A stretch of DNA of 64,000 nucleotides, from positions 2,107,001 to 2,171,000 of the forward strand of contig NZ_CP147518.1 in NCBI RefSeq assembly GCF_037201965.1. The letters are read 5' to 3'. This DNA comes from Spirosoma sp. SC4-14. Lineage in GTDB: Bacteria > Bacteroidota > Bacteroidia > Cytophagales > Spirosomataceae. The notes beneath the pieces were generated by a model. It did no database searches. It was not told the origin of the DNA and worked only from the letters and a program-made list of their open reading frames with translations. The position numbers and the translations under genes were made by a program. The number at the start of each line of letters is the position of its first letter. Position 1 is the first letter of the stretch. Of this stretch, positions 1-64,000 are shown piece after piece.

Positions 1-1316
1 TTCGGGTGGTGAGCAAAATCGGGGAAATGGGCAATGGCCGCAATATCGGCGTCGCCATCCTGGTCGAAGTCGCGGACAACGGTTTGAGTAGCACCATACA
101 TCGGATAAAACCAGGCTTCCTTAAACCGAAACTGCCCATCGTTCAGGTATAACCGCAGACCGTGGTAAGGCTTGAGTATAATCGAATAATCGGCGTTGTC
201 GCCGTTGGTATACAGTATGTCCAGATCACCGTCGCGGTCAATATCGGTCAGTTCGAAATAGCTGGAACCATAAACGGGCGGAAATCGGAGAACCGTTTCT
301 TTGCGAAACTGACCGTTGTGTTGGTTGTAATAAACGGCAATCTGCTCGTTACCCTGCGTCAACAAGGCCACAATGTCGGGCCACTGGTCGTGGTTAATAT
401 CCTGCACAATCACATTGCGGGCACCGGGCAAACTGTCGATAATATGCTCCCGATAGCCTGTTGGCAATCGCTCATGCCAGGTTAGTTTGCCCAGATGATT
501 ACCAAACTGACAAACAATTACATCTTCCTGTCCATCCCGATTCAGATCGGCCGGTGTTGCCTGAACGGGTCGCTGTAGTTTGGTTAGTTGGGGAGTCGGA
601 ATTGTGCCGGATTTTGAGAAATGGCTCCATTCACCAGCTTGCCGGTCATTCGGATTCAGAACGCCAACCAATAGCAGATCCATACTGCCATCGCGATTAA
701 AACGGACATCGGTTGCCGGACTGCTCAGCCGGGCCGAATCGAGCCGATGTAAACCAGCATCAAGCGCATAGAGATTGGTACGCCCATCGCCTGCCCAAAT
801 GCGGTGCGAAAGCGAGTCGTACCGGAGGAGTGTTACAAATGCATCGATTGCCTTCGTTGACTGTTGGGGCCGAAACAGCGGTAAACCTACCTGCGTGGGT
901 ATGTGCTGGGGTTGGGAAGGGAGTGTGACTGGCGCAACTGTGATATAGTAATCAACAATTTTTTGCCAGTCGGAGGGGTGCAGCATGGGCGTTTCCGGGA
1001 AAACGTGGGCTTCCATCAAACGCGTCATTTCGTCCATGTTGCTGATGCGCATGTATTCTGCCATCGAATTGCCCGACTGACCCATACGGAGTGCCATTTG
1101 TGGCAAAACACCCCGCTGCCAGGTTTCTTTATCGAGCAACGAAGGGTCTGGGGCCTGGTGGCAACTACCGCAATAGCTCTGGCTAAGTTGTTTGCCGGTG
1201 AGTTGGGTAGCAGCCGGAGGAGTCGGTGGACTATTTTTTTCGCTGGACGACGACTGACAGGAGAAGAACGGCAGTGAACCAGTGAAAAGAACAACTGCCA
1301 ATCGGAAAAACGACAT
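1..1316 (-). CDS. Cytochrome-c-type lipoprotein with FG-GAP/VCBS repeats (3' end outside window)
   Basis: Only the N-terminal 438 codons lie inside the window. The start ATG at 1316 opens a signal peptide (MSFFRLAVVLFTGSLPFFSC) whose cysteine suggests a lipoprotein, although the lipobox is weak. A Ser/Pro-rich linker follows, then a c-type heme site CGSCH near residue 49 with a downstream Met-rich stretch that could supply the distal ligand. The rest is a beta-propeller-like region with Asp-rich loops of the D-x-N/D-x-D-G type (for example DLNRDGQED, DIDRDGDLD, DFDQDGDAD), as in FG-GAP/VCBS proteins. It is probably anchored in the outer membrane or periplasm. Redox role and partner are unknown. 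The family fit is clear; the function is not. Confidence 0.8.
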   Translation of the reverse strand, partial: MSFFRLAVVLFTGSLPFFSCQSSSSEKNSPPTPPAATQLTGKQLSQSYCGSCHQAPDPSLLDKETWQRGVLPQMALRMGQSGNSMAEYMRISNMDEMTRLMEAHVFPETPMLHPSDWQKIVDYYITVAPVTLPSQPQHIPTQVGLPLFRPQQSTKAIDAFVTLLRYDSLSHRIWAGDGRTNLYALDAGLHRLDSARLSSPATDVRFNRDGSMDLLLVGVLNPNDRQAGEWSHFSKSGTIPTPQLTKLQRPVQATPADLNRDGQEDVIVCQFGNHLGKLTWHERLPTGYREHIIDSLPGARNVIVQDINHDQWPDIVALLTQGNEQIAVYYNQHNGQFRKETVLRFPPVYGSSYFELTDIDRDGDLDILYTNGDNADYSIILKPYHGLRLYLNDGQFRFKEAWFYPMYGATQTVVRDFDQDGDADIAAIAHFPDFAHHP

Positions 1317-1345
1317 GCTTACTGAATAGTTAGACCGCTTATTGC

Positions 1346-1396
1346 ATCAACAGACTATATCGAAAGTAATAATTCTTTCAAATATAGTCTGTTGAT
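1346..1396 (-). terminator. Hairpin after the chitinase gene
   Basis: A perfect 15-bp inverted repeat (1346-1360 with 1382-1396) encloses a 21-base loop that itself can pair GAAAG with CTTTC. It sits between the stop of the leftward chitinase gene and the start of the next leftward gene. It is a probable transcription terminator or mRNA 3'-end structure, though there is no clean T-run. Confidence 0.6.
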
Positions 1397-1430
1397 CTGA
1401 ACGGGCGATTCTATAAGCAATAGGCCGGTG

Positions 1431-2588
1431 CTATTTACCTAGTCCATCAGCCAGTTTGTTCAGCAAAGTTGGCTGTTTTAGGTCATAGATATACTCCCAG
1501 AACATAACACCTGCGAGGTGTTTCGATTTCACGTAGGCAATCTTAGGGTCGAACGATTGGGCATCGGCGTAGGAAATAAACATCCGTGAGGTCGGATTCC
1601 AGAGATAGGGTGACTTGGCATCGTTGTCCCAATAGCGAACAAAACCGTTTTTGTTGATGTATTTATCAACCAGTTCGTCGTAGCTAATGAAGTAGTGTTT
1701 GCCGGTAGCTGGCTGGTAAAGGCCGTTGTCTTTCGGATTCGCATCGGCCCATCCGCGACCGTAGAATGGCAGACCCAGTACAATTTTGCTGGCCGGAACA
1801 CCCGCCTTAATATGCCCTTCGACACCGTCGGCACTGCTGTTGCGCGCCTGACTGCCTTTTTTCGACTGATACAGATTGCTATGATGGCCCGTCACTTTGT
1901 CGTTGCCATGATAGATGTCATAGGTCATGATGTTGACGTAGTCCAGGTATTTCTGCGCTTTGCCAAGTTCGGTATGATTCACAAAAGCCGTGTCGACGCC
2001 GGTTGCCGTTGTGAGCAGATAATGATTGGCTCCGGTACGTTTGTCTAGTTTTCCCTGTTTGTCGAGTTGTTGGCGAAGTTCTTTAAACAGCAGCGTGTAG
2101 TTCTGTTTGTCGGCGGGTCGGAAAATGTTGTTATCGCCAGGCTGGTCGGGGTATTCCCAGTCGATGTCGATTCCATCAAGTTTATGCTTTTTCAATAACT
2201 CAATCGCACTAGTGGCAAATTTCTTTCGCGATGCATCGGTCAGCGCACAATCGGAGAAGTATTTACAGCCGCCCCATCCGCCAATCGAAATCAGGATTTT
2301 CAGGTCTTTGTTATCGGCTTTCAAGGTATTCAGCGCGGCCAGATTGCTGGCGTCTTTGTTGCTCAGAGGAGCTAGTTCGCCATTGGCTGCCGGAACCGCA
2401 AAGGCGTAGTTGATGTGCGTGAGTTTTTGGACCTCGATCTGGTCTTTTGTCCAGCCATTGCCACTGATGTAGCCAATAATCACATAGCGATGGGGTTTTG
2501 GAGCCGATTGTGCTACCAAAGGATGGACAGTAAACGAAAGTAAACAGTCGAGTAAAAGAAAAAAAAGAGAACTATAGGAAAGCGTCAT
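1431..2588 (-). CDS. Secreted GH18 chitinase
   Basis: This 385-residue protein has an N-terminal signal peptide ending near VAQS. Both GH18 signatures are present: the SxGG motif (SIGGW, residues 101-105) and the DxxDxDxE motif DGIDIDWE (138-145), with Glu145 as catalytic acid and Asp143 assisting. The family hydrolyses beta-1,4-GlcNAc linkages by substrate-assisted catalysis. The length fits a single catalytic (beta/alpha)8 domain with the usual alpha+beta insertion and no carbohydrate-binding module. It is divergent from the SusC/SusD genes that start 500 bp away, so it may serve the same glycan-use locus; that link is inference. GH18 also includes ENGases, but a chitinase is the simpler reading. 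Confidence 0.9.
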   Translation of the reverse strand: MTLSYSSLFFLLLDCLLSFTVHPLVAQSAPKPHRYVIIGYISGNGWTKDQIEVQKLTHINYAFAVPAANGELAPLSNKDASNLAALNTLKADNKDLKILISIGGWGGCKYFSDCALTDASRKKFATSAIELLKKHKLDGIDIDWEYPDQPGDNNIFRPADKQNYTLLFKELRQQLDKQGKLDKRTGANHYLLTTATGVDTAFVNHTELGKAQKYLDYVNIMTYDIYHGNDKVTGHHSNLYQSKKGSQARNSSADGVEGHIKAGVPASKIVLGLPFYGRGWADANPKDNGLYQPATGKHYFISYDELVDKYINKNGFVRYWDNDAKSPYLWNPTSRMFISYADAQSFDPKIAYVKSKHLAGVMFWEYIYDLKQPTLLNKLADGLGK

Positions 2589-3088
2589 ATAACAAAAAAA
2601 AGTTGCTGTGTAAAAAAAGCCTGTTCATACTTATCGATTAGGTAAGTGTAAATACTTGGCGTTCAGAAAGGATCATTGATTATTAGTTGTATTTATAAAG
2701 GAAGTGCGCCTTAGTAATTGTTCATGATATACTGTATAAGTTTATTTTAATCTGTAAATTATATTCGTAAATATAGGATAGTTTTTGAATATTTTTAATA
2801 ATTGCAACTATATTTGCTGAAAATAGCCGATCAACGAAGTATATAAGGTAAGGTTTGACGAGGGTTGTTTCTGAAAACAGCCTTCAGGCAGCAGTTGAGC
2901 GGTATACATCTATTCTTACATAAAGAGCATCAGCGCACTGGTAGTAGTGCATTATTATACTTTAATTAAGTATAAATCCTTATCTGTAACGCTCTGTCGA
3001 TCACTAATTTTATAGTTTATCAACGTTGTGCGCAAAAAAGTAGATTTGTGTATTCTTTAATTAATTAATCAACCAACCAGTAAATTGT
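2589..3088. other. AT-rich intergenic region between divergent genes
   Basis: About 500 bp without a credible ORF. It must hold the promoters of the leftward chitinase and the rightward SusC gene. A -7-like box is visible close to the SusC side; nothing else was recognised. Confidence 0.6.
3016..3048 (+). promoter_or_regulatory. Bacteroidota-type promoter for the SusC gene
   Basis: TAGATTTG at 3041-3048 matches the TAnnTTTG -7 consensus of Bacteroidota. A TTTA at 3016-3019 sits about 21 bases upstream, a plausible but imperfect -33 (TTTG). The SusC start codon is about 40 bases downstream. Confidence 0.5.
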
Positions 3089-6000
3089 ATGGAACAGAAG
3101 CTACAGTTAACCTTCAGGAAGGTTTTGTTGTGCTTGGGAGCTTGGATTTTCCTGGCCTCATCGTTTGCGCTGGCCGCCGACAGGGATGTGACCGGTAAAG
3201 TACTTGATGAGAAAGGAAATGGGCTGGCCGGAGCAACGGTAACCATTAAGGGAACAACGAAAGGGACAAATACGGATTCGGAAGGTGCGTTCCGGATTAG
3301 TGTGCCCGATGGAAATGCTGTGCTGGTGTTTTCTTACATCGGCTATACCAAACAGGAAATAACCGTTGGCAATCAAACTGTTTTTACGGTGAAACTTGTA
3401 CCCGGAGATGCCTCACTGGCCGAAGTGGTTGTAACGGCACTGGGGATCAAAAAAGAAAATAGAGCCCTGGGTTATTCGGTTACTACCATTGAGTCATCGG
3501 CGCTGAATGTGGCCCGGGAAACAAACGTAGTAAACTCGTTGCAAGGCCGGGTGGCCGGTCTGAACATTGCTCCGGCAAGTGGCGGCCCTGGTTCATCATC
3601 GCGTATTAACCTTCGGGGGGTGAGCAACTTCAACGGGGGGAGCCCTCTGTTTGTTATCAACGGTATTCCGATGGATAACACCCAGCGCGGTAACTCCGGT
3701 GAGTGGGGTGGCTCGACCAATGGCGATGGTATTTCGAACATTAACCCCGACGATATTGAGACCATGACTGTTCTGAAAGGAGCAACGGCTTCGGCGCTGT
3801 ATGGTACGCGGGCGGCTAACGGCGTAATTCTGATTACGACCAAGAGCGGTAGCAAAAACTCGAACCTGTCGGTCGAGTATAACGTAAACCAGCAGTTCGA
3901 CCATATTATCAACTATACCGATTTTCAGTATGAGTATGGTCAGGGGCAGCAGGGCCAGCGGCCTACCGATGTGGCTACTGCGAAAAACTCAGGTGTTTAT
4001 AGCTGGGGAGCCAAAATGGATGGTCAGCCATTTACGCAATACGATGGTAAGCAATATCCTTACTCGCCCGTGAAAGACAATCTGGAGAAGTTCTACCGCA
4101 CAGCTTCGTCGCTGACCAATACCATTGCAGTATCGGGTGGTAGTGATCAGACCAGTTTCCGGATGTCGCTCTCGTCGCTGAATGCCGAAGCGGTACTTCG
4201 GAATAGCGGCCTGAAACGGAAAACGATCAACCTTAACATCAATCAGAAGGTTACGCAAAAGTTCGATGTGTCGTTGATGGGGAACTACATCGATCAGCAG
4301 GACCAGAACCGGCCTTCGCTGATGGATGCGCCGATGAATGCTAACTATGGTATTCTGTTGCTGGCAACGAGCTTCAATCAGGAGGCCCTCAAACCTGGCT
4401 ACAACACAACCACGGGCGATGAGCTGACCTTTAGTGATGACGTATATAAAACGAACCCCTGGTTTGTTGTCAATCAGTATAAAAACAACTTCGACCGGAA
4501 GCGTCTGATTTCGGCCATCACCGGTAAATATCAGTTTGCCGACTGGATTTATCTGCAAGGCCGGATTGGTTATGACATCATCAACGATGGTGCGTTCAAT
4601 ATTACGCCTTACGGTACAGCTTATTCGCATCTGGGAGGTATTGGTCAGAGTAAGCAACAGACCTCCGAATTAAACATCGACGGACTGTTGGGAATCAACA
4701 AAAACATTGCTCCTGATCTGAACCTGAATGTAGCCCTGGGCGCTAACCTGCGGAAAAACAAGCTCGAAAGCATCGGTATTTCGGGTAGTCAGTTGAACAT
4801 TCCGTATCTGTATACGATTACCAACACGCTGTCGAAAAGCCAGAGTTACGGCTACAACGAGCGTCAGGTACAGTCGGCTTACTATACGGCTGATTTCAAC
4901 TACAAAAACTACCTGACTCTTTCGACAACCGGCCGCTACGACGTGTATTCGACGCTGCCATCGGCTAACCGCGGTATTTTTGCTCCGGCGGTATCAGGAA
5001 GCTTTGTCTTCTCTGAATTGTGGAAGCCTACCATACTCAACTTTGGTAAGCTCCGGGCATCGTATGCCCAGACAAGCGGTGAAGCCTACGATGCTTATCT
5101 GACAACCCAGTACTACTCGCTGGGCAACACCTACAACAACCTGCCTCAGGGTAGCTTCAGCAGTACGCTGCCGAACATCAATCTGAAACCCTATCGTTTG
5201 AAAGAACTGGAAGTTGGTTTTGAAACTAAGTTCCTGAACAACCGCTTAGGTCTTGATGTAGCGTACTTTAACCGCGAAACCAATGGAGAAATCGTGAACG
5301 GTCCGTTGTCGATTGCAACCGGCTACACCTCACGCGTATTGAATCTGGGTTCGACTAAAAACACGGGTATCGAAGTATTGCTGACCGGTACGCCAGTGAT
5401 GACCCAGAAATTTAAATGGGATGTGTCGTTCAACATCACAAATGTGAAAAACACCATTGTGAGCATCGACGGTACGGCTAATCCGGCTCCGCTGACACTG
5501 GGTACCTATCGGCCACTCAATGGTAACGTTGCTCACGTTCAGGGTATGGCCGCAGCACAGATCATGGCCTACGATTTCAAATATGATGCGAACGGCAAAG
5601 TCATTGTCGGTAGCGATGGTATTCCGGTTCGTGGTGATCTGAAGCCAATGGGTTCGGCGCTGCCTAAAGTATATGGTGGTCTGAACAACAACTTCAACTA
5701 TGGTAATTTCTCGTTCTCGTTTCTGTTCGATTATAAGTTTGGTGCCAAAGTGTTGTCGGCAACCAATCACTACTCGATTGTGGATGGCCTGAACAAAATG
5801 ACTCTGGTTGGCCGCGAAACGGGCGTTGTTGCCGATGGCGTTCTGGCAACGGGTGAAGTGAACACTAAAAATGTAGCGGCTCAGGACTACTACAAAGGGT
5901 TAGTTACCAACGTATCTAAACTGAACGTATTCGATGCCAGTTTCATTAAACTTCGTCAGGTTGTGCTTAGCTACCACTTGCCCGCTCAGTGGTTTACGGG

Positions 6001-6193
6001 TAGCAAACTTCCCTTCGAAGCGGTGTCTATTTCGGTGGTTGGCCGCAACCTGGCAACCCTGCTGAAACATACCGACAATTTTGATCCTGAATCTGGTATT
6101 TCTTCCGACGTACGGTATGCCGGTATCGAAGGGTTACAGATGCCATCAACCCGCACTTATGGTTTCACGCTAAATGCTCGATTCAAAAAATAA
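3089..6193 (+). CDS. SusC/RagA-family TonB-linked outer membrane transporter
   Basis: A 1034-residue protein with a cleavable signal peptide (about residues 1-30). A carboxypeptidase-D-like regulatory domain (VTGKVLDEKG to about residue 110) follows, then a plug domain with the family hallmark LQGRVAGLNI and LRGVSNFNGGSPLFVINGIP. A long beta-barrel ends in an aromatic strand (NARFKK). SusC proteins import oligomers through the outer membrane using TonB-ExbBD energy and form a lidded complex with a SusD lipoprotein, which is encoded 3 bp downstream. The cargo cannot be read from sequence. Its neighbours (a GH18 chitinase, an FG-GAP protein and a haloperoxidase) do not make a classical polysaccharide locus. 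Confidence 0.93.
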   Translation: MEQKLQLTFRKVLLCLGAWIFLASSFALAADRDVTGKVLDEKGNGLAGATVTIKGTTKGTNTDSEGAFRISVPDGNAVLVFSYIGYTKQEITVGNQTVFTVKLVPGDASLAEVVVTALGIKKENRALGYSVTTIESSALNVARETNVVNSLQGRVAGLNIAPASGGPGSSSRINLRGVSNFNGGSPLFVINGIPMDNTQRGNSGEWGGSTNGDGISNINPDDIETMTVLKGATASALYGTRAANGVILITTKSGSKNSNLSVEYNVNQQFDHIINYTDFQYEYGQGQQGQRPTDVATAKNSGVYSWGAKMDGQPFTQYDGKQYPYSPVKDNLEKFYRTASSLTNTIAVSGGSDQTSFRMSLSSLNAEAVLRNSGLKRKTINLNINQKVTQKFDVSLMGNYIDQQDQNRPSLMDAPMNANYGILLLATSFNQEALKPGYNTTTGDELTFSDDVYKTNPWFVVNQYKNNFDRKRLISAITGKYQFADWIYLQGRIGYDIINDGAFNITPYGTAYSHLGGIGQSKQQTSELNIDGLLGINKNIAPDLNLNVALGANLRKNKLESIGISGSQLNIPYLYTITNTLSKSQSYGYNERQVQSAYYTADFNYKNYLTLSTTGRYDVYSTLPSANRGIFAPAVSGSFVFSELWKPTILNFGKLRASYAQTSGEAYDAYLTTQYYSLGNTYNNLPQGSFSSTLPNINLKPYRLKELEVGFETKFLNNRLGLDVAYFNRETNGEIVNGPLSIATGYTSRVLNLGSTKNTGIEVLLTGTPVMTQKFKWDVSFNITNVKNTIVSIDGTANPAPLTLGTYRPLNGNVAHVQGMAAAQIMAYDFKYDANGKVIVGSDGIPVRGDLKPMGSALPKVYGGLNNNFNYGNFSFSFLFDYKFGAKVLSATNHYSIVDGLNKMTLVGRETGVVADGVLATGEVNTKNVAAQDYYKGLVTNVSKLNVFDASFIKLRQVVLSYHLPAQWFTGSKLPFEAVSISVVGRNLATLLKHTDNFDPESGISSDVRYAGIEGLQMPSTRTYGFTLNARFKK

Positions 6194-6196
6194 GCC

Positions 6197-7792
6197 ATGA
6201 AAATGAAAAACAAGGCATTATATATAGCAGCGCTGGCATCGGTTCTGACAACAGGCTGTACGGATAATTTCGACACCATTAATACCGATCCAACAAAAGC
6301 GACTGCCGCCAACTGGGACCCGAACTACTTCCTCCCAAATGCGCAGAATAGCTATATTAATTTAGGATACGGAAGTATGCTGTATCAGGCACCAGCCATG
6401 CAGGTGCTGGCTTCAACGTTCAGCTACTACGGCAACGGCGACAAGTATGTGAATACGCAAAACTCGACCAGCTATCAGGGAACGCTATTCAATACCACCT
6501 ATTCGACAGGAACCGTATTGTCCGAAATGCTGAGCCTCACGCAGGGGAAAGACCAATATTCGAACCTCTACAATGTTGGGCGGATCATGCAGGCCATGAA
6601 CATTCTGCGCGGTACTGACGTATATGGCGATGTGCCCTATACAGAAGCCTTCAAAGTAAAAACGTCGGGTATTGCACAGCCTAAATACGATACGCAGCAG
6701 TCGATTTATACCGCTATGCTGACCGATCTCGACGCGGCTATTTCGGCGCTCGATGCCTCGAAGGCAAAAATTACCGGCGATCTCTATTATGGTGGCGACA
6801 TCAACAAATGGAAGCGCTTTGGCTATTCGCTGATGCTTCGTTCGGCCATGCGCCTGGTGAAAATTGATCCGGCAACGGCAAAAACCTGGGCTGAGAAAGC
6901 GGCCGCTGGTGGTGTCTTTACTTCCAATGCCGATAATGCCATGGAAATTGCTGATGCCAACAATGCGACATCGGGAATCTACAGTGTGTATCAGGTAGCC
7001 GACGATTTCCGCGAACTACGGTTCTCGAAAACCTTTATCGATGCCCTCAAGTCGGCAGGCGATCCGCGGTTGAGTGCCATTGCCGAAGTGCCTCAGGCTG
7101 GTCTGGCCAATAACAAAACCCAGACCTTGGTTGGCGACAATACGGCTTCTATTCAGATGGGATTGCCAAACGGCTACGACCTGAACGGTGGCACTACCGA
7201 CATTCGGAAAGCTACTGGCTACCCAGGCCCTACCGGAACTGGCGACGATGTTGCTCCGCTGGGCAATTACTCTCGTCCGCGGATATCGGTTTATCTGAAA
7301 AAGGCCGGTACGCTAATGGTGATGACCTATGCCGAAACGGAATTCCTGCTGGCCGAAGCAAAAGTTCGCGGCTGGAATGTGCCGGGTACGGCTGCCGATC
7401 ACTACAAGAATGGTGTCATTGCCGCTATTACCGAACTGGCTCAGCTCGATGCCAGTGCAACCGTCTCTACCGATGTTGCTACGGCTTTTGCCACCGCCCA
7501 TCCGCTTGATGTTAGTTCGACAGAAGCATCGCTGAATGCAATCAATACGCAATACTGGCTGGAAACGGGTTCGACCTTCAACTTCATCGAAACCTGGATG
7601 AACTGGCGCCGGTCGGGCTATCCGGCACTGGCACCAGTCAATTATCCGGGCAATGTAACAAACGGTCAGATTCCCCGCCGAATGATCTATCTCTCGTCCG
7701 AAATCCTGAATAATCCAACCAATTATAAGGATGCGGTTTCACGACTGACGGGTGGCGATTTGCTCACCAGTCGAGTCTGGTGGGATAAGTAA
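6197..7792 (+). CDS. SusD/RagB-family outer membrane lipoprotein
   Basis: 531 residues with a lipoprotein signal and lipobox (LTTGC, Cys21). The body resembles the SusD-like_2 group: helical TPR-like repeats, a motif around DVYGDVPYTEAFK, and a C-terminal segment ending VWWDK. The same ending is found in the second SusD of this window. It binds ligand on the cell surface as a lid for the SusC encoded just upstream; the 3-bp spacing implies co-transcription. The substrate is unknown. Confidence 0.92.
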   Translation: MKMKNKALYIAALASVLTTGCTDNFDTINTDPTKATAANWDPNYFLPNAQNSYINLGYGSMLYQAPAMQVLASTFSYYGNGDKYVNTQNSTSYQGTLFNTTYSTGTVLSEMLSLTQGKDQYSNLYNVGRIMQAMNILRGTDVYGDVPYTEAFKVKTSGIAQPKYDTQQSIYTAMLTDLDAAISALDASKAKITGDLYYGGDINKWKRFGYSLMLRSAMRLVKIDPATAKTWAEKAAAGGVFTSNADNAMEIADANNATSGIYSVYQVADDFRELRFSKTFIDALKSAGDPRLSAIAEVPQAGLANNKTQTLVGDNTASIQMGLPNGYDLNGGTTDIRKATGYPGPTGTGDDVAPLGNYSRPRISVYLKKAGTLMVMTYAETEFLLAEAKVRGWNVPGTAADHYKNGVIAAITELAQLDASATVSTDVATAFATAHPLDVSSTEASLNAINTQYWLETGSTFNFIETWMNWRRSGYPALAPVNYPGNVTNGQIPRRMIYLSSEILNNPTNYKDAVSRLTGGDLLTSRVWWDK

Positions 7793-7800
7793 TCGAACAA

Positions 7801-7836
7801 AAACGTAAGGGACTCATGGAGTCCCTTACGTTTTTT
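7801..7836 (+). terminator. Rho-independent terminator after susCD
   Basis: A perfect 15-bp stem (7801-7815 with 7819-7833) with a 3-base loop is followed by a run of T. It lies 8 bases after the SusD stop and closes the susCD transcript, so the FG-GAP gene at 8006 needs its own promoter or readthrough. Confidence 0.9.
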
Positions 7837-8005
7837 ATGCAAATTATGAAATTGGGTTACCTAAAAGAATTACTCGCTGGTAAAAACGGAAAACCAGTGT
7901 AAAGGCATTGATGAGTAATGCCAATCGGGCATTTATGCTTATTTTTGATTACCTGCCTGAACATTCTGAGGAGAATATTCACTGAGTAATGAACATCGTA
8001 ACGTA

Positions 8006-11000
8006 ATGAGTATAGACCTAACTTTTTCTGAATCTATTGCCCAAACTAAGCCGAACAGACATCGTTTTTGCCTATTCCTGATCGTTCTCTGCTTTTTTAG
8101 TCCTACACTCTACGCTCAGACTCCCTTATTTAAATTACTGGATTCAAAACAAACCCACGTTGAGTTTCGGAATGAGATCGACGAAAACGAAAGCCTCAAC
8201 GTGCTGGCTTACGAATATTTCTATAACGGTGGTGGTGTTGCCGTTGGCGATCTCAACAACGATGGCTTACAGGACATTTTTCTGACCGCCAACCTGAAAG
8301 CAAACAAACTATACCTAAACCTGGGGGCGCTAACGTTCAAAGATATTACGAAAGAAGCCGCTTCTGAACTGGCTGGCCGATCGGGCGGTTGGAAAACGGG
8401 CGTTTGTATGGCCGATGTAAACGGCGATGGCTGGCTCGATATTTATGTCTGTTATTCTGGAAAAGTAGATACCGATAAACGTAGGAATCAACTGTTTATC
8501 AATCAGGGTGTTAAGGATGGCGGAACCGTACGTTTTGTTGAAAAAGCCAACGAATACGGTCTCGACGATCCGGGCTATAGCACGCAGGCTGTCTTTGTCG
8601 ATTATGATCGCGATGGCGATCTGGATATGGTTCTGCTGAACCATAATGTTCGGAAATTCGACAATATGGAGCTTGCCCGGCTCCATAACGAAACCGATGA
8701 GTTTGCCGGTAATAAATTATTCGAAAACCAGAACGGCCATTTTACAGATGTGGCCAAAAAAGCGGGTATTTATCAGTTCCCGCTCACATTCGGGCTTGGT
8801 GTTGCCGTTGCCGATGTAAATCTGGACGGCTGGCCCGACCTTTACGTAACCAACGATTACAACGAGCCAGACTACCTCTACATTAACCAGAAAAACGGCA
8901 CTTTCCGCGACGAAACCCAGCAGTATTTCCGGCATCTGGCTCATTTCTCAATGGGTGTCGACATTGCCGATTATAACAACGATGGCAAGCCGGATGTGAT
9001 GTCGCTCGATATGCTGCCCGAAGACAACCGACGGCAGAAACTGCTGCAACTTCAGGAAAACTACGAGTCGTTTGAGTTGATGCAGCAACAGGGCCTATAC
9101 CGGCAATATATGCGCAATATGTTGCAGATCAACAATGGCAACGGTACTTTCAGCGAGATCGCTCAGGCCGCCGGCGTGTCGAATACTGACTGGAGCTGGG
9201 CTCCGCTGCTGGCCGATTTCGACAACGATGGCTACAAAGACCTGTTCGTGACAAACGGCTATCTGCGCGATTATACAAACAAGGATTTTCTTAAGTACTG
9301 GGGCGACTACAAAGTTAAAAAGGCAGTCAATCGCGAACCCGTCCAGCTCATGGATCTGGTACGGGCCATGCCATCGACCAAGCTGCCCAACTACATTTTT
9401 CGCAATAACCACGACCTTACATTTACCAACACCCAGCGGCTGTGGGGCATCGAAACGCCGTCTATATCGAACGGGGCGGCCTATGCCGATCTGGACAACG
9501 ACGGCGATCTGGAATTAATCGTCAATAACATCAACGACCCGGCTTTTATTTATCAGAATATGAGCCGCGAACAATCGGGCAATGCCTATATTCAGGTGAA
9601 GCTACAGCCTGCTCAGATCAATCAGAGCGTTATAGGCACTAAAGTTACGGTGTATGCGCAGGGAAATCGGCAATATCAGGAGCTGGCTCCCGTTCGGGGC
9701 TATCTGTCGAGCCAGCCGTATGTGCTTCATTTTGGATTAGGGAACGCTACAGTTATCGATTCCATTGCCATTGTCTGGCCCGATCAGTCGCGGCAGCTAC
9801 TGACCGGTACGGCCGTAAATCAGCAACTGCTTATTCAGCAGTCGGCATCAACCAATAGCTCGGTCGTTGCATCGGCGCATCCGCAGCGAAAGCCATTTTT
9901 TGCCAAAGCCGAAACTACGTTTACGTATACGCATGAGGGTTATACCGAAAATGATTTTAAGCGGCAGCCGCTTATGCTGTGGATGTATTCGCACACTGGT
10001 CCGGTCATAGCCAAAGGTGATATAAACAAAGATGGGCTCGACGACATCTTTGTAAGTGGCGACCAGAAAAAAACGGGTACTATTTTAAGGCAGCAGAAGA
10101 ACGGATCGTTTAAACCGATTGACGGCCTTGTCATTGGCGACGAGGCCACGTCGGCGGTGTCGGCGGCTGTTTTTTTCGATGCCAATGGCGACGGCTTCGA
10201 TGATTTGTATGTTGCTAAAGGCGGATACTCGTTGTTTGAACCAAACACAGAATCATTGCAGGATGAGTTATACCTCAATAATGGTCGTGGGAGTTTAGCA
10301 CTACAGAAGGGAGCATTGCCCGACATGAAGGCTAGTAGTAAAGCCTGCGTTCGGCCATTCGACTACGATGGCGACGGCGACCTCGATCTGTTTGTTGGCG
10401 GGCGGGTTATTCCGGGCCGTTACCCACAGGCACCGCGTTCCTACCTGCTCGAAAACACGGGAAAAGGTCAATTTCGGTCTGTAGACGTGCCGTTTTCGTC
10501 GGTCGGGATGGTGACCGATGCGCAGTGGGCTGATCTGGATGCTGATGGCCATACTGAGTTAATCGTATGCGGAGAGTTTATGCCCATAAAAGTATATCGG
10601 TATACGGCTACCGGCTTTGTCGATCAAACGGCGCACTATTTTCCGAATTCGGAAAATGGATTCTGGTTTTCGCTGGCCATTGCCGACCTGAATGGCGACG
10701 GCCACAAAGACATTGTTGCCGGTAATCTGGGCAACAATTCCCAAATCAGAGTATCGAAGCAGGAGCCTGCCGAACTGATCTACGCCGATGTTGATAACAA
10801 TGGGTCAATTGATCCCTTTTTCTGCTTTCATATTCAGGGGGTCGCCTATCCCTTTGTTAGCCGCGACGAACTGAACGATCAGATTTATGCGATGCGGAAG
10901 AAATTCGCTTACTATAAAGATTATGCAAATGCCAAAATCTCGGATATTCTCTCGCCCGATGAGCTGGCCAGAACCCAGAAACTGACCGTTACTGAACAGC

Positions 11001-11359
11001 AGTCGGTTTGTTTTCTGAGCAATAATGGCAAATTTGAAAAACATATCCTGCCGTTGCAGGCGCAGTTTGCACCCGTAACCACCATTCTGACCGACGATGT
11101 TGACCACAACGGCACTACCGACCTGCTGCTGCTGGGCAACAAGTCAGACAATCGCTTAAAGCTGGGCAGCATGGATGCAAACTATGGTTGTTTATTGTTG
11201 GGCGATGGAAAAGGTAATTTTCTGTATGTTAATCAAACTGATTCCGGCCTTTCGATTGTTGGCGACAGCAAGTCAGTTCTTTGGGTGAATACACCGCAAC
11301 AACCGCTGTTGCTGATTGGCACGCTTAATCAACCAATTCAGGTGTATAAAAAACAGTAA
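8006..11359 (+). CDS. CRTAC1-like FG-GAP/VCBS protein with ASPIC/UnbV domain
   Basis: A 1117-residue secreted protein with a signal peptide (hydrophobic stretch FCLFLIVLCFF, cleavage near LYAQ). It has two blocks of FG-GAP/VCBS repeats with Ca-binding-type loops (DLNNDGLQD, DVNGDGWLD, DYDRDGDLD, DYDGDGDLD). The first block covers about residues 65-520 and the second about 655-1080. Between them, about 540-610, is an ASPIC/UnbV-type segment (IGTKVTVYAQ, RGYLSSQPYVLHFGLG). The family is thought to form extracellular beta-propellers; its biochemical role is not established. It precedes a haloperoxidase gene by 2 bp, so the two are almost certainly co-translated. The first ATG was kept because the hydrophobic core starts only near residue 20; a later start is possible. 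Confidence 0.88.
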   Translation: MSIDLTFSESIAQTKPNRHRFCLFLIVLCFFSPTLYAQTPLFKLLDSKQTHVEFRNEIDENESLNVLAYEYFYNGGGVAVGDLNNDGLQDIFLTANLKANKLYLNLGALTFKDITKEAASELAGRSGGWKTGVCMADVNGDGWLDIYVCYSGKVDTDKRRNQLFINQGVKDGGTVRFVEKANEYGLDDPGYSTQAVFVDYDRDGDLDMVLLNHNVRKFDNMELARLHNETDEFAGNKLFENQNGHFTDVAKKAGIYQFPLTFGLGVAVADVNLDGWPDLYVTNDYNEPDYLYINQKNGTFRDETQQYFRHLAHFSMGVDIADYNNDGKPDVMSLDMLPEDNRRQKLLQLQENYESFELMQQQGLYRQYMRNMLQINNGNGTFSEIAQAAGVSNTDWSWAPLLADFDNDGYKDLFVTNGYLRDYTNKDFLKYWGDYKVKKAVNREPVQLMDLVRAMPSTKLPNYIFRNNHDLTFTNTQRLWGIETPSISNGAAYADLDNDGDLELIVNNINDPAFIYQNMSREQSGNAYIQVKLQPAQINQSVIGTKVTVYAQGNRQYQELAPVRGYLSSQPYVLHFGLGNATVIDSIAIVWPDQSRQLLTGTAVNQQLLIQQSASTNSSVVASAHPQRKPFFAKAETTFTYTHEGYTENDFKRQPLMLWMYSHTGPVIAKGDINKDGLDDIFVSGDQKKTGTILRQQKNGSFKPIDGLVIGDEATSAVSAAVFFDANGDGFDDLYVAKGGYSLFEPNTESLQDELYLNNGRGSLALQKGALPDMKASSKACVRPFDYDGDGDLDLFVGGRVIPGRYPQAPRSYLLENTGKGQFRSVDVPFSSVGMVTDAQWADLDADGHTELIVCGEFMPIKVYRYTATGFVDQTAHYFPNSENGFWFSLAIADLNGDGHKDIVAGNLGNNSQIRVSKQEPAELIYADVDNNGSIDPFFCFHIQGVAYPFVSRDELNDQIYAMRKKFAYYKDYANAKISDILSPDELARTQKLTVTEQQSVCFLSNNGKFEKHILPLQAQFAPVTTILTDDVDHNGTTDLLLLGNKSDNRLKLGSMDANYGCLLLGDGKGNFLYVNQTDSGLSIVGDSKSVLWVNTPQQPLLLIGTLNQPIQVYKKQ

Positions 11360-11361
11360 CC

Positions 11362-12678
11362 ATGCGACAAGCTTTATTTTTTTGTCTGTTACTGGCCACC
11401 GTTGCGCGGGCCAAACCAACAAAAACCGATTTACGCAGCCAGATTCAGCCGACTGTTTTTGCCATAACGATGGTTATGATCCACGATGTGGTGAACCCGC
11501 CCGCAGCCAGCCGATTTTATACGTACTGCCTGTTGGGAGCGCATGAGATAGCCGCCCGGAACCAGAAAACCATTGTTGCCCCAACCCAATTGCTGCGTGG
11601 CCTGAAACCGATTGAGATAGGCCGGAAAGAACCGTACGATTCTCAGATTGCTGCTCTCTATTGCATTCTGGAAACCGGTAAACTATTGCTGCCGTCGGGG
11701 TATATGCTGGAAGAGGAAGAAACGAAGCTGATCGATCAGTTAAAGAAACAGAAATATAGCGAACAGCTCATTCGTAGCTCAGTTGCTGTTGCCCAAACAG
11801 TTGCCAAACAGGTTGTGGCCTACGCTGCCGACGATAATTACCGAAACCTGAGCGCGCGGCAACGTTATCGCCCAGGCAAAAGCGACAGCACCTGGTATCC
11901 GACCCCGCCCGGTTATATGGAAGGGATCGAACCGCACTGGCGCACCATCCGCCCGATGCTGATCGACTCCTGTAGTCAGTTTAAACCCGCCCCGCCCGTA
12001 TCGTTCAGTAAAGATACCAGCAGTGCCTTTTATCGATTGACGTATCAGGTATATCAGGTTGGGAATACGCTAACCGATGAGCAGCGAATGATTGCTTCGT
12101 TCTGGGATTGTAATCCGTTTGCCATCAACACATCGGGGCATATGTCTATTGGCTTCAAAAAAATCAGTCCGGGCGGGCACTGGATGAGCATTGTTAGCCT
12201 TGCTGCCGAAAAAGCCCAGTTGAGTTTCGAAAAAGCCATTATGGTTCATTCGTTAGCGTCGATTACGCTGATGGATGCCTTTATTAGTTGCTGGGACGAA
12301 AAATACCGAAGCAACCGAATCCGCCCCGAAACGGTCATTAACAAATACATCAATGTGCGTTGGCAACCTTTGTTGCAAACGCCCCCATTTCCTGAATATA
12401 CCAGCGGGCATAGCGTTATTTCGACGGCGGTAGCCGAAGTGCTTACGTATTTGCTGGGTGACAATTTCGCATTTATTGACACAACCGAAACCTTATTTGA
12501 ACTACCCGAGCGGTCATTTCCATCGTTTCGTAAAGCTGCCGAAGAGGCCGCCATATCGCGGCTTTATGGAGGCATTCATTATCTGGATGCCATAGAAAAC
12601 GGACAGGCGCAGGGCAGAGCCGTAGGGGTATTTATTATTAACAAACTTAAAAAAGCAGGAGTGGAGCCTGTGTTATAA
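11362..12678 (+). CDS. Secreted vanadium-dependent haloperoxidase / PAP2-type protein
   Basis: 438 residues with a signal peptide (MRQALFFCLLLATVARA). The C-terminal part carries the three vanadate/phosphate-binding motifs of the superfamily. These are K-x6-RP (KYRSNRIRP, about residue 314), a TSGHS motif (about 347) and SRLYGGIHY (about 399) with its conserved Arg and His. Members oxidise halides with H2O2 or hydrolyse phosphate esters; the length and the helical N-terminal half favour the haloperoxidase branch. Which halide it uses cannot be told from sequence. The gene lies 2 bp after the FG-GAP protein and is probably exported with it. Confidence 0.87.
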   Translation: MRQALFFCLLLATVARAKPTKTDLRSQIQPTVFAITMVMIHDVVNPPAASRFYTYCLLGAHEIAARNQKTIVAPTQLLRGLKPIEIGRKEPYDSQIAALYCILETGKLLLPSGYMLEEEETKLIDQLKKQKYSEQLIRSSVAVAQTVAKQVVAYAADDNYRNLSARQRYRPGKSDSTWYPTPPGYMEGIEPHWRTIRPMLIDSCSQFKPAPPVSFSKDTSSAFYRLTYQVYQVGNTLTDEQRMIASFWDCNPFAINTSGHMSIGFKKISPGGHWMSIVSLAAEKAQLSFEKAIMVHSLASITLMDAFISCWDEKYRSNRIRPETVINKYINVRWQPLLQTPPFPEYTSGHSVISTAVAEVLTYLLGDNFAFIDTTETLFELPERSFPSFRKAAEEAAISRLYGGIHYLDAIENGQAQGRAVGVFIINKLKKAGVEPVL

Positions 12679-12838
12679 GTTTGTTGCCGATACGTTGTTC
12701 TGCCGCCTGATAAAACAATAGAAATTGATGCTGTTTTGACGAGATAAATAATCGAATCTAAAGGTATTTCTGAACAGCATCGTTCTTTTTGTCTATGAAC
12801 CAACCTCATATTTTACAAAAGTAGAATAGCTTCACTTC

Positions 12839-14050
12839 ATGCAGGATAACACGTTCTTTTCGGTAATAGATACAAAAAAAAACAAACTCAAACGGCAGAT
12901 CATTAAAGAACTCTACCGCTTGCAGTCGCGCACTATTTCGCAGTTAGCCAACCGCTTGCACACCAGTATTCCATCAACAACCTCGTTAATTGAAGAATTA
13001 AGCTTAGGACATTGGGTGCAGGGAATCGGAACTGGCGAAGCACAGTATGGCCGGAAACCATCCTTGTTTGCCCTCAACTCAACCCAATACGTTACGGTTG
13101 TTATTGACATCACTATTCATGATACAAAACTATTGGTCTTTAACCTGGCTAATCAGGTCGTGCATCGGGTTGATGTGGATATACGGCTCGATAAATCGCC
13201 AGCTTTTCTGAATGTGCTGGCCGAACCGCTCGACCAACTGGTGCAGTACATTAAGGAGCACCAATTGCAGGTCATTGGGGTAGGAGCAGCCTTGCCGGGG
13301 CTCGTAAATCCTTGGGAAGCGGTCAATCATACGTATCCTGGCCTTAATTCGCCAGATCAACCACTGGATCAATTGCTGGAAACACTCTTCAATGCTCCGG
13401 CTTATCTTATTAACGATACAAAAGCAACCATTCTGGGAGAACACCGCTTTGGGCTCGCTCAGGCCAAAAAGCATGTTTTGTCGATTAATATCGATTGGGG
13501 AATCGGCCTGGGTGTAATCACAAATGGAGAAATCCTGCAGGGCTCGGCGGGTTTTGCGGGCGAATTAGGCCATATTCAGATGAAAACCGACGGCGAGCTA
13601 TGCTCCTGTGGCAAAGTCGGTTGTCTTGAAACGCTGGCGTCAGCATCATCGCTGATCCGACGGGCCAAAGCTGGTCTCGAAGAGGGACGAATGTCGATGC
13701 TGGCCGATATAGAACCGGCTACGATTGATATTGAAACCATTATTGAAAAAGCAACACTAGGCGATGCTTTCTCAATTGATTTACTGAATGATGTTGGTAG
13801 TGCATTAGGAAAAGCCTTGTCGACAACCGTACATCTGTTCAATCCTGAGCTAATTATTGTGAATGGCGTTCTGGCCAAAGCCGAACGGGCCATCATACGG
13901 CCCATTGAGCAGGCCATTGATAGGTACTGCCTACCCAATTACCGCGATAATCTGACCATTGAATTGTCGCAGTTGGGTGAGATGGCCAAGTTTTATGGTA
14001 CGCAGGCCTACGTTATTCAAACCTTACTGGAGCAGGAACGAATTCCGTGA
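12839..14050 (+). CDS. ROK-family transcriptional repressor (NagC/XylR-like)
   Basis: 403 residues. An N-terminal winged helix (RQIIKELYRLQSRTISQLAN, about 19-75) is followed by a ROK sugar-binding domain. The ROK zinc motif is intact: Gly-His (ELGHIQ), then CSCGKVGCLE. The kinase ATP motif DxGGT is replaced by DITIHDT, so this is a sensor-repressor rather than a sugar kinase. It lies directly upstream of and co-directional with a gluconokinase gene, which suggests local control of that gene or of the haloperoxidase/SusCD run; the effector sugar is unknown. Confidence 0.88.
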   Translation: MQDNTFFSVIDTKKNKLKRQIIKELYRLQSRTISQLANRLHTSIPSTTSLIEELSLGHWVQGIGTGEAQYGRKPSLFALNSTQYVTVVIDITIHDTKLLVFNLANQVVHRVDVDIRLDKSPAFLNVLAEPLDQLVQYIKEHQLQVIGVGAALPGLVNPWEAVNHTYPGLNSPDQPLDQLLETLFNAPAYLINDTKATILGEHRFGLAQAKKHVLSINIDWGIGLGVITNGEILQGSAGFAGELGHIQMKTDGELCSCGKVGCLETLASASSLIRRAKAGLEEGRMSMLADIEPATIDIETIIEKATLGDAFSIDLLNDVGSALGKALSTTVHLFNPELIIVNGVLAKAERAIIRPIEQAIDRYCLPNYRDNLTIELSQLGEMAKFYGTQAYVIQTLLEQERIP

Positions 14051-14059
14051 GGATGGCGT

Positions 14060-14153
14060 GTTTATGGTTTATCGTCTATGGTTTATGGTTGCTCCGCCAA
14101 GTAGTACTCTCTATTGAAGAGCAATCATAAACCATAGACGATAAACCATAAAC
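14060..14153. repeat. 35-bp-arm inverted repeat, member of a dispersed family
   Basis: Arms 14060-14094 and 14119-14153 pair over 35 bp with one G:U, around a 24-base loop. The left arm contains GGTTTATGGTTGCTCCGCCA (14080-14099), which recurs exactly at 28262-28281. It occupies most of the gap between the ROK gene and gntK, and its right arm ends only 5 bases before the probable gntK -7 box. It could act as a terminator, a REP-like repeat, or both. Confidence 0.8.
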
Positions 14154-14158
14154 CCAAT

Positions 14159-14166
14159 TATCTTTG
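14159..14166 (+). promoter_or_regulatory. Probable -7 box of gntK
   Basis: TATCTTTG matches TAnnTTTG and lies 20 bases before the gntK start codon. The -33 region falls inside the right arm of the 35-bp inverted repeat and shows no TTTG. Confidence 0.45.
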
Positions 14167-14185
14167 CTACTTATTCGCTGCTTTT

Positions 14186-15658
14186 ATGACCTGTTTGTTG
14201 GGCGTTGATCTTGGAACCACCAATGTCAAAATTCTCGCTGTAACTCCTCACGATTGGCAAATTATTGCACAGACGTCGCTGCCTATACCAACCCTGTCAG
14301 CTCAGCCCGACTATGCCGAACAAGATCCTGAGGCTATCTGGCAGGCTGTTCGGCAAGGGCTTAGTGAAGTAGTAATCGGCGTGAAACGAAAACAGGCCAC
14401 TATTGAAGCCGTTAGTTTCAGTGCTGGTATGCATAGTTTGCTGGCGGTTGATGCTGATGGTAAACCCCTTACCAATGCCTTACTCTGGTCCGATAATCGG
14501 GCCGAACCGCAGGCCAGAAAGTTGCATACGGAACAGTCGAATCTCGGCAACGACATCTATGCCCATACCGGTACGCCCATTCATCCGATGATTCCGCTGT
14601 GCAAACTGGCCTGGTTTCGGGACAATCGGCCCGAATTGCTCAGGCAGGCCGCAAAGTTTATCTCCTTAAAAGAATATGTCTGGTGGAAACTGACCGGCCA
14701 ATACCAAATCGACTATTCGATGGCGACGGCTACCGGTTTGTTCGATACCGAAAAACGAACCTGGTATAAACCAGCCCTCGATTTTGCGGGTATTCGGGCT
14801 GATCAACTTTCCACCCCTCAGCCAACTACATTTGATGTCGCCTACGAGCCTGATAAGAAAGGCGCTGCCAGAACGGCACTGCCCATTGGTGTTAAACTGT
14901 ATCCGGGTGCTTCGGATGGTTGTCTGGCTAATTTGGGATCGGGCTGTGTCGATGCCGATATTACCACCATTACCATTGGCACAAGTGGTGCTGTGCGGCA
15001 AACAGTAAATAAACCAGAGCGCGACCCGCACGGACGGTTGTTCTGCTACTATTTAGATGAACGAAATGGCAAGCCTTATTATGTGGTTGGTGGGCCTACC
15101 AACAACGGAGCAAACGTGTTGCAGTGGCTGGCAGAAAAACTCACGCATCAGGAAACCGAAGCTGTACTGACCGAAGCCGAAACCATAGCCGCTGGTGCCG
15201 ATGATTTACTGTTTGTGCCGTATCTGCATGGCGAACGGGCACCGGTTTGGGATGCGTCGGCGCGGGGTGCTTACCTGAACGTCGATTTTCGGCATACACA
15301 GGCCCATTTTGTGCGGGCTGCCCTGGAAGGGGTAATGTTTAACTTACTCCGAATTGAACAACTACTGGCCGAACAAACCGGGCCTACCCGTATGATTTAT
15401 GCTAATGGTGGCTTTGCCCAGTCGGATTTTTGGGTACAGATGATGGCCGATATTTTTGGTGTTCCTGTTCGGCTCAATGCCAGTAACGAAAGCAGCGCGA
15501 TGGGAGCCGTTTTGCTGGTAGCTGATCTCAAAAAACCGCTTGAGCAGATTGCCGAAGAAGTGCAGTTTGGACGAACGTTTGAACCCGATGTGGAGTGCCA
15601 TAAACGGTATCAGGCCGTTTTTGAGTGTTGGTGCAAGGCTGTGGAGCAGGTTGTTTAA
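14186..15658 (+). CDS. gntK: Gluconokinase, FGGY family
   Basis: 490 residues with the FGGY fold. The N-terminal nucleotide site is GVDLGTTNVK, and GTPIHPMIPLCKLAW and the ASDGCLANLG region are the specificity-lobe segments typical of bacterial gluconokinases of the Bacillus GntK type. The C-terminal ATP lobe carries GTSGAVRQT, GGPTNNGANVL and NGGFAQSDFW. It would phosphorylate D-gluconate to 6-phosphogluconate in the cytoplasm. Resemblance to xylulokinases is weaker in the TGTPIHP region, so gluconate is preferred as substrate. It stands downstream of the ROK repressor. Confidence 0.82.
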   Translation: MTCLLGVDLGTTNVKILAVTPHDWQIIAQTSLPIPTLSAQPDYAEQDPEAIWQAVRQGLSEVVIGVKRKQATIEAVSFSAGMHSLLAVDADGKPLTNALLWSDNRAEPQARKLHTEQSNLGNDIYAHTGTPIHPMIPLCKLAWFRDNRPELLRQAAKFISLKEYVWWKLTGQYQIDYSMATATGLFDTEKRTWYKPALDFAGIRADQLSTPQPTTFDVAYEPDKKGAARTALPIGVKLYPGASDGCLANLGSGCVDADITTITIGTSGAVRQTVNKPERDPHGRLFCYYLDERNGKPYYVVGGPTNNGANVLQWLAEKLTHQETEAVLTEAETIAAGADDLLFVPYLHGERAPVWDASARGAYLNVDFRHTQAHFVRAALEGVMFNLLRIEQLLAEQTGPTRMIYANGGFAQSDFWVQMMADIFGVPVRLNASNESSAMGAVLLVADLKKPLEQIAEEVQFGRTFEPDVECHKRYQAVFECWCKAVEQVV

Positions 15659-15743
15659 GCGCGCCAGTTATAAAATTCAAGTCTTCTGTTTCCTTAGGGG
15701 ATGTAGAGTACGACTAATGTGCCGAACATAAACTCGTATAACC

Positions 15744-16055
15744 ATGGCACTTCGATTCATTCGCGACCGGGTCGTATTCGATCCAACTAAAGGGCAGATT
15801 CAGAACGAACCCCGTACGGTTAATTTTCCGAGCCAGGTGCGTTCGGCGCAAATTGCCTTAAATGGCTTCGATGTTCGGTATACCGATGGTGATCATCATG
15901 TGTTGCGACAAATTGTCGACATCAGTGATCCACAAATCAATGGTAGTGCAGTGAGCTATAATGTTAGCCTGCTGCTGCGCGATAGCTCGGGTAATATCGA
16001 CGACCGCTATCAGGGAACGGTAGATACCCTGATCATTGCCGATACGGTTAATTAG
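15744..16055 (+). CDS. Small beta-rich protein of unknown function
   Basis: 103 residues with no signal peptide, Cys or membrane segment. It shows alternating hydrophobic residues typical of a beta-sandwich (PRTVNFPSQVRSAQIALNGF, VSYNVSLLLRDSSG). I do not recognise the family. The pattern recalls small extracellular or tail-like beta domains, but that is not enough for a call. It is 85 bp after gntK and is followed at once by a strong bidirectional hairpin. Confidence 0.6.
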   Translation: MALRFIRDRVVFDPTKGQIQNEPRTVNFPSQVRSAQIALNGFDVRYTDGDHHVLRQIVDISDPQINGSAVSYNVSLLLRDSSGNIDDRYQGTVDTLIIADTVN

Positions 16056-16065
16056 CCTTCAGCGC

Positions 16066-16126
16066 CATTTGTCATTGTTAGACCTAAAAGGTTTTCAAAA
16101 CCTTTTAGGTCTAACAATGACAAATG
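16066..16126. terminator. Perfect 30-bp hairpin between convergent genes
   Basis: Arms 16066-16095 and 16097-16126 are exact reverse complements with one base between them. The hairpin lies between the rightward unknown gene and the leftward proA and should end transcription from both sides. Confidence 0.8.
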
Positions 16127-16138
16127 ACCTGCCTCCCA

Positions 16139-17389
16139 TTACCACCGAACCTGTCCGTCGCCCACAACCACCCATTTCTCAGTAACGAGCTTTTCGAGCG
16201 CAAATGGGCCGCGTGCGTGGAGTTTTTGGGTCGAAATGCCTATTTCGGCTCCTAGCCCAAAAACACCCCCATCGGTGAAACGGGTCGATGCATTGGCGTA
16301 GACAGCGGCTGCATCGACTTCAGCCAGAAAACGGTCAATCAATGACTGATTCTGCGATAGAACCGCTTCCGAATGCCGCGATGAATAGGTCTGAATGTGC
16401 GACAAGGCGTCATCGATGCCAGAAACAACCTTAACGGCACATTTATAATCCAGAAACTCCCGTCCAAAATCGTCCAGGCCAGCGGGCTGTAGCTTTTCGT
16501 AACCAGCTTTCTCGAAAATAGCATAAGCCGTTTCGTCAGCGAATACCTCAACATTCCATTTTTTGAAGTCGTCGGTCAGCATCGGCAGGAACGTGTCGGC
16601 AATGGCTTCGTCGACCAGCACACAGTCGAGAGAGTTGCAAACCGACGGCCGCGAAACGCGGGCATTCACTACTATTGCCGTAGCTTTGGCCAGATCAGCC
16701 GTTTTTTCAACGTAGGCATGGCAAACGCCCGCGCCGGTTTCAATGGTTGGCACCAGCGAATTTTTCCGGACAAACTGAATCAGCGATTCGGAGCCGCGCG
16801 GAATAATGATATCGACATAGCGGGTAGCCGTCAGTAGTTCATTCACAACGGCACGGTCGGGTGGTAGCAGCGTAACGGCAGCTTTAGGTATGCCAAACTC
16901 AGTGAGAACGTTCTGAATTAAAGCAACCAGATACTGGTTCGAAAAATCAGCTTCTTTGCCGCCTTTGAGCACGCAGGCGTTTCCCGAACGCAGGCAAAGC
17001 GATGCCACATCGATGGTCACATTAGGACGGGATTCATAAATTACGCCCACCACGCCCAACGGAACGGCAATTTTTTTGAGTTGAAGTCCTTGTTCGATTG
17101 TCCGCTCGAAAATAACCTGTCCGGCCGGATCGGGCAATACGGCAACATCCCGTAAACTTTTCGACAAATCAGCAATTCGGGCTTCGGTTAGTTTCAGTCG
17201 GTCATATTTGGGGTCCGACTCCGGCATCCGATCAAGATCTTTCCGATTTTCGACCATAATCCCGGCTACGTGCGCGGCCAGAACGTCGGCAAGTCGGTTG
17301 AGCAACTCGGTTTTCTGTTCGTTACTCAGCCGTCGAACAGCCGCTGCTGCCTGTTGCGTATCCTGAAGGAGTGGGGTAATGGGTGTCAT
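16139..17389 (-). CDS. proA: Glutamate-5-semialdehyde dehydrogenase (gamma-glutamyl phosphate reductase)
   Basis: 416 residues, the normal ProA length. It reduces gamma-glutamyl phosphate to glutamate semialdehyde with NADPH, the second step of proline synthesis. Family segments seen include YESRPNVTIDVASLCLRSGN, IPRGSESLIQFVR, ETGAGVCHAYVE and the catalytic Cys in RPSVCNSLD. The C-terminal region RFTDGGVFGLGAEIGIST is also typical. The gene lies 26 bp downstream of proB on the same strand, so the two form an operon. Confidence 0.96.
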   Translation of the reverse strand: MTPITPLLQDTQQAAAAVRRLSNEQKTELLNRLADVLAAHVAGIMVENRKDLDRMPESDPKYDRLKLTEARIADLSKSLRDVAVLPDPAGQVIFERTIEQGLQLKKIAVPLGVVGVIYESRPNVTIDVASLCLRSGNACVLKGGKEADFSNQYLVALIQNVLTEFGIPKAAVTLLPPDRAVVNELLTATRYVDIIIPRGSESLIQFVRKNSLVPTIETGAGVCHAYVEKTADLAKATAIVVNARVSRPSVCNSLDCVLVDEAIADTFLPMLTDDFKKWNVEVFADETAYAIFEKAGYEKLQPAGLDDFGREFLDYKCAVKVVSGIDDALSHIQTYSSRHSEAVLSQNQSLIDRFLAEVDAAAVYANASTRFTDGGVFGLGAEIGISTQKLHARGPFALEKLVTEKWVVVGDGQVRW

Positions 17390-17415
17390 AAATAAGTCGT
17401 TAATACAGACCAGGG

Positions 17416-18450
17416 TTACAAAAGTACGATATCATTCGCATTTGCGACCTCAACATTTTGCTGATTAAGCTGTTGCGTCAGACTTATCGACGAAATGCGG
17501 GAACGGGCCACGGCTATCGTACTGTCCTGTTCGTCGAGAATGTCGATCATTTCGCCCGATTCAAATTCGCCCAGCACCGATTTAACGCCTACCGCCAGCA
17601 GGCTTTTTCGTTGTTGCAGTGCTTTTACGGCACCCCCATCGATCCGAATTTGTCCAACTGCCAGGCTCCCGCTTCCAAGCCAGCGATTACGGGCCGATAG
17701 GGTCGTGGGCAGCGGGATAAATTCAGTACCGATTTCGCCCTTCAAAGCCCGGCTCAGGCTGTTGGGTTCGTTCAAACCAAAAATCAGTACCCGAATGCCC
17801 ATACGAGTGGCCAGCTTGGCAAAGGTCAGTTTAGAGGCCATACCGCCTAAACCCAGCGCCGATTTGTCGGTACGGACAACGCCAAATATGTGTTCGTCGA
17901 TACTACTAACCTGCCGGATAATCTGGTTATGGGAGTCGAGCAGACCACCTACCGAGGTGCAGAGCATAAGCGCTTCGGCTCCGAAGCCAACGGCAATAAG
18001 TGTGGCTAGTTCGTCGTTGTCCGAAAATTTAAGCTCTCGATTACTGACCACATCGTTTTCATTGGCAATCGGAATAATATTGTTAGCCCACAGCTCTTCA
18101 TATGTCTGTTTCAGTTGCAGAAACTGGTCGCGGTTCGCGAAATGGTGGCGTTCGCACAGGCTTTGGGCAATTGAAATGCCATAAATCGAGAAAAAACGGG
18201 AGTATTGATTCAGCAAGAGCAGATTACCAACGGCAGCTGCGGCTTTGCGCTGGGTAATATCACCCCGGTAGTCTTGAATCAGTGCTTTGCCGGCACCAAC
18301 AGCCCCCGACGATACGAGTACAATTCGAAAATGTGGATGCAGCGCGGCAATCTGACGGGCAATGTCGACCATAACGGGTTCGTTGGGCTCTCCGTTTGGC
18401 TTGGTTATCGACGCTGTACCAAATTTAAGTACAAGAACAGGTTTTGACAT
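17416..18450 (-). CDS. proB: Glutamate 5-kinase
   Basis: 344 residues from the ATG at 18450, where the family N-terminus MSKPVLVLKFGTASITKP begins. An ATG 30 bases further up would add ten unrelated residues and overlap a leader hairpin. It has an amino-acid-kinase fold with VLVSSGAVGAG, NENDVVSNRELKFSDNDELA and GTGGM-like GLGGMASKLTFAK. A shortened PUA-type C-terminal region (about residues 265-344) follows. It phosphorylates glutamate, the first and normally proline-inhibited step of proline synthesis, and is co-transcribed with proA. Confidence 0.95.
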   Translation of the reverse strand: MSKPVLVLKFGTASITKPNGEPNEPVMVDIARQIAALHPHFRIVLVSSGAVGAGKALIQDYRGDITQRKAAAAVGNLLLLNQYSRFFSIYGISIAQSLCERHHFANRDQFLQLKQTYEELWANNIIPIANENDVVSNRELKFSDNDELATLIAVGFGAEALMLCTSVGGLLDSHNQIIRQVSSIDEHIFGVVRTDKSALGLGGMASKLTFAKLATRMGIRVLIFGLNEPNSLSRALKGEIGTEFIPLPTTLSARNRWLGSGSLAVGQIRIDGGAVKALQQRKSLLAVGVKSVLGEFESGEMIDILDEQDSTIAVARSRISSISLTQQLNQQNVEVANANDIVLL

Positions 18451-18461
18451 GAAATATGCAT

Positions 18462-18507
18462 TTTCTGCCCGCGAAAACACTTGACGGGCAGAAAGACCGC
18501 AAAAATA
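18462..18507 (-). promoter_or_regulatory. proB promoter and leader hairpin
   Basis: On the minus strand TATTTTTG (18500-18507) matches the TAnnTTTG -7 box. Immediately downstream lies a perfect 10-bp hairpin (18462-18471 with 18485-18494), which would sit at the very 5' end of the proB transcript, about 11 bases before the start codon. It may stabilise the mRNA or affect initiation. No T-run follows, so it is not a typical terminator. Confidence 0.45.
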
Positions 18508-18582
18508 AGCACAGTCGGGAAGATGTGCACCCCCGGCCGAATGGATTTAACCGAAACCCACGTAAAGAAGTAGGTATAAAGG

Positions 18583-19221
18583 TTAGGCAACAGAATCGCC
18601 CGCGTGATTTTTGAACAGATGTTCCAGCACCGATTCGGTGAAACGGGCTTTTTTTCGAAGCGCGCTTTTAAGCTGCTTCATGTAGTCGGCCTTTGGGATT
18701 TCGATGGCACCATACCGCCGAACGTTATCGTTGATGAACTGGGTATCGAGTAGTTCGAACTTCTGCTGGCGAAGGGTTAAAATGAGGTAATGAAACGCAA
18801 CTTTCGATGCATTATCAGCCAGATAAAACATCGATTCACCAAAAAAAGCCGCTCCCAGCGAAACGCCATATAGGCCTCCAACTAAACGGTTGTCTATATA
18901 CGTTTCGACACTATGCGCCAGCCCCATTCGGTGCAATTCGGTGTAGGCGTCAATGATTTCGTCGGAGATCCAGGTACTGTCGTTTTCTGACCGCGGAAGT
19001 GAGCAATAGCGCATAACCTGTTCGAAGTCGGCATTGATACGGATTTCGAATTGTTTCCGGTTCAGCACAGGGCGTAATGATTTCGCGGGTTTATACGTAT
19101 CGAGCGGAATGATGGCACGTGGATCAGGGGCGTACCAATAGAGCGTACCGTCAGCGTCGGCCATCGGAAAGATGCCGTTAATGTACCCATAAATCAGGTC
19201 GTCTGCGGTAAGCTTATTCAT
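18583..19221 (-). CDS. aat: Leucyl/phenylalanyl-tRNA--protein transferase
   Basis: 212 residues from the ATG at 19221 (MNKLTADDLIYGYINGIFPM). It carries the family segments WYAPDPRAIIPLD, GLAHSVETY, GGLYGVSLGAAFFGESMF and LLDTQF. The enzyme adds Leu or Phe from tRNA to proteins with N-terminal Arg or Lys, marking them for ClpS/ClpAP degradation. An upstream in-frame ATG at 19290 is rejected because a TATATTTG promoter box lies between it and 19221. It is on the same strand as proBA but has its own promoter. Confidence 0.95.
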   Translation of the reverse strand: MNKLTADDLIYGYINGIFPMADADGTLYWYAPDPRAIIPLDTYKPAKSLRPVLNRKQFEIRINADFEQVMRYCSLPRSENDSTWISDEIIDAYTELHRMGLAHSVETYIDNRLVGGLYGVSLGAAFFGESMFYLADNASKVAFHYLILTLRQQKFELLDTQFINDNVRRYGAIEIPKADYMKQLKSALRKKARFTESVLEHLFKNHAGDSVA

Positions 19222-19244
19222 GAAATGATGAGGACGTTTTATGA

Positions 19245-19252
19245 CAAATATA
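19245..19252 (-). promoter_or_regulatory. -7 box of aat
   Basis: Minus-strand TATATTTG fits TAnnTTTG exactly and lies 23 bases upstream of the chosen aat start. No clear TTTG -33 was found. Confidence 0.45.
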
Positions 19253-19403
19253 GAAAAAATGTGAGTGGCTTGCCGCTTACTACATTTCAAACTTTTATAA
19301 TAAGGCTCTTGCTGCCAATGCTTGTATATATATCCTTGAACAAATACCTTGCAGCTTTGTAACTAAAGATTCGGTTAGTAGCGATTACTTTACCTCACCA
19401 TTT

Positions 19404-21440
19404 ATGTTTTCTTCCTTTTTCGGTTACAGGCTATCCATGTTGATAGCCGTTTGTAGTTTATTGTTTTTTTCAGAAACACTGGCGCAGAAAGTTGCTCATG
19501 AAGGTCCGACAGTAAAATTCGGAACAATTAAAGCCGATCAGTTTGCCGTTTCTCCGAGTGATTCGAGCGCTGAGGCCATCGTACTTTATGATTATGGCGA
19601 AGCACGATTTGACAACAATTCTAACGATTTATGGATCGTATGTGAGTATCATGTCAGAATTCAAATTCGTAAGAAATCGGCGTCTGACCGGGGTACTATA
19701 GAACTTCCTATTCGCCGTGGAAAGTCGGGGCAGCATGAGTTTATATCTGATTTTGATGGTTATACGTACAATCTGACGGATGGTAATGTAATGATCAGTC
19801 GACTGACTAACGCCGGGCATTTTACGGAAAAAGCATCGGATCAGTTTTGGGTTGAAAAGTATACATTACCCAATGTTCGAGAAGGGTCAATTATTGATTA
19901 TAAGTACACGGTGCATACTCCTTTTGGGGTTAGTTACAATCCCCGAACCTGGCGTTTTCAGCAGGAAATACCGGTTAACTGGAGCGAATACCGTATCACG
20001 ATTCCTGATTATTTCTATTATAAAATGTTGATGACCGGCTACGTTCAGATAGCGGTTAATGAGCAAAAAAAGACAACAACAAATTTGCTGGCTGGCCAGG
20101 GTGCTGTTTCGGCAACGTCGTATCGGTTTGCTATGGAAAATGTGCCAGCCTTCCGGGACGAAGCGTATATAACCACTGAGGATGATTATTTGTCCAGGAT
20201 TGATTTCGAATTAGCTAGTTATCAATTACCGGGGACAGTGGGGATACATACTCAAAATTTTTCGGTTGGCTGGGATGCTATGGACAAAACATTGCTTGAC
20301 GATGCCGATTTTGGAGGGCAGATAAAGCGGGCGGGCTTCATGCGGGAAACGGCAAAAACACTGCTGGCTCAACACACCGATACGCTGGCAAGGGTAAAGG
20401 CGGCCTATGAATTTATCCGGCAGAGTATCAAATGGAACGACGAAGCCGGGCTTTGGTCGCAGGGAGGTATCAAACGAGTATTTGAGAATAAAAAAGGTAA
20501 TGCGGCCGATATTAACCTGCTGCTGATCGCCTTGCTTCGGGAGATGGATATCGATGCGAACCCGGTTATTTTAAGCACTCGTTCACATGGGCGCATCAAT
20601 GAATCTTATGCGTTGCTGAAAAAATTCAACTATGTGATTGGCCATGTTTCAATTGGCGGACAGGATATGTTGCTGGATGCAACCGACCCCTATCTGCCGC
20701 CCGGTATGCTGCCTGTTCATTGTTTGAATGGAACAGGTCGGCTTGTTCATCCAACGGCTCCCCGATTTATATCATTGCTACCCAAAGAACGGGATACGGA
20801 TATGTATATGGGTTCATTTACGATTAGCGAAGATGGCGAAATAGCTGGTACGTTTAAGCATTCGTATGGTGGTTATAGTGCCTGGAGTGTTCGTAAACAA
20901 TTTGCCAAAGACGGAAAAACGAAATTTCTGGAGGAGGTGCAGAAAAAACGTCCCGTCTGGCAAATCGGGAAGGCGGATTTTTCTCCTCTTGATCCTGCTA
21001 AGAATGTATTCTCGGCCGATTATACCATCACAATTCCTGAAGCCTGTTCGAAAGCGGGCGAACGTCTTTATTTTAAGCCAATGCTGACAGAAGCACATGG
21101 CATTAACCCATTTAAGGAGGCTGAGCGGCTCTATCCGGTCGATTTAGGAGTGCCAATTGATGAAGTATTTTCGGCTACATATACACTACCGGCTGGGTTT
21201 CAGGTTGAAGAAATGCCGAAAACAGTATCGATGATGCTTCCAGAAGAGGGCGGTCGGTTTTTATATCAGGTATCCGTAAATGCGAATAATCAACTTCAGG
21301 TTGTTAGCCGTATTCTGTTACGTCGTTCTGTATATCATACGGGCGAGTATGGTCCCTTGCGGGAATTGTTTAGCCGAATTGTAGCTAAACATGCCGAACA
21401 GATTGTATTGAAACGAGGAACCGTAGCTGAGAAGAATTAA
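19404..21440 (+). CDS. DUF3857 protein with inactive transglutaminase-like domain
   Basis: 678 residues with a signal peptide (hydrophobic MLIAVCSLLFFSETLAQ). An N-terminal DUF3857 beta domain is followed by a transglutaminase-like core (about residues 330-430) and a C-terminal DUF2569-like beta region. The catalytic Cys of the family is replaced: the site reads KKGNAAD, with Ala367 in place of Cys, and the His position reads FNY (Tyr410). Peptide cross-linking or cleavage is therefore unlikely and a binding or scaffold role is more plausible. The next gene starts immediately after its stop and encodes an intact homologue, so the two probably act together in the periplasm. Confidence 0.85.
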   Translation: MFSSFFGYRLSMLIAVCSLLFFSETLAQKVAHEGPTVKFGTIKADQFAVSPSDSSAEAIVLYDYGEARFDNNSNDLWIVCEYHVRIQIRKKSASDRGTIELPIRRGKSGQHEFISDFDGYTYNLTDGNVMISRLTNAGHFTEKASDQFWVEKYTLPNVREGSIIDYKYTVHTPFGVSYNPRTWRFQQEIPVNWSEYRITIPDYFYYKMLMTGYVQIAVNEQKKTTTNLLAGQGAVSATSYRFAMENVPAFRDEAYITTEDDYLSRIDFELASYQLPGTVGIHTQNFSVGWDAMDKTLLDDADFGGQIKRAGFMRETAKTLLAQHTDTLARVKAAYEFIRQSIKWNDEAGLWSQGGIKRVFENKKGNAADINLLLIALLREMDIDANPVILSTRSHGRINESYALLKKFNYVIGHVSIGGQDMLLDATDPYLPPGMLPVHCLNGTGRLVHPTAPRFISLLPKERDTDMYMGSFTISEDGEIAGTFKHSYGGYSAWSVRKQFAKDGKTKFLEEVQKKRPVWQIGKADFSPLDPAKNVFSADYTITIPEACSKAGERLYFKPMLTEAHGINPFKEAERLYPVDLGVPIDEVFSATYTLPAGFQVEEMPKTVSMMLPEEGGRFLYQVSVNANNQLQVVSRILLRRSVYHTGEYGPLRELFSRIVAKHAEQIVLKRGTVAEKN

Positions 21441-21446
21441 GTGAGA

Positions 21447-23357
21447 ATGAAACCACTTCTTTTGTTGGCTCTCCTGATTAGTCAGATCAGTTGGGCGCAA
21501 GTTGAATTTCAGGCGAATGTGATACCGGCTGAGCTTAAAGAAAATGCGCACGGGGTAGTTCGTCGGCATGAAACAACATTTACGGTAAAAGCAGCGGGAG
21601 AGGCTACAAAACGCATTCGAACTGTTGTAACCGTATTGGATGAACAGGGCGACGATCATGCAAAAATGGTAGTAGGTTATGACAAACTATCGAAAATAAC
21701 CAGCCTGGAAGGGGCTTTATATGATGCTTCTGGAAAGCTGATCAGGAAGTTGAAAAAAGCTGATATTGAGGATTATAGCACCTATACAGATTATAATTTA
21801 TTCGATGACAGCCGCTTCAAATCGGCTTCGTTTCCGAAACAGCCAGCGTATCCTTACACGGTTGAATTTGTTGTTGAAACGGTTGAACACAACCTGATGT
21901 TCTACCCAGCCTGGATACCACAGGATGAGGAGCAATTAGCTGTAGAGCAGGCTATTTTTACCGTTACTATGGCGCCGGGTCTTTCTCTGCGTTATAAAGA
22001 AATGAACCTGCCCACACCAGGCGTAGTGGAAACATTAGCTAATGGAGGTAAAACCTACGTCTGGAAGCTCGTTAACTGCCCGGCAATTGAATTTGAGCCA
22101 TTGTCTCCGCCAGCCCGTGAACAATTGCCAATCGTATTTACGGCCCCAACTGAATTTGAAGTACAGGAATACAAAGGAAAACTTACGAGTTGGAATGATG
22201 TTGGTAAGTTTTATCATAGTTTGAATAATGGACGTGATCAGATACCAGATAATCTTCGCCAGCAGGTGATAGAACTGACCCGAAACGAGCCTAACACCGC
22301 CGGGAAAATTCGAAAAATTTACCAGTTCTTACAGGACCATACTCGTTATGTAAGCATTCAATTGGGGATTGGCGGCTGGCAAACGATCGAAGCCGATAAG
22401 GTGGCGGCCAGTAAGTATGGCGATTGTAAGGCCTTGACAAACTATATGAAAGCGTTGCTCAAAACGGTGGGTATAACGGCCTATCCGGCGCTAGTCAGAG
22501 CAGGCGAAAATGAACCGGATCTTCTGGCAGATTTTCCGAGTTTTCAGTTCAATCACGTTATTTTGTGCGTTCCAGATGGGCGCGATACACTTTTTCTGGA
22601 ATGTACCAGTCAGCACGGACCAGTAGGCTATGTCGGTGATTTTACAGGAAATCGCCATGTGCTGCTCATACTTCCCGGAGGAGGCCAAGTCATAAAAACT
22701 CCGACTTATCGACCTGCTGATAATTTGCAGCAGCGACGAATTGTTGTTAACGTGACAGAACAGGGCGACGCAACGGCTGATGTGTTAACTCTGTATAAGG
22801 GACTTCAGCAGGACGACTATAGTAGCGCACTACATCGACTCAATCAGGAGGACCAGCGGAGCTGGTTATTGAAGCGTATTCATATTCCTGCTTTTGAGTT
22901 GAATTCGTTTGTCTATCAGGAACAGCCAGGAACAATTCCGGCCATTACGGAGAAACTTGCCCTAACCATTCATCGATGGGCTACGGTAAGTGGTACGCGG
23001 TTATTTTTACCTCTCAATCTGCTATCTGCTCTTTCGTCTGCCACACCTCAAATACAGACGCGAAAGACCGACCTTGAGCTTGGGGCAAGTTATGATTTTA
23101 TGGATAGTGATACGATCACCTATCATATCCCTAAAGGCTATGTTCCCGAATACCAGATAGCACCTGTCAGAATTGAGTCAAAATTTGGAGTCTATACGGC
23201 TCAGCTCACTGTAGAAAATGAGCATATTACGTACATACGGAAAATTACCATGCATCAGGGCCGATTTCCATCAGCTACTTATAGCGATTGGCTTGATTTT
23301 CGCAAGAAAGTAGCTAAGGCCGATCGTAATCAAATGGTATTTGTTAAAAGTAATTAA
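21447..23357 (+). CDS. DUF3857 protein with intact transglutaminase-like domain
   Basis: 636 residues from ATG 21447; a GTG at 21441 would add two residues and abut the previous stop. The signal peptide is MKPLLLLALLISQISWA. DUF3857 covers about residues 20-230. A transglutaminase-like core follows with the catalytic Cys in YGDCKAL (about 327), His in FNHVIL and an acidic residue in FLECTS, so the triad is present. The family is taken to be a periplasmic cysteine protease or cross-linking enzyme; the substrate is unknown. It overlaps or abuts its inactive paralogue, implying coupled translation. Confidence 0.88.
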   Translation: MKPLLLLALLISQISWAQVEFQANVIPAELKENAHGVVRRHETTFTVKAAGEATKRIRTVVTVLDEQGDDHAKMVVGYDKLSKITSLEGALYDASGKLIRKLKKADIEDYSTYTDYNLFDDSRFKSASFPKQPAYPYTVEFVVETVEHNLMFYPAWIPQDEEQLAVEQAIFTVTMAPGLSLRYKEMNLPTPGVVETLANGGKTYVWKLVNCPAIEFEPLSPPAREQLPIVFTAPTEFEVQEYKGKLTSWNDVGKFYHSLNNGRDQIPDNLRQQVIELTRNEPNTAGKIRKIYQFLQDHTRYVSIQLGIGGWQTIEADKVAASKYGDCKALTNYMKALLKTVGITAYPALVRAGENEPDLLADFPSFQFNHVILCVPDGRDTLFLECTSQHGPVGYVGDFTGNRHVLLILPGGGQVIKTPTYRPADNLQQRRIVVNVTEQGDATADVLTLYKGLQQDDYSSALHRLNQEDQRSWLLKRIHIPAFELNSFVYQEQPGTIPAITEKLALTIHRWATVSGTRLFLPLNLLSALSSATPQIQTRKTDLELGASYDFMDSDTITYHIPKGYVPEYQIAPVRIESKFGVYTAQLTVENEHITYIRKITMHQGRFPSATYSDWLDFRKKVAKADRNQMVFVKSN

Positions 23358-23395
23358 ACCAAACCCTTTTCCCCCTGTCGAACGTTAGGTGTACT

Positions 23396-24028
23396 ATGAA
23401 TCAGCTATTAACTATGAAAAAAGGAATTGTCATACTGCTGGCCTTGCTGCCAGCTTTGTTCAGCCAGTGTAGTGTAAACCAGCAACTTTCGCAGGCAAAA
23501 ACGCTGGGCGACTGCCGCTATTCGGTCGCATCGGCCGATAGTGTCTATCTGGCAGGAATTGATATTCGGGAGTTTCGTAAGCTCGAAGACCTGAACCTTG
23601 CCCGTTTTCCCCGGCTGGCCACGGGCCTGCTGACGCGTAATATTCCACTCGATGCCCGGCTTAACCTCGATATTACAAACCCCACCGGCAAGCTGGCTGG
23701 TATTAATCAGTTGGAATACAAAGTGTTGTTAACGGGGCAGGAATTGTTCAACGGATTTCTGAACCAGCGAATCGAAGTGCAACCTGGTGGGCGTACGCGC
23801 GTGCCTGTTCGGCTCAGTACGAATGCCTATCAGTTACTGACTGATGCAAAAACCCGCGATGCCTTCACACAATTGGTTCAGAATCTTTCTGGCGCTTCAG
23901 GGACTCAGCCCTCAAAGCTCACCATTAAAATTAAACCGACACTGGCGCTTGGTAATAAGGCAATTAACTATCCTGGTTATATCACCATCGATCAGGAAGT
24001 AACCAACAAAATTCTGTCGGGCAACTGA
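23396..24028 (+). CDS. LEA14/WHy-like lipoprotein
   Basis: 210 residues (204 from the alternative ATG at 23414). A lipoprotein signal ends in the lipobox LFSQC. The mature part has a beta-sandwich pattern, LNLDITNPTGKLAGINQLEY, resembling the WHy/LEA14 domain (DVTNPN motif), which is linked to desiccation stress in other bacteria. The first ATG was kept because a TTAGGTG sequence precedes it. It lies 38 bp after the DUF3857 pair and may share its transcript. The domain call is by pattern only. Confidence 0.65.
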   Translation: MNQLLTMKKGIVILLALLPALFSQCSVNQQLSQAKTLGDCRYSVASADSVYLAGIDIREFRKLEDLNLARFPRLATGLLTRNIPLDARLNLDITNPTGKLAGINQLEYKVLLTGQELFNGFLNQRIEVQPGGRTRVPVRLSTNAYQLLTDAKTRDAFTQLVQNLSGASGTQPSKLTIKIKPTLALGNKAINYPGYITIDQEVTNKILSGN

Positions 24029-24147
24029 GTAGCCCAAACGGTCCGTTACTACGTATTTATATCAGTAGCATTTTAAAAGCCTTGGCTTTAATAAGACAGG
24101 GCTAATTTTTTGCCGAATTGAAAAAGATATACAAACGAAAGTAGCTG

Positions 24148-25185
24148 ATGCGCCAACTTGTTTTTACTCTACTGCTTGCGTCGACGACTGTGCCGTTGAT
24201 TCAGGCTCAGAACCGAATCCAACTCTCTCATGATGAAGCCAGGAAACAGGTAGAAGTTACGATAGATGGAAAGCCATTTACGGCTTACATTTATCCCGGT
24301 CCTTCGGTGCTCAAGAAACCGGTTCTCTACCCGATTCGCTCAGCGGGAGGAAACTTTATTACACGCGGCTGGCCTATGGACCCACGGCCGGGTGAACGAA
24401 TCGACCATCCGCACCATGTAGGTATGTGGTTCAACTACGGGGATGTAAACGGTCATGATTTCTGGAACAACTCGACGGCGGTTGGCCCCGACCATAAAGG
24501 ACCCTTCGGAACCATTGTTCATACGGGTGTGAAATCAATGAAAAGCGGTAAGGATAAAGCCGAACTCGTTGTGACAGCCAACTGGCTCGATAAGGACAAT
24601 AAAGTGATGCTTCAGGAAACGACAACGTTTGAGTTCCGTGGTACGGCCGATAGCCGCACCATTGACCGGATCACAACCCTGAAAGCGGTAGGCAACGATG
24701 TTGTTTTTAAAGATAATAAAGAAGGTATGGTTGCGCTCCGTATGGCCCGCCAACTCGAACTGCCATCTACTAAACCTGAGGTCTTTACCGATGCCCAGGG
24801 CGTAGCTACCAAAGTGCCCGCGCTCAACAATGCAGGAGTAACGGGCATGTATCATAGCAGCGAAGGAGTTGAAGGCGATGCTGTTTGGGGCAAACGGGCT
24901 AAATGGATGAATCTGACCGGTAATGTGAATGGTGAAGATTTATCGGTTGTGCTGATTGATCACCCTCAAAATGTTGGCTATCCAACCTATTGGCACGCTC
25001 GTGGTTATGGTTTGTTTGCCGCCAATCCATTAGCGCCGTCGGTGTTTAGCGATGGGAAAGCTCAGGCCATGAACTACACGCTGCCAGCTGGTAAGTCGGT
25101 AACATTCCGGTATCGGCTGGTGATCCGGTCGGGAAATACACCCGATAAATTTATAGCCGAACAAGTATCGGGCTTCTCGCGCTAA
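24148..25185 (+). CDS. Secreted PmoA-family (DUF6807) protein
   Basis: 345 residues with a signal peptide (MRQLVFTLLLASTTVPLIQA). The conserved core DHPHHVGMWFNYGDVNGHDFW and the C-terminal NPLAPSVFSDG / YRLVIRSG region match the DUF6807 family, which is annotated as PmoA but is not the methane monooxygenase subunit. The His-rich motif (HPHH) may bind a metal or sugar. In Bacteroidota these proteins often occur near sugar-catabolism genes, but no such gene is adjacent here. The function is unknown. Confidence 0.8.
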   Translation: MRQLVFTLLLASTTVPLIQAQNRIQLSHDEARKQVEVTIDGKPFTAYIYPGPSVLKKPVLYPIRSAGGNFITRGWPMDPRPGERIDHPHHVGMWFNYGDVNGHDFWNNSTAVGPDHKGPFGTIVHTGVKSMKSGKDKAELVVTANWLDKDNKVMLQETTTFEFRGTADSRTIDRITTLKAVGNDVVFKDNKEGMVALRMARQLELPSTKPEVFTDAQGVATKVPALNNAGVTGMYHSSEGVEGDAVWGKRAKWMNLTGNVNGEDLSVVLIDHPQNVGYPTYWHARGYGLFAANPLAPSVFSDGKAQAMNYTLPAGKSVTFRYRLVIRSGNTPDKFIAEQVSGFSR

Positions 25186-25206
25186 GATAGGCGCGCTAAC
25201 AACAAA

Positions 25207-25258
25207 AAACCGGCACTGGCTTCATTGCCAAGTTAGATCGTAAAGCCAGTACCGGTTT
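25207..25258 (+). terminator. Hairpin after the DUF6807 gene
   Basis: A 16-bp stem with one mismatch (25207-25222 with 25243-25258) lies 22 bases after the stop codon. A second, longer hairpin follows at once. Confidence 0.6.
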
Positions 25259-25262
25259 AACT

Positions 25263-25325
25263 TGTCCACAGAGACACAGAGGGCACAAAGAGATAGTCTT
25301 TGTGCCCTCTGTGTCTCTGTGGACA
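25263..25325. terminator. Perfect 29-bp hairpin between convergent genes
   Basis: Arms 25263-25291 and 25297-25325 are exact reverse complements around a 5-base loop (GATAG). It lies between the rightward DUF6807 gene and the leftward gene ending at 25340 and is probably a bidirectional terminator. Confidence 0.8.
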
Positions 25326-25339
25326 GACAATAAGGTAAG

Positions 25340-25735
25340 TCAGTTCAAGTGTACTAATGCCGACCGATAGACCCGCCCTTCGAGCGAATCGAGCCAGGAG
25401 CGAAGGGTATCGTTTTCGCTGGTAGCCTGGTTAATTTCTGCATCGATCTGGCGAAGTAGAAAGAACAACTGATGAACGTGAAGCCACTGAAGATGCAGTC
25501 GATTCGTGTCTTCCTGCGACCGGGCTGTTTGCCGGGCTTCTGTTGTCAATTGTCGTAGACTCATTTTAAGATGATAGCGCAGGATCATCAGTCGGCTGGC
25601 CATGGGTAATTCGTTAGGGTTACGCTCCATATGCGAAATACCTTTGGCCAATACATTATTACGTTGTTGTAGTTGATCAGAAACAATCATCCAGGCTTGT
25701 TCCGCCTGAAGTGATTCGTAGGAGACGGTTTTCAT
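25340..25735 (-). CDS. Small helical protein of unknown function
   Basis: 131 residues from ATG 25735; an ATG 39 bases upstream is rejected because it lies at the probable transcription start. The protein is mostly alpha-helical, rich in Gln, Leu and Arg (QAEQAWMIVSDQLQQRNN, RLMILRYHLKMSLRQLTTEA), with no signal peptide. It looks like a cytoplasmic four-helix protein; I do not recognise the family. It has a good promoter of its own. Confidence 0.65.
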   Translation of the reverse strand: MKTVSYESLQAEQAWMIVSDQLQQRNNVLAKGISHMERNPNELPMASRLMILRYHLKMSLRQLTTEARQTARSQEDTNRLHLQWLHVHQLFFLLRQIDAEINQATSENDTLRSWLDSLEGRVYRSALVHLN

Positions 25736-25762
25736 TGGAATTAGTACTGTACGGTTTATGAA

Positions 25763-25792
25763 CAAATATACCAATTTACCAGACTTTTCAAA
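25763..25792 (-). promoter_or_regulatory. Consensus Bacteroidota promoter
   Basis: Minus strand: TTTG (25789-25792), 18 bases, then TATATTTG (25763-25770). This is the closest match in the window to the TTTG / TAnnTTTG consensus. It places the transcript start just before the ATG at 25735. Confidence 0.7.
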
Positions 25793-25961
25793 AGGCTTAT
25801 TCTTGGTTTTGGAAAATTTTAATTTGTTAAACGGTAGTATGGCCGATTTTTAAACCAGAATAGTGCAATTGGATTTAATTAATTCTATTGAAACTGTCGG
25901 TTAAGCGACACCGTATATGGTCCTGTTGCTTTACCTTTCGGTTCATAATTTACTGGCTGTT

Positions 25962-27467
25962 ATGAAATTGCTCCAACGCATTGGTTTACTTCTGTTCATA
26001 TTGGGTTTCGGTTGCTGGCTCGTTACATTGACGATGGGCGAGTTCCGCCTGACAAATGCAATTGTCGATACCGTTGTTAAGCCCGAGCATCGGGCTGCTG
26101 TCCATGACCGAACGGCATTTATGGCAAACAGGCTATATACCAGCAACTGGTCGTTTGTTCACGATTTTCGGCAGGCAATCAATCGTTATAACGACGATAT
26201 GCGGGCGAAAAAAGCCTGGGATCAGGTTATTTATGACAATTATACCGCCGACATCACCAAAGCCGCTTCGCTGGGTGTTCTGACCACCAGCTCGTCGTGG
26301 TTATGGTTTTGGCTAAGTTTTGGTGTTGCCGCAATTGGAGGGTTACTCTATGCGCTGGCCGGGTTGCAGCGGCAGCCCGGAGTTCGAAATGATCGCCAGT
26401 ATCGAAGTGCGGCTACGAACCGGGGCTGGATTGGGGTAAGTGTGGGGCTTTTTCTGATTGGATTCTACATCGCTCTTTATTTTTATCCCGAATACCTGAC
26501 AAACTGGGTCTTACTGGTCGATCCAATTAGCCGTATGCTCAATGGAGGAGACGCCAGTCGCTGGTTTTTATACGGATTTCTATATACGTTAGTGATTCTG
26601 GTTATGGGAATCCGAATGCTGGTTAATTATCGGCATAGCCGTTATCAGCAACTTCGGACGCTATCGGTTATGTTTTTCCAGGTGTCCTTTGCTTTTCTGA
26701 TTCCCGAAATCATGCAGCGGCTCAATCAGCCTTATCAGGACCTGAAAAATAGTTGGCCACTCGACTATACGTTCTTCTTCGATTATAAAATCAATGAAAA
26801 GATTCAGGCTGGCTCATTCGGAATCTTTATGCTGGTTTGGGGTATTGTGCTGGCGCTGGTGGTGGTGCCGGTCATGACCTATTTCTTCGGAAAGCGGTGG
26901 TATTGCTCGTGGGTATGCGGTTGTGGTGGCCTGGCCGAAACAATGGGCGATCCGTATCGGCATTTGTCCGACAAAAGTCTGAAGGCCTGGAAAGCCGAAC
27001 GGGTTATTGTACATGGTGTGCTGGTATTTGCCGTTGGCATGACGTTGCTCGTGTTATACACTTATTTTACGGGGCAATCGACCATATTGGGCTTTCTGGA
27101 TAGTTACAGCGTGCGGTCTACCTATGGACTTTACATCGGTTCTATCTTTGCTGGCGTAGTTGGTACGGGGTTTTATCCATTAATGGGTAACCGGGTCTGG
27201 TGCCGGTTTGGTTGCCCATTAGCTGCGTATCTGGGATTAGTACAGCGGTTTCGGTCGAGGTTTCGCATAACAACCAATGGCGGGCAATGTATATCCTGTG
27301 GTAACTGTTCGGCTTATTGCGAAATGGGGATCGATGTGCGGGCTTATGCACAACGGGGGCAGGATATTGTCCGATCTTCGTGCGTAGGTTGTGGCATATG
27401 CTCGGCCGTATGCCCGCGTGGTGTACTGAATCTGGAAGTGGGGCCTGTATCGTCGCGTAAGATATAG
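25962..27467 (+). CDS. Polytopic membrane 4Fe-4S ferredoxin-type protein
   Basis: 501 residues from ATG 25962, chosen because a near-consensus -7 box (TACCTTTC, 25932-25939) lies between it and an earlier ATG at 25917. It has several membrane segments, a first near residues 5-25, one near 110-130 and a cluster at about 150-400. Cys motifs are of the NapH/CcoG/NosR type (WYCSWVCGCGG; WCRFGCPLAAYLG). Two 4Fe-4S clusters lie near the C-terminus (CISCGNCSAYC about 442; CVGCGICSAVCPRG about 473). It probably moves electrons between quinol and a periplasmic or cytoplasmic partner; no partner is encoded beside it. Confidence 0.82.
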   Translation: MKLLQRIGLLLFILGFGCWLVTLTMGEFRLTNAIVDTVVKPEHRAAVHDRTAFMANRLYTSNWSFVHDFRQAINRYNDDMRAKKAWDQVIYDNYTADITKAASLGVLTTSSSWLWFWLSFGVAAIGGLLYALAGLQRQPGVRNDRQYRSAATNRGWIGVSVGLFLIGFYIALYFYPEYLTNWVLLVDPISRMLNGGDASRWFLYGFLYTLVILVMGIRMLVNYRHSRYQQLRTLSVMFFQVSFAFLIPEIMQRLNQPYQDLKNSWPLDYTFFFDYKINEKIQAGSFGIFMLVWGIVLALVVVPVMTYFFGKRWYCSWVCGCGGLAETMGDPYRHLSDKSLKAWKAERVIVHGVLVFAVGMTLLVLYTYFTGQSTILGFLDSYSVRSTYGLYIGSIFAGVVGTGFYPLMGNRVWCRFGCPLAAYLGLVQRFRSRFRITTNGGQCISCGNCSAYCEMGIDVRAYAQRGQDIVRSSCVGCGICSAVCPRGVLNLEVGPVSSRKI

Positions 27468-27515
27468 ACCAGCCTACATACGAGTTGATGAATAGGCACT
27501 TTAGGCGAAACCCTT

Positions 27516-27523
27516 TATCTTCG
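27516..27523 (+). promoter_or_regulatory. -7-like box of the DJ-1/PfpI gene
   Basis: TATCTTCG differs from TAnnTTTG at one base and lies 41 bases before the chosen start. It argues against a GTG start further upstream. Confidence 0.35.
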
Positions 27524-27564
27524 TGCCAACACTATCCGGTGTTTATCGAAGACCTCCTGCCACT

Positions 27565-28257
27565 ATGGACCCTATCTATAAAGCGCTGATTGTTTGTACA
27601 AATCATACCGACTATCCAACAAAAGCACAAAAGACCGGGCTTTGGCTGAGCGAGGCTACGCATTTCTACGACGAACTGGCCGATCGTAATCTGCCCTACG
27701 ACATTGCCAGTCCAAACGGAGGGCCAGTTCCCATTGATGAAAAAAGCATGGACCGGCGCGACAACACCAACGAAAAATGGTATAATAACCCTACATTTCG
27801 GAGCAAGCTTGAGCATTCACTTCGGTTTGATGAGGTAAATCCAACCGATTATCAGATTCTGTATTTAGCGGGTGGACATGGCACTATGTGGGATTTTCCG
27901 GAAAATTCGATTCTACAGACGATTGTCAGGCAGATCTACGAGAATGGAGGGCTAATTGCTGCGGTTTGCCACGGCGTTAGCGGGCTCCTTAATGTGAAAC
28001 TTTCCGATGGTTCGCCCTTACTCGATAATCGACAAGTAACGGGCTTCTCCAATATGGAAGAACGGCTGGTACGTCTCGATGATCAGGTTCCATTTTTACT
28101 GGAAGATGCACTGCGCCAGAAAAATACCCTCTACAGCAAAAGCCTGATTCCTTTTCTGCCCTACATTGAAGTCGACGAACGGCTGGTGACCGGTCAGAAC
28201 CCATTATCGGCCCGCAAAGTCGGTCGTAAGGTAATTGAAGAGATGTATGAGAAATGA
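27565..28257 (+). CDS. DJ-1/PfpI family protein (Hsp31-like, class I amidotransferase fold)
   Basis: 230 residues from ATG 27565 (MDPIYKALIVCTNHTDYPT). The nucleophile elbow AAVCHG carries Cys135 followed by His136. The preceding GGHGTMWDFPEN segment and the N-terminal ETTHFYDEL-like EATHFYDEL and SPNGGPVPID segments match the Hsp31/glyoxalase III side of the superfamily. Such proteins remove glyoxals or act as chaperones or deglycases; which applies here is not decidable. It is a cytoplasmic, single-gene unit with its own promoter and a hairpin after it. Confidence 0.85.
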   Translation: MDPIYKALIVCTNHTDYPTKAQKTGLWLSEATHFYDELADRNLPYDIASPNGGPVPIDEKSMDRRDNTNEKWYNNPTFRSKLEHSLRFDEVNPTDYQILYLAGGHGTMWDFPENSILQTIVRQIYENGGLIAAVCHGVSGLLNVKLSDGSPLLDNRQVTGFSNMEERLVRLDDQVPFLLEDALRQKNTLYSKSLIPFLPYIEVDERLVTGQNPLSARKVGRKVIEEMYEK

Positions 28258-28258
28258 G

Positions 28259-28318
28259 TACGGTTTATGGTTGCTCCGCCAGTTAATAGCCCTTGCTGTG
28301 AAGCAACCATAAACCGTA
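28259..28318. repeat. Second member of the dispersed inverted-repeat family
   Basis: A perfect 17-bp stem (28259-28275 with 28302-28318) around a 26-base loop. Bases 28262-28281 are identical to 14080-14099, and the distal arms also match in CATAAACC. It lies between convergent genes (DJ-1 and rfbC) and could terminate both. Confidence 0.75.
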
Positions 28319-28325
28319 AACTGAA

Positions 28326-28871
28326 TTACACCACCGTGTGGGGGAATACTTCGCGGAGGGTTTTTAGCTCCATATCTTTGTCTGACACAATCGGGTCGGT
28401 TACGCCCCAATCAATGTTCAGGTCAGGGTCATTCCAGATGATTCCGGTTTCCGAATCCTTGTTATACACGTTTGTACATTTGTAGCTGAAGATACTATCT
28501 TCCAGGGCCACAAAGCCGTGACCGAATCCTTCGGGGATGTAGGCCATGTTGGCAAGCTCGGCATCCAGCAGAAACGTTTCATATTGCCCGAAGGTAGGCG
28601 AGTCGGGGCGCAGATCGACGGCCACATCGAGCACCTGGCCAGTAATAACCCGAACGAGTTTTCCCTGTGCAAATGGCTCTTTTTGCATATGCAGACCACG
28701 CAGGACGCCTTTTACCGAAAACGACTGGTTGTCCTGCACAAACTCCATAGGCAGGCCTTTTGACGTAAATAAGGCTTTATTGTAGGACTCAAAAAAGTAA
28801 CCGCGTTCGTCTTCAAACACACGAGGGATTAGTTCAATCAGGCCGCTAATAGCCGTTTTGCGAACTTGCAT
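28326..28871 (-). CDS. rfbC: dTDP-4-dehydrorhamnose 3,5-epimerase
   Basis: 181 residues, the normal RfbC length, with a cupin fold. Family segments are FEDERGYFFESYN, FVQDNQSFSVKGVLRGLHMQ (His of the active site in LRGLH), DVAVDLRPDSPTFG and YIPEGFGHGF. It epimerises C3 and C5 of dTDP-4-keto-6-deoxyglucose on the way to dTDP-rhamnose for surface glycans. The other rml genes are not in the window. Confidence 0.95.
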   Translation of the reverse strand: MQVRKTAISGLIELIPRVFEDERGYFFESYNKALFTSKGLPMEFVQDNQSFSVKGVLRGLHMQKEPFAQGKLVRVITGQVLDVAVDLRPDSPTFGQYETFLLDAELANMAYIPEGFGHGFVALEDSIFSYKCTNVYNKDSETGIIWNDPDLNIDWGVTDPIVSDKDMELKTLREVFPHTVV

Positions 28872-28911
28872 ACAGGATAGTTGACTAGTAAATAATATTG
28901 CTCTTTTGATG

Positions 28912-28948
28912 CAAAGCTACGAAACCGGAAGGGTAGTTCGTACCTTTG
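28912..28948. promoter_or_regulatory. Face-to-face divergent promoters of rfbC and pyrF
   Basis: Minus strand TAGCTTTG at 28912-28919 is the probable rfbC -7 box. Plus strand TACCTTTG at 28941-28948 is the probable pyrF -7 box. Only 21 bases separate them, so each -33 region overlaps the other promoter and the two may compete for polymerase. The pyrF box also shows that the real pyrF start is downstream at 28987. Confidence 0.5.
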
Positions 28949-28986
28949 CCGGATACCTATTTACTGTGTGGGTTTATTTTACCGGC

Positions 28987-29808
28987 ATGACATACAACGA
29001 ATTAAGCAATCTTATTTTTCGAAAACAATCCTATCTCTGTGTTGGCCTCGACACCGATCCGCTTAAATTGCCCCGACATCTGCTGAACGAACCCGATCCG
29101 GTTTTTGCCTTTAATCGGGCCATTATCGACGCAACAGCCGATTTTGCGGTCGCTTATAAACCCAATACTGCATTCTACGAAGCACAGGGGCCGCGCGGAT
29201 GGGAAAGTCTGCAACGCACGCTGGAGTATATGCCAAACGACTGTTTTACGATTGCTGATGCGAAACGTGGGGATATTGGTAATACATCGAGCCTGTATGC
29301 ACGGGCATTTTTTGATCCCGACGCTGCCGGACTGAATTTTGATTCTATCACCGTAGCTCCCTATATGGGGCATGATTCCGTAATGCCCTTTCTGGACTAT
29401 GAAGGAAAATGGGTGATTTTGCTGGCGTTGACATCTAATGTTGGAAGTGCTGATTTTCAGCGTCAGCCAGTAGGGGAGCAGGAATTATTCGAAACCGTGA
29501 TCGAGAAAGCCCAAACCTGGGCCGGTCCTGATCGATTGATGTTTGTAGTCGGCGCAACCCAGGCCGACGTATTAACCCGCATTCGCGAACTGGCACCCGA
29601 TAACTTTTTACTGGTGCCGGGGGTAGGTGCTCAGGGTGGTTCGCTGGCCGAGGTATCGCGTCGGGGACTAACCCGTTCGGGCGGGTTGCTGGTGAATGCG
29701 TCGCGGAGCATTCTGTATGCATCCAGCGGAACCGATTTTGCCGGAAAGGCCAGGGCCGAAGCCCAGGCGTTGCAGACCGAAATGACCCAGCACCTGGCTA
29801 AACTTTAA
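28987..29808 (+). CDS. pyrF: Orotidine 5'-phosphate decarboxylase (type 2)
   Basis: 273 residues from ATG 28987. The frame is open further up to 28906, but that part precedes the promoter. Motifs: LCVGLDTDP, AFNRAIIDAT, AYKPNTAFYEAQG, the catalytic loop TIADAKRGDIGNT, and LVPGVGAQGG. It decarboxylates OMP to UMP, the last step of pyrimidine synthesis. The length and FNRAIID/ADAKRGDIGNT pattern place it in the long type 2 group. Confidence 0.96.
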   Translation: MTYNELSNLIFRKQSYLCVGLDTDPLKLPRHLLNEPDPVFAFNRAIIDATADFAVAYKPNTAFYEAQGPRGWESLQRTLEYMPNDCFTIADAKRGDIGNTSSLYARAFFDPDAAGLNFDSITVAPYMGHDSVMPFLDYEGKWVILLALTSNVGSADFQRQPVGEQELFETVIEKAQTWAGPDRLMFVVGATQADVLTRIRELAPDNFLLVPGVGAQGGSLAEVSRRGLTRSGGLLVNASRSILYASSGTDFAGKARAEAQALQTEMTQHLAKL

Positions 29809-29811
29809 TTT

Positions 29812-29865
29812 AGTTTGCAGTGCTCCGCAGTAGTAAAGTCCTAACTAAGCGGAGCACTGTAAACT
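29812..29865. terminator. 17-bp hairpin between convergent pyrF and membrane-protein gene
   Basis: Arms 29812-29828 and 29849-29865 pair over 17 bp with one G:U and are followed by GTTTTTT. It lies between the pyrF stop and the leftward gene ending at 29871 and is a probable bidirectional terminator. Confidence 0.8.
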
Positions 29866-29870
29866 GTTTT

Positions 29871-30305
29871 TTAGAACATGCCTGCGCCTAAGCCACGGAA
29901 TGGCCAGGGAATCATGGCCAGGATAATCAATAGGCCAATACCATAGAAAATGGTGATCAGGCGTTGTTTGGTTAGAGCATCAGTAGCCCGTTTAGAACGC
30001 GAATAACCAATCGTAATCAGGATAATGGCGATGAGCATCCCCGTAATGTGTTCTATAGTATAGAACCGGTAGAGTTTGTCGCTCATCATGCTGAAATCTA
30101 CTTTGGGACTAATAAAATATAAGATCAGACCAATCACCAACTGGAGGTGGATACTGATCAGGGTAAACAAATATAATTTACGGTTTCCATCCGTATAGCC
30201 ACTTTGGCCCTGCCATTTCTGTAGTGCCGTAATAACAGAGGCAACTAATAAAAGGAGGGCAATCCAGCGCAGTCCAGAGTGTGTGTGAAGGAGTCCTGTA
30301 TACAT
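29871..30305 (-). CDS. Small four-helix membrane protein (cytochrome-b-like)
   Basis: 144 residues with four hydrophobic segments, at about residues 10-28, 45-68, 82-102 and 118-136. His residues occur near membrane faces (HTHSGLRW, ISIHLQLVIG, IEHITGML). Similar Bacteroidota proteins are often labelled cytochrome b. The His pattern would allow heme ligation but does not prove it. It is monocistronic, with no redox partner gene beside it. Confidence 0.65.
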   Translation of the reverse strand: MYTGLLHTHSGLRWIALLLLVASVITALQKWQGQSGYTDGNRKLYLFTLISIHLQLVIGLILYFISPKVDFSMMSDKLYRFYTIEHITGMLIAIILITIGYSRSKRATDALTKQRLITIFYGIGLLIILAMIPWPFRGLGAGMF

Positions 30306-30375
30306 ACGAAGTTAATTTTGTTGTAAAGAAACACCAAAACGCCAACTTACACCAGTTCCTGGTTGTTCGAACTAT

Positions 30376-30678
30376 ATGATTCTTTATAATACGACCTATA
30401 GCGTTGCCAATGAAGTAGAGCAGGATTGGCTGCATTGGATGAAAACCAGCCACATTCCGTCTATGCTGGCAACGGGCCTGCCTGCCGGCCATAAAGTGCT
30501 GCGTCTGTTGACCGAAATTGACAATGGTGGAGCTACTTATTCAGTACAGTTGGATTTTAATGCCATGGAAGACTACTTCACCTATCAGTCGCTTCATGCC
30601 GATACGATGCAGCAACAGATACAGGATCGCTTCGCCAACCAGTTTGTCTCGTTCGATACACTGCTCGAAGACGCATAA
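30376..30678 (+). CDS. DUF4286 family protein
   Basis: 100 residues. The sequence MILYNTTYSVANEVEQDWLH and the following HIPSMLATG match DUF4286, small dimeric alpha/beta-barrel-like proteins common in Bacteroidota. There is no signal peptide, so it is cytoplasmic. The function is unknown. It starts 70 bp from the divergent membrane-protein gene. Confidence 0.8.
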   Translation: MILYNTTYSVANEVEQDWLHWMKTSHIPSMLATGLPAGHKVLRLLTEIDNGGATYSVQLDFNAMEDYFTYQSLHADTMQQQIQDRFANQFVSFDTLLEDA

Positions 30679-30790
30679 GTCGCCTACTCACGACTGTTCA
30701 CTGCGTAGTCTTGTGGTAGTAGAACCAGGCTCGAAAAGTAAATATTTTCGCCGAAGTTGTTCATAATGTGTGGTTTGTCAGCTAAGTTGG

Positions 30791-30798
30791 TAGATTTG
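30791..30798 (+). promoter_or_regulatory. -7 box of the large secreted nuclease gene
   Basis: TAGATTTG matches TAnnTTTG and lies 28 bases upstream of the start codon. A TTTG at 30774-30777 is too close (13 bases) to be a standard -33. Confidence 0.45.
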
Positions 30799-30826
30799 TA
30801 ACGCTAATCTTCTGAACGCCGACATT

Positions 30827-33800
30827 ATGAGTACTTTCTACAGACGATTTAAGCTCCGGCTCTGTTTGTTGTTGTTTTGTGGTGTATGTGCAATTTTGCC
30901 TTCCTGGGCACAGATCGCTATCACCACGACCGGAACAACCATTTCGCAGACATTTAATACGTTACCAGCCGCCAGCACCACTACCTTTTCGTCGAATTCG
31001 CTGATTGCTGGTGTGTATGCCGAACATACTGGAACCGGTGCGGTTATTGTTGCCAGCAATGGCGTGTCGGCGACTGGAAGTTTATACAGTTATGGTGCTA
31101 CCAACAGTACCGATCGTTCGCTGGGATCAATTGGAGATAGTACCACGGGCGGCAGCTTTGCGTATGGACTCCGGTTTCGAAACAGCACAGGTGTGGTTAT
31201 AACGTCGCTTCAGGTTAGCTATACCGGCGAGCAATGGCGCAATAGTGGAGCTGGTGCTCAGGAAATTACATTTGCCTACCTGGTGTCGGCTACGCCAATA
31301 ACGACATTGGGCCTATCGTCGAGCCTGGCCGTACCGGCTGGATATACGAGTGTGGCAGCCTTAAGTTTTACCAGTCCCGTATCAGGAACGAGCGTAGCTA
31401 TTGGGCCTATCGATGGCAACGCCGTCGTGAACCGAATAACCAAAACCAGTGTCATCACCGGCCTATCCATAGCGCCGGGTTCTGAGATTATGCTCCGCTG
31501 GTTCGATGCCGACCAGGCAGGAAACGATCACGGCCTGGCTATCGACGATGTGTCGGTCATGGCGCTGTCGACCAACTCGGGGACTACGCCTACTTTAGTT
31601 GCTACTCCAACGACCATTGCCAATCTGACGACTACGGTTGGCGCAACATCGGTCCCCGCTTCGTACACACTGACAGGGCGCAATCTGACGGCTCCGGTTA
31701 CACTATCGGCCAGTGCCGGTATAGAAATCAATAACGGCCTCAGTAGCATTTATACACCAACCATTTCAATCACCCCAACTAGTGGCAGTATCAATGCTGC
31801 CATTAACGTTCGGCTAACCGGGGCCAGCGCTGGTTCGGTCAGTGCCCTTGTTACGAATACGAGTAGTAATACAGCAATTCCGGTGAGTGCTACCGTAACG
31901 GTTAGTGGTGTAGTGCAGGGTGCGGTTCCATTGACTACCATTGCTAAAGCACGCAGCCAGCCGAACGGAACCCTAACCTCCACGCTGCCCGGTGGAAAAA
32001 TTGCTGGACGGGTTACGGTGAACAGCCAGTTTGGCGGAAAGCAGTTTTATATTCAGGATGCCACCGGGGGAATTTCGGTATTCAACAGTGTGACAGCGGT
32101 TGGGAATTTACTGCAACTCGGCGATTCAGTTCAGGTGGCGGGAGCTATAAATACCTATCAGGGCGCTCGTGAACTGGATCTGACCAGTTATACCATTGTA
32201 GCCGGTACCCCCATCATTCCAGTGCCGAGAGTGATCCGAATCAGTCAGTTTCCCGACTATGAAGGTCAATTGGTAAGCGTTCAGAGTACAACAATAAGTG
32301 GTTCGGGAACGGCGTTTGCCGCAACCACTTACCCGCTACGATCGGTATCCGGAAACGGAACGTTATTTATTAATGCAGCTTCGGAACTGAATGGCGCATC
32401 GAAACCAACCGGACCCGTGAGCGTAACGGGTATTGTCGATCATGTTACGAGTGGTACTGTAAATTCATCGCAGTTATCTCCCCGGTTGCTCAGCGATGTA
32501 TCGGGAGCGGCTTCATTGGATCAGATGTGTGGTGGCACTGGCGGAACGGCTCTATCGCACGATCTGACGTTTGACATCAGCACCTGGAATCTCGATTTCT
32601 TCGGTGCCGATTCGGGGTCTGTTGTTTGTCCAGTGGCTCCAGTTAAACGGTCGTATAACGATCAGGGCCCGGTAGACGAAGATAAGCAGGCGCGAAATGT
32701 GAAAGCTATTCTCCAGAAGCTGAATGCCGATATTGTTGTCAATGAAGAAGTAAGCGACGAAGCCCGTTATGCGAGTGTAGTGCGATCGCTACCCGGAAGT
32801 TACAGCTATGTCTGTTCTGATAAGTTCTCGTATTATTTCCAGGCTGATTGCGATCAGATCATAGACCGTGCCGGAACCATCGACATACCGGCCAATTATG
32901 CTCAAAAGGTATGTGTTCTTTATAATCAGGCAACCGTAACGCCCATTCTGGCCGAAAGTAAAGCATTGTTGACCGACAAGTATAGCTATCCAACCTCAAA
33001 TGCCTGGTCGTCGGGTCGATTGCCGTATCTGTTCGTGGCCAATGTAACCATCAATGGTTTTACCCGAAAAATTCATGTGGTCGGAATCCATGCCAAATCA
33101 GGAACAGCTACGGCTGATTATAACCGTCGGCTGAGCGATATCAACGATCTGAAGGCAGAACTCGACCGTAATTATCCCAATGCAAATCTGGTAATGCTGG
33201 GTGATTATGAAGACGAAGTTACAACATCCACTACCACCGGAAAGCCATCGTCCTACAGTGCTTTTTCGGCTGATACGAGCGCCTATCGAATCATAACGAA
33301 ACCACTTGAGGCAACCTCCTGCGTAACGTTTGTATCGGCGGCCAGCTTTATCGACCATATTACGGTATCGAACGAGCTGGCTTCGGCCTATGTCGGTAAT
33401 TCGTCGGCGGTCATAATGCCTGCTACGGGTATCGAAGGCCCGTATGTGATTACTACATCGGGGCATAATCCCGTATCGGCGCGGTTCGATCTGTCGGCTT
33501 TGCCCGGTCCAGCGGCTTCGCTGGCCGTATCGCTCACCATGAGCCCCGTAACGGCATCTGGCACTACAAGTCTGTCGGCAACTGTTTCGGGAGGCACACC
33601 GCCCTATAGCTACACATTTACTGGGCCTGGCACCATTACGCTCAATGGCAATACAGCGACTGTTACGAACCTAACCGCCACAACGCCACCTTCGTTTACG
33701 GTTAAAGTTACCGATGCTGCCAGCCAAACCGCAATTGCCACGACCAATCCGTCGGCTACTACTGAAACCAACGGAACGGGTTTTTCGGGAACGAACAACC

Positions 33801-35137
33801 TGTTTGCCGGTGTCGGTGCCGGTGCATCCAACACAACCGGTTTTGCCAATGTAGGACTGGGTGTACGCGCCCTTACGGCGAACCAGACCGGCCGAAACAA
33901 TGTAGCTGTAGGCGATTCGGCTGGTTACCAGAATATGGCTTCGTCCAACACGTTTGTGGGTGCCAAAGCCGGATTTTCGAATACAACAGGTGTTCAGGGA
34001 ACGTTTCTGGGCGATTCGGCAGGATTTTATAGCAACGGCAGAGCTAATACGCTCATTGGTTATCGCGCAGGGTTGAATACCACTACCGGAAGTTTAAATA
34101 CGTTTCTGGGCGTGCAGGCAGGCCTGAATAATACCACGGGTTCATCGAACCTGATTACTGGAACCAATGCGGGGCTAAACAATACGACGGGCTCATATAA
34201 CCTGTTTATTGGCGAAAATGCAGGGTTTAATAATACAACAGGTACATCCAACATCTACATGGGGGTTAATGCGGGCAATGGTCCCGGCGTTAATGGGATT
34301 AACAACGTTGTGATTGGTTTCGAAGCAGGAGCAGGAAATTTCTCGGGAGCATCGAATACACTGCTAGGGTTTCGGGCCGATATTGGAGCCGCCAGCCTGA
34401 GTAATGCTACCGCCATTGGCGCCAATGCAAAAGTAACAGCCAGTAATGCGCTGGTATTAGGAAATAATGCAAATGTTGGTATTGGAACAACAGCACCTAC
34501 GGCTAAACTCGAAGTAACCAGCGGAGTTGGCGGTCGTTCGGGTATAAAGTTGACGAACCTGACCAGTGCATCGCCTGCCAGTGTAAATGCAACTAAGTTC
34601 CTGACTGTCGATGCCGCCGGAATGGTTGTGCTGGGCAATTTAGGAACTGGTGCCCGAGCCGGTGTAGCTGATGCGGCTACCGACATGTTATGGCAGCGAA
34701 CAGGTTCGTTTCTTCAGAATGCCGACAGCGATGGAGTTGTTATTGGCCAATCGATCAGTAAAATGCCGATCGGCTATAAGCTATTCGTCGAAGGAGGAAT
34801 ACTGACCGAGAAAGTAAAAGTAGCCATAAAAAATACATCCGACTGGTCTGATTACGTATTTGCGCCCGGATATAAATTAAGGTCATTATCCGAACTGGAA
34901 ACCTACGTAAAAATAAATCGACACCTCCCCGGCATACCCTCAGCCGAACAGGTTAAACAGGATGGGGTGGATGTTGGGCAGATGCATGCCAAATTATTAG
35001 AAAAAATTGAAGAGTTAACTCTTTATAATATTGAGTTAGAAAAGAGAAATAATATATTGCAAAAAGAAATACAAGAAATGAAGGGAAAACAGAAAAACGT
35101 AGAGAAAATGTTATTGAAATTACTTAAAAGTAAATAA
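30827..35137 (+). CDS. Giant secreted endonuclease/exonuclease/phosphatase protein with YadA-head-like repeats
   Basis: 1436 residues. The signal peptide ends near PSWAQ. Residues about 20-360 are Ser/Thr-rich beta domains. About 365-560 holds an OB-fold-like part (KIAGRVTVNS, YIQDATGGISVFN). About 580-890 is an EEP nuclease domain, with WNLDFFG, NEEVSDEARY (Glu), GIHAKSG (His), LGDYEDE in place of GDFND, FIDHI and a final SGHNPVS. About 985-1220 is a run of NTTG-containing repeats of about 16 residues, like the head of trimeric YadA adhesins. The last 50 residues are a Lys/Glu coiled coil. It may be a surface-attached, possibly trimeric, nuclease or phosphatase. The active-site Asn of the GDFN motif is changed to Tyr-Glu, so activity needs testing. 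Confidence 0.82.
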   Translation: MSTFYRRFKLRLCLLLFCGVCAILPSWAQIAITTTGTTISQTFNTLPAASTTTFSSNSLIAGVYAEHTGTGAVIVASNGVSATGSLYSYGATNSTDRSLGSIGDSTTGGSFAYGLRFRNSTGVVITSLQVSYTGEQWRNSGAGAQEITFAYLVSATPITTLGLSSSLAVPAGYTSVAALSFTSPVSGTSVAIGPIDGNAVVNRITKTSVITGLSIAPGSEIMLRWFDADQAGNDHGLAIDDVSVMALSTNSGTTPTLVATPTTIANLTTTVGATSVPASYTLTGRNLTAPVTLSASAGIEINNGLSSIYTPTISITPTSGSINAAINVRLTGASAGSVSALVTNTSSNTAIPVSATVTVSGVVQGAVPLTTIAKARSQPNGTLTSTLPGGKIAGRVTVNSQFGGKQFYIQDATGGISVFNSVTAVGNLLQLGDSVQVAGAINTYQGARELDLTSYTIVAGTPIIPVPRVIRISQFPDYEGQLVSVQSTTISGSGTAFAATTYPLRSVSGNGTLFINAASELNGASKPTGPVSVTGIVDHVTSGTVNSSQLSPRLLSDVSGAASLDQMCGGTGGTALSHDLTFDISTWNLDFFGADSGSVVCPVAPVKRSYNDQGPVDEDKQARNVKAILQKLNADIVVNEEVSDEARYASVVRSLPGSYSYVCSDKFSYYFQADCDQIIDRAGTIDIPANYAQKVCVLYNQATVTPILAESKALLTDKYSYPTSNAWSSGRLPYLFVANVTINGFTRKIHVVGIHAKSGTATADYNRRLSDINDLKAELDRNYPNANLVMLGDYEDEVTTSTTTGKPSSYSAFSADTSAYRIITKPLEATSCVTFVSAASFIDHITVSNELASAYVGNSSAVIMPATGIEGPYVITTSGHNPVSARFDLSALPGPAASLAVSLTMSPVTASGTTSLSATVSGGTPPYSYTFTGPGTITLNGNTATVTNLTATTPPSFTVKVTDAASQTAIATTNPSATTETNGTGFSGTNNLFAGVGAGASNTTGFANVGLGVRALTANQTGRNNVAVGDSAGYQNMASSNTFVGAKAGFSNTTGVQGTFLGDSAGFYSNGRANTLIGYRAGLNTTTGSLNTFLGVQAGLNNTTGSSNLITGTNAGLNNTTGSYNLFIGENAGFNNTTGTSNIYMGVNAGNGPGVNGINNVVIGFEAGAGNFSGASNTLLGFRADIGAASLSNATAIGANAKVTASNALVLGNNANVGIGTTAPTAKLEVTSGVGGRSGIKLTNLTSASPASVNATKFLTVDAAGMVVLGNLGTGARAGVADAATDMLWQRTGSFLQNADSDGVVIGQSISKMPIGYKLFVEGGILTEKVKVAIKNTSDWSDYVFAPGYKLRSLSELETYVKINRHLPGIPSAEQVKQDGVDVGQMHAKLLEKIEELTLYNIELEKRNNILQKEIQEMKGKQKNVEKMLLKLLKSK

Positions 35138-35181
35138 ATCTACCTGAGTACATTTTTTTCGATCTGATTTCTATTGTCTTT

Positions 35182-35210
35182 TAACTAACTGGCTGTTGGT
35201 TAGTTAGTTA
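35182..35210 (+). terminator. Weak hairpin after the large nuclease gene
   Basis: A 9-bp stem (TAACTAACT, 35182-35190, with 35202-35210) lies 45 bases after the stop. No T-run follows, so this is a low-confidence call. Confidence 0.3.
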
Positions 35211-35352
35211 TGATTATGGTAAAAAATAAAATTGTAAAAAAAAGCGTGTGCTGAAAAATCTGGCATGTTATATGGTATAAGTAGAATACATCAGTCATCG
35301 TACACTAAAACTAGTTGCTATTATCTACTCAGGCCTACTAACTGCCAAGGTT

Positions 35353-35688
35353 ATGAACTCACTTTCCCAAAACGACTTTTTAACAGTTATCGGAACCGCA
35401 ATCACTGATCATCGGGTTATTCAAATCAAGTATAATAATGTGTGGCGTACTGTGGAACCCTACATGGCTGGCCTGCACAAGGAAAGCCAGACGCCGAGTC
35501 TTTATGGGTTTTGCCGGGACGTGATCCCAACGCTCTATGCAGGTCAGGATAATCGCTGGCAGATTTTCCGATTCAGTGATATCGAAGATATCGAGCTAAC
35601 TTATTATGAGTTTCGCCCCCATCTAGAATACACGGGAACATTCGACCGTTTGCAGCCCGTTTATGTTAAGCTTGCACCGAGTCGTTGA
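35353..35688 (+). CDS. Small WYL-domain-like protein
   Basis: 111 residues. The core RVIQIKYNNVWRTVEPYMAG then LYGFCRD and WQIFRFSDIEDIEL follows the pattern of a WYL domain (ligand or nucleic-acid sensing, Sm-like beta fold), but with no DNA-binding helix-turn-helix. Stand-alone WYL proteins may bind nucleotides or ssDNA or regulate a partner. The call is by pattern and the partner is unknown. A strong terminator follows. Confidence 0.55.
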   Translation: MNSLSQNDFLTVIGTAITDHRVIQIKYNNVWRTVEPYMAGLHKESQTPSLYGFCRDVIPTLYAGQDNRWQIFRFSDIEDIELTYYEFRPHLEYTGTFDRLQPVYVKLAPSR

Positions 35689-35773
35689 GGTAGCCATTAA
35701 ATCGTATTTGATTATGGAAAACAGATACTAAGCTTTTTTCTTTGCTATAACCGGTTCTTCCGATTGACTGAAT

Positions 35774-35813
35774 AAAATGTCCGTACCCTTGCGAAAAGGG
35801 TACGGACATTTTT
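35774..35813 (+). terminator. Rho-independent terminator
   Basis: A perfect 17-bp stem (35774-35790 with 35796-35812) has a 5-base loop, and its 3' arm ends in a T-run. It lies 86 bases after the WYL-like gene. The 308-base gap 35689-35996 holds nothing else recognisable apart from the unseen promoter of the next gene. Confidence 0.85.
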
Positions 35814-35996
35814 GTTTAGTAAGCGGTATGGAATAGGGTTTAATAGGGTTTGAATTGGATAATAAAAGTATTGGTTCTGTTTCTGAAACTATTCGTTTGG
35901 AATGCTTAAACAAAAATGCCAAAAAGTCGATTTTATCATAAGTAATTGTGCCTCTCAGATTCTTTGGGATTTACAGTTTTTGCTAAACATTACTCA

Positions 35997-38324
35997 ATGG
36001 ATATGACATCACGCGCGACGGATTCGGTTGTTTGGGCCCACAATCCAAAAAATGTAGCTTTCATCGGAGATTACCTTCCCCGCCAGTGCGGTATTGCTAC
36101 GTTTACCTCAGATTTATGCAAATCATACGATTCATTTATTCCTGATTCGAAAGCCGTTGTGGTGTCGGTAAACGACACGCCCGATGGCTATGATTACCCG
36201 GAAGAGGTTCGGTATGATTTCTACCAGCATGATCAGGAGGCTTATCGTAGGGCCGCCGAGTTTCTGAATGCAAAAGATACCGAAGTGGTTTGCCTTCAGC
36301 ATGAGTATGGCATTTTTGGTGGGCCAGCCGGTAGTTACATTCTTACGTTGCTGCGTAATTTAACCATGCCCGTTGTTACAACCTTTCATACCATACTCAA
36401 AAGCCCCAATGAAGAACAGCTACTGGTCCTGAAAAGTATTGCCGATCTCTCGTCGCGGGTTATTTGTATGTCAGAAAAAGGACGCGATTTTCTGATCAAT
36501 ATCTATGACGTACCGGCCGAAAAAATTGATCTGATTCCCCATGGTATTCCCGATATGCCATTTGTTGATCCGCATTTTTATAAGGATCGTTTCGGAATGG
36601 AAGGGAAGCAGACCTTGCTCACATTTGGCCTTTTGTCGCCCAATAAAGGCATCGAAAATGTGATTCGGGCATTGCCACGCATTATCGAACGTTTCCCTAA
36701 TGTTGTTTATATGGTGCTGGGCGCTACTCACCCGCATCTGATTCGTCACGAAGGCGAAGCCTATCGCGACAGTGTGCTGAAACTGGCCGACGACTGTGGC
36801 GTAGGGGAGAATGTTCGTTTTTATAATGAGTTTGTTGAACTGAACGACCTGCTGGAATACCTGGGTGCTGCCGATATTTATGTTACACCTTATCTGAATC
36901 CGGCTCAAATCACCTCCGGTACATTGTCGTATGCATTTGGCTGCGGTAAGGCTGTTGTGTCGACGCCCTACTGGCATGCCGAAGAGCTACTGGCCGATGG
37001 ACGGGGCGTTTTGGTCCCCTTTGGCGATTCAGAAGCCATTGCCGATGAGATTATTAAGCTACTGACCGACGAACCAACCCGTCATGCCATGCGCAAAAAG
37101 GGGTATATGATGGGGCGCGATATGATCTGGGAGCGCGTTATTCAGGGCTATGCCAGTGCTTTTGCCAAAGCCCGTCGTGAACGGATGAGCACCATCAATA
37201 ACCAGACTCCCTATGATATGGGCGGAAATGGAAGTGCTGCGTTCAAACTTCCCGCCATTCGTCTGGATCATCTCTTTCGGCTAACCGACTCAACGGGCAT
37301 TGTCCAGCATGCCCGCTACCATTTACCTTTTTACGAAGAAGGCTATTGCACCGACGACAATGCCCGCGCTCTTATTCTGGCTCTGACACTTCAGGAGGCC
37401 GGTTTGGGCAGTCAGAAATTAAATCAGGCCGCAGATAACTACTGTGCGTTTTTGAATCATGCCTATACGGCCGATTATAGACGTTTCCGAAACTTTATGA
37501 GCTACGACCGTCGCTGGCTCGAAGAAGTTGGCTCAGACGATAGCACCGGTCGAACCGTTTGGGCGCTGGGTGTTTGTATTGGTCGCTCTGCCGATCGCAA
37601 TGCCGTTACCTGGGCTATGAGCCTGATGGAAAAAGTGCTGCCGGGTGTTGCCGATATGTCGTCGCCACGGGCCTGGGCTTTTGCGCTGCTGGGTATATAC
37701 GAATACCAGAAGAAATTTAACGACGACCGTCTGGCTAAAAATATTCAACGGCAGTTACTCGACAAACTGATGTTTCGCTATACGGAAACTGCTGCCAGCG
37801 ACTGGCCCTGGTTCGAGAATGTATTGTCGTACGATAATGCTGTGCTGGCTCATGCCTTAATTCGCTCCGGCGAGCAGAATCTGGTTGATAGTGGCCTGCG
37901 GTCGCTTCGATGGCTGGTTCAGCTACAGACGTCGGAGCGAGGCCATTTTCAGCCTATTGGTTCGAATGGATTCTACACAAAAGGGCAAACCCGAGCTTAT
38001 TTCGATCAGCAACCGCTCGAAGCCCAAAGCACTGTGTCGGCCTGTCTGGCAGCTTTTGAAATAACAGGCGACGATTACTGGCATCGATCCGCTATTCGGG
38101 TCTTTAAGTGGTTTACGGGCCTCAACGACCTTGGATTGCCCATATATGATCAGCAAACGGGTGGCTGCCGCGATGGATTGCACATTGACCGGGTCAATCA
38201 GAATCAGGGAGCCGAATCAACGCTGTCGTATCTGCTGGCGCTGGCTGAGTTATATCATGTTCAGAAACAGTCGTCAGAAACAAAGCCAGTTGGTATTAAG
38301 CTGTCGACGCTTATAAACGCATAA
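35997..38324 (+). CDS. GT4-family glycosyltransferase with C-terminal alpha-toroid-like domain
   Basis: 775 residues from ATG 35997; an earlier ATG at 35946 would add 17 unrelated residues. The N-terminal half (about 1-400) is a GT-B fold GT4 enzyme, with CGIATFTSDL, LQHEYGIFGG, LLTFGLLSPNKGIENVI and the donor-site segment PYLNPAQITSGTLSYAFGCG. The second half (about 410-760) is helical, with motifs such as YCTDDNARALIL and WFENVLSYDNAVLAHALI, resembling an (alpha/alpha)6 toroid. A GH130 gene follows, so the product is probably a mannose-containing oligo- or polysaccharide. The domain fusion is typical of GT4 genes paired with GH130 in Bacteroidota; the substrate is inferred. Confidence 0.82.
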   Translation: MDMTSRATDSVVWAHNPKNVAFIGDYLPRQCGIATFTSDLCKSYDSFIPDSKAVVVSVNDTPDGYDYPEEVRYDFYQHDQEAYRRAAEFLNAKDTEVVCLQHEYGIFGGPAGSYILTLLRNLTMPVVTTFHTILKSPNEEQLLVLKSIADLSSRVICMSEKGRDFLINIYDVPAEKIDLIPHGIPDMPFVDPHFYKDRFGMEGKQTLLTFGLLSPNKGIENVIRALPRIIERFPNVVYMVLGATHPHLIRHEGEAYRDSVLKLADDCGVGENVRFYNEFVELNDLLEYLGAADIYVTPYLNPAQITSGTLSYAFGCGKAVVSTPYWHAEELLADGRGVLVPFGDSEAIADEIIKLLTDEPTRHAMRKKGYMMGRDMIWERVIQGYASAFAKARRERMSTINNQTPYDMGGNGSAAFKLPAIRLDHLFRLTDSTGIVQHARYHLPFYEEGYCTDDNARALILALTLQEAGLGSQKLNQAADNYCAFLNHAYTADYRRFRNFMSYDRRWLEEVGSDDSTGRTVWALGVCIGRSADRNAVTWAMSLMEKVLPGVADMSSPRAWAFALLGIYEYQKKFNDDRLAKNIQRQLLDKLMFRYTETAASDWPWFENVLSYDNAVLAHALIRSGEQNLVDSGLRSLRWLVQLQTSERGHFQPIGSNGFYTKGQTRAYFDQQPLEAQSTVSACLAAFEITGDDYWHRSAIRVFKWFTGLNDLGLPIYDQQTGGCRDGLHIDRVNQNQGAESTLSYLLALAELYHVQKQSSETKPVGIKLSTLINA

Positions 38325-38332
38325 TAACAAAT

Positions 38333-38406
38333 AAATAATCGAATCGTTGACGGCATGAATTCGGGCTAAATCGCCTAATTTCATGCCGTCAACGATTCGA
38401 TTATTT
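38333..38406 (+). terminator. 27-bp perfect hairpin between GT4 and GH130 genes
   Basis: Arms 38333-38359 and 38380-38406 are reverse complements over 27 bp around a 20-base loop. The 3' arm ends TTATTTT, so it can terminate. It fills most of the 101-bp gap between two genes that look like one functional unit, so it may set a lower GH130 level by partial termination. Confidence 0.7.
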
Positions 38407-38425
38407 TGTAACGCTAAGTAGATAG

Positions 38426-39883
38426 ATGAGTATAAAAGCAACCCGTACGGGTATTGTGCTTCGGCCCGATCCTACACGTGTTTTGTTTCGCCCGTTCGAA
38501 TTGGGAAGTACCACCCGCACATTGAAAATTATTGCGCGTGTGGGCAGCATGACCGACGAGGAAGCCGAGCAAAAACTGGAGGAAGTTATTCGTGAGTTTG
38601 GTGGTCGACACTACAAACTGGAGCGATTTCTACTGCAACGATTTGAGCAGATTAAGCCTCAGTTACTAACCGACGAGCCATTGACCGATGCGCGGAAATT
38701 ACTGCTTGGGGCTTATTTTACGATGGAATATTCGCTGGAGTCGGCGGCCCTGTTCAATCCGTCGATGATCTGGCATCCCGATCAGAGCAATGTGCCACCA
38801 GGTTATAAACGGTTTATTCTGAGCTTACGGGCAACGGGCGAAGGACACGTATCGTCTATTTCGTTTCGAATGGGCTATATCGACGAGGAAGGTAAGATTG
38901 TGTTGCGAAAGCCATCTCGTTATGTGACATCGCCAGAAATTGTAGCCAACCACTTATTTAACCGGGCTCAGTTTGAGCGCAAGCTCTATGAGCTGCGACT
39001 CGTAAACAGTATTCAGGAAAAAATGATGACTGGCCTTGGCGACGAGTTTAGTCTGGCCGATCTCGAAGGGCAGATCAAGCGCGTAACGGCGCAATATCGC
39101 TACAATGCCGAATACGAAACCATTGCCAGTGGATTGCTGGCACTGGCCAAATCGAACTACGAAATCCATTTTGAGGAAGATCAGAGCCTGGATGAACGCT
39201 GTATTTTCCCAACCTCGCCTAATGAAACCAATGGCATTGAAGATGCCCGGTTCGTGCAGTTCACCGACGACGATGGCGACGTGACCTACTATGCTACCTA
39301 CACGGCCTACAACGGCCGTGTTACGTTTCCGCAATTGCTGGCCACCAAAGATTTTACGCACTTCAGCGTCAGCACGCTGAATGGAGCCGAGGTGTCGAAT
39401 AAGGGAATGGCTTTGTTTCCACGAAAAATTGGCGGTCGATATGCCATGATTTCGCGGCAGGATGGCGAGAATATTTATCTGATGTATTCCGACGATCTGT
39501 ATTTCTGGCAGACAAAGGAGTTGATTCTGAAACCTACCTATCATTGGGAATATGTGCAGTTGGGTAATTGTGGATCACCCATTGAAACCGAAGCGGGTTG
39601 GCTGGTGCTGAGTCATGGGGTAGGGCCAATGCGTAAGTATGCTATTGGGGCTTTCCTGCTCGATCTTAACGACCCGAGCAAAGTGCTTGGCCGAACACTA
39701 GAGCCAATCCTGAGCCCCGACGAAAACGAGCGCGAAGGCTATGTGCCCAATGTAGTGTATAGCTGTGGCGGGTTGATTAATAATGGGGAGCTAATTATTC
39801 CCTATGCCATGTCTGACTATGCCAGTAGCTTTGCTACTGTAAACGTTAGCGAACTGCTGGCCGAACTTACGTATGGGGGGTAA
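38426..39883 (+). CDS. GH130-family beta-mannoside phosphorylase or hydrolase
   Basis: 485 residues with no signal peptide. An N-terminal helical extension (about 1-120) precedes a five-bladed beta-propeller. The family segment NGIEDARFVQF carries the Asp catalytic acid, and GNCGSPIETEAGWL, SHGVGPMRKY and EREGYVPNVVYSCGG are typical of GH130. Phosphorylases of this family act on beta-1,2- or beta-1,4-mannosides with phosphate; some members are hydrolases. Two Arg/His phosphate ligands decide this and were not fully checked. It is probably cytoplasmic, degrading what the neighbouring GT4 makes. Confidence 0.88.
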   Translation: MSIKATRTGIVLRPDPTRVLFRPFELGSTTRTLKIIARVGSMTDEEAEQKLEEVIREFGGRHYKLERFLLQRFEQIKPQLLTDEPLTDARKLLLGAYFTMEYSLESAALFNPSMIWHPDQSNVPPGYKRFILSLRATGEGHVSSISFRMGYIDEEGKIVLRKPSRYVTSPEIVANHLFNRAQFERKLYELRLVNSIQEKMMTGLGDEFSLADLEGQIKRVTAQYRYNAEYETIASGLLALAKSNYEIHFEEDQSLDERCIFPTSPNETNGIEDARFVQFTDDDGDVTYYATYTAYNGRVTFPQLLATKDFTHFSVSTLNGAEVSNKGMALFPRKIGGRYAMISRQDGENIYLMYSDDLYFWQTKELILKPTYHWEYVQLGNCGSPIETEAGWLVLSHGVGPMRKYAIGAFLLDLNDPSKVLGRTLEPILSPDENEREGYVPNVVYSCGGLINNGELIIPYAMSDYASSFATVNVSELLAELTYGG

Positions 39884-39962
39884 ATCGAAATAAGAAGTTG
39901 TATTGAATATATTTTGGCCGATTCATTGAAAATCAAGCAGTTATAATTTTGGCCAAAATTTT

Positions 39963-39987
39963 CCAAACACGAACTTTTGTATTTGGC
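39963..39987. repeat. Left-end transposase-site candidates
   Basis: CCAAACACGAA (39963-39973) is the exact reverse complement of the TTCGTGTTTGG motif at the right end. It is followed by TTTTGTATTTGG, a diverged copy in the other orientation. This is a likely MuA binding pair near the left end. Confidence 0.5.
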
Positions 39988-40088
39988 TTGAATTGCCCTT
40001 AAAGAAATGAATAGAAACTATGCGCTTTTAGGGCTATAACTTGGATTACCATTAAATTTATTGAGTCCCTTTTTACCTAGTTAATAGG

Positions 40089-40514
40089 CTATCCCTTAAA
40101 TAGAGCTAATGCGGCTGTTATAGCTGAAATAGCGCCAGAAACTGAGTTAACAAGTTCGATTGACTTAGGTTCAGTTTGTTGTTCGAGTTGCCGTAGTTCC
40201 AGCAATAGTTTTTGCAGATTAGCTTGAGAAAGGGCATCTAAAAAGGAGAATCCGCCTTTATTGTGTAGGTCATGAGCTTCAATATTGACCTTGATATGTA
40301 TCTGTTTTTTATGCAATCCAAGTTCTTGGATAAGGCCAAGTCGTTTAAACTGAGACAGTATGGCGCTTAGGATGTTGAAATCTGTTCCAACATCCTTTAG
40401 GATTGTATTGGTTGAAAAGTCGCCGTATTGATCAATTGGCAAACGGCAAATCCATTCTAAAATATCGTCTTTTAGTAGGTTTGAAATAGGTCTGGGTGTA
40501 TATTCGTCACTCAT
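40089..40514 (-). CDS. Unknown protein with winged-helix-like N-terminus
   Basis: 141 residues. The N-terminal half (LLKDDILEWICRLPIDQYGD to about 70) looks like a winged helix. The C-terminal end has a hydrophobic stretch (SVSGAISAITAALALF) that could be a membrane or amphipathic helix. The composition is AT-rich like the early part of the mobile element, so it is probably element cargo. I do not recognise the family. Its start is only 13 bases from the divergent gene at 40528. Confidence 0.55.
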   Translation of the reverse strand: MSDEYTPRPISNLLKDDILEWICRLPIDQYGDFSTNTILKDVGTDFNILSAILSQFKRLGLIQELGLHKKQIHIKVNIEAHDLHNKGGFSFLDALSQANLQKLLLELRQLEQQTEPKSIELVNSVSGAISAITAALALFKG

Positions 40515-40527
40515 AAGAAGAGAAGCT

Positions 40528-40758
40528 ATGTTTAGGTATGATTATGAATACGGAGATGAACATTATAATTTCTCTGTGAACCTTTTGCAGTTCTCTCAGC
40601 GACTATTGACTGACCCCAAGGGATCAGACGAGTCGGCAGATAAAATGACTGCTTGGCTAGGCAGGAATCTAAAAAAGCCCTGTCGTCCGGCTGATCTGGA
40701 CACATTGGTCTGGTATCGTGCTCTTGAGATGTTACACAGTAGTAATCGCCTGAATTAA
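40528..40758 (+). CDS. Small unknown protein in the mobile element
   Basis: 76 residues, acidic at the N-terminus (MFRYDYEYGDEHYNFS), mostly helical, no signal peptide. A purine-rich AAGAAGAGAAG precedes the ATG and could serve as ribosome site. A terminator follows 24 bases after the stop. The family is not recognised; it is probably element cargo. Confidence 0.5.
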   Translation: MFRYDYEYGDEHYNFSVNLLQFSQRLLTDPKGSDESADKMTAWLGRNLKKPCRPADLDTLVWYRALEMLHSSNRLN

Positions 40759-40781
40759 AGCGATTCTCAATTTATACTTAT

Positions 40782-40814
40782 AAGCCTTGCAGGTGCTTCC
40801 TGTGAGGCTTTTTT
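40782..40814 (+). terminator. Rho-independent terminator
   Basis: A 12-bp stem (40782-40793 with 40799-40810) includes two G:U pairs and is followed by TTTTTT. It closes the small gene at 40528-40758. Confidence 0.8.
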
Positions 40815-40855
40815 GTTTAAATGCTCGTTAATAGCCGTTTAAATACACCCCTAAT

Positions 40856-41040
40856 CTTCGTGTTTGGAAATAGGTGTGCAATTAGGTGTGTATATCATAC
40901 CGGAAAAAGTCAATAACAAGGAAATTGCTCTAAGTGTCCGCCTAATCTTCGTATTTGGTTTTTCTAAGTACCTAAAATGTCCGCCTAATCTTCGTATTTG
41001 GAATTAGGCGGACATTTGGGCGGACAATTAGGCGGACATG
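40856..41040. promoter_or_regulatory. Repeat-rich regulatory region of the element
   Basis: Three copies of CTTCGT(G/A)TTTGG lie in one orientation at 40856-40867, 40947-40958 and 40990-41001. The third copy is flanked by a perfect 12-bp inverted repeat, TGTCCGCCTAAT (40978-40989) with ATTAGGCGGACA (41003-41014). Further half-sites are GTCCGCCTAAT (40936-40946), GGGCGGACA (41018-41026) and ATTAGGCGGACA (41027-41038). The layout suggests operators or internal transposase or enhancer sites like the Mu internal activation sequence. The 396-base gap 40759-41154 otherwise holds only the terminator at 40782 and AT-rich sequence. Confidence 0.6.
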
Positions 41041-41154
41041 CTATGTAAGAAAAGTTCAATTGTTACACTCGCTTTATTTTTCTTGTAAACAAGTTGTAAT
41101 ATATTCAATATAGATTGCTCATATAGTTAGCAATCAGATTTAATGCTGCTATTA

Positions 41155-41532
41155 TTAGCCTTTGTTCTGTTCTCTTCTTTCATACAAATCAACAAGTTTC
41201 TTTAAAGCTTCTATAGTCTCTTCTTTATCTTTTAGTCTGGCTTCTAACTCAAGAATCTTCCTCTGTTGTGATTGCGTAGACCTGTTACCCTTGTCATCTG
41301 ATTGGCTCTTTTTAATTGAGTTCATGCTTTCACTGAACTCTTGTAAGTCATTATAAAAATAAGTTACAGGTTCTTTTGTTGCTTCCGATAGGTCTAATAT
41401 GAAAGAGAACTTAATCTCTTTGGCGTTTAGCCGACTGTTAAGAGCTTGAGGGGTAATATTTAATTTTTCGGCCAATTCAGTAAGGCTAATTCCCGAATGC
41501 TCTAGTTTCTTTCTCAATTCACTCCCTGTCAT
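41155..41532 (-). CDS. XRE-family repressor of the Mu-like element
   Basis: 125 residues. An N-terminal helix-turn-helix (ISLTELAEKLNITPQALNSR, about 15-40) is followed by a linker and a C-terminal Lys/Glu coiled coil (ILELEARLKDKEETIEALKK) that would allow dimerisation. It is transcribed away from the Ner/MuA genes, the same arrangement as Mu c and ner, so it is the likely lysogeny repressor. There is no protease domain, so induction would not be by RecA-type autocleavage. Confidence 0.8.
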   Translation of the reverse strand: MTGSELRKKLEHSGISLTELAEKLNITPQALNSRLNAKEIKFSFILDLSEATKEPVTYFYNDLQEFSESMNSIKKSQSDDKGNRSTQSQQRKILELEARLKDKEETIEALKKLVDLYERREQNKG

Positions 41533-41622
41533 AAAGGATATTTTTAAAATTTCTTTAAAGACTATTGTTTATTATAAAGAGTTTTGTTTAATTTGATTCG
41601 TCGTCAGTTGACACCAAAGGAA

Positions 41623-41808
41623 ATGGACACGATAGAAGAAATCAAGCAGCACTTAGAATACGGTGATTGGAGGAAGGTGGGTAAAATGGTGGGGGTTTCA
41701 CGGAAATATGCAATAAAGATTGCTAGCCGACCAACGTCTAAGCTCTATTCGCAGGTATTTGACGCTGCTAAAAAAATTGCTCAAGCAAATGCCGGTCTTG
41801 GTATATGA
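41623..41808 (+). CDS. Ner/Cro-like small DNA-binding protein
   Basis: 61 residues from ATG 41623. A TTG 39 bases upstream also keeps the frame open, but the chosen start gives MDTIEEIKQHLEYGDWRKVG, which aligns end to end with its paralogue at 46571 (METLEEAKRYLRRGDYVKIA). The helix-turn-helix is around VGKMVGVSRKYAIKIASRP. Ner in Mu damps early transcription. The stop overlaps the MuA start by four bases (ATGA), so translation is coupled. Confidence 0.72.
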   Translation: MDTIEEIKQHLEYGDWRKVGKMVGVSRKYAIKIASRPTSKLYSQVFDAAKKIAQANAGLGI

Positions 41809-43955
41809 AACTTATCAGCGACATATCGTATATAGCCCTAAGTGATTTAGTGGAACTCTGTGGTATTGAGTCGGATACTATTGAGCGAGGCTATCGCAGA
41901 GGTTCTAAGCAATGGCAATCTATCGCTGATCCAGATGATCGGCGTAAACGTTTGATTCGCTATGATACGATGGCTGATAGATATAAAGGTATCGTTCGGC
42001 GAGTGCTTTGTAATGGCTTTGAACCCGGTGAAATTCCTGCTCAGACAGAAGGTCAACTTTTGAGTGAACGGTCATTGCCGGAACGCTTACAATTGGTCTG
42101 TATAGAGGGTTATAAGCAGTATATCGGCTTGTATCCAGTCGAGTTATCCGATGCTAAACACCGCCAAAAAACACAAATAGCCTTAGCCAGAGCAGCGGCC
42201 ATTGTGGAAACAATTGGCCGGTATGTCATTGAAACCGGGCAGGACTGGCGGGATTACACCCCCTATGAGCAGGCTATCGAGTGGCTTACCCCCGATTATG
42301 ATCAATATTTTCCGATTGGTCATCAATACTTACCAATGGAGGTGAAGAACCTTAAAGAACGGGTGTTGATGCGCTACATTGGCAAGAAGGAAAAAGGGCA
42401 GGAACGGGAACAGGTTCCCATGCCGATTACCGAAGTCATTCGATTACCCCGGCAAGGCAACCAAAACCGCGATTTGTACTCTGACGATCAGGAATTGTTG
42501 TCTTGGGTCGTGCAGGCCCGGATGAGTGGACAGAATTATACCGATGCGCACGTTGCCCGAAAGGTTCAGCAAGTCTGTCAGTTAACGGGTAAGCCGGTTC
42601 CTAGTGATCGCTGGGTAACCAAGCTGCTTCAATCGCCTAAAATACGGCAGTTAACGACCGGGCGTTGGGGCAACGAAGGCGGTCGGGCGGCTGTCTATCA
42701 GCACTACCACTCGTTTAAACGGGCAATGTATGCCGGTGACTGCTGGCAGGTCGATGCGACCCGAATCAACTTTGTCGAACACAAGGCATTCGACGGTAAA
42801 GGAACCCAATTCCTGTTCATCGTTGCCATTCGGGATGTATACAGCGGGGATATTGTCGGGGTTGATTTCGGGGTAACAGAAAACCGCTGGACCTATGTTA
42901 ATGCCTTTAAAATGGCCGTCAATGTTACCGGGCATTTGCCGCATACACTGGTTTATGACCGCTTTCCGGGTCATCTAACCGATGAAATCCAAGCGGTTCT
43001 GAATCGAATGGAAGCCAAAGGTGTAAAAATGGTTTGTACCCATAACGCTCAGGGGAAAGCGGCTGTAGAACGTTGGTTCGATACCTTACAGACCGTGTTT
43101 TTGGCACAATCCCGCTACTACTATGGGCAGGGTATTCGCTCTACCCGACCTTCGGCCCATCGGTCAGCTACCTATCTGGATAAACTCAGAAAGGAAGCGA
43201 CTAAAGAGGGCTGGGACTTTGACAAGGCATGGCAGGAAGCGTGGCGGTGCGTGGAAGTGTACCGACATACCCAGCTAAGCGAGTACTCCAAACAACACAA
43301 ACGGCTTGAACTGACCCCGGCTCAACTCTACGAGCAAAGCGAAAAGCCGCACGTAATCGAGGTGCAAAGCTGGTGGGTAGCCGAATTGTTCTGGCTGGAA
43401 AAAGAGGTGACTGTCTTACGGAATCAGATCAAGTTCACGGTCGATCATCAGGAGTATGTCTACCAGATTTTCGATAAAGAATTTCTCTATCAGTATAGCG
43501 GCAAGAAAGTAGCCGTTCGCTATGACGACACGGATTTAGACCGGGTAATGCTGTTTGTGCCGGGTACGGATCAGTTCCTGCTTGATCTGGAAGAAACGAA
43601 ACGGATCGCTATACACGGGCCTAATGCCGATAGTGAGGAGCTAGGACGGCGTATGGCCCAGGTGAAACGGTTTGAGGTCGAAAAGGAAGCGGATTTGAAA
43701 GGTATTCTTACTAATACCTCTGACATTGATCTGATGCTTGGTTCCAAGACCGACAAAGCGGCCAGTATAGCGGCTGAAAGTGCCATGACCAGAGTGGTTT
43801 ATGATAGCATGGGGGCAACCATGACGGCCAAACTCAAGCGGCAAGCCAAAGCTGCATCGAAGCCTAGCCCGACCGTTAAGCCTATCCCTAAAAAGGTGAT
43901 TCCGACTGCCTTGGACGATGATCCCTACGACCCGAATAAATACGTTCGGTATTGA
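41805..43955 (+). CDS. MuA-like DDE transposase
   Basis: 716 residues. The N-terminal part (about 1-280) carries helix-turn-helix DNA-binding regions. The catalytic RNase-H-like core follows, with Asp317 (WQVDAT), Asp385 (LVYDRFPG) and Glu422 (AAVERWFDT), a complete DDE triad. After it come a beta-barrel region and a C-terminal helical tail (about 600-716), the MuB-contacting part in Mu. It should cut and join the element ends, replicatively or by cut and paste. No frameshift or missing key residue is seen, so the element may still be mobile. Confidence 0.93.
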   Translation: MKLISDISYIALSDLVELCGIESDTIERGYRRGSKQWQSIADPDDRRKRLIRYDTMADRYKGIVRRVLCNGFEPGEIPAQTEGQLLSERSLPERLQLVCIEGYKQYIGLYPVELSDAKHRQKTQIALARAAAIVETIGRYVIETGQDWRDYTPYEQAIEWLTPDYDQYFPIGHQYLPMEVKNLKERVLMRYIGKKEKGQEREQVPMPITEVIRLPRQGNQNRDLYSDDQELLSWVVQARMSGQNYTDAHVARKVQQVCQLTGKPVPSDRWVTKLLQSPKIRQLTTGRWGNEGGRAAVYQHYHSFKRAMYAGDCWQVDATRINFVEHKAFDGKGTQFLFIVAIRDVYSGDIVGVDFGVTENRWTYVNAFKMAVNVTGHLPHTLVYDRFPGHLTDEIQAVLNRMEAKGVKMVCTHNAQGKAAVERWFDTLQTVFLAQSRYYYGQGIRSTRPSAHRSATYLDKLRKEATKEGWDFDKAWQEAWRCVEVYRHTQLSEYSKQHKRLELTPAQLYEQSEKPHVIEVQSWWVAELFWLEKEVTVLRNQIKFTVDHQEYVYQIFDKEFLYQYSGKKVAVRYDDTDLDRVMLFVPGTDQFLLDLEETKRIAIHGPNADSEELGRRMAQVKRFEVEKEADLKGILTNTSDIDLMLGSKTDKAASIAAESAMTRVVYDSMGATMTAKLKRQAKAASKPSPTVKPIPKKVIPTALDDDPYDPNKYVRY

Positions 43956-43982
43956 TATTCAACAACTTAACTATGTATAACT

Positions 43983-44915
43983 ATGATTACAATTGAGCAA
44001 AAGAAAGCGATTGCGTTGCTGTTGACACAGGAACGTCATGCGCTGGGTAGCTGGCAGAAGGTTGCCACGAAAGTAGGGGCCAATGTGGCTACCGTCAGCA
44101 AGAACATGCAGGAAGAAAGCCTGTTTGGCCTTGTCTCGGATCAGATGTGGCAGCGAGTCGGCACGAGTCTGGGGCACCAACTGTCGGACGCAAATTGGGT
44201 GCTGGTGGAAACGATGAATACCCGTTGGATGAACAAGTATCTGTCCGATGCCCAACAACACGCCATGTTTCTGGCGGTTTCCCACAAGGCGGGACAGGGT
44301 AAATCGGCAGGCATTTCGCTGTATCGGTCGAAAGCAACGATTGGGACGGTGTTCTATCTGGAATGCAAAGAGTTTTGGAGCCACAAGCTGTTCTTAAGCA
44401 AACTCTGTCAGACGGTCGGTCTGGATGCTACCGGGCTGAATCTGGCAGCAATGGCCGAAGCCTTGATTGACTTTTTTAAACAAAAAGCCATTGGTTGTCG
44501 GCCCGTTCTGATACTGGATGAAGCCAATAAGCTCAGTCCTGCAAGCCTACGGCTGATTATTCCCCTGTACAACGAGCTAAAAGGGCACATCGGGCTAGTA
44601 ATTGTAGGGGCTGACGATCTGGAAAAGCACATTAAATCAGGCGTTCGCCGTAGTGTGCGGGGGTATGATGAGTTAGACAGTCGGCTTGGTCGTCAGTTTA
44701 TGCACTTGGTTGGAGCTACTGAACAGGATGTCCGGGCGATTTGTGCGGCCAATGGGATCGGGGATGCCAAGACCCAAAAAGAAATCTGGTTGGCGATGAA
44801 TCCCCAACAGGTATTAGTGCCAGTATTTGGCCGCTATGAAGATTTGGTAGACGAAGATTTGCGCCGGTTGGAACGGCTGATTCTGGATCGTCGGATTAGT
44901 CAGGTTCAGGGCTAG
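43983..44915 (+). CDS. MuB-like AAA+ target-selection ATPase
   Basis: 310 residues. An N-terminal helix-turn-helix (about 20-50, WQKVATKVGANVATVSKNMQ) precedes an AAA+ core with Walker A AGQGKS (103-108) and Walker B VLILDEANKL (Asp179, Glu180). In Mu this protein coats target DNA, stimulates MuA and gives target immunity. It sits 27 bp after MuA in the same operon. The length matches Mu gpB (312). Confidence 0.92.
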   Translation: MITIEQKKAIALLLTQERHALGSWQKVATKVGANVATVSKNMQEESLFGLVSDQMWQRVGTSLGHQLSDANWVLVETMNTRWMNKYLSDAQQHAMFLAVSHKAGQGKSAGISLYRSKATIGTVFYLECKEFWSHKLFLSKLCQTVGLDATGLNLAAMAEALIDFFKQKAIGCRPVLILDEANKLSPASLRLIIPLYNELKGHIGLVIVGADDLEKHIKSGVRRSVRGYDELDSRLGRQFMHLVGATEQDVRAICAANGIGDAKTQKEIWLAMNPQQVLVPVFGRYEDLVDEDLRRLERLILDRRISQVQG

Positions 44916-45126
44916 GAAGTAGCCTCCAATGGTAAGTTGTCCCGTTTTCAGTCGGATTGCTCAATCCGCATGCAGGATAAAAACAAGGAAGCCGTTTAAA
45001 CGGTGTTTAAATTCTTCGAGAATCGACGCAAATGTTTTTGACGGACTTGGATAAGGTCGATAGTCTTCGGCTTGTCCAAGGGGCTGTTTTGTGAGATAAA
45101 CTTTTAACGAGTAGACAATCAAATGA

Positions 45127-45837
45127 ATGAAACAACTAATGAAACGGACTACTGCTCAGAACGCTCGCTTTCATGCCCTACTGACAGCGCGAAAGTTTGA
45201 TAAGGAAGAGAAAGCGGCTTTGGTGCTGACGTATACACAGGGTCGTTCAGAGTCTTCAAAGGATATGTCAAAAGAGGAGATGGCCGAAGCCATTAAACAT
45301 CTGGAAGGCTTGGAGATGGCTTCCATTCGGAAAATGCGCGCCAAGATCATCAATATCGCCAAAGATATTTTTCGTGTGGCCGATATGATGCAGGCTGATT
45401 GGGATAACCTGAACGTCTTTTTAACCAAGAAGTTCAAAGGCAAGCTCAATGAGTTGGACTACGAAACGCTTCGCAAAGCCGTTACCGCAATGGAGAAATG
45501 GAAGCAAAGCGAAGATAAAAAACGGACTGGCAAGCCGACACAAACCGCCCAACAGGAACCCCAAAAACAGCCTGTTAACCAGCTTTATCGCCCGTATATA
45601 GACAAGCCAAAGGCCGTCATTGAATCACCCTGGCTCATTATGAAGGATCGGGATACGGTGGATGAGTTTGGGGATATGTACGAAGAATATACCGATCAGC
45701 TTGTCGAGATCGAACGCCAGATCGCTGGCGCTGAGTCGATAGACCCAGCCGATATTCGTCGGATTCGGCAGCTACAGGCAACGCTTACCCATATGTCTCA
45801 TTTGTATAATAATCAACCTTTTAGACGAGAAAATTAA
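45127..45837 (+). CDS. GemA-like (Mu gp16-type) phage protein
   Basis: 236 residues. The first half holds KMRAKIINIAKDI and a FKGKLNELDYETLRKAVTAM segment, resembling the C-terminal part of GemA/DUF1018 proteins, which change host gene expression in Mu. The second half is a Gln/Pro linker and an acidic helical tail. The placement after the transposition genes also fits. The similarity is by pattern and partial. A start 12 bases downstream is equally possible. The 211-base gap before it holds a CTTGGATAAG/CTTGTCCAAG hairpin around 45048-45080. Confidence 0.5.
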   Translation: MKQLMKRTTAQNARFHALLTARKFDKEEKAALVLTYTQGRSESSKDMSKEEMAEAIKHLEGLEMASIRKMRAKIINIAKDIFRVADMMQADWDNLNVFLTKKFKGKLNELDYETLRKAVTAMEKWKQSEDKKRTGKPTQTAQQEPQKQPVNQLYRPYIDKPKAVIESPWLIMKDRDTVDEFGDMYEEYTDQLVEIERQIAGAESIDPADIRRIRQLQATLTHMSHLYNNQPFRREN

Positions 45838-45841
45838 AACT

Positions 45842-46189
45842 ATGGTACGCTTTCAGGAAAATGCTTTAATAATTGAAATTCCATGTGTAGATGCTGATGC
45901 AGTAGACTATTATGAGGATTTGCAAAAGGCGCTCTATGAAGTATTCTGGCTAGCCAATGGCAAAGGTGGGATACAGTATGAAAGTATAAGCTGGATAGCT
46001 AATTATTTAGGTCCGGCTGTAGCTGCACTAGATCCACATGCTAAACAGGTTTTAAGCCAATTAGCTCAGAAGCAGGAAGGTGTTCAACCTTTATGCGCTA
46101 AATCCCGCACGAATGAGGAAATTCTGACTTTGTTAAAGGATTTACCAATAAGCCGGTTTCAGCAGATCATGAGTCAATTTGAGGTGTAG
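45842..46189 (+). CDS. Unknown element protein
   Basis: 115 residues, four bases after the GemA-like gene. Acidic N-terminus (CVDADAVDYYEDLQKALYEV), then a helical second half (DPHAKQVLSQLAQKQEG). No signal peptide or known motif. It is probably part of the early operon; the function is not recognised. Confidence 0.6.
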   Translation: MVRFQENALIIEIPCVDADAVDYYEDLQKALYEVFWLANGKGGIQYESISWIANYLGPAVAALDPHAKQVLSQLAQKQEGVQPLCAKSRTNEEILTLLKDLPISRFQQIMSQFEV

Positions 46190-46211
46190 CACCCATTGAA
46201 TACTGATTAAG

Positions 46212-46442
46212 ATGGCTGTTCAAAGTCTAGTTCGTATATCAACAATGCCTCTTTCTGAGGTCCGCGCCTTGTTCTTTCTGTTATCGGCGATAGCTGAACT
46301 GGAAGAAAGTCCCTTGTCAGTTGATGCAATCAATAGCCTGTTAGTCAGTGTTGAACGGCTAACAGGCCCATTGGCCGACCGACAGGACTTGTTTCGTGTC
46401 TCAAATGCCACTATCAGTCGATTAGTGGCTCGTCAAACTTAA
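46212..46442 (+). CDS. Small unknown element protein
   Basis: 76 residues, helical and leucine-rich (LSEVRALFFLLSAIAELEES). Not recognised. It lies 22 bp after the previous gene in the same direction, as part of the early operon. Confidence 0.5.
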   Translation: MAVQSLVRISTMPLSEVRALFFLLSAIAELEESPLSVDAINSLLVSVERLTGPLADRQDLFRVSNATISRLVARQT

Positions 46443-46455
46443 TAATTTAATCGCC

Positions 46456-46593
46456 ATGCCAGAGCCAAAACACTTTTCGGCTGAGCTAAAAAAGCGGCTT
46501 GATGAACTCGATAAAGCCCGAAAAATTGCGCAAAAAGTTTATTTAACGACCTCAAAACCAGTACCGGATAATGGAAACACTAGAAGAAGCTAA
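46456..46593 (+). CDS. Possible 45-residue element protein
   Basis: ATG 46456 to TAA 46593 reads a charged helix (AELKKRLDELDKARKIAQKV). It overlaps the next gene by 23 bases and starts 13 bases after the previous stop, spacing normal for this compact operon. It is supported only by position and by a coherent helical sequence. Confidence 0.35.
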   Translation: MPEPKHFSAELKKRLDELDKARKIAQKVYLTTSKPVPDNGNTRRS

Positions 46594-46765
46594 AAGATAT
46601 TTACGGCGTGGCGACTATGTTAAAATAGCCATTGGCCTTGGAATAAACCTTGAATGTCTTCGTAAAACTTTACAACGGCCTAAAGCAAAGCGTTACCCAT
46701 CTATTGTGGCAAAAGCTTGTGAAGTGGCTGAGTTCAATAAATCGCTTGGTTTAAAGCCTCTTTAA
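46571..46765 (+). CDS. Second Ner/Cro-like small DNA-binding protein
   Basis: 64 residues with helix-turn-helix IAIGLGINLECLRKTLQRPK. It is clearly a paralogue of the Ner-like protein at 41623: both start M-(D/E)-T-(I/L)-E-E and share R-x-GD(W/Y), a central helix-turn-helix and a final N-x-x-LG. Two Ner-like copies in one element suggest either a duplication with new operator specificity or separate early and late regulators. Confidence 0.68.
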   Translation: METLEEAKRYLRRGDYVKIAIGLGINLECLRKTLQRPKAKRYPSIVAKACEVAEFNKSLGLKPL

Positions 46766-46865
46766 ATACCACTTAAAGGGCATTTGATTTCCCCTTCAAT
46801 TCTTGGATACACCTTATCCAATTGACCTAACCGACAATCAGTTTTCAAAATGTATAGATTTTATT

Positions 46866-46873
46866 TATCTTCG
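46866..46873 (+). promoter_or_regulatory. -7-like box inside the element
   Basis: TATCTTCG differs by one base from TAnnTTTG and lies 49 bases before ATG 46922. It supports the downstream start for that gene over an in-frame ATG at 46850. Confidence 0.35.
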
Positions 46874-46921
46874 GCGTTACAGAACGCGGGGTGGAATCCC
46901 CGTATCCACCGTAACCGTAAA

Positions 46922-47152
46922 ATGGCTTCGTTTTCGACTTCTACAAGTCCTTTCGTGTCGAATAGTGCCCGTCGTCTGGAAACGATACGGGCTGATTTTG
47001 CCCGTCAGCAAGAACGGGGCATCAAGTCGGCTGTGATTATCGCTGAGTTAGCGGAACGCTATTTTCTGACCGAACAGACTGTTGAAGCAATGGTCTGGAA
47101 GCGTGGCCGGTATGCTGTTTCTGTCTCCACGTCAAACCCCAAAACAGCTTGA
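46922..47152 (+). CDS. Small HTH-like element protein, copy 1
   Basis: 76 residues from ATG 46922. The core ETIRADFARQQERGIKSAVI then RYFLTEQTVEAMVWKRGRYA looks like a helix-turn-helix. It is a paralogue of the protein at 47630, with the same order A/E-I-R-A-(D/E)...I-(A/L)-E...YFLT..T-(V/L)-E...RGRY. It may be a middle-late regulator of the Mor/C type by position, but this is not shown. The stop overlaps the next start. Confidence 0.58.
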   Translation: MASFSTSTSPFVSNSARRLETIRADFARQQERGIKSAVIIAELAERYFLTEQTVEAMVWKRGRYAVSVSTSNPKTA

Positions 47153-47598
47153 CCCGGTATCTATTGACTTCGACGCTGTTTGAAGGCGAAATGGCCTTTA
47201 GTTACGATGAAGGCGGCAACTTGGTCAACTTCACCAATGACGCTCAACTTAACGAGATGCAGCGGACCTGGCTAAAAAGCCGGTTTCCAATGGGTCGCAA
47301 TGACCTAACCCTACTGGTCCATGATTCCAAAACCCTAACGGTTCAGCTTATATCGGCTGATTTGAGTTTTGCCCATTTTTGGGAGGAATACGGCTATAAA
47401 GTCGGTCACAAAACAAGGGTTCAGAAGCTTTGGGATAAACTACCCGATGCGGACAAGCTTAAGGCATTGGAAGCCATTGCCCCGTATAGCTATTATTTAT
47501 CGACGCGCCCCAACATGGAGCGTCTTTACCCCGAAACGTTTTTAAGCCAACGTCGATTTGAGACCGACTATAAAGCGTTGGCGAAGGGGAAAGCCTGA
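47149..47598 (+). CDS. Element protein with replication-protein-like C-terminal domain
   Basis: 149 residues with a TTG start at 47149, overlapping the previous stop (TTGA). The alternative is ATG 47191, 14 residues shorter. The C-terminal half (FWEEYGYKVGHKTRVQKLWD, then YLSTRPNMERLYPETFLSQR) resembles the C-terminal domain of phage replication-initiation and DnaT-like proteins, which bind DNA or recruit helicase. The pattern match is moderate. It might supply a host-replication link that Mu uses for replicative transposition. Confidence 0.5.
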   Translation: MTRYLLTSTLFEGEMAFSYDEGGNLVNFTNDAQLNEMQRTWLKSRFPMGRNDLTLLVHDSKTLTVQLISADLSFAHFWEEYGYKVGHKTRVQKLWDKLPDADKLKALEAIAPYSYYLSTRPNMERLYPETFLSQRRFETDYKALAKGKA

Positions 47599-47629
47599 TA
47601 ATTTCGCACGTTAACACACTCTAAATCCG

Positions 47630-47854
47630 ATGGTTACTCAATCCGCTCCGCAACTCGATACTTCGGCACAAACGTTAAAACAAAAACGCAACGAAGCTAT
47701 TCGGGCAGAATATCAAAAGATGTTTACCGCTGGCAAGCGCAACGAATTTATTCTGGAAGCCTTATCGGTAAAATACTTTTTGACGACCGATACGCTTGAG
47801 CGGATCATTTTCCAGCGGGGACGCTACAAGGAAAGGCAACAAAGACAATCATAG
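47630..47854 (+). CDS. Small HTH-like element protein, copy 2
   Basis: 74 residues; the core EAIRAEYQKMFTAGKRNEFI then KYFLTTDTLERIIFQRGRYK parallels the protein at 46922. It is the last rightward gene of the element; a terminator follows 25 bases later. The family is not recognised beyond the paralogy. Confidence 0.58.
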   Translation: MVTQSAPQLDTSAQTLKQKRNEAIRAEYQKMFTAGKRNEFILEALSVKYFLTTDTLERIIFQRGRYKERQQRQS

Positions 47855-47879
47855 GTTAAGTTAAAAGTTAGGTAATGCA

Positions 47880-47917
47880 AACAGCCCGAAATCGTTGGTT
47901 TCGGGCTGTTTTGTTTT
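47880..47917. terminator. Bidirectional terminator in the middle of the element
   Basis: A perfect 12-bp stem AACAGCCCGAAA (47880-47891) with 47899-47910 around a 7-base loop is followed by TTGTTTT. It separates the rightward early operon from the leftward tail genes. Confidence 0.88.
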
Positions 47918-47935
47918 CCAAGGACGAATACCTGT

Positions 47936-49843
47936 TTAGGTACCCATTGAGTTAGCACTATTCAACACGCGCAAGAGTGAGTCTGTCAACTGCGCTTCCA
48001 TATCCTTAATGCCCTCCTGAACGGTTCCTGAATTGATGTTGAGCCGCTCGACCAGGCTTTTTAGATTAATGGTAATCGTAGTCGATTTGGTACCGCCCGT
48101 AGTCGCTTCCAGACCACCCGCTTTGCCAGGTGAATCTTTGCCGGTTTTCCCGCCACCCGCCCCTGGAGCCTGTGGCATTTGGGGCTTAGCCAGCGTCGGA
48201 GCGGTGGGCACCTTAGGAGCGCCAGCCGCTGCCCGTGCCGCTTTGTCGGCTTTTATCTTGACTTCAGCATTGGCAAGCCCCTGTTGAATTGCCCCCGAAA
48301 AGGCACTGGCTACACCCGAAAAGTCGCCTTTCATTAGCGCATCCCAGGCTTTCCCCAGCGACGAAAAGACCGCTTTCGCTACTTCCCAAAGCCGTATTAG
48401 TGCATTGCGGAATCCTTCGACATTCTCCCACGCCCAGACGATTCCGGCCACGACTACTGCAATGGCGGCTAAGATCCAAACGGCGGGACACGCCAGAATA
48501 GCGGCATTAGCCGCCCACCAGGCTTCAGCAAAGGCAACCACTGCCGAAAACGCGGTTCCCAGCCAGCCCACCAGTGTCGCTATCCAGCCCACTATCGTTC
48601 CCAGATTCAGAATCACAATATCAGCGGCCACAATAAATGCTGACACGGGATTGTTGGTTAGAAAATCGATTGCCGACGCCAGGATATTAACAATAAACGC
48701 AACACCATTTATGGCCGTGGCCAATAGATTCATAACCAGCGTCAGCAAACCACCCTGTTCGCCCGTTATTCCGAATATTGCAAGCAACCGGCCCAATGCC
48801 GAAAACAACGGCTCGAAGGACTTGAACAGGTTCTGAAGGGCCGCAAACACTGGCTCAAGGGCGGTTAGTAGGCCATTGCCAATGTCGAGTAGCATCCCTA
48901 GTATCGGGTTTAACGATTCGGCCAGCTTGGTAATCTTACTGCGAATCGTCCCTAAGAAGGTCGATAAGCGGCCCCCTACCGATTTACTTTGCTTATCGAG
49001 CATCCCAAAGAAAATACCCCCTTCGGAAGTCATTTTCTTAAAAGCAGCCTGCAAGTGGCCAAAGTTCAATTCGCCCGATTCTGCCATTTTGCGAATCTGT
49101 TGGGGGGTCTTACCCAGCATATCGCCCAGCGTTTGCAAAATAGGAATGCCCCGGTCCGAGAACTGATCTAGTATGTCGTTTTGCACGACAACATTACTTT
49201 TCGCTTTGGCATAAACCCGCATTAGTTCGCCAAAGTCGGTTTGTACCCCGGCTGCTACGTCGCCTACCATTTGCTCGTTGGGTAGTATCTCGTTGACCTT
49301 AAAGCCCTGACCCAGCATCAACCGGCCCGTATTTAACACCTCTTCGTTAGAGAAGGGGGTAGCATCGGCAAAGCGATTTTGCTTGTCGATAAGGTCTTGA
49401 GCCTGCGATCCGGCAAACTGCTGGTAGGCAATCTGGGTTTGTTCGGCACTAATGCCCGATGAGAAGAAGGAGCCGGCACCCGCAATCAGGGCAGCGGCTC
49501 CTGCATAGGGTAAGGCTTCACGGGCGAAATTGCCGATTAAACTGCCCGACTTTGACCGTCCCATTCCTTCCAACTTGTCAATCTTGCGTTGCAAAACGTC
49601 GATTTCCTTATTGGCTGCTTTGATCTGGCTGGTATTAATCAGCAAATCACGACGGCCTTTGAGCTGTTCCAGCTTACGCCGTAGTTCTTCGACCGATTGG
49701 GTAGCGCCTGCAAACGACGACTTGAGCCGATTGGTCATGCTCTTCATCCCGGCAATGGTAGAGCTATAGCGGCTGTAGATTTCCCGCAATGGCCCGGACA
49801 TCCTGTCTTGCAACTGGAATATCCACTGATAGACATTACTCAT
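47936..49843 (-). CDS. Phage tail tape measure protein
   Basis: 635 residues. An N-terminal coiled coil (SVEELRRKLEQLKGRR, about 50-95) is followed by the tape-measure domain (about 110-310). That domain has DLIDKQNRFADATPFSNEEV, GDVAAGVQTDFGELMRVYAK and QFSDRGIPILQTLGDMLGK. Long hydrophobic segments (about 365-475) follow, as usual for proteins that pass the membrane during infection, then a Pro/Ala/Gly-rich tail. It is short for a tape measure, so the tail would be short. It is the only clear virion gene with the OB-fold gene just upstream. It is transcribed against the transposition genes. Confidence 0.88.
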   Translation of the reverse strand: MSNVYQWIFQLQDRMSGPLREIYSRYSSTIAGMKSMTNRLKSSFAGATQSVEELRRKLEQLKGRRDLLINTSQIKAANKEIDVLQRKIDKLEGMGRSKSGSLIGNFAREALPYAGAAALIAGAGSFFSSGISAEQTQIAYQQFAGSQAQDLIDKQNRFADATPFSNEEVLNTGRLMLGQGFKVNEILPNEQMVGDVAAGVQTDFGELMRVYAKAKSNVVVQNDILDQFSDRGIPILQTLGDMLGKTPQQIRKMAESGELNFGHLQAAFKKMTSEGGIFFGMLDKQSKSVGGRLSTFLGTIRSKITKLAESLNPILGMLLDIGNGLLTALEPVFAALQNLFKSFEPLFSALGRLLAIFGITGEQGGLLTLVMNLLATAINGVAFIVNILASAIDFLTNNPVSAFIVAADIVILNLGTIVGWIATLVGWLGTAFSAVVAFAEAWWAANAAILACPAVWILAAIAVVVAGIVWAWENVEGFRNALIRLWEVAKAVFSSLGKAWDALMKGDFSGVASAFSGAIQQGLANAEVKIKADKAARAAAGAPKVPTAPTLAKPQMPQAPGAGGGKTGKDSPGKAGGLEATTGGTKSTTITINLKSLVERLNINSGTVQEGIKDMEAQLTDSLLRVLNSANSMGT

Positions 49844-49846
49844 TGA

Positions 49847-50278
49847 TTAGGCCGTCTGCTGTAATGAATAAGGGACGAACGACTGAAAGCAGGATGATAG
49901 AACCTCTTTGGTAAGATCAATGCGGCCTTTGGGTCCGACAAGGGTTGCCCCCTGCTCGTTTAGCTCGATAGTGAAGCCCTCAACCGTCTGGCTGATTGTA
50001 TCGGCTTCCATTACCTGACAAACGCATAACTTGGCCGGATCGACCTTGTCACCAACAATACCAACCAGTACCAGTGTATTGGGTTTGGGAGCGATAGCTA
50101 CGCCTGTTTGTTCGGCTTCGGCAAACAGGCGAACATCAAACAGAGTCAGATCGGAGCCGACAGGCTGCACCGTGCAGGTATTGCCCTCAATAGATAGGAC
50201 GGTTGCAGGAATTACCCGAACGGGTGAGGTGTTGAACAGCTTCTTAAGCTGCTGGATAGCTTTGTCTCGATTGAACAT
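49847..50278 (-). CDS. Phage baseplate/spike-type OB-fold protein
   Basis: 143 residues from ATG 50278; an upstream ATG would add 17 residues of unlikely sequence. The region VRVIPATVLSIEGNTCTVQP with the following PKPNTLVLVGIVGD has the OB-fold spacing seen in gpV/gp5-type baseplate and spike proteins. ATLVGPKGRIDLTKEV would be the start of a needle-like part. It lies 3 bp before the tape measure gene, one operon. The call is by pattern and neighbour. Confidence 0.6.
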   Translation of the reverse strand: MFNRDKAIQQLKKLFNTSPVRVIPATVLSIEGNTCTVQPVGSDLTLFDVRLFAEAEQTGVAIAPKPNTLVLVGIVGDKVDPAKLCVCQVMEADTISQTVEGFTIELNEQGATLVGPKGRIDLTKEVLSSCFQSFVPYSLQQTA

Positions 50279-50454
50279 AATGTGTGTGTGGATATAAAAC
50301 AAAGTACATCGCTCTACTGACGAATGCACCTGAACAAAGCTACTAAAAAGATTGATACTGTGAGGGGATAGCTTAATCCAAAGCCTTTATCCTATGGTTA
50401 AGTAGAGCAAAAAAAGACCATTCAACTAAGGCGGTGAACGATCCTGTAGGGGGC

Positions 50455-50484
50455 AAGGTAAAAGGGAGAGCGAAACCTACCTTG
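50455..50484 (-). terminator. Weak hairpin downstream of the last element gene
   Basis: CAAGGTA (50455-50461) can pair with TACCTTG (50478-50484). It lies just after the stop of the leftward gene at 50487. Short stem, no T-run. Confidence 0.3.
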
Positions 50485-50486
50485 GA

Positions 50487-50762
50487 TTAGATTGTCTGTC
50501 GAGTCGAACGAAGGTGAGCTAGTACTTCTTCAATTCGTTGTTGTGTTTCTGCATCCTCACACTCTACTGTCCATTGCAAATCTGCGTCCCAACTTCCATA
50601 AAAAGTAATCATAACGGGTAGGCGTTTGCTGTTTCTCATCGTTGCCCAGCGAACGGCTTCGCGCATATATTCTTTATAGTACTCGTTTCGCTGATGACCT
50701 AAATCTAAATCCGGTCTACCATCTCGCTTGCCATAGGTGAAGTTGTCAATTGATTTTACCAT
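50487..50762 (-). CDS. Unknown protein near the right end of the element
   Basis: 91 residues, charged (DLGHQRNEYYKEYMREAVRW), with a beta segment (PVMITFYGSWDADLQWTVEC) and a helical end. No family is recognised. It is the outermost gene at the right end, transcribed inward, as late or cargo genes often are. Confidence 0.5.
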   Translation of the reverse strand: MVKSIDNFTYGKRDGRPDLDLGHQRNEYYKEYMREAVRWATMRNSKRLPVMITFYGSWDADLQWTVECEDAETQQRIEEVLAHLRSTRQTI

Positions 50763-50900
50763 TAGCTCGTTCTTCGTTTTTATCTTAGGGAAGCGGTAAG
50801 TTAGCGAAATTTAAAGCATATTTAAATCCAGTTTAAAGGCTGTTTAAATGTCTGCCAAAAATTGCCCATTGCTTAGTTTTGTACAATTCGGCAAAATTGA

Positions 50901-50944
50901 AAACTTCGTGTTTGGTTTTTCCAAACTTCGTGTTTGGTTTTTCT
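50901..50944. repeat. Two tandem 22-bp right-end repeats
   Basis: Units 50901-50922 and 50923-50944 differ only at the last base. Each contains ACTTCGTGTTTGGTTTTTC. The same core occurs inverted at 39963 and direct at 40856, 40947 and 40990. These are probable MuA-binding sites of the right end. Confidence 0.75.
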
Positions 50945-51041
50945 GTCTATATACGCAACAGAATAAAGAACCTGTTGCTTCAACGCCAACTATTTCCTGA
51001 ATCAGGGTACATATATGTAAGTAGTTCTAAGTAACTACTGC

Positions 51042-51095
51042 AAGAGGGGGTGAGCTACTTATGGGCGAAAATGCGCCGGTAGCTTGCCCCCTCTT
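51042..51095. other. Stable hairpin of unknown role
   Basis: Arms 51042-51058 and 51079-51095 pair over 17 bp with two mismatched or wobble positions and a G/C-rich core (AAGAGGGGG with CCCCCTCTT). A smaller hairpin GTAGTT/AACTAC (51021-51026 with 51033-51038) precedes it. No gene ends nearby, so it may belong to a small RNA or to the former host locus. Confidence 0.45.
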
Positions 51096-51533
51096 CCTGT
51101 TTGAAGAATTTAAGCTGCACTTAATTTGTTGATTATCTTATAGTTAATATTTGAAATTTCCTATTCAGGTACAATTAAGTAAAAATACCTGCTTTGATAT
51201 TGCCATGTGAATAGTTGAGTAAATATGACTAATCTAATATTTTGCCCTACTTTGAAGCCATTAAATAAGGTTTATTGAATCAAAAAAACAATAAGCTTTA
51301 TTAGATTGTTACCACAAGTTTTTGGCTTTTTTAATTCTTAATTCTATTTTAATTTCTTTCTGATTATCAGAGTGTTAAGTTCTAATCAGGTAATTCTATT
51401 ATAATATGAATTAAGATTGGCTATTTATTCTGTTATATAGGTATAGAGCGAAATTTTGTAGTGTAAAATAATTTGCACAATTTCGTGATGAGTTTCTTTG
51501 TGAACTTCATATTAACCTAGACTAGTTTAATTT

Positions 51534-54500
51534 ATGAGAAAACTTCTAATGGCGCAGCTACTGCTGTGCTTACTGAGTTTGCCATTGCTGGCGCAGGATA
51601 TTGCAGTCAGTGGTAAGGTTACGTCAACAGAGGATGGCTCCCCGCTTCCTGGCGTAAACATTTCAATCAAAGGCACAACTCGTGGAACTAGCAGTAATGC
51701 TACTGGTGACTATCAACTAAATGCTCCGGCAGGTTCTACCTTAGTTTTTAGTTTTATTGGCTTCATCACGCAAGAGGTTAAAATCGGAAATCAAACCAGC
51801 ATCAATGTCAGTCTGGTATCCGATGCAGCACAATTACAGGAAGTAGTCGTAACGGCACTCGGTATTAAGCGGGATGCTAAATCGATCTCATTTGCTACCC
51901 AGCAAGTTAGTGCCGAACAACTGACCGTTACGCGTCAGCCCGATGCGGGTAATGCATTGGCCGGTAAAGTTGCTGGTTTGCAGGTGCTAAGTCAGGCAGG
52001 CTCCAAACTGGGCTCCGGAGCTGTGGTCCGGATTCGGGGAGCGGCTTCGCTGGTCGATAAAAACCCGCTCTATGTCATCGACGGTACACCGCTGACCAGC
52101 GACAGCGATACGCCCGGTTCGCTGGACATCAACTCCGACGATATCGAAAACATCTCTGTGCTGAAAGGACCAAACGCAACGGCGTTGTATGGTCAGCGTG
52201 GTGATGCAGGGGTTATTGTTATCACCACAAAGAAAGGGCTGAACCGCAAAGGTATTGGCGTAGACATTAACAGCACGACTACCTTCGAGCAGGTTAATAT
52301 CATCCCGAAATATCAGAATTCGTACGGTGGCGGTGGTGAGTCAGACTGGCGCACGTTTAACTGGGCGCCGGGTAATCCTGTAGAATGGAAAGCACTGGAT
52401 GGCAAACGCTATCACGATTATTCGGACGATGCTTCGTGGGGACCAAAAATCGACGGTGGCGAATACATCCCCTGGTATTCGTGGTATCCGGGTAGTCCTT
52501 ACTCGTTCAAAACGGCAGCCTATACGGCCCAGCCCAACAACGTACGGGATTATTACAACACGGGTAAGTCGTTTAACAACAGCATCAGCCTGCGGGGTGG
52601 TGGCACTGGCTACAACATTCGGATGTCGTACACCAACCTGAATCAGACCGGCGTATTGCCCAATACATCGCTGAAACGGAACTATGTTACAGCAGCAGCC
52701 AGCTATGATCTGGGCAAACACCTGACGGCAGGCATCAATTTTAACTTCACTACCGAAAAGCTGTTTGGCAGTTTTGACGATGGCTACGGAAACTATTCCG
52801 GTGCCGGGTCGTTTAACCAGTGGTTCCACCGCGATCTCGATATGGGCATCATGCGCGAGTTGCGTGACTTGCATACGCCCATCGGTGCGCTGGCAAGCTG
52901 GAACCATACGAACCCGACAGCGACGACCAACTTCAATTCGACCACGTTCAACAAAGGAAACTACTGGTATAACTGGTATTCGTATCAGGACAATATCAAC
53001 AACACCTCGAACCGCGACCGGTTGTTTGGCGATGTTAACCTGACCTATAAACTGAACGATCACTTCCGCGTACAGGGCTGGTTGCGTCGGAATCAGCGTA
53101 ACACCAATTACGAAAACAAAACGCCAACGATTATTGAACTGAGCGGTGCGCAAACCGGCCAGAAAGCCAGCTATTCGACTGGCCAGATTACCGAACGCGA
53201 AGATAATTACGAGTTTTTGACAACCTACGAAAACCACTTTGGTGATTTTGACCTGAATGCCAACGTTGGAGGAAACATCCGTGATAATACCTACAGACGG
53301 GTCGACCTGAGTACGAATGGCGGTTTGTTTGTGCCGGATCTGTTTACGATTGGTAACTCGCTACAGCAGTTTACGCAAACCAACAACCGTTTCCGCAAAA
53401 CGGTCCGTAGTATCTATGGGCGGGCGTCGCTGGGCTGGCGTAGCCTGATCTATTTGGAAGTGACGGGACGTAATGACTGGAGTTCGGCACTGCCTGTAAA
53501 TAATAACTCGTATTTCTATCCGTCGGTAGGGGGTAGCTTTGTGTTCTCTGAGCTGACTCGCGAGTCGCTGCCATTCCTGTCGTTCGGTAAGTTACGGGCC
53601 AGTTGGGCGCAGGTCGGATCGGATCTGAACCCGTATCAGTTGGCGTTGACTTATGCTGTCGATCAGGCAAAATATAACGGAACGAACAGCCTGATGACAA
53701 CGCCGAATCTGCTGCCGAATGCTGGTATTATTCCGTCACTGTCGTCGGCTTACGAGATGGGTATCGACCTGAGCTTCCTGCGCAATCGGGTGGGTTTAGC
53801 GTTTACGTATTATCACGAAAACAAAATCAACGAAATCCTGAATGTCGATGTAACGGCAACGAGTGGTTTCACCCAGAAGGTGATTAACGCGGGCCGGATT
53901 GAACGCGACGGGGTCGAAATTCAGTTGAATGGCAAACCTGTTGTTGGTAAAAACTTCAACTGGGACATGACCCTGAACTTTGCCGTCAATACGTCGCGGA
54001 TCATCAGTCTGGCACCGGGAGTAAATTCGATTCAGGCAACCTCGGCCGTCCCCTTTGGCCAAACAGCACAGTCCTATACTACAAATGATGCTTTTGGCTA
54101 TGCCTATGTTATTCACTCGACGGGTGTCGACAATGGTGGCAACAACAAATGGGGGCAGTTGCGCGGCAATGGCATTGTGTATAAAGATGGTCAGCCTGTC
54201 ATAAACTCCGATGGTACCTATCAGTTTGCCACGAACCAGTACTTTGGCACCGTATTGCCTTCGTTTACAGGTGGTTTTGTAAACAATCTGCGTTATAAGG
54301 ATTTTAACCTGGCGTTTAGCATCGACTTCCAGAATGGCGGCAAATACTTCTCGCTGTCGAATCACTGGGGAACGTACTCAGGCTTGTATGCCGAAACGGC
54401 GGCTACCAACGACAAAGGCAAAAATGTTCGCGACGCGGTTGCCGATGGTGGTGGAGTCCATGTAAAAGGGGTAAACGAGAATGGAGAAGCGGTGGATACC

Positions 54501-54794
54501 TACGTTGATGCTTATGATTATTATCACCAGTTTGGTAATAATAAAATCATAACTCCATCCGTTTTCGATGCTTCCTATGTGAAACTGCGTGAAGTTAGCC
54601 TGGGCTATCGGTTACCGCTGAAGCCAAACAAGTATTTCCAGTCGGTCAACCTGTCGGTGGTGGCTCGTAACCCCTGGCTGATTTATGCGACCAACCGCAA
54701 CATCGACCCATCGGAGTTGTCGCAGCGGTTTGGTGAAAATGGTCAGCAGCCTGGCACCCGTTCACTTGGTTTCAACATTCGTTTAGGACTCTAG
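51534..54794 (+). CDS. SusC/RagA-family TonB-linked outer membrane transporter (second)
   Basis: 1086 residues. The signal peptide is MRKLLMAQLLLCLLSLPLLA. The carboxypeptidase-like domain (VSGKVTSTEDGSPLPGVNIS to about 105) is followed by a plug with ALAGKVAGLQVLSQAG, VRIRGAASLVDKNPLYVIDG and VLKGPNATALYGQRGDAGVI. A beta-barrel ends in RSLGFNIRLGL. It differs clearly from the SusC at 3089 in the plug and barrel, so the cargo is probably different. Its SusD partner lies 47 bp downstream. No glycosidase adjoins the pair. Confidence 0.93.
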   Translation: MRKLLMAQLLLCLLSLPLLAQDIAVSGKVTSTEDGSPLPGVNISIKGTTRGTSSNATGDYQLNAPAGSTLVFSFIGFITQEVKIGNQTSINVSLVSDAAQLQEVVVTALGIKRDAKSISFATQQVSAEQLTVTRQPDAGNALAGKVAGLQVLSQAGSKLGSGAVVRIRGAASLVDKNPLYVIDGTPLTSDSDTPGSLDINSDDIENISVLKGPNATALYGQRGDAGVIVITTKKGLNRKGIGVDINSTTTFEQVNIIPKYQNSYGGGGESDWRTFNWAPGNPVEWKALDGKRYHDYSDDASWGPKIDGGEYIPWYSWYPGSPYSFKTAAYTAQPNNVRDYYNTGKSFNNSISLRGGGTGYNIRMSYTNLNQTGVLPNTSLKRNYVTAAASYDLGKHLTAGINFNFTTEKLFGSFDDGYGNYSGAGSFNQWFHRDLDMGIMRELRDLHTPIGALASWNHTNPTATTNFNSTTFNKGNYWYNWYSYQDNINNTSNRDRLFGDVNLTYKLNDHFRVQGWLRRNQRNTNYENKTPTIIELSGAQTGQKASYSTGQITEREDNYEFLTTYENHFGDFDLNANVGGNIRDNTYRRVDLSTNGGLFVPDLFTIGNSLQQFTQTNNRFRKTVRSIYGRASLGWRSLIYLEVTGRNDWSSALPVNNNSYFYPSVGGSFVFSELTRESLPFLSFGKLRASWAQVGSDLNPYQLALTYAVDQAKYNGTNSLMTTPNLLPNAGIIPSLSSAYEMGIDLSFLRNRVGLAFTYYHENKINEILNVDVTATSGFTQKVINAGRIERDGVEIQLNGKPVVGKNFNWDMTLNFAVNTSRIISLAPGVNSIQATSAVPFGQTAQSYTTNDAFGYAYVIHSTGVDNGGNNKWGQLRGNGIVYKDGQPVINSDGTYQFATNQYFGTVLPSFTGGFVNNLRYKDFNLAFSIDFQNGGKYFSLSNHWGTYSGLYAETAATNDKGKNVRDAVADGGGVHVKGVNENGEAVDTYVDAYDYYHQFGNNKIITPSVFDASYVKLREVSLGYRLPLKPNKYFQSVNLSVVARNPWLIYATNRNIDPSELSQRFGENGQQPGTRSLGFNIRLGL

Positions 54795-54841
54795 AAATAA
54801 CCTGAGACAATCGCATTGCTCAGCCTATCATTAGCATTCAA

Positions 54842-56326
54842 ATGACAACGATAAAACATAAAGTTCTGACACTCGGTCTGCTTTCTGCACTGGGTTTCAT
54901 GACCAGTTGCAGCGATTTTGGCAGTGAGAACATAACCCCCAACGCTGCCTCGACGCCCGTAACGTCGGCTCTGTTAACGGAAGCCATTACCGGGGTTCCG
55001 CCAACTACCTCAACGGGGGCTTTGCTGGATGGAGTAGCCGGACGGCTAACCGGTTTGGCTACCGAGCCTCGGTTATTTGCGCAATACTGGTCGCAGACGC
55101 AGTATCCCGAAAGCTCGCTATATTCGACAACGTTTGCCGACTGGAACCGGTATTATGCCGTTACACTGGAAGATCTGCAAACGATTATCGACTACAATAA
55201 TGATCCTGCTACGAAAGCCTATGTGGCGCAGTTTGGCTCGAATAATAATCAACTGGCCATTGCCCGCATCCTGAAAGCGTATATGTTCTGGGTGATAACG
55301 GACCGTTGGGGTGATGTGCCATACTTCGATGCGCTGAAGAAAAACACGCAGGTCAAATACGATTCGCAGCAGGCTATTTATGCCGATCTGTTCAAGGAAC
55401 TGAAAGAAGCATCAGCTCAGTTTGACGATGGCAAAGTGTTTAGTGGCGATATTATCTACAATGGCAGTGCCGCCAAATGGAAGAAGTTTGCTAACTCGAT
55501 GCGAATGTTGATGGCATTGCGGCTCACTAAAGTAGATCCGGCTACGGGGAAAACCGAGTTTGCGGCTGCTTATTCCGATGCCGCAGGCTATATCAGCACC
55601 AATGCCGATAATGCATTTGTGCAGTATACGGATGCCAACCAGTTCCGGAATCCGGATAATGCGCTGTTCGATGGTCGGAACGACTACGCCGTCAGCGATG
55701 TACTGGTCGATAAACTGAAAGCACTCAGCGATCCACGGCTGCCGGTTTATGCCGCTCCAACGTCGTCGGGCGAATATTCGGGCCTGCCGTATGGTTTAAA
55801 CCGGAACCTGCTGATTCAGTATACAGGCGAGCATGAGTCGTCGGCACCGGGTACCAAAATTTTGTCGAGAACCCAGCCGGGTTATATGATTACGGCGGCT
55901 CAGATGCTCCTGGCCAAATCGGAAGCCGCTGTTCGGGGCTGGATTTCCGACGATGCAATGGCGGCTTACAATGCAGCCATCAAAGCATCGTGGGAGCAGT
56001 ATGGCGTTTATGATGCAGCCAAATTTGCGGCCTACACAACAAGCGCTGCTGTTGCACCAACGCAGGCCGATTTTCTGGCTAAAATAGGAGATCAGCGCTG
56101 GATTGCACTGTATCCGAATGGTACTGAAGCCTGGATCGAGTGGCGCCGTACGGGGTATCCCGATTTGAAGCCAACTCCTTATGCCGTTAATGATAGCAAG
56201 GAGATTCCGCGTCGGTATGGCTATCCGAACACCGAGCCAACTCTAAACACGGCGGCTTATAATGAAGCAATCAGTAAGCTCTCGAATGGCGATAAAACCA
56301 GCTCGCCCGTTTGGTGGGATAAGTAG
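54842..56326 (+). CDS. SusD/RagB-family lipoprotein (second)
   Basis: 494 residues with lipobox FMTSC (near residue 22) and the SusD-like_2 helical fold. Family segments are DRWGDVPYFDALK, AKWKKFANSMRMLMALRLTK and WIEWRRTGYPDLKP. It ends SPVWWDK, like the SusD at 6197. It is the lid partner of the upstream SusC. A terminator follows directly. Confidence 0.92.
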   Translation: MTTIKHKVLTLGLLSALGFMTSCSDFGSENITPNAASTPVTSALLTEAITGVPPTTSTGALLDGVAGRLTGLATEPRLFAQYWSQTQYPESSLYSTTFADWNRYYAVTLEDLQTIIDYNNDPATKAYVAQFGSNNNQLAIARILKAYMFWVITDRWGDVPYFDALKKNTQVKYDSQQAIYADLFKELKEASAQFDDGKVFSGDIIYNGSAAKWKKFANSMRMLMALRLTKVDPATGKTEFAAAYSDAAGYISTNADNAFVQYTDANQFRNPDNALFDGRNDYAVSDVLVDKLKALSDPRLPVYAAPTSSGEYSGLPYGLNRNLLIQYTGEHESSAPGTKILSRTQPGYMITAAQMLLAKSEAAVRGWISDDAMAAYNAAIKASWEQYGVYDAAKFAAYTTSAAVAPTQADFLAKIGDQRWIALYPNGTEAWIEWRRTGYPDLKPTPYAVNDSKEIPRRYGYPNTEPTLNTAAYNEAISKLSNGDKTSSPVWWDK

Positions 56327-56350
56327 CCATCTTAGTTGATTTTATCTGTG

Positions 56351-56386
56351 CAGAAGGAGATCCTAAACGGTCTCCTTCTGTATTTT
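56351..56386 (+). terminator. Terminator after the second susCD
   Basis: A perfect 10-bp stem CAGAAGGAGA (56351-56360) with 56371-56380 is followed by TATTTT, 24 bases after the SusD stop. Confidence 0.85.
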
Positions 56387-56887
56387 AAGCCATTTTGGAA
56401 ACGTATCGTTTTAACAAAAAAAAGCGGGCCGACATGATCAGACCGCTTTTTGCATTACGCTTTATCCAACTATTAAATTAATTCTACATGATTAGCACGT
56501 TAAAACGTACAATGAAACATCTGCTCCATTGATTTAGGGCAAACGAGATTACAAAAGAACTCAGCCTAACCTTCTGACTGGTCTACCGTCGAATAAATAA
56601 ACCGGAAAAGTATATGAACAATTCCTGTTTTTAGACAAATCAAATAAATATTCATATATTAAATATGTTTTTTCTATGTTTTGTGAATGCTTATAACCTA
56701 CTATTTATTAAGCGGTAGGTAAGCTGGTACGAAGGGTAAATGTTATTTATTTTGCTTGTTAAGTACAATACAAATAGTCTTATTTTCATGATTGGTAAGG
56801 TTGATATTGTCAGAAGTTTAAAGGCGTAACGTATCAAACCTTTTTGGGGCAGCGGAGTTATTCTTAGTAGAAACAATACTCAACGCG
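56387..56887. other. AT-rich gap with a second hairpin
   Basis: 501 bases without a credible gene. AAAAAGCGG (56419-56427) pairs with CCGCTTTTT (56443-56451), an extra terminator-like hairpin usable in both directions. The rest is AT-rich upstream sequence of the gene at 56888, with no recognised motif. Confidence 0.5.
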
Positions 56888-57421
56888 ATGAACAACGACA
56901 CCAACGATGTAAAGCGCCGGGAAGCGCAGATTAATGGTCGAACGGAAGGCCCCTTCGGTTCTGACGATACGGATGTCGATCTGCGAAAGCAGGATAATAA
57001 GCATCAATATGAGCAGGAAAATTCGGCCAACGGCCTCGATAGCCTACAGGTAAGAGGTGGGCAGGATGGTCGAAATGACCGCGCTATTGGGAGTACCGAC
57101 ATGGATAGCAAAAATGGTATCCTGCGCATGGGCGATCAGAACAATAGCACAATGGAAGTAACGCAGGAGGGGCTCGATAGTGCGGTTGAACAACAGGAAA
57201 ATACCAATACTGCTATGGTTGATGTTACAACCAGCGGCCCCGACGATTATGCTTCGGCCAGGCAGGTGGGTACGCCCGAAGCCGAGCAGGAAGCCAAGGA
57301 GCAGAACAATAAAAAGCAGTCGGAGAATCAGCCGAAAAATTCCGACTCAGAATCGCAACAGGACGCTGATGACGAAATAGCCCAGACCGGCACCGATCTG
57401 AGCTATAAACCAGCTTATTAG
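56888..57421 (+). CDS. Hydrophilic low-complexity protein, probably disordered
   Basis: 177 residues, rich in Asn, Asp, Gln, Glu and Ser, with almost no hydrophobic cores and no Cys. Segments such as QEAKEQNNKKQSENQPKN and SDSESQQDADDE suggest intrinsic disorder, as in stress or desiccation hydrophilins. No signal peptide. The next gene, 53 bp on, is of the same type. No family is recognised. Confidence 0.65.
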   Translation: MNNDTNDVKRREAQINGRTEGPFGSDDTDVDLRKQDNKHQYEQENSANGLDSLQVRGGQDGRNDRAIGSTDMDSKNGILRMGDQNNSTMEVTQEGLDSAVEQQENTNTAMVDVTTSGPDDYASARQVGTPEAEQEAKEQNNKKQSENQPKNSDSESQQDADDEIAQTGTDLSYKPAY

Positions 57422-57474
57422 AACTAGTCATTGGAATCTGGCCATTAAAACTCAACACTAAACCAATCAACGTT

Positions 57475-57837
57475 ATGAGCGTAAGTAGCAAAAGCCGGAA
57501 AGAAAGCACTGAGTCATTTGCGGCTCAGCAAATGCACAACACAATGGGTATTGCACCCGAACTGGCACAATTGAACGATAAAAATCTGGACAACGATCTG
57601 CCGTCGCGCGTGGCAGACAGCAATGATACCGATGTGCCGGGCGATGTTGATGTAGCAGAGGCACTGGCAACCGAAAATGGCGATCAGCCAACGGCTGCTG
57701 ATGTCGAAGAAGCTAAGCGGGCTTCGTGGGGGCAACCACCGTTGCCCGCCGAAGCCGACTGGAATCAACGTACGAACGAGGGAGCTGTCCCAATAACTCG
57801 TACGGATGAGCCCGACCAGACATTGGGTAATTCGTAG
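57475..57837 (+). CDS. Second hydrophilic low-complexity protein
   Basis: 120 residues, acidic (DVPGDVDVAEALATENGDQP), Cys-free and probably disordered, with Trp only near WGQPPLP and ADWNQRT. It is tandem with the similar protein at 56888. A strong terminator follows 25 bases after the stop, so the two form one unit. Confidence 0.65.
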   Translation: MSVSSKSRKESTESFAAQQMHNTMGIAPELAQLNDKNLDNDLPSRVADSNDTDVPGDVDVAEALATENGDQPTAADVEEAKRASWGQPPLPAEADWNQRTNEGAVPITRTDEPDQTLGNS

Positions 57838-57862
57838 CGATTATTTTTCGAGAAAATGAAGG

Positions 57863-57888
57863 GCGAACCACTGGTTCGCCTTTTTTTG
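57863..57888 (+). terminator. Rho-independent terminator
   Basis: Stem GGCGAACC (57863-57870) with 57874-57881, a 3-base loop, then seven T. It ends the hydrophilic-protein pair. It also shows that the next gene cannot start at 57856, since that would place the terminator inside it. Confidence 0.9.
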
Positions 57889-57915
57889 TGGTTGGGATGT
57901 AAACGTAGGGTATTC

Positions 57916-59550
57916 ATGAAGCTCAGTGCCGTAATGCAACAGGTATTCGTCCGCTATCCGGTTGGCTGGGCCATCCTAACTGTTGGTATGCTTTTGGTGG
58001 CGTTGGTGTCGCATTTAGGCTACCTGCCGCTCGATACCAGTTCCGATGAGCCACGTCGGGCGTTGGTGGCCCTGGAAATGATTCTGTCGGGCGATTACAT
58101 AACACCAACACTGAACGGTGAGCTTTATTTCAACAAACCCCCGCTCTATAACTGGATTCTTGTCGTATTCTATCGGCTGTTTGAAAGTTATTCGTCGTTT
58201 ACCGTACGATTTCCGGTGATTGTTTCATTGGCATTGCTTGGGTTAACTGTTTTTGGATTTGTGCGGCACTATGCAAATGTTGCCGCCGTAAAGTCGGGAT
58301 GGTTCGCTTTTGTGGTGGCCCTGATGGTATTAACAAACGGCCGGGTTCTGATTTATGATTCACTCTGGAGTTCGATCGATATTCCGTTTGCTCTCCTGAC
58401 ATATCTGTCGATGATGCTGGTGTATCATTTCGACCGTCAGCAACGATACTGGCCATTGTTCCTGAGTACTTATGTCCTGACAGCGCTGGGATTTCTCACA
58501 AAAGGATTGCCCTCTGTCGTATTTCAGGGCCTTACGTTAATTAGCTGGTTTGCCTATACCCGACAGTTCAACCGACTGTTGCAGGCAGCACACTGGGCCG
58601 GAATCGGTTTATTTCTGGTCATTGTTGGCAGCTATTACATGGCCTATTTTACGCGTAATCAGATTCCACTCGGTAGTGTTGCCAGCGTTCTGTTCGACGA
58701 AAGTGCAAAACGCACCGTAGTAACATTTGGTATTGGCCAAACGCTGCTACACCTGATCACCTTTCCGTTCGAGATGATTTATCATTTTGTTCCGTATCTG
58801 TTATTGCTCGTTCTTCTTTTCCGTCGTGGTATTGTGGCCATCATCCGGGCCAATTCGTTTATTGCCTTCAATGCCGTTGTCTTTCTGGCAAACTGTTGGG
58901 TATACTGGTCGTCTCCGCAGGTCTACGCCCGGTATCTGATTGGCCTGCTGCCACTGGTATTTACAGTCCTGGCCTACATGTATTACGAGTATAGCCAGCC
59001 AACCGATAAGCCGCGCTTGTGGGTCGAACGTATCTGGATTACATTGAGCATCATAGTTACCATTGGCTCCTGGGTGGCTTTGCTTCATCCAAAAACCCGA
59101 ATTGTAGACGGAATTGGCTGGAAAACAACGGTTGTGTTTTGCCTGCTGGCTCTCAGTACATGGGCACTATGGCAGGATACCGGCAACCGGCTTATGCGGA
59201 TGCTACTCGTTATGATTGTGGTGCGAATCGGCATCAACTGGATTGCCCTGCCGGGTCGTCTGGCGTCGCGGCAGTTTTATAAAAATGAGTCTGAACGAAT
59301 TGCCCGCGAAAGTATGGGTTATCCGCTATACGGTTTTCGCCAAACCATTAGTCAGCCTGTGGGTGCTACTGATGTGAATTCGTTTCACATCGAAGCCGTG
59401 CGGGGCGAAATCCTGCGATTGACAGATCAGGTGCATCCCGGTGCTTATTATATTGCCGATTCGGCCAGTTTAGCGGGAGAACACTATCAGATCATCGACA
59501 CGATGCGCTTGTTTGATCGGCATTCGGCAAAACTGGTTCTGTTTAAGTAA
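57916..59550 (+). CDS. ArnT/PMT-type membrane glycosyltransferase
   Basis: 544 residues from ATG 57916, the first start after the terminator. It is a polytopic membrane protein (about 10-12 segments) with the GT-C loop LDTSSDEPRRALVALEM. That loop holds the acidic catalytic motif, and ELYFNKPPLYNW follows, both as in ArnT/PMT-family enzymes. It would use a polyprenyl-phosphate sugar in the periplasm; acceptor and sugar are unknown. It stands alone between terminators. Confidence 0.85.
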   Translation: MKLSAVMQQVFVRYPVGWAILTVGMLLVALVSHLGYLPLDTSSDEPRRALVALEMILSGDYITPTLNGELYFNKPPLYNWILVVFYRLFESYSSFTVRFPVIVSLALLGLTVFGFVRHYANVAAVKSGWFAFVVALMVLTNGRVLIYDSLWSSIDIPFALLTYLSMMLVYHFDRQQRYWPLFLSTYVLTALGFLTKGLPSVVFQGLTLISWFAYTRQFNRLLQAAHWAGIGLFLVIVGSYYMAYFTRNQIPLGSVASVLFDESAKRTVVTFGIGQTLLHLITFPFEMIYHFVPYLLLLVLLFRRGIVAIIRANSFIAFNAVVFLANCWVYWSSPQVYARYLIGLLPLVFTVLAYMYYEYSQPTDKPRLWVERIWITLSIIVTIGSWVALLHPKTRIVDGIGWKTTVVFCLLALSTWALWQDTGNRLMRMLLVMIVVRIGINWIALPGRLASRQFYKNESERIARESMGYPLYGFRQTISQPVGATDVNSFHIEAVRGEILRLTDQVHPGAYYIADSASLAGEHYQIIDTMRLFDRHSAKLVLFK

Positions 59551-59597
59551 CAGACTCAATCAGTGGTGGGCAGGTAGCGTGTTGTTCGCACAATCAC

Positions 59598-60602
59598 TTA
59601 GTATGGCGTAGTAAACAACACCTGTGCTGCCTGAACTGGCAGGAGCACTCCTAACCTTACTTTTGTTTCAATGTCGCTAAGACGCTCGCGCAAACCTGGC
59701 TGCTGAAAAAAACGAGTGTTAAGTTCTTCCTGTACCAACGATCGAAACCAGGTTAACTGTTGTTCCTGCCGTCGGTGGAGGTGATAGCCGTTCTGGTGGG
59801 TTAGCTGCTGATGGTCAGTAATTGTTTGCCAGAGGTTGCCTATGCCCTCGCCCGTAAGAGCCGAGCAGGTAAGCACCGGAGGGAACCAGCCTGTGCCGGT
59901 GGGAGGAAAAAGATGAAGTGCATTCTGGTAGTCGACGCGAGCCCGGTTGGCCGTTGCCATGTTTGAGCCATCGGCTTTGGTAATGGCCAATGCATCGGCC
60001 AGTTCCATAATTCCGCGTTTCATGCCCTGTAGTTCATCGCCCGCACCGGCCAGCATGAGCAACAGAAAGAAATCGACCATACCATGAACTACTGTTTCTG
60101 ATTGACCTACTCCTACGGTTTCAACCAGAATAATATCGAAACCGGCTGCTTCGCAAAGCAGCATGGTTTCGCGGGTCCGACGCGCTACGCCACCCAGTGA
60201 ATCGCCCGCTGGCGTTGGTCGAATATAGGCATTCGGGTTCAGTGAGAGGGTTTCCATACGGGTTTTGTCGCCCAGTAAACTACCGCCCGAACGCTGGCTG
60301 GTAGGGTCAACGGCCAACACCGCCAGTCGATGACCACGTTCGGTCAAAAGTGAGCCCAGCGACTCGATAAAGGTACTTTTTCCAACACCGGGTACTCCCG
60401 TTATGCCTACCCGAATGGAGGCTCCATTGCCCAGTAAATCATGCCCCGAGTTATGACCTACTACCGTAGCTAATACGTCCTGCGCCAGGGCCTGATCGTC
60501 GGCACGTCGGCTTTCAATGAGCGTAATGGCCCGGCTCAGCAATAGCCGGTCGCCTGCCAGAATACCAGTTGCATATTGATCGGAAGAGAGTCGGGTTCGC
60601 AT
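59598..60602 (-). CDS. meaB: Methylmalonyl-CoA mutase-associated GTPase MeaB
   Basis: 334 residues. The G3E-family P-loop is GVPGVGKS (69-76), followed by AVLAVDPTSQRSGGSLLGDK, IILVETVGVGQSE (switch), and the base-recognition motif ITKADG. It guards the B12-dependent mutase against inactivation and helps load the cofactor. The mutase genes are not in the window. It is transcribed after, and 2 bp from, the LysR gene, so the two share a transcript. Confidence 0.95.
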   Translation of the reverse strand: MRTRLSSDQYATGILAGDRLLLSRAITLIESRRADDQALAQDVLATVVGHNSGHDLLGNGASIRVGITGVPGVGKSTFIESLGSLLTERGHRLAVLAVDPTSQRSGGSLLGDKTRMETLSLNPNAYIRPTPAGDSLGGVARRTRETMLLCEAAGFDIILVETVGVGQSETVVHGMVDFFLLLMLAGAGDELQGMKRGIMELADALAITKADGSNMATANRARVDYQNALHLFPPTGTGWFPPVLTCSALTGEGIGNLWQTITDHQQLTHQNGYHLHRRQEQQLTWFRSLVQEELNTRFFQQPGLRERLSDIETKVRLGVLLPVQAAQVLFTTPY

Positions 60603-60604
60603 GG

Positions 60605-61480
60605 TTATAAAATCCGGTCAACCAGTCGTAAAAACGGGGCCAGTTCTGTGGTTCGTTCGGTTAGCCAGAGGAGCCTCATTTCGGCTTTCTGAGGTAGGTT
60701 GGTGAGCTCTATGGTTTTGATGCGAAGATTTTGACCACGCAGGGTCGAAATCGGTTCTATAGAAATACCCATTCCGGCTTCTACCAACCGCAGCACTGTT
60801 CCCGAATAGGCCGACTCATAGGCAATATGAGGCAGAAAGCCATATTGCTGGCACAGTGCCTGAATACTTTCTACGTAGCCATTTCCTTCTGACTGGGGCG
60901 GTAAAATAAACGACTCCTGGGCTAAAACCGATAGATCGGTAAAATTTTCGACAGCAATAGGGTGGTTTTCGGGCAATAAGACCACAAAATTTTCGGCGTA
61001 AACTACCCGGCTGCTAATGCTGGGTGGCGTAATCACATTAGGGGAAAAGCCAACATCGATTTCCCGATTCTGAAGCGCTTCCAACTGGTATCGATTGGTT
61101 GTTTCCATCAGTAGCGCTTTCAGGTCTGGCGTTTGTTCGCGGATGCTGATCAGCAGTTTGGGCAACACCGACTGCATGGCCGAGCTAGCGTGGCCAATAC
61201 GGATTTCGCCCGCTTCGCCCCGATGAATCTGGGCCGTTCGTTTAAACGTCTGGTCGAGCTGTTCGAGCAGCCGACCAGCTTCCTGCTGTAGATATAAACC
61301 GGCAGGCGTTAGCGTAACAGTGCGTTTATCGCGTTTAAAGAGCAACGCGCCTAGTTCCGATTCTAATTGCTGAATCTGACGACTGAGGGCCGGTTGGGCA
61401 ATAAAAATACGTTCGGCCGTTCGGCGGTAGTTCAGCGTGTCGGCCAGAACCAGAAAATGCTTCAGTTGATAAATATCCAT
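60605..61480 (-). CDS. LysR-family transcriptional regulator
   Basis: 291 residues. The N-terminal winged helix is YQLKHFLVLADTLNYRRTAE, then RIFIAQPALSRQIQQLE. The effector domain is about 90-290, with IRIGHASSAMQSVLPKLL and GMGISIEPIS. It is divergent from the PLP-dependent decarboxylase with a 105-bp gap, the usual LysR target arrangement, so it probably controls that gene. It also heads the meaB transcript. Confidence 0.93.
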   Translation of the reverse strand: MDIYQLKHFLVLADTLNYRRTAERIFIAQPALSRQIQQLESELGALLFKRDKRTVTLTPAGLYLQQEAGRLLEQLDQTFKRTAQIHRGEAGEIRIGHASSAMQSVLPKLLISIREQTPDLKALLMETTNRYQLEALQNREIDVGFSPNVITPPSISSRVVYAENFVVLLPENHPIAVENFTDLSVLAQESFILPPQSEGNGYVESIQALCQQYGFLPHIAYESAYSGTVLRLVEAGMGISIEPISTLRGQNLRIKTIELTNLPQKAEMRLLWLTERTTELAPFLRLVDRIL

Positions 61481-61585
61481 TGATGCCGTTGTGCTATCAA
61501 TTCATCAAAAATAAGTATTTCTCTGTATCAGACCGAATCAATTACTTTGTGTAGTACAACATAATCACTCAATCTGTAACCCATC

Positions 61586-63028
61586 ATGGACAATCTGCTA
61601 ACAGCGGCTTATTCGCCCGAACGGTTTCGGCAGCAGGCACACACACTGGTCGATTTACTGGCCGACCAGCTAAATCAGGACGAACGATCCAATGAGCCGG
61701 TATTGCCTTATGCAGAGCCCGATGAACTGCTGGCCTATTGGCAGGCCGATTTCCAGAAGCCCATCGATGGTGATCCCCTACCCGTGCTGACTGATATTGT
61801 GAAACGATCTATCCACTTGCATAATCCGCGCTATATGGGCCACCAGGTTGCACCACCGTTGCCATTGGCGGCTCTGACTGGTGTGCTAACGGGATTGCTT
61901 AATAATGGGATGGCGGTGTATGAAATGGGAATGACGGCCAATGCGCTCGAACGGATTGTGACCCAATGGATGGCCGAAAAAATGCAATTGGGCCCGCAAG
62001 CAGGTGGGCTGCTAACGTCGGGAGGTACGCTGGCTAACCTTACGGCTTTGCTGACCGCCCGGGCAGTGGCTGTTTCCAATAACGTATGGGAAGAGGGCTA
62101 TGCCGAGCGAAGCCGACTGGCGATTATGGTATCGGAAGAAGCACATTATTGTGTTGATCGGGCCGCCCGGATTATGGGGCTTGGTAGCGATGGCATTATC
62201 AAAATACCAACCAACGAACGCTTTCAACTGCGAACGGATCTACTGGAAACTTATCTGGAGCAGGCTCGGGCCAACGGTTTAACGGTATTTGCGGTTGTGG
62301 GCTGCGCCTGCTCAACCTCTACCGGTTCATACGACGACCTAATGGCAATTGCCGATTTCTGCGAGAAACATACATTGTGGTTTCATGCCGATGGTGCTCA
62401 CGGTGGGGCTGCTGTTATGTCAGAGACCTATCGGCCACTGATTCGTGGCATCGAACGGGCCGATTCGGTTGTGGTTGATTTTCATAAAATGATGATGATT
62501 CCGGCATTGGTTACGGCCGTTCTGTACCGACGCGAGCTGGATTCCTACCGAACCTTTCAGCAAAAAGCTCAGTATTTGTGGAGTGATGCTACGGCGAAAG
62601 ACTGGTTCAATTCGGGCAAACGGGTGTTCGAATGCACGAAGCTGATGATGAGTGCTAAAGTATATACGGTGCTCAGAACCTACGGCGAAGCCATCTTCAC
62701 GGCCAATGTCGAAACCCTATATCGACTGGCAAGTCGGTTTGCCGATCAGGTTCGGAGCCGACCCGAATTTGAGCTGGCCGTTGAGCCAGAGAGCAATATT
62801 GTGTGTTTTCGGTATGTTGGCAACGGCCACACCGCCGACCAACTGGATACGCTCAACACTCAGATTCGGGCGAAGCTATTGAAAGAAGGCCGCTTCTACA
62901 TTGTGCAGACTACCTTACGCGGGCGCGTTTACCTGCGTGTTTCGCTCATGAATCCACTTACAACCGATACGCATCTGGAAGAACTGCTGGACGTAATCAG
63001 CCAACAACACTACCACTACGCAGAATAG
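61586..63028 (+). CDS. PLP-dependent group II decarboxylase
   Basis: 480 residues. Key parts are GLLTSGGTLANLTALLTARA, HADGAHGGAA (Asp and His at the PLP ring) and VDFHKMMMIPAL with the Schiff-base Lys near residue 300. The pattern matches group II decarboxylases (glutamate, L-2,4-diaminobutyrate, aromatic amino acid). Aspartate or diaminobutyrate is the likeliest substrate by overall resemblance, but this is not certain. It is probably under the divergent LysR regulator. Confidence 0.87.
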   Translation: MDNLLTAAYSPERFRQQAHTLVDLLADQLNQDERSNEPVLPYAEPDELLAYWQADFQKPIDGDPLPVLTDIVKRSIHLHNPRYMGHQVAPPLPLAALTGVLTGLLNNGMAVYEMGMTANALERIVTQWMAEKMQLGPQAGGLLTSGGTLANLTALLTARAVAVSNNVWEEGYAERSRLAIMVSEEAHYCVDRAARIMGLGSDGIIKIPTNERFQLRTDLLETYLEQARANGLTVFAVVGCACSTSTGSYDDLMAIADFCEKHTLWFHADGAHGGAAVMSETYRPLIRGIERADSVVVDFHKMMMIPALVTAVLYRRELDSYRTFQQKAQYLWSDATAKDWFNSGKRVFECTKLMMSAKVYTVLRTYGEAIFTANVETLYRLASRFADQVRSRPEFELAVEPESNIVCFRYVGNGHTADQLDTLNTQIRAKLLKEGRFYIVQTTLRGRVYLRVSLMNPLTTDTHLEELLDVISQQHYHYAE

Positions 63029-63084
63029 ATAGTGGATGTCTGTTATAAAATCAATTGTTCCACCATCCACTGTCTACTATCTAA
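63026..63084. terminator. Hairpin between convergent decarboxylase and ispD
   Basis: TAGATAGTGGATG (about 63026-63038) pairs with CATCCACTGTCTA (about 63064-63076) with one G:U. It overlaps the decarboxylase stop region and lies before the end of the leftward ispD; it probably terminates both. Confidence 0.55.
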
Positions 63085-63095
63085 CATCCGGCTAC

Positions 63096-63782
63096 TCAAA
63101 AACCTCTCAAGTCGTCGGGAGTCGTAATTTTAATGTTATCGTAAGAGCCGTCGATAAGCGTAATCTCAAACCCCGCGTATTCCATCACACTGGCACAGTC
63201 GGTAAAAAAGGGCTGTTCATCAACGGCAAATGCCTGCCGAAACAACTCCAGCCGGAACGTCTGCGGAGTTTGTACCAGTCGATACAGGCTCCGATCGAGA
63301 GCATTACTTCGTCCGTTGGCATCCACCACCCGCACCGAATCTTTTACGGGCACACAGGTAACGGCCGAGCCGGTTTGGGCGGCTATAGCGAAACTGTTCT
63401 GAATAATGTCGGGCGTAATGAAAGGACGCACGCCGTCGTGCACGGCCACCAGGCCATCCGTACAATTGATTGCTCCAAGTCCGTTGCGTACCGACTGAAA
63501 GCGGCTGCTACCACCCGTAACAAGCTGAACGGCTGGATGGAAATTGTGCTGATTGCATAGGGAGCCCCAGGTTGACTGTTCACGGGCTGGCAGAACCACA
63601 ATAATCTGAGAAGCAGGTAGTAGAACCAGAAACTGCTCGATCGTGTGCTGAAGAATGGGTTTGCCATGCAGGAGCAGGAACTGTTTAGGAATGTCGGATT
63701 TCATCCGGCTCCCGCTGCCGCCAGCAACAATAATGGCAAATGAATTTGTTGGAACCTGAACGGATGGCGAATCGTAAAGCAT
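63096..63782 (-). CDS. ispD: 2-C-methyl-D-erythritol 4-phosphate cytidylyltransferase
   Basis: 228 residues from ATG 63782; an ATG 30 bases up would add a run of hydrophobic residues not usual for the family. Motifs: IIVAGGSGSRMKSDIPKQF (nucleotide binding), LVAVHDGVRPFITPDII and VQTPQTFRLELF. It makes CDP-methylerythritol in the MEP isoprenoid pathway. The Arg and Lys of the N-terminal loop are present. Confidence 0.94.
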   Translation of the reverse strand: MLYDSPSVQVPTNSFAIIVAGGSGSRMKSDIPKQFLLLHGKPILQHTIEQFLVLLPASQIIVVLPAREQSTWGSLCNQHNFHPAVQLVTGGSSRFQSVRNGLGAINCTDGLVAVHDGVRPFITPDIIQNSFAIAAQTGSAVTCVPVKDSVRVVDANGRSNALDRSLYRLVQTPQTFRLELFRQAFAVDEQPFFTDCASVMEYAGFEITLIDGSYDNIKITTPDDLRGF

Positions 63783-63811
63783 AAGAAGTAAGGAGAGCCC
63801 TTTAATGATCA

Positions 63812-63865
63812 TTAGTCATTTGTTAGTCGGAAACGCACCCGAATGCCCGACTAACAAATGACTAA
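63812..63865 (-). terminator. 19-bp perfect hairpin between queA and ispD
   Basis: Arms 63812-63830 and 63847-63865 are exact reverse complements with a 16-base loop. It lies between the queA stop and the ispD start on the same strand and is a probable terminator. Confidence 0.7.
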
Positions 63866-63907
63866 CGACCGGTATGAGCAGCAAAGCTACTTATGACTTA
63901 CGATTAC

Positions 63908-64000
63908 TTATAGAATGAGCATGGCATCGCCGTAGCTAAAGAAACGGTATTTTTCTTTGATAGCCACTTCATAAGCCTGCCGGATCAGTTCATGACCACC
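63908..64000 (-). CDS. queA: S-adenosylmethionine:tRNA ribosyltransferase-isomerase, 3' end
   Basis: Only the last 30 residues and stop lie in the window. They read [18 protein letters not shown] then [12 protein letters not shown], the hallmark C-terminus of QueA, which makes epoxyqueuosine in tRNA. The gene enters from the right edge on the minus strand. Confidence 0.88.

Follow-up and report, generated by a model that had tools for sequence, protein, structure and literature searches.

How does a Mu-like element of only 11 kb come to keep a transposition set and, of the virion, just a tape measure protein (TMP) gene and a baseplate-like gene? An earlier note on this locus had offered a random deletion, a satellite that borrows the particle of another phage, or a phage-derived transposon with a tail-related function. 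We examined the element within its 64-kb window, that is, the whole stretch of DNA analysed, and compared it with three full-length prophages of the same lineage, namely prophages A and B of genome G004 and the prophage of genome G174 (37.7, 49.6 and 46.8 kb).

Ends, target site and early genes

The element interrupts a host gene (Table 1), presumably encoding a GH130-type glycosidase. Relatives of this gene match its codons 1-482 and then continue, and the remainder of the frame, 14 codons and a stop read from the sequence, lies at 50956-51000. The limits proposed earlier (39899 and 50960) were rejected in favour of 39872 and 50951. In the comparison of ends and flanks that the earlier note had suggested, the termini are common to the element and its three full-length relatives (left TATnnGGGGTA, right CTATA or TAATA), and each relative is flanked on both sides by a 4-bp duplication (AAAC in A, AATG in B and CGTG in G174), the same length as here. 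The target duplication of Mu is 5 bp; this length was rejected, since it would fit A alone among the four elements. The claim that both ends keep their repeat motifs was borne out: the end-site motif occurs six times in the window, where 0.75 occurrences would be expected (100 shuffles gave three at most), and the genome has no other pair like that of the right-end sites when three mismatches are allowed. Left-end blocks are common to the element and its full-length relatives in alignment; a stricter block pattern matches in A and G174 only, the element and B sharing the block by alignment. Both end arrays of putative transposase sites and a flanking target duplication are present.

Sixteen genes, all with intact ORFs, were kept by the ORF filter in 39872-50951 (longest ORF kept, 40% overlap rule), and all 16 were scanned against Pfam and ten of them against PHROGs. 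ORFs, HMM scans and alignments confirmed the repressor, Ner-like, MuA and MuB genes named previously, and the D317, D385 and E422 residues of MuA are invariant across six aligned sequences (this one and five relatives). The HMM scans found no significant family match for the Ner-like gene at 41584-41808; the protein at 40089-40514 had no match in PHROGs or PADLOC and no significant one in Pfam, and that at 47149-47598 had only weak primosomal or replication-initiation matches (E 0.03-0.06). The GemA-like protein is 55-61% identical to those of A, B and G174 over 126-133 aa. MuA is 47-50% identical to its closest relatives and 24-25% identical, over less than half its length, to those of Peternella_1 and hankyphage, and its profile had no match among PDB sequences. 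In both MuA and MuB trees the element falls outside the A/B/G174 clade, which is supported at 100/100 and 96/97, respectively.

The absence of head, packaging, tube and lysis genes stated in the earlier note holds for all 16 genes: no look-alike of a terminase, portal, capsid, sheath, tube, hub or lysis gene was found (Pfam on 16, PHROGs on ten). Among them are none of the genes with which a Mu-like transposable phage makes its head, packages its DNA, builds tail tube and sheath and lyses the cell. The element has no complete virion yet has mobility and regulation genes of its own, as do PICI/P4/PLE-like phage satellites.

Table 1. Features of the element and of its flanks in the 64-kb window (a dot stands where no strand applies or is assigned).
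Feature	Position	Strand	Basis or remark
Interrupted host gene	38426..39883	+	Break after codon 482; element sits near 3′ end
Target duplication TACG, left copy	39868..39871	.	4 bp
Whole compact Mu-like element	39872..50951	.	11,080 bp; termini 5'-TATGGGGGGTA ... CTATA-3'
Weaker candidate terminal site, left end	~39884-39895	.	Alignment of four left ends
Candidate left-end MuA-type site	39963..39974	-	Pattern scan
Left accessory region protein, 141 aa	40089..40514	-	
Left accessory region protein, 76 aa	40528..40758	+	ORF, Pfam scan
Three candidate MuA-type sites past repressor gene	40856..41001 (40856, 40947, 40990)	+	Pattern scan
HTH repressor	41155..41532	-	HTH_3 1.8e-7; PHROG regulators
TTTAA box pair, 11-bp-phased	41543..41559	.	
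Ner-like small protein	41584..41808	+	48% and 56% to same-place genes of A and G174
MuA-type DDE transposase	41805..43955	+	PHROG transposase 3.7e-33; triad D317/D385/E422
MuB-type ATPase	43983..44915	+	PHROG 4.6e-32; AAA_22 5.6e-13
Box pair and TCGAGAATCGACGCAAAT	44995..45033	.	Common to G174 cassette promoter region
GemA-like protein	45127..45837	+	Pfam GemA 7.5e-5, under cut-off; exceeds its A, B, G174 counterparts by ~90-100 aa
Cassette-linked protein, 115 aa	45842..46189	+	50% to G174
Early protein, 76 aa	46212..46442	+	ORF, Pfam scan
Second Ner-like protein	46571..46765	+	33% to the Ner-like protein
Boxes, 11-bp-phased	46750..46777	.	
Small early protein, paralogue of 47630-47854	46850..47152	+	HTH-like by eye; homologues in A, B, G174
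Conserved early gene	47149..47598	+	66% to A
Small early protein	47630..47854	+	HTH-like by eye; 58% to A over 57 aa
G+C-rich hairpin and T-run, terminator-like	47881..47912	.	Between convergent early operon and cassette; direct reading
TMP of accessory cassette, 635 aa	47936..49843	-	PHROG 4.5e-30
Short OB-fold spike base (gp45/gpV-like, without C-terminal part)	49847..50278 (ATG 50278; ORF to 50329)	-	37% to B canonical spike; alignment; model
Cassette-linked protein, 91 aa	50487..50762	-	40% to G174 gene adjoining that prophage's cassette
Four boxes, 11-bp-phased	50810..50848	.	Upstream of 50487-OB-TMP
Two candidate right-end MuA-type sites	50904..50937	+	Spaced 22 bp, same as prophage A
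Target duplication TACG, right copy	50952..50955	.	4 bp

The tail pair and its counterparts in full-length prophages

The TMP had been described as short, but its 635 aa compare with 620 aa (B) and 622 aa (A) for canonical TMPs, and it is full-length and conserved at both ends. It is 39-41% identical to the second-copy TMP of B; for the canonical TMPs of both A and B the value is 24-25%. Its identity to the B cassette at codon positions 1/2/3 is 0.56/0.63/0.33, similar to that of MuA to A (0.59/0.69/0.38). Searches of phages and plasmids with the TMP returned 226 and 52 records, all below 60% identity and none reaching 80% of the query.

The second gene, formerly called OB-fold or baseplate-like, has a homologue in the canonical spike gene of B, with 37% identity along 137 aa. 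It had no HMM match and no match among phages at E≤0.01, and its profile had two matches among PDB sequences at E 0.13-0.14. Foldseek gave no E below 0.001 for the model, the top row being an unrelated acetyltransferase; the rows of highest probability include the spikes of Pam3, R2 pyocin, P2 gpV and Bas63 (0.96-0.99), with Mu at 0.85, and VIA Z values were 7.1 for the R2 spike and 6.8 for Mu and P2, where unrelated OB folds tie with them. Because these structural matches are weak or tied, the call of a spike base rests mainly on its homology to canonical spikes.

Together, the short OB-fold spike base and the TMP that comes immediately after it form a cassette, of which a second copy occurs in two of the three closest full-length prophages. 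The order OB-TMP holds in all three extra copies, whereas the canonical order is TMP, one gene, hub and spike in each of the six loci read (A, B, G174, G122, G154 and G210). The three cassette OB proteins have 131-146 aa against 176-234 aa for six canonical spikes, and the alignment places the difference in the canonical C-terminal part, which they lack. In trees, the short OBs grouped only weakly (69/79) and the cassette TMPs did not group unless the canonical TMP of G174 was included. Genes 45842-46189 and 50487-50762 go with the two tail genes named earlier. Among the 222 family genomes, three have relatives of the former, and in every case the element concerned also carries an extra OB-TMP pair (in B, the relative covers residues 1-59 only); here the gene lies inside the early operon though it is linked to the cassette. 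No hub or chaperone gene was recognised among the genes of the element. The G174 cassette has one TAC/chaperone gene, judged by its position.

From the order of its genes, the reduced length of its spike base, the third gene linked to it and the extra copies that relatives carry, we conclude that the tail pair is a separate accessory cassette and not a left-over of the canonical tail operon. The view of TMP and OB as canonical late-operon remnants was rejected on order, length and the second copies. “Deletion that spared two virion genes” is therefore wrong as a description of the element, though the deletion of a cassette-carrying prophage is a serious rival, taken up below.

The neighbours of the cassette bring another function into view. 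In B it lies close to AbiTii (6.2e-32), a Schlafen-type gene (PDC-S50, 2.8e-11) and an Mrr-type gene (PDC-M58A, 2.7e-10), and in G174 it adjoins one TIR-effector-like gene (1.4e-9). The lysogen might make the spare TMP and a tip-less spike base to poison or decoy the tail assembly of related superinfecting phages, the compact or full-length element spreading the cassette. The missing C-terminal part of the cassette OB would suit such a device, and tail assembly is a known target of defence: Tab acts on TMP, Rta escape mutations map to TMP and Tai blocks tail assembly, in the available text of the respective papers (PMC10884400, PMC12987554, PMC11364771), where Rta appears as an 80-aa protein with no characterised homologues beyond putative satellites. 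Against this, a full-length TMP conserved at both ends is more than a decoy requires, and PADLOC had no match for the five of 16 element proteins searched, OB and TMP included (PADLOC-DB 2023, which predates the Tab, Tai and Rta papers). Moreover, element-specific, 11-bp-phased boxes adjoin the cassette here and in G174 but not in B; A, B and G174 all have the same boxes at their canonical chaperone-TMP operons. The shared boxes suggest expression of the cassette in the phage cycle rather than in the lysogen, and we regard an anti-phage device as improbable.

A possible natural mini-Mu or deleted prophage

Our best explanation, held tentatively and with slightly less than even confidence, is a natural mini-Mu: a sister lineage of its own, with the transposition set and both ends, which carries a tail-substitution cassette in place of a virion. 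The anatomy, the ends, the target duplication, the lack of head genes and the accessory nature of the tail pair are directly supported, and from analogy we infer a satellite life that depends on a helper. The element would be replicated by its own transposition. If a related full-length phage multiplied alongside it in one cell, the headful machinery of that phage would package the element, starting at the left end and filling the remaining length with host DNA. Laboratory mini-Mu is packaged in this headful manner from its left end, host DNA filling the length. The cassette TMP and spike base may then replace those of the helper in a chimeric tail, by analogy with the PLE satellites discussed below, perhaps to escape defences against the resident TMP or to favour its own particles. 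In favour of a natural mini-Mu are the intact ORFs and ends, its place in the MuA and MuB trees, the order and OB length of the cassette, the linkage of gene 45842, the codon-position identities, the boxes that adjoin the cassette here and in G174, the left-end blocks and the PLE precedent. Against it are the single copy, the lack of a visible helper and of a recognised hub or chaperone, the missing boxes at the B cassette and the weak grouping of OBs and TMPs.

Its chief rival is the deletion of a cassette-carrying prophage. In this case the cassette would have lain in an accessory region at the right end of a full-length prophage of this lineage, and the loss of the late genes, possibly together with a few early genes, would have left a dead-end lysogen remnant that at most hops within the cell. 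Full-length relatives do exist (A, B and G174), the right end of A has an accessory region of three minus-strand genes without matches, only this compact copy was seen, and no helper was found in its own genome, where two of the scans ran without a positive control. The earlier note had taken full-length relatives, with this copy alone headless, as pointing to a plain deletion; both were seen, but the argument assumed that the tail genes are left-overs, and they are a cassette. A deletion fits less well with every ORF being intact and with the early operon and the cassette meeting cleanly at a terminator-like hairpin. The MuB-GemA interval is also short (0.2 kb against 0.9-3.4 kb in A, B, G174, G122 and G210) and the early operon includes a gene of the cassette (45842). 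One late deletion from the layout of a relative is therefore not enough and more than one event is needed; as the interval varies among relatives, its shortness is weak evidence. We consider this deletion possible, and only somewhat less likely than a natural mini-Mu.

The family survey covered 222 genomes, one per species, at a MuA cut-off of E≤1e-80, and gave eight elements in seven genomes. The search for the same small set at other sites, also suggested earlier, found the cassette in the two full-length relatives and no second compact copy among the eight elements of the survey; in G154 and G178 the contigs are too short for the element to be mapped in full. The viral and genome contig collections gave no recognisable compact copy, with L102 and L105 too short to tell. 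Single-sequence MuA scans of genome and viral contigs gave no relative; alignment-based scans gave two and four loci, of which L101 is the own record of G174 and four are distant, while L103 looks like the same prophage as that of G174 by identity and span.

Short elements with a MuA/MuB pair, adjoining a serine-recombinase-like gene, were met in G162 and G159, and an independent transposon of this kind could have captured two phage tail genes. These short elements, however, show no phage regulators or tail genes, and their MuA is 21-24% identical to ours, whereas the repressor, Ner-like, GemA-like and other early genes, the end arrays and the boxes of the present element are of full-length phage type and it has no recombinase gene. 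This shared regulatory anatomy already weakened the idea of capture, which we judge very improbable.

Relation to known systems

The element shares MuA, MuB, regulators and end arrays with Bacteroidota Mu-like phages (hankyphage p00, Winogradskyella phage Peternella_1, prophages A and B, and a Fibrisoma montanum prophage), in which an early operon is likewise convergent with a late one; unlike them, it has no head, packaging, sheath, tube, hub or lysis genes. Laboratory mini-Mu similarly has Mu ends and transposition genes without late genes, but the present element occurs naturally and has a tail cassette.

PLEs are parasites of a lytic phage and do not belong to the Mu type. According to the available text of a recent paper, the PLE satellites of Vibrio cholerae (PLE11, PLE1 and PLE4) encode TAC, TMP and the baseplate hub BhuB for chimeric tails, and its authors present PLEs as the first satellites known with chimeric tails using their own TMP (Nature 2026, PMC12987554). 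As described there, a PLE is, like the present element, small and equipped with its own TMP and a baseplate component, and it depends on phage head proteins (PMC12987554). The present element differs in its MuA/MuB mobility, its OB-fold spike base as the baseplate part and the lack of a recognised chaperone. Chimeric tails with the satellite's own TMP, chaperone and hub, as that text reports them, lend support to the satellite idea (PMC12987554). Put in full, it would describe a Mu-type satellite that moves by replicative transposition and not site-specific integration, is packaged by headful beginning at a conserved left end, and builds chimeric tails from a TMP and a spike base of its own, while full-length Mu-like prophages take the same cassette along as a spare tail kit; we think this rather unlikely. 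Among the papers listed, titles and opening lines of abstracts hold no description of a natural mini-Mu satellite or a Mu-type satellite, and the available text of PMC11389934 does not mention Mu or transposable phages under the terms used. Tab, Tai and Rta resemble the cassette in being carried by prophages or satellites and in acting on tail assembly, an action that is hypothetical for the cassette, but in the available text they are described as inhibitors, whereas the cassette is made of tail proteins.

If these ideas are true, tail-core swapping or sabotage would be a wider strategy among mobile elements, and a transposing element with a TMP and spike set, together with full-length prophages that have a spare set near defence genes, would offer a small test set of two or three genes.

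Among the matches listed for papers on second tape measures, the available text describes no second copy of a TMP gene, and for SuMu it lists several TMP homologues from mass spectrometry, the remaining passages being about chaperones. In our own data, two further loci, L104 and L106, have TMP-like genes within their head operons, and G168 has a pair of putative TMP genes.

Ends and gene content of the compact element

The termini were fixed by comparing four elements, the compact one, the full-length Mu-like prophages A and B of genome G004, and the full-length prophage of Fibrisoma montanum (G174), which belongs to the same family but a different genus. They share TATnnGGGGTA at the left and CTATA or TAATA at the right, and each carries its own 4-bp flanking repeat (TACG for the compact element, AAAC for A, AATG for B and CGTG for G174). 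The repeat motifs first noticed at both ends stand, and the ends themselves were moved from 39899-50960 to 39872-50951, giving 11,080 bp against 37,663 for A, 49,619 for B and 46,793 for G174. At the right end, both the element and A have a tandem pair of transposase sites spaced 22 bp; the genome that carries the element contains one such pair. Comparison with relatives of the host gene, presumably a GH130-type glycosidase, places the break after codon 482, and 14 more codons are readable to the right of the element. In the alignment of the first 130 bp, blocks common to all four left ends (TTTTGGCC/TTTTGCCC-GA and TGAnAATCA...GTTA) represent a candidate packaging or accessory site.

The MuA triad (D317, D385, E422), initially described as complete, is retained and invariant across six aligned sequences. 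The description of transposition genes without head genes was likewise borne out by searches with Pfam (all 16 genes) and PHROGs (ten), which found no lookalike of head, packaging, tube, sheath, hub or lysis genes; for want of these virion genes the element falls short of a Mu-like phage. The GemA-like protein is approximately 90-100 aa longer than its counterparts in A, B and G174, and its extension gave no clear match.

Features of the window (contig 1, 2107001-2171000, of an 8.1-Mb genome), left to right, and of compared stretches (L, own coordinates)
Stretch	Position	Feature
Window	39872-50951	Compact element
Window		Two small accessory genes, repressor (-), Ner-like gene, MuA, MuB
Window	45127-45837	GemA-like gene
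Window	to 47854	Small early genes, then terminator-like hairpin
Window	45842-46189	115-aa protein
Window		Beyond hairpin, opposite strand: tape measure, OB-fold gene
Window	50487-50762	91-aa protein, same strand as tape measure
Window	41543, 44995, 46750, 50810-50848	TTTAA-N5-TTTAA boxes
L083, L014	16453-17652, 14763-15911	IS605-type orfB (TnpB) directly downstream of 115-aa gene, G174 and prophage B
L009 (G004)	34-210	Two palindromes just upstream of B cassette OB
L104, L106	10430-12553, 5375-7273	TMP-like genes, distant Mu-like viral contigs
L098 (G168)	16983-19751	Tape measure gene
L117 (G162), L121 (G159)	6193-8990, 9204-11510	Short MuA/MuB elements

Relatives and the deletion reading

MuA matches were obtained in 11 of 222 family genomes (one per species) at E<=0.001 and in 7, with eight elements, at E<=1e-80. 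Five of these, found whole on a single stretch, are full-length, namely A, B, G174, G122 and G210; they have terminase, portal and capsid genes homologous to those of B. The B proteins took their names from PHROGs matches (terminase 2.5e-64, portal 3.1e-54, capsid 3.8e-41, sheath 6.1e-44, hub 1.3e-72, endolysin 1.5e-14). The Spirosoma sp. SC4-14 element is the only compact one seen among the eight; the G178 element includes head genes, although its contig stops short, and that of G154 is split over short contigs, the head-gene check covering the other seven. An order-wide draw of 390 genomes gave a MuA match at E<=1e-20 in 7, including two distant ones from outside the family, a full-length element (G331) and a match known from a 3.4-kb locus only (G252). 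Short MuA/MuB elements lie beside a serine-recombinase-like gene (by eye) in G162 and G159; no phage genes were seen in them, and we take them to be Tn552-like by anatomy.

Trees of both MuA and MuB put the compact element outside the A/B/G174 clade, and it is thus no recent derivative of these three. The earlier note had named full-length prophages of the same lineage, together with a sole headless copy, as pointing to plain deletion; full-length relatives were found, and no other copy was seen to lack the head genes. A deletion product comes close behind a satellite as the reading of the element. Just one compact copy was found with one genome per species, and searches without a positive control in the Spirosoma sp. 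SC4-14 genome found no relatives of the B terminase or capsid there. What did not hold is that the two tail genes are left-overs, which is ruled out by the gene order, the short OB-fold gene (OB), the second copies in B and G174 and the linked 115-aa gene.

The accessory tail cassette

On sequence comparison, the tail genes of the element are an accessory cassette of OB, tape measure (TMP) and linked small proteins. At 6/6 canonical loci read, that is, resident late-operon tail genes, TMP is followed by one gene and then by hub and spike; wherever the contig reaches far enough, a gene in the chaperone position lies upstream of TMP. In the window, OB lies directly upstream of TMP, as in the second copies. 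The one in B (OB then TMP) is located 4 kb upstream of MuA, with a repressor-like gene on one side and the Ner-position gene on the other. The one in G174 lies inside the minus-strand late operon and comprises OB, TMP and a gene paralogous to the one in the chaperone position (68% over 99 aa). Cassette OBs (131, 146 and 143 aa) stop where canonical spikes (176-234 aa) continue and fall together in the tree with weak support (69/79); the predicted fold of the window OB hints weakly at a spike. Cassette TMPs cluster with the canonical TMP of G174, which makes it likely that the cassette has exchanged genes with resident tails.

Relatives of the 115-aa protein occur in only 3/222 genomes, always in a cassette-bearing element (the compact one itself; 50% in G174; residues 1-59 only in B, E 1.1e-4), and a 40% relative of the 91-aa protein adjoins the G174 cassette. 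A further block of 685 nt, running from an HTH gene as far as the beginning of the 115-aa gene and lying beside the IS605-type orfB, is shared by B and G174 with 66% DNA identity. Codon-position identities are 0.56/0.63/0.33 for TMP between element and B cassette (41% aa identity), 0.62/0.70/0.36 for the 115-aa gene against G174 and 0.59/0.69/0.38 for MuA against A. Cassette genes thereby appear to behave like real genes under selection, which concerns the long run and not the time since late-gene loss.

The B cassette neighbours AbiTii, Schlafen-type and Mrr-type genes, and that of G174 a TIR-effector-like gene. The palindromes upstream of the B cassette have arms of 33 nt (91% complementary) and 27 nt (96%). 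The TMP-like genes of L104 and L106 (PHROG 1.5e-28 and 2.1e-42) lie among head genes, adjoining a gpG-like gene, and one query found no second TMP in either record. The tape measure gene of G168, a genome absent from the MuA-positive ones among the 222, lies ~20 kb from another in the same stretch.

Transfer, function and regulation

With transposition genes and ends intact, movement within the cell would be the simplest expectation, and movement between cells would need a helper. The element looks like a mini-Mu, and laboratory mini-Mu is transferred between cells by a helper-dependent route. It also resembles, and may be, a chimeric-tail satellite of the PLE type from Vibrio cholerae, the closest parallel to the cassette; the element too has genes for a TMP and a putative baseplate part. 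PLE satellites carry their own genes for TMP, chaperone and baseplate hub (PMC12987554), whereas no chaperone gene was recognised in the element. According to PMC12987554, the TMP and hub in PLE11 virions come from the satellite, with the phage's own absent, tmp deletion lowers transduction by 96% (PLE1), 99% (PLE4) and ~99.9% (PLE11), and the legend of Extended Data Fig. 10 points to PLE-like elements and cf-PICIs with putative tmp genes. In full-length prophages, the cassette could help against defences aimed at the tape measure, Tab (PMC10884400) or Rta for example. Alternatively, it could itself act against other phages, an interference that Tai achieves in a different way (PMC11364771).

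Pairs of TTTAA-like boxes in 11-bp phase number 7, 8, 10 and 9 inside the compact element, A, B and G174, and 0 outside them in 52.9, 8.3, 24.4 and 18.2 kb; control spacings of 2-4 and 6-13 in place of 5 gave 0-2 per element and 0-1 outside. With both strands counted, the window contains 13 matches to a related pattern versus 0.18 expected. Boxes precede the canonical chaperone-TMP operons of A, B and G174, the G174 cassette and the divergent TIR gene there, and the genes from 50487 through OB to TMP in the compact element; the B cassette has none. They are perhaps operators of an element-wide regulator. In the four stretches searched, a box together with TCGAGAATCGACGCAAAT occurs only in the promoter regions of the element's GemA-like gene and of the G174 cassette.
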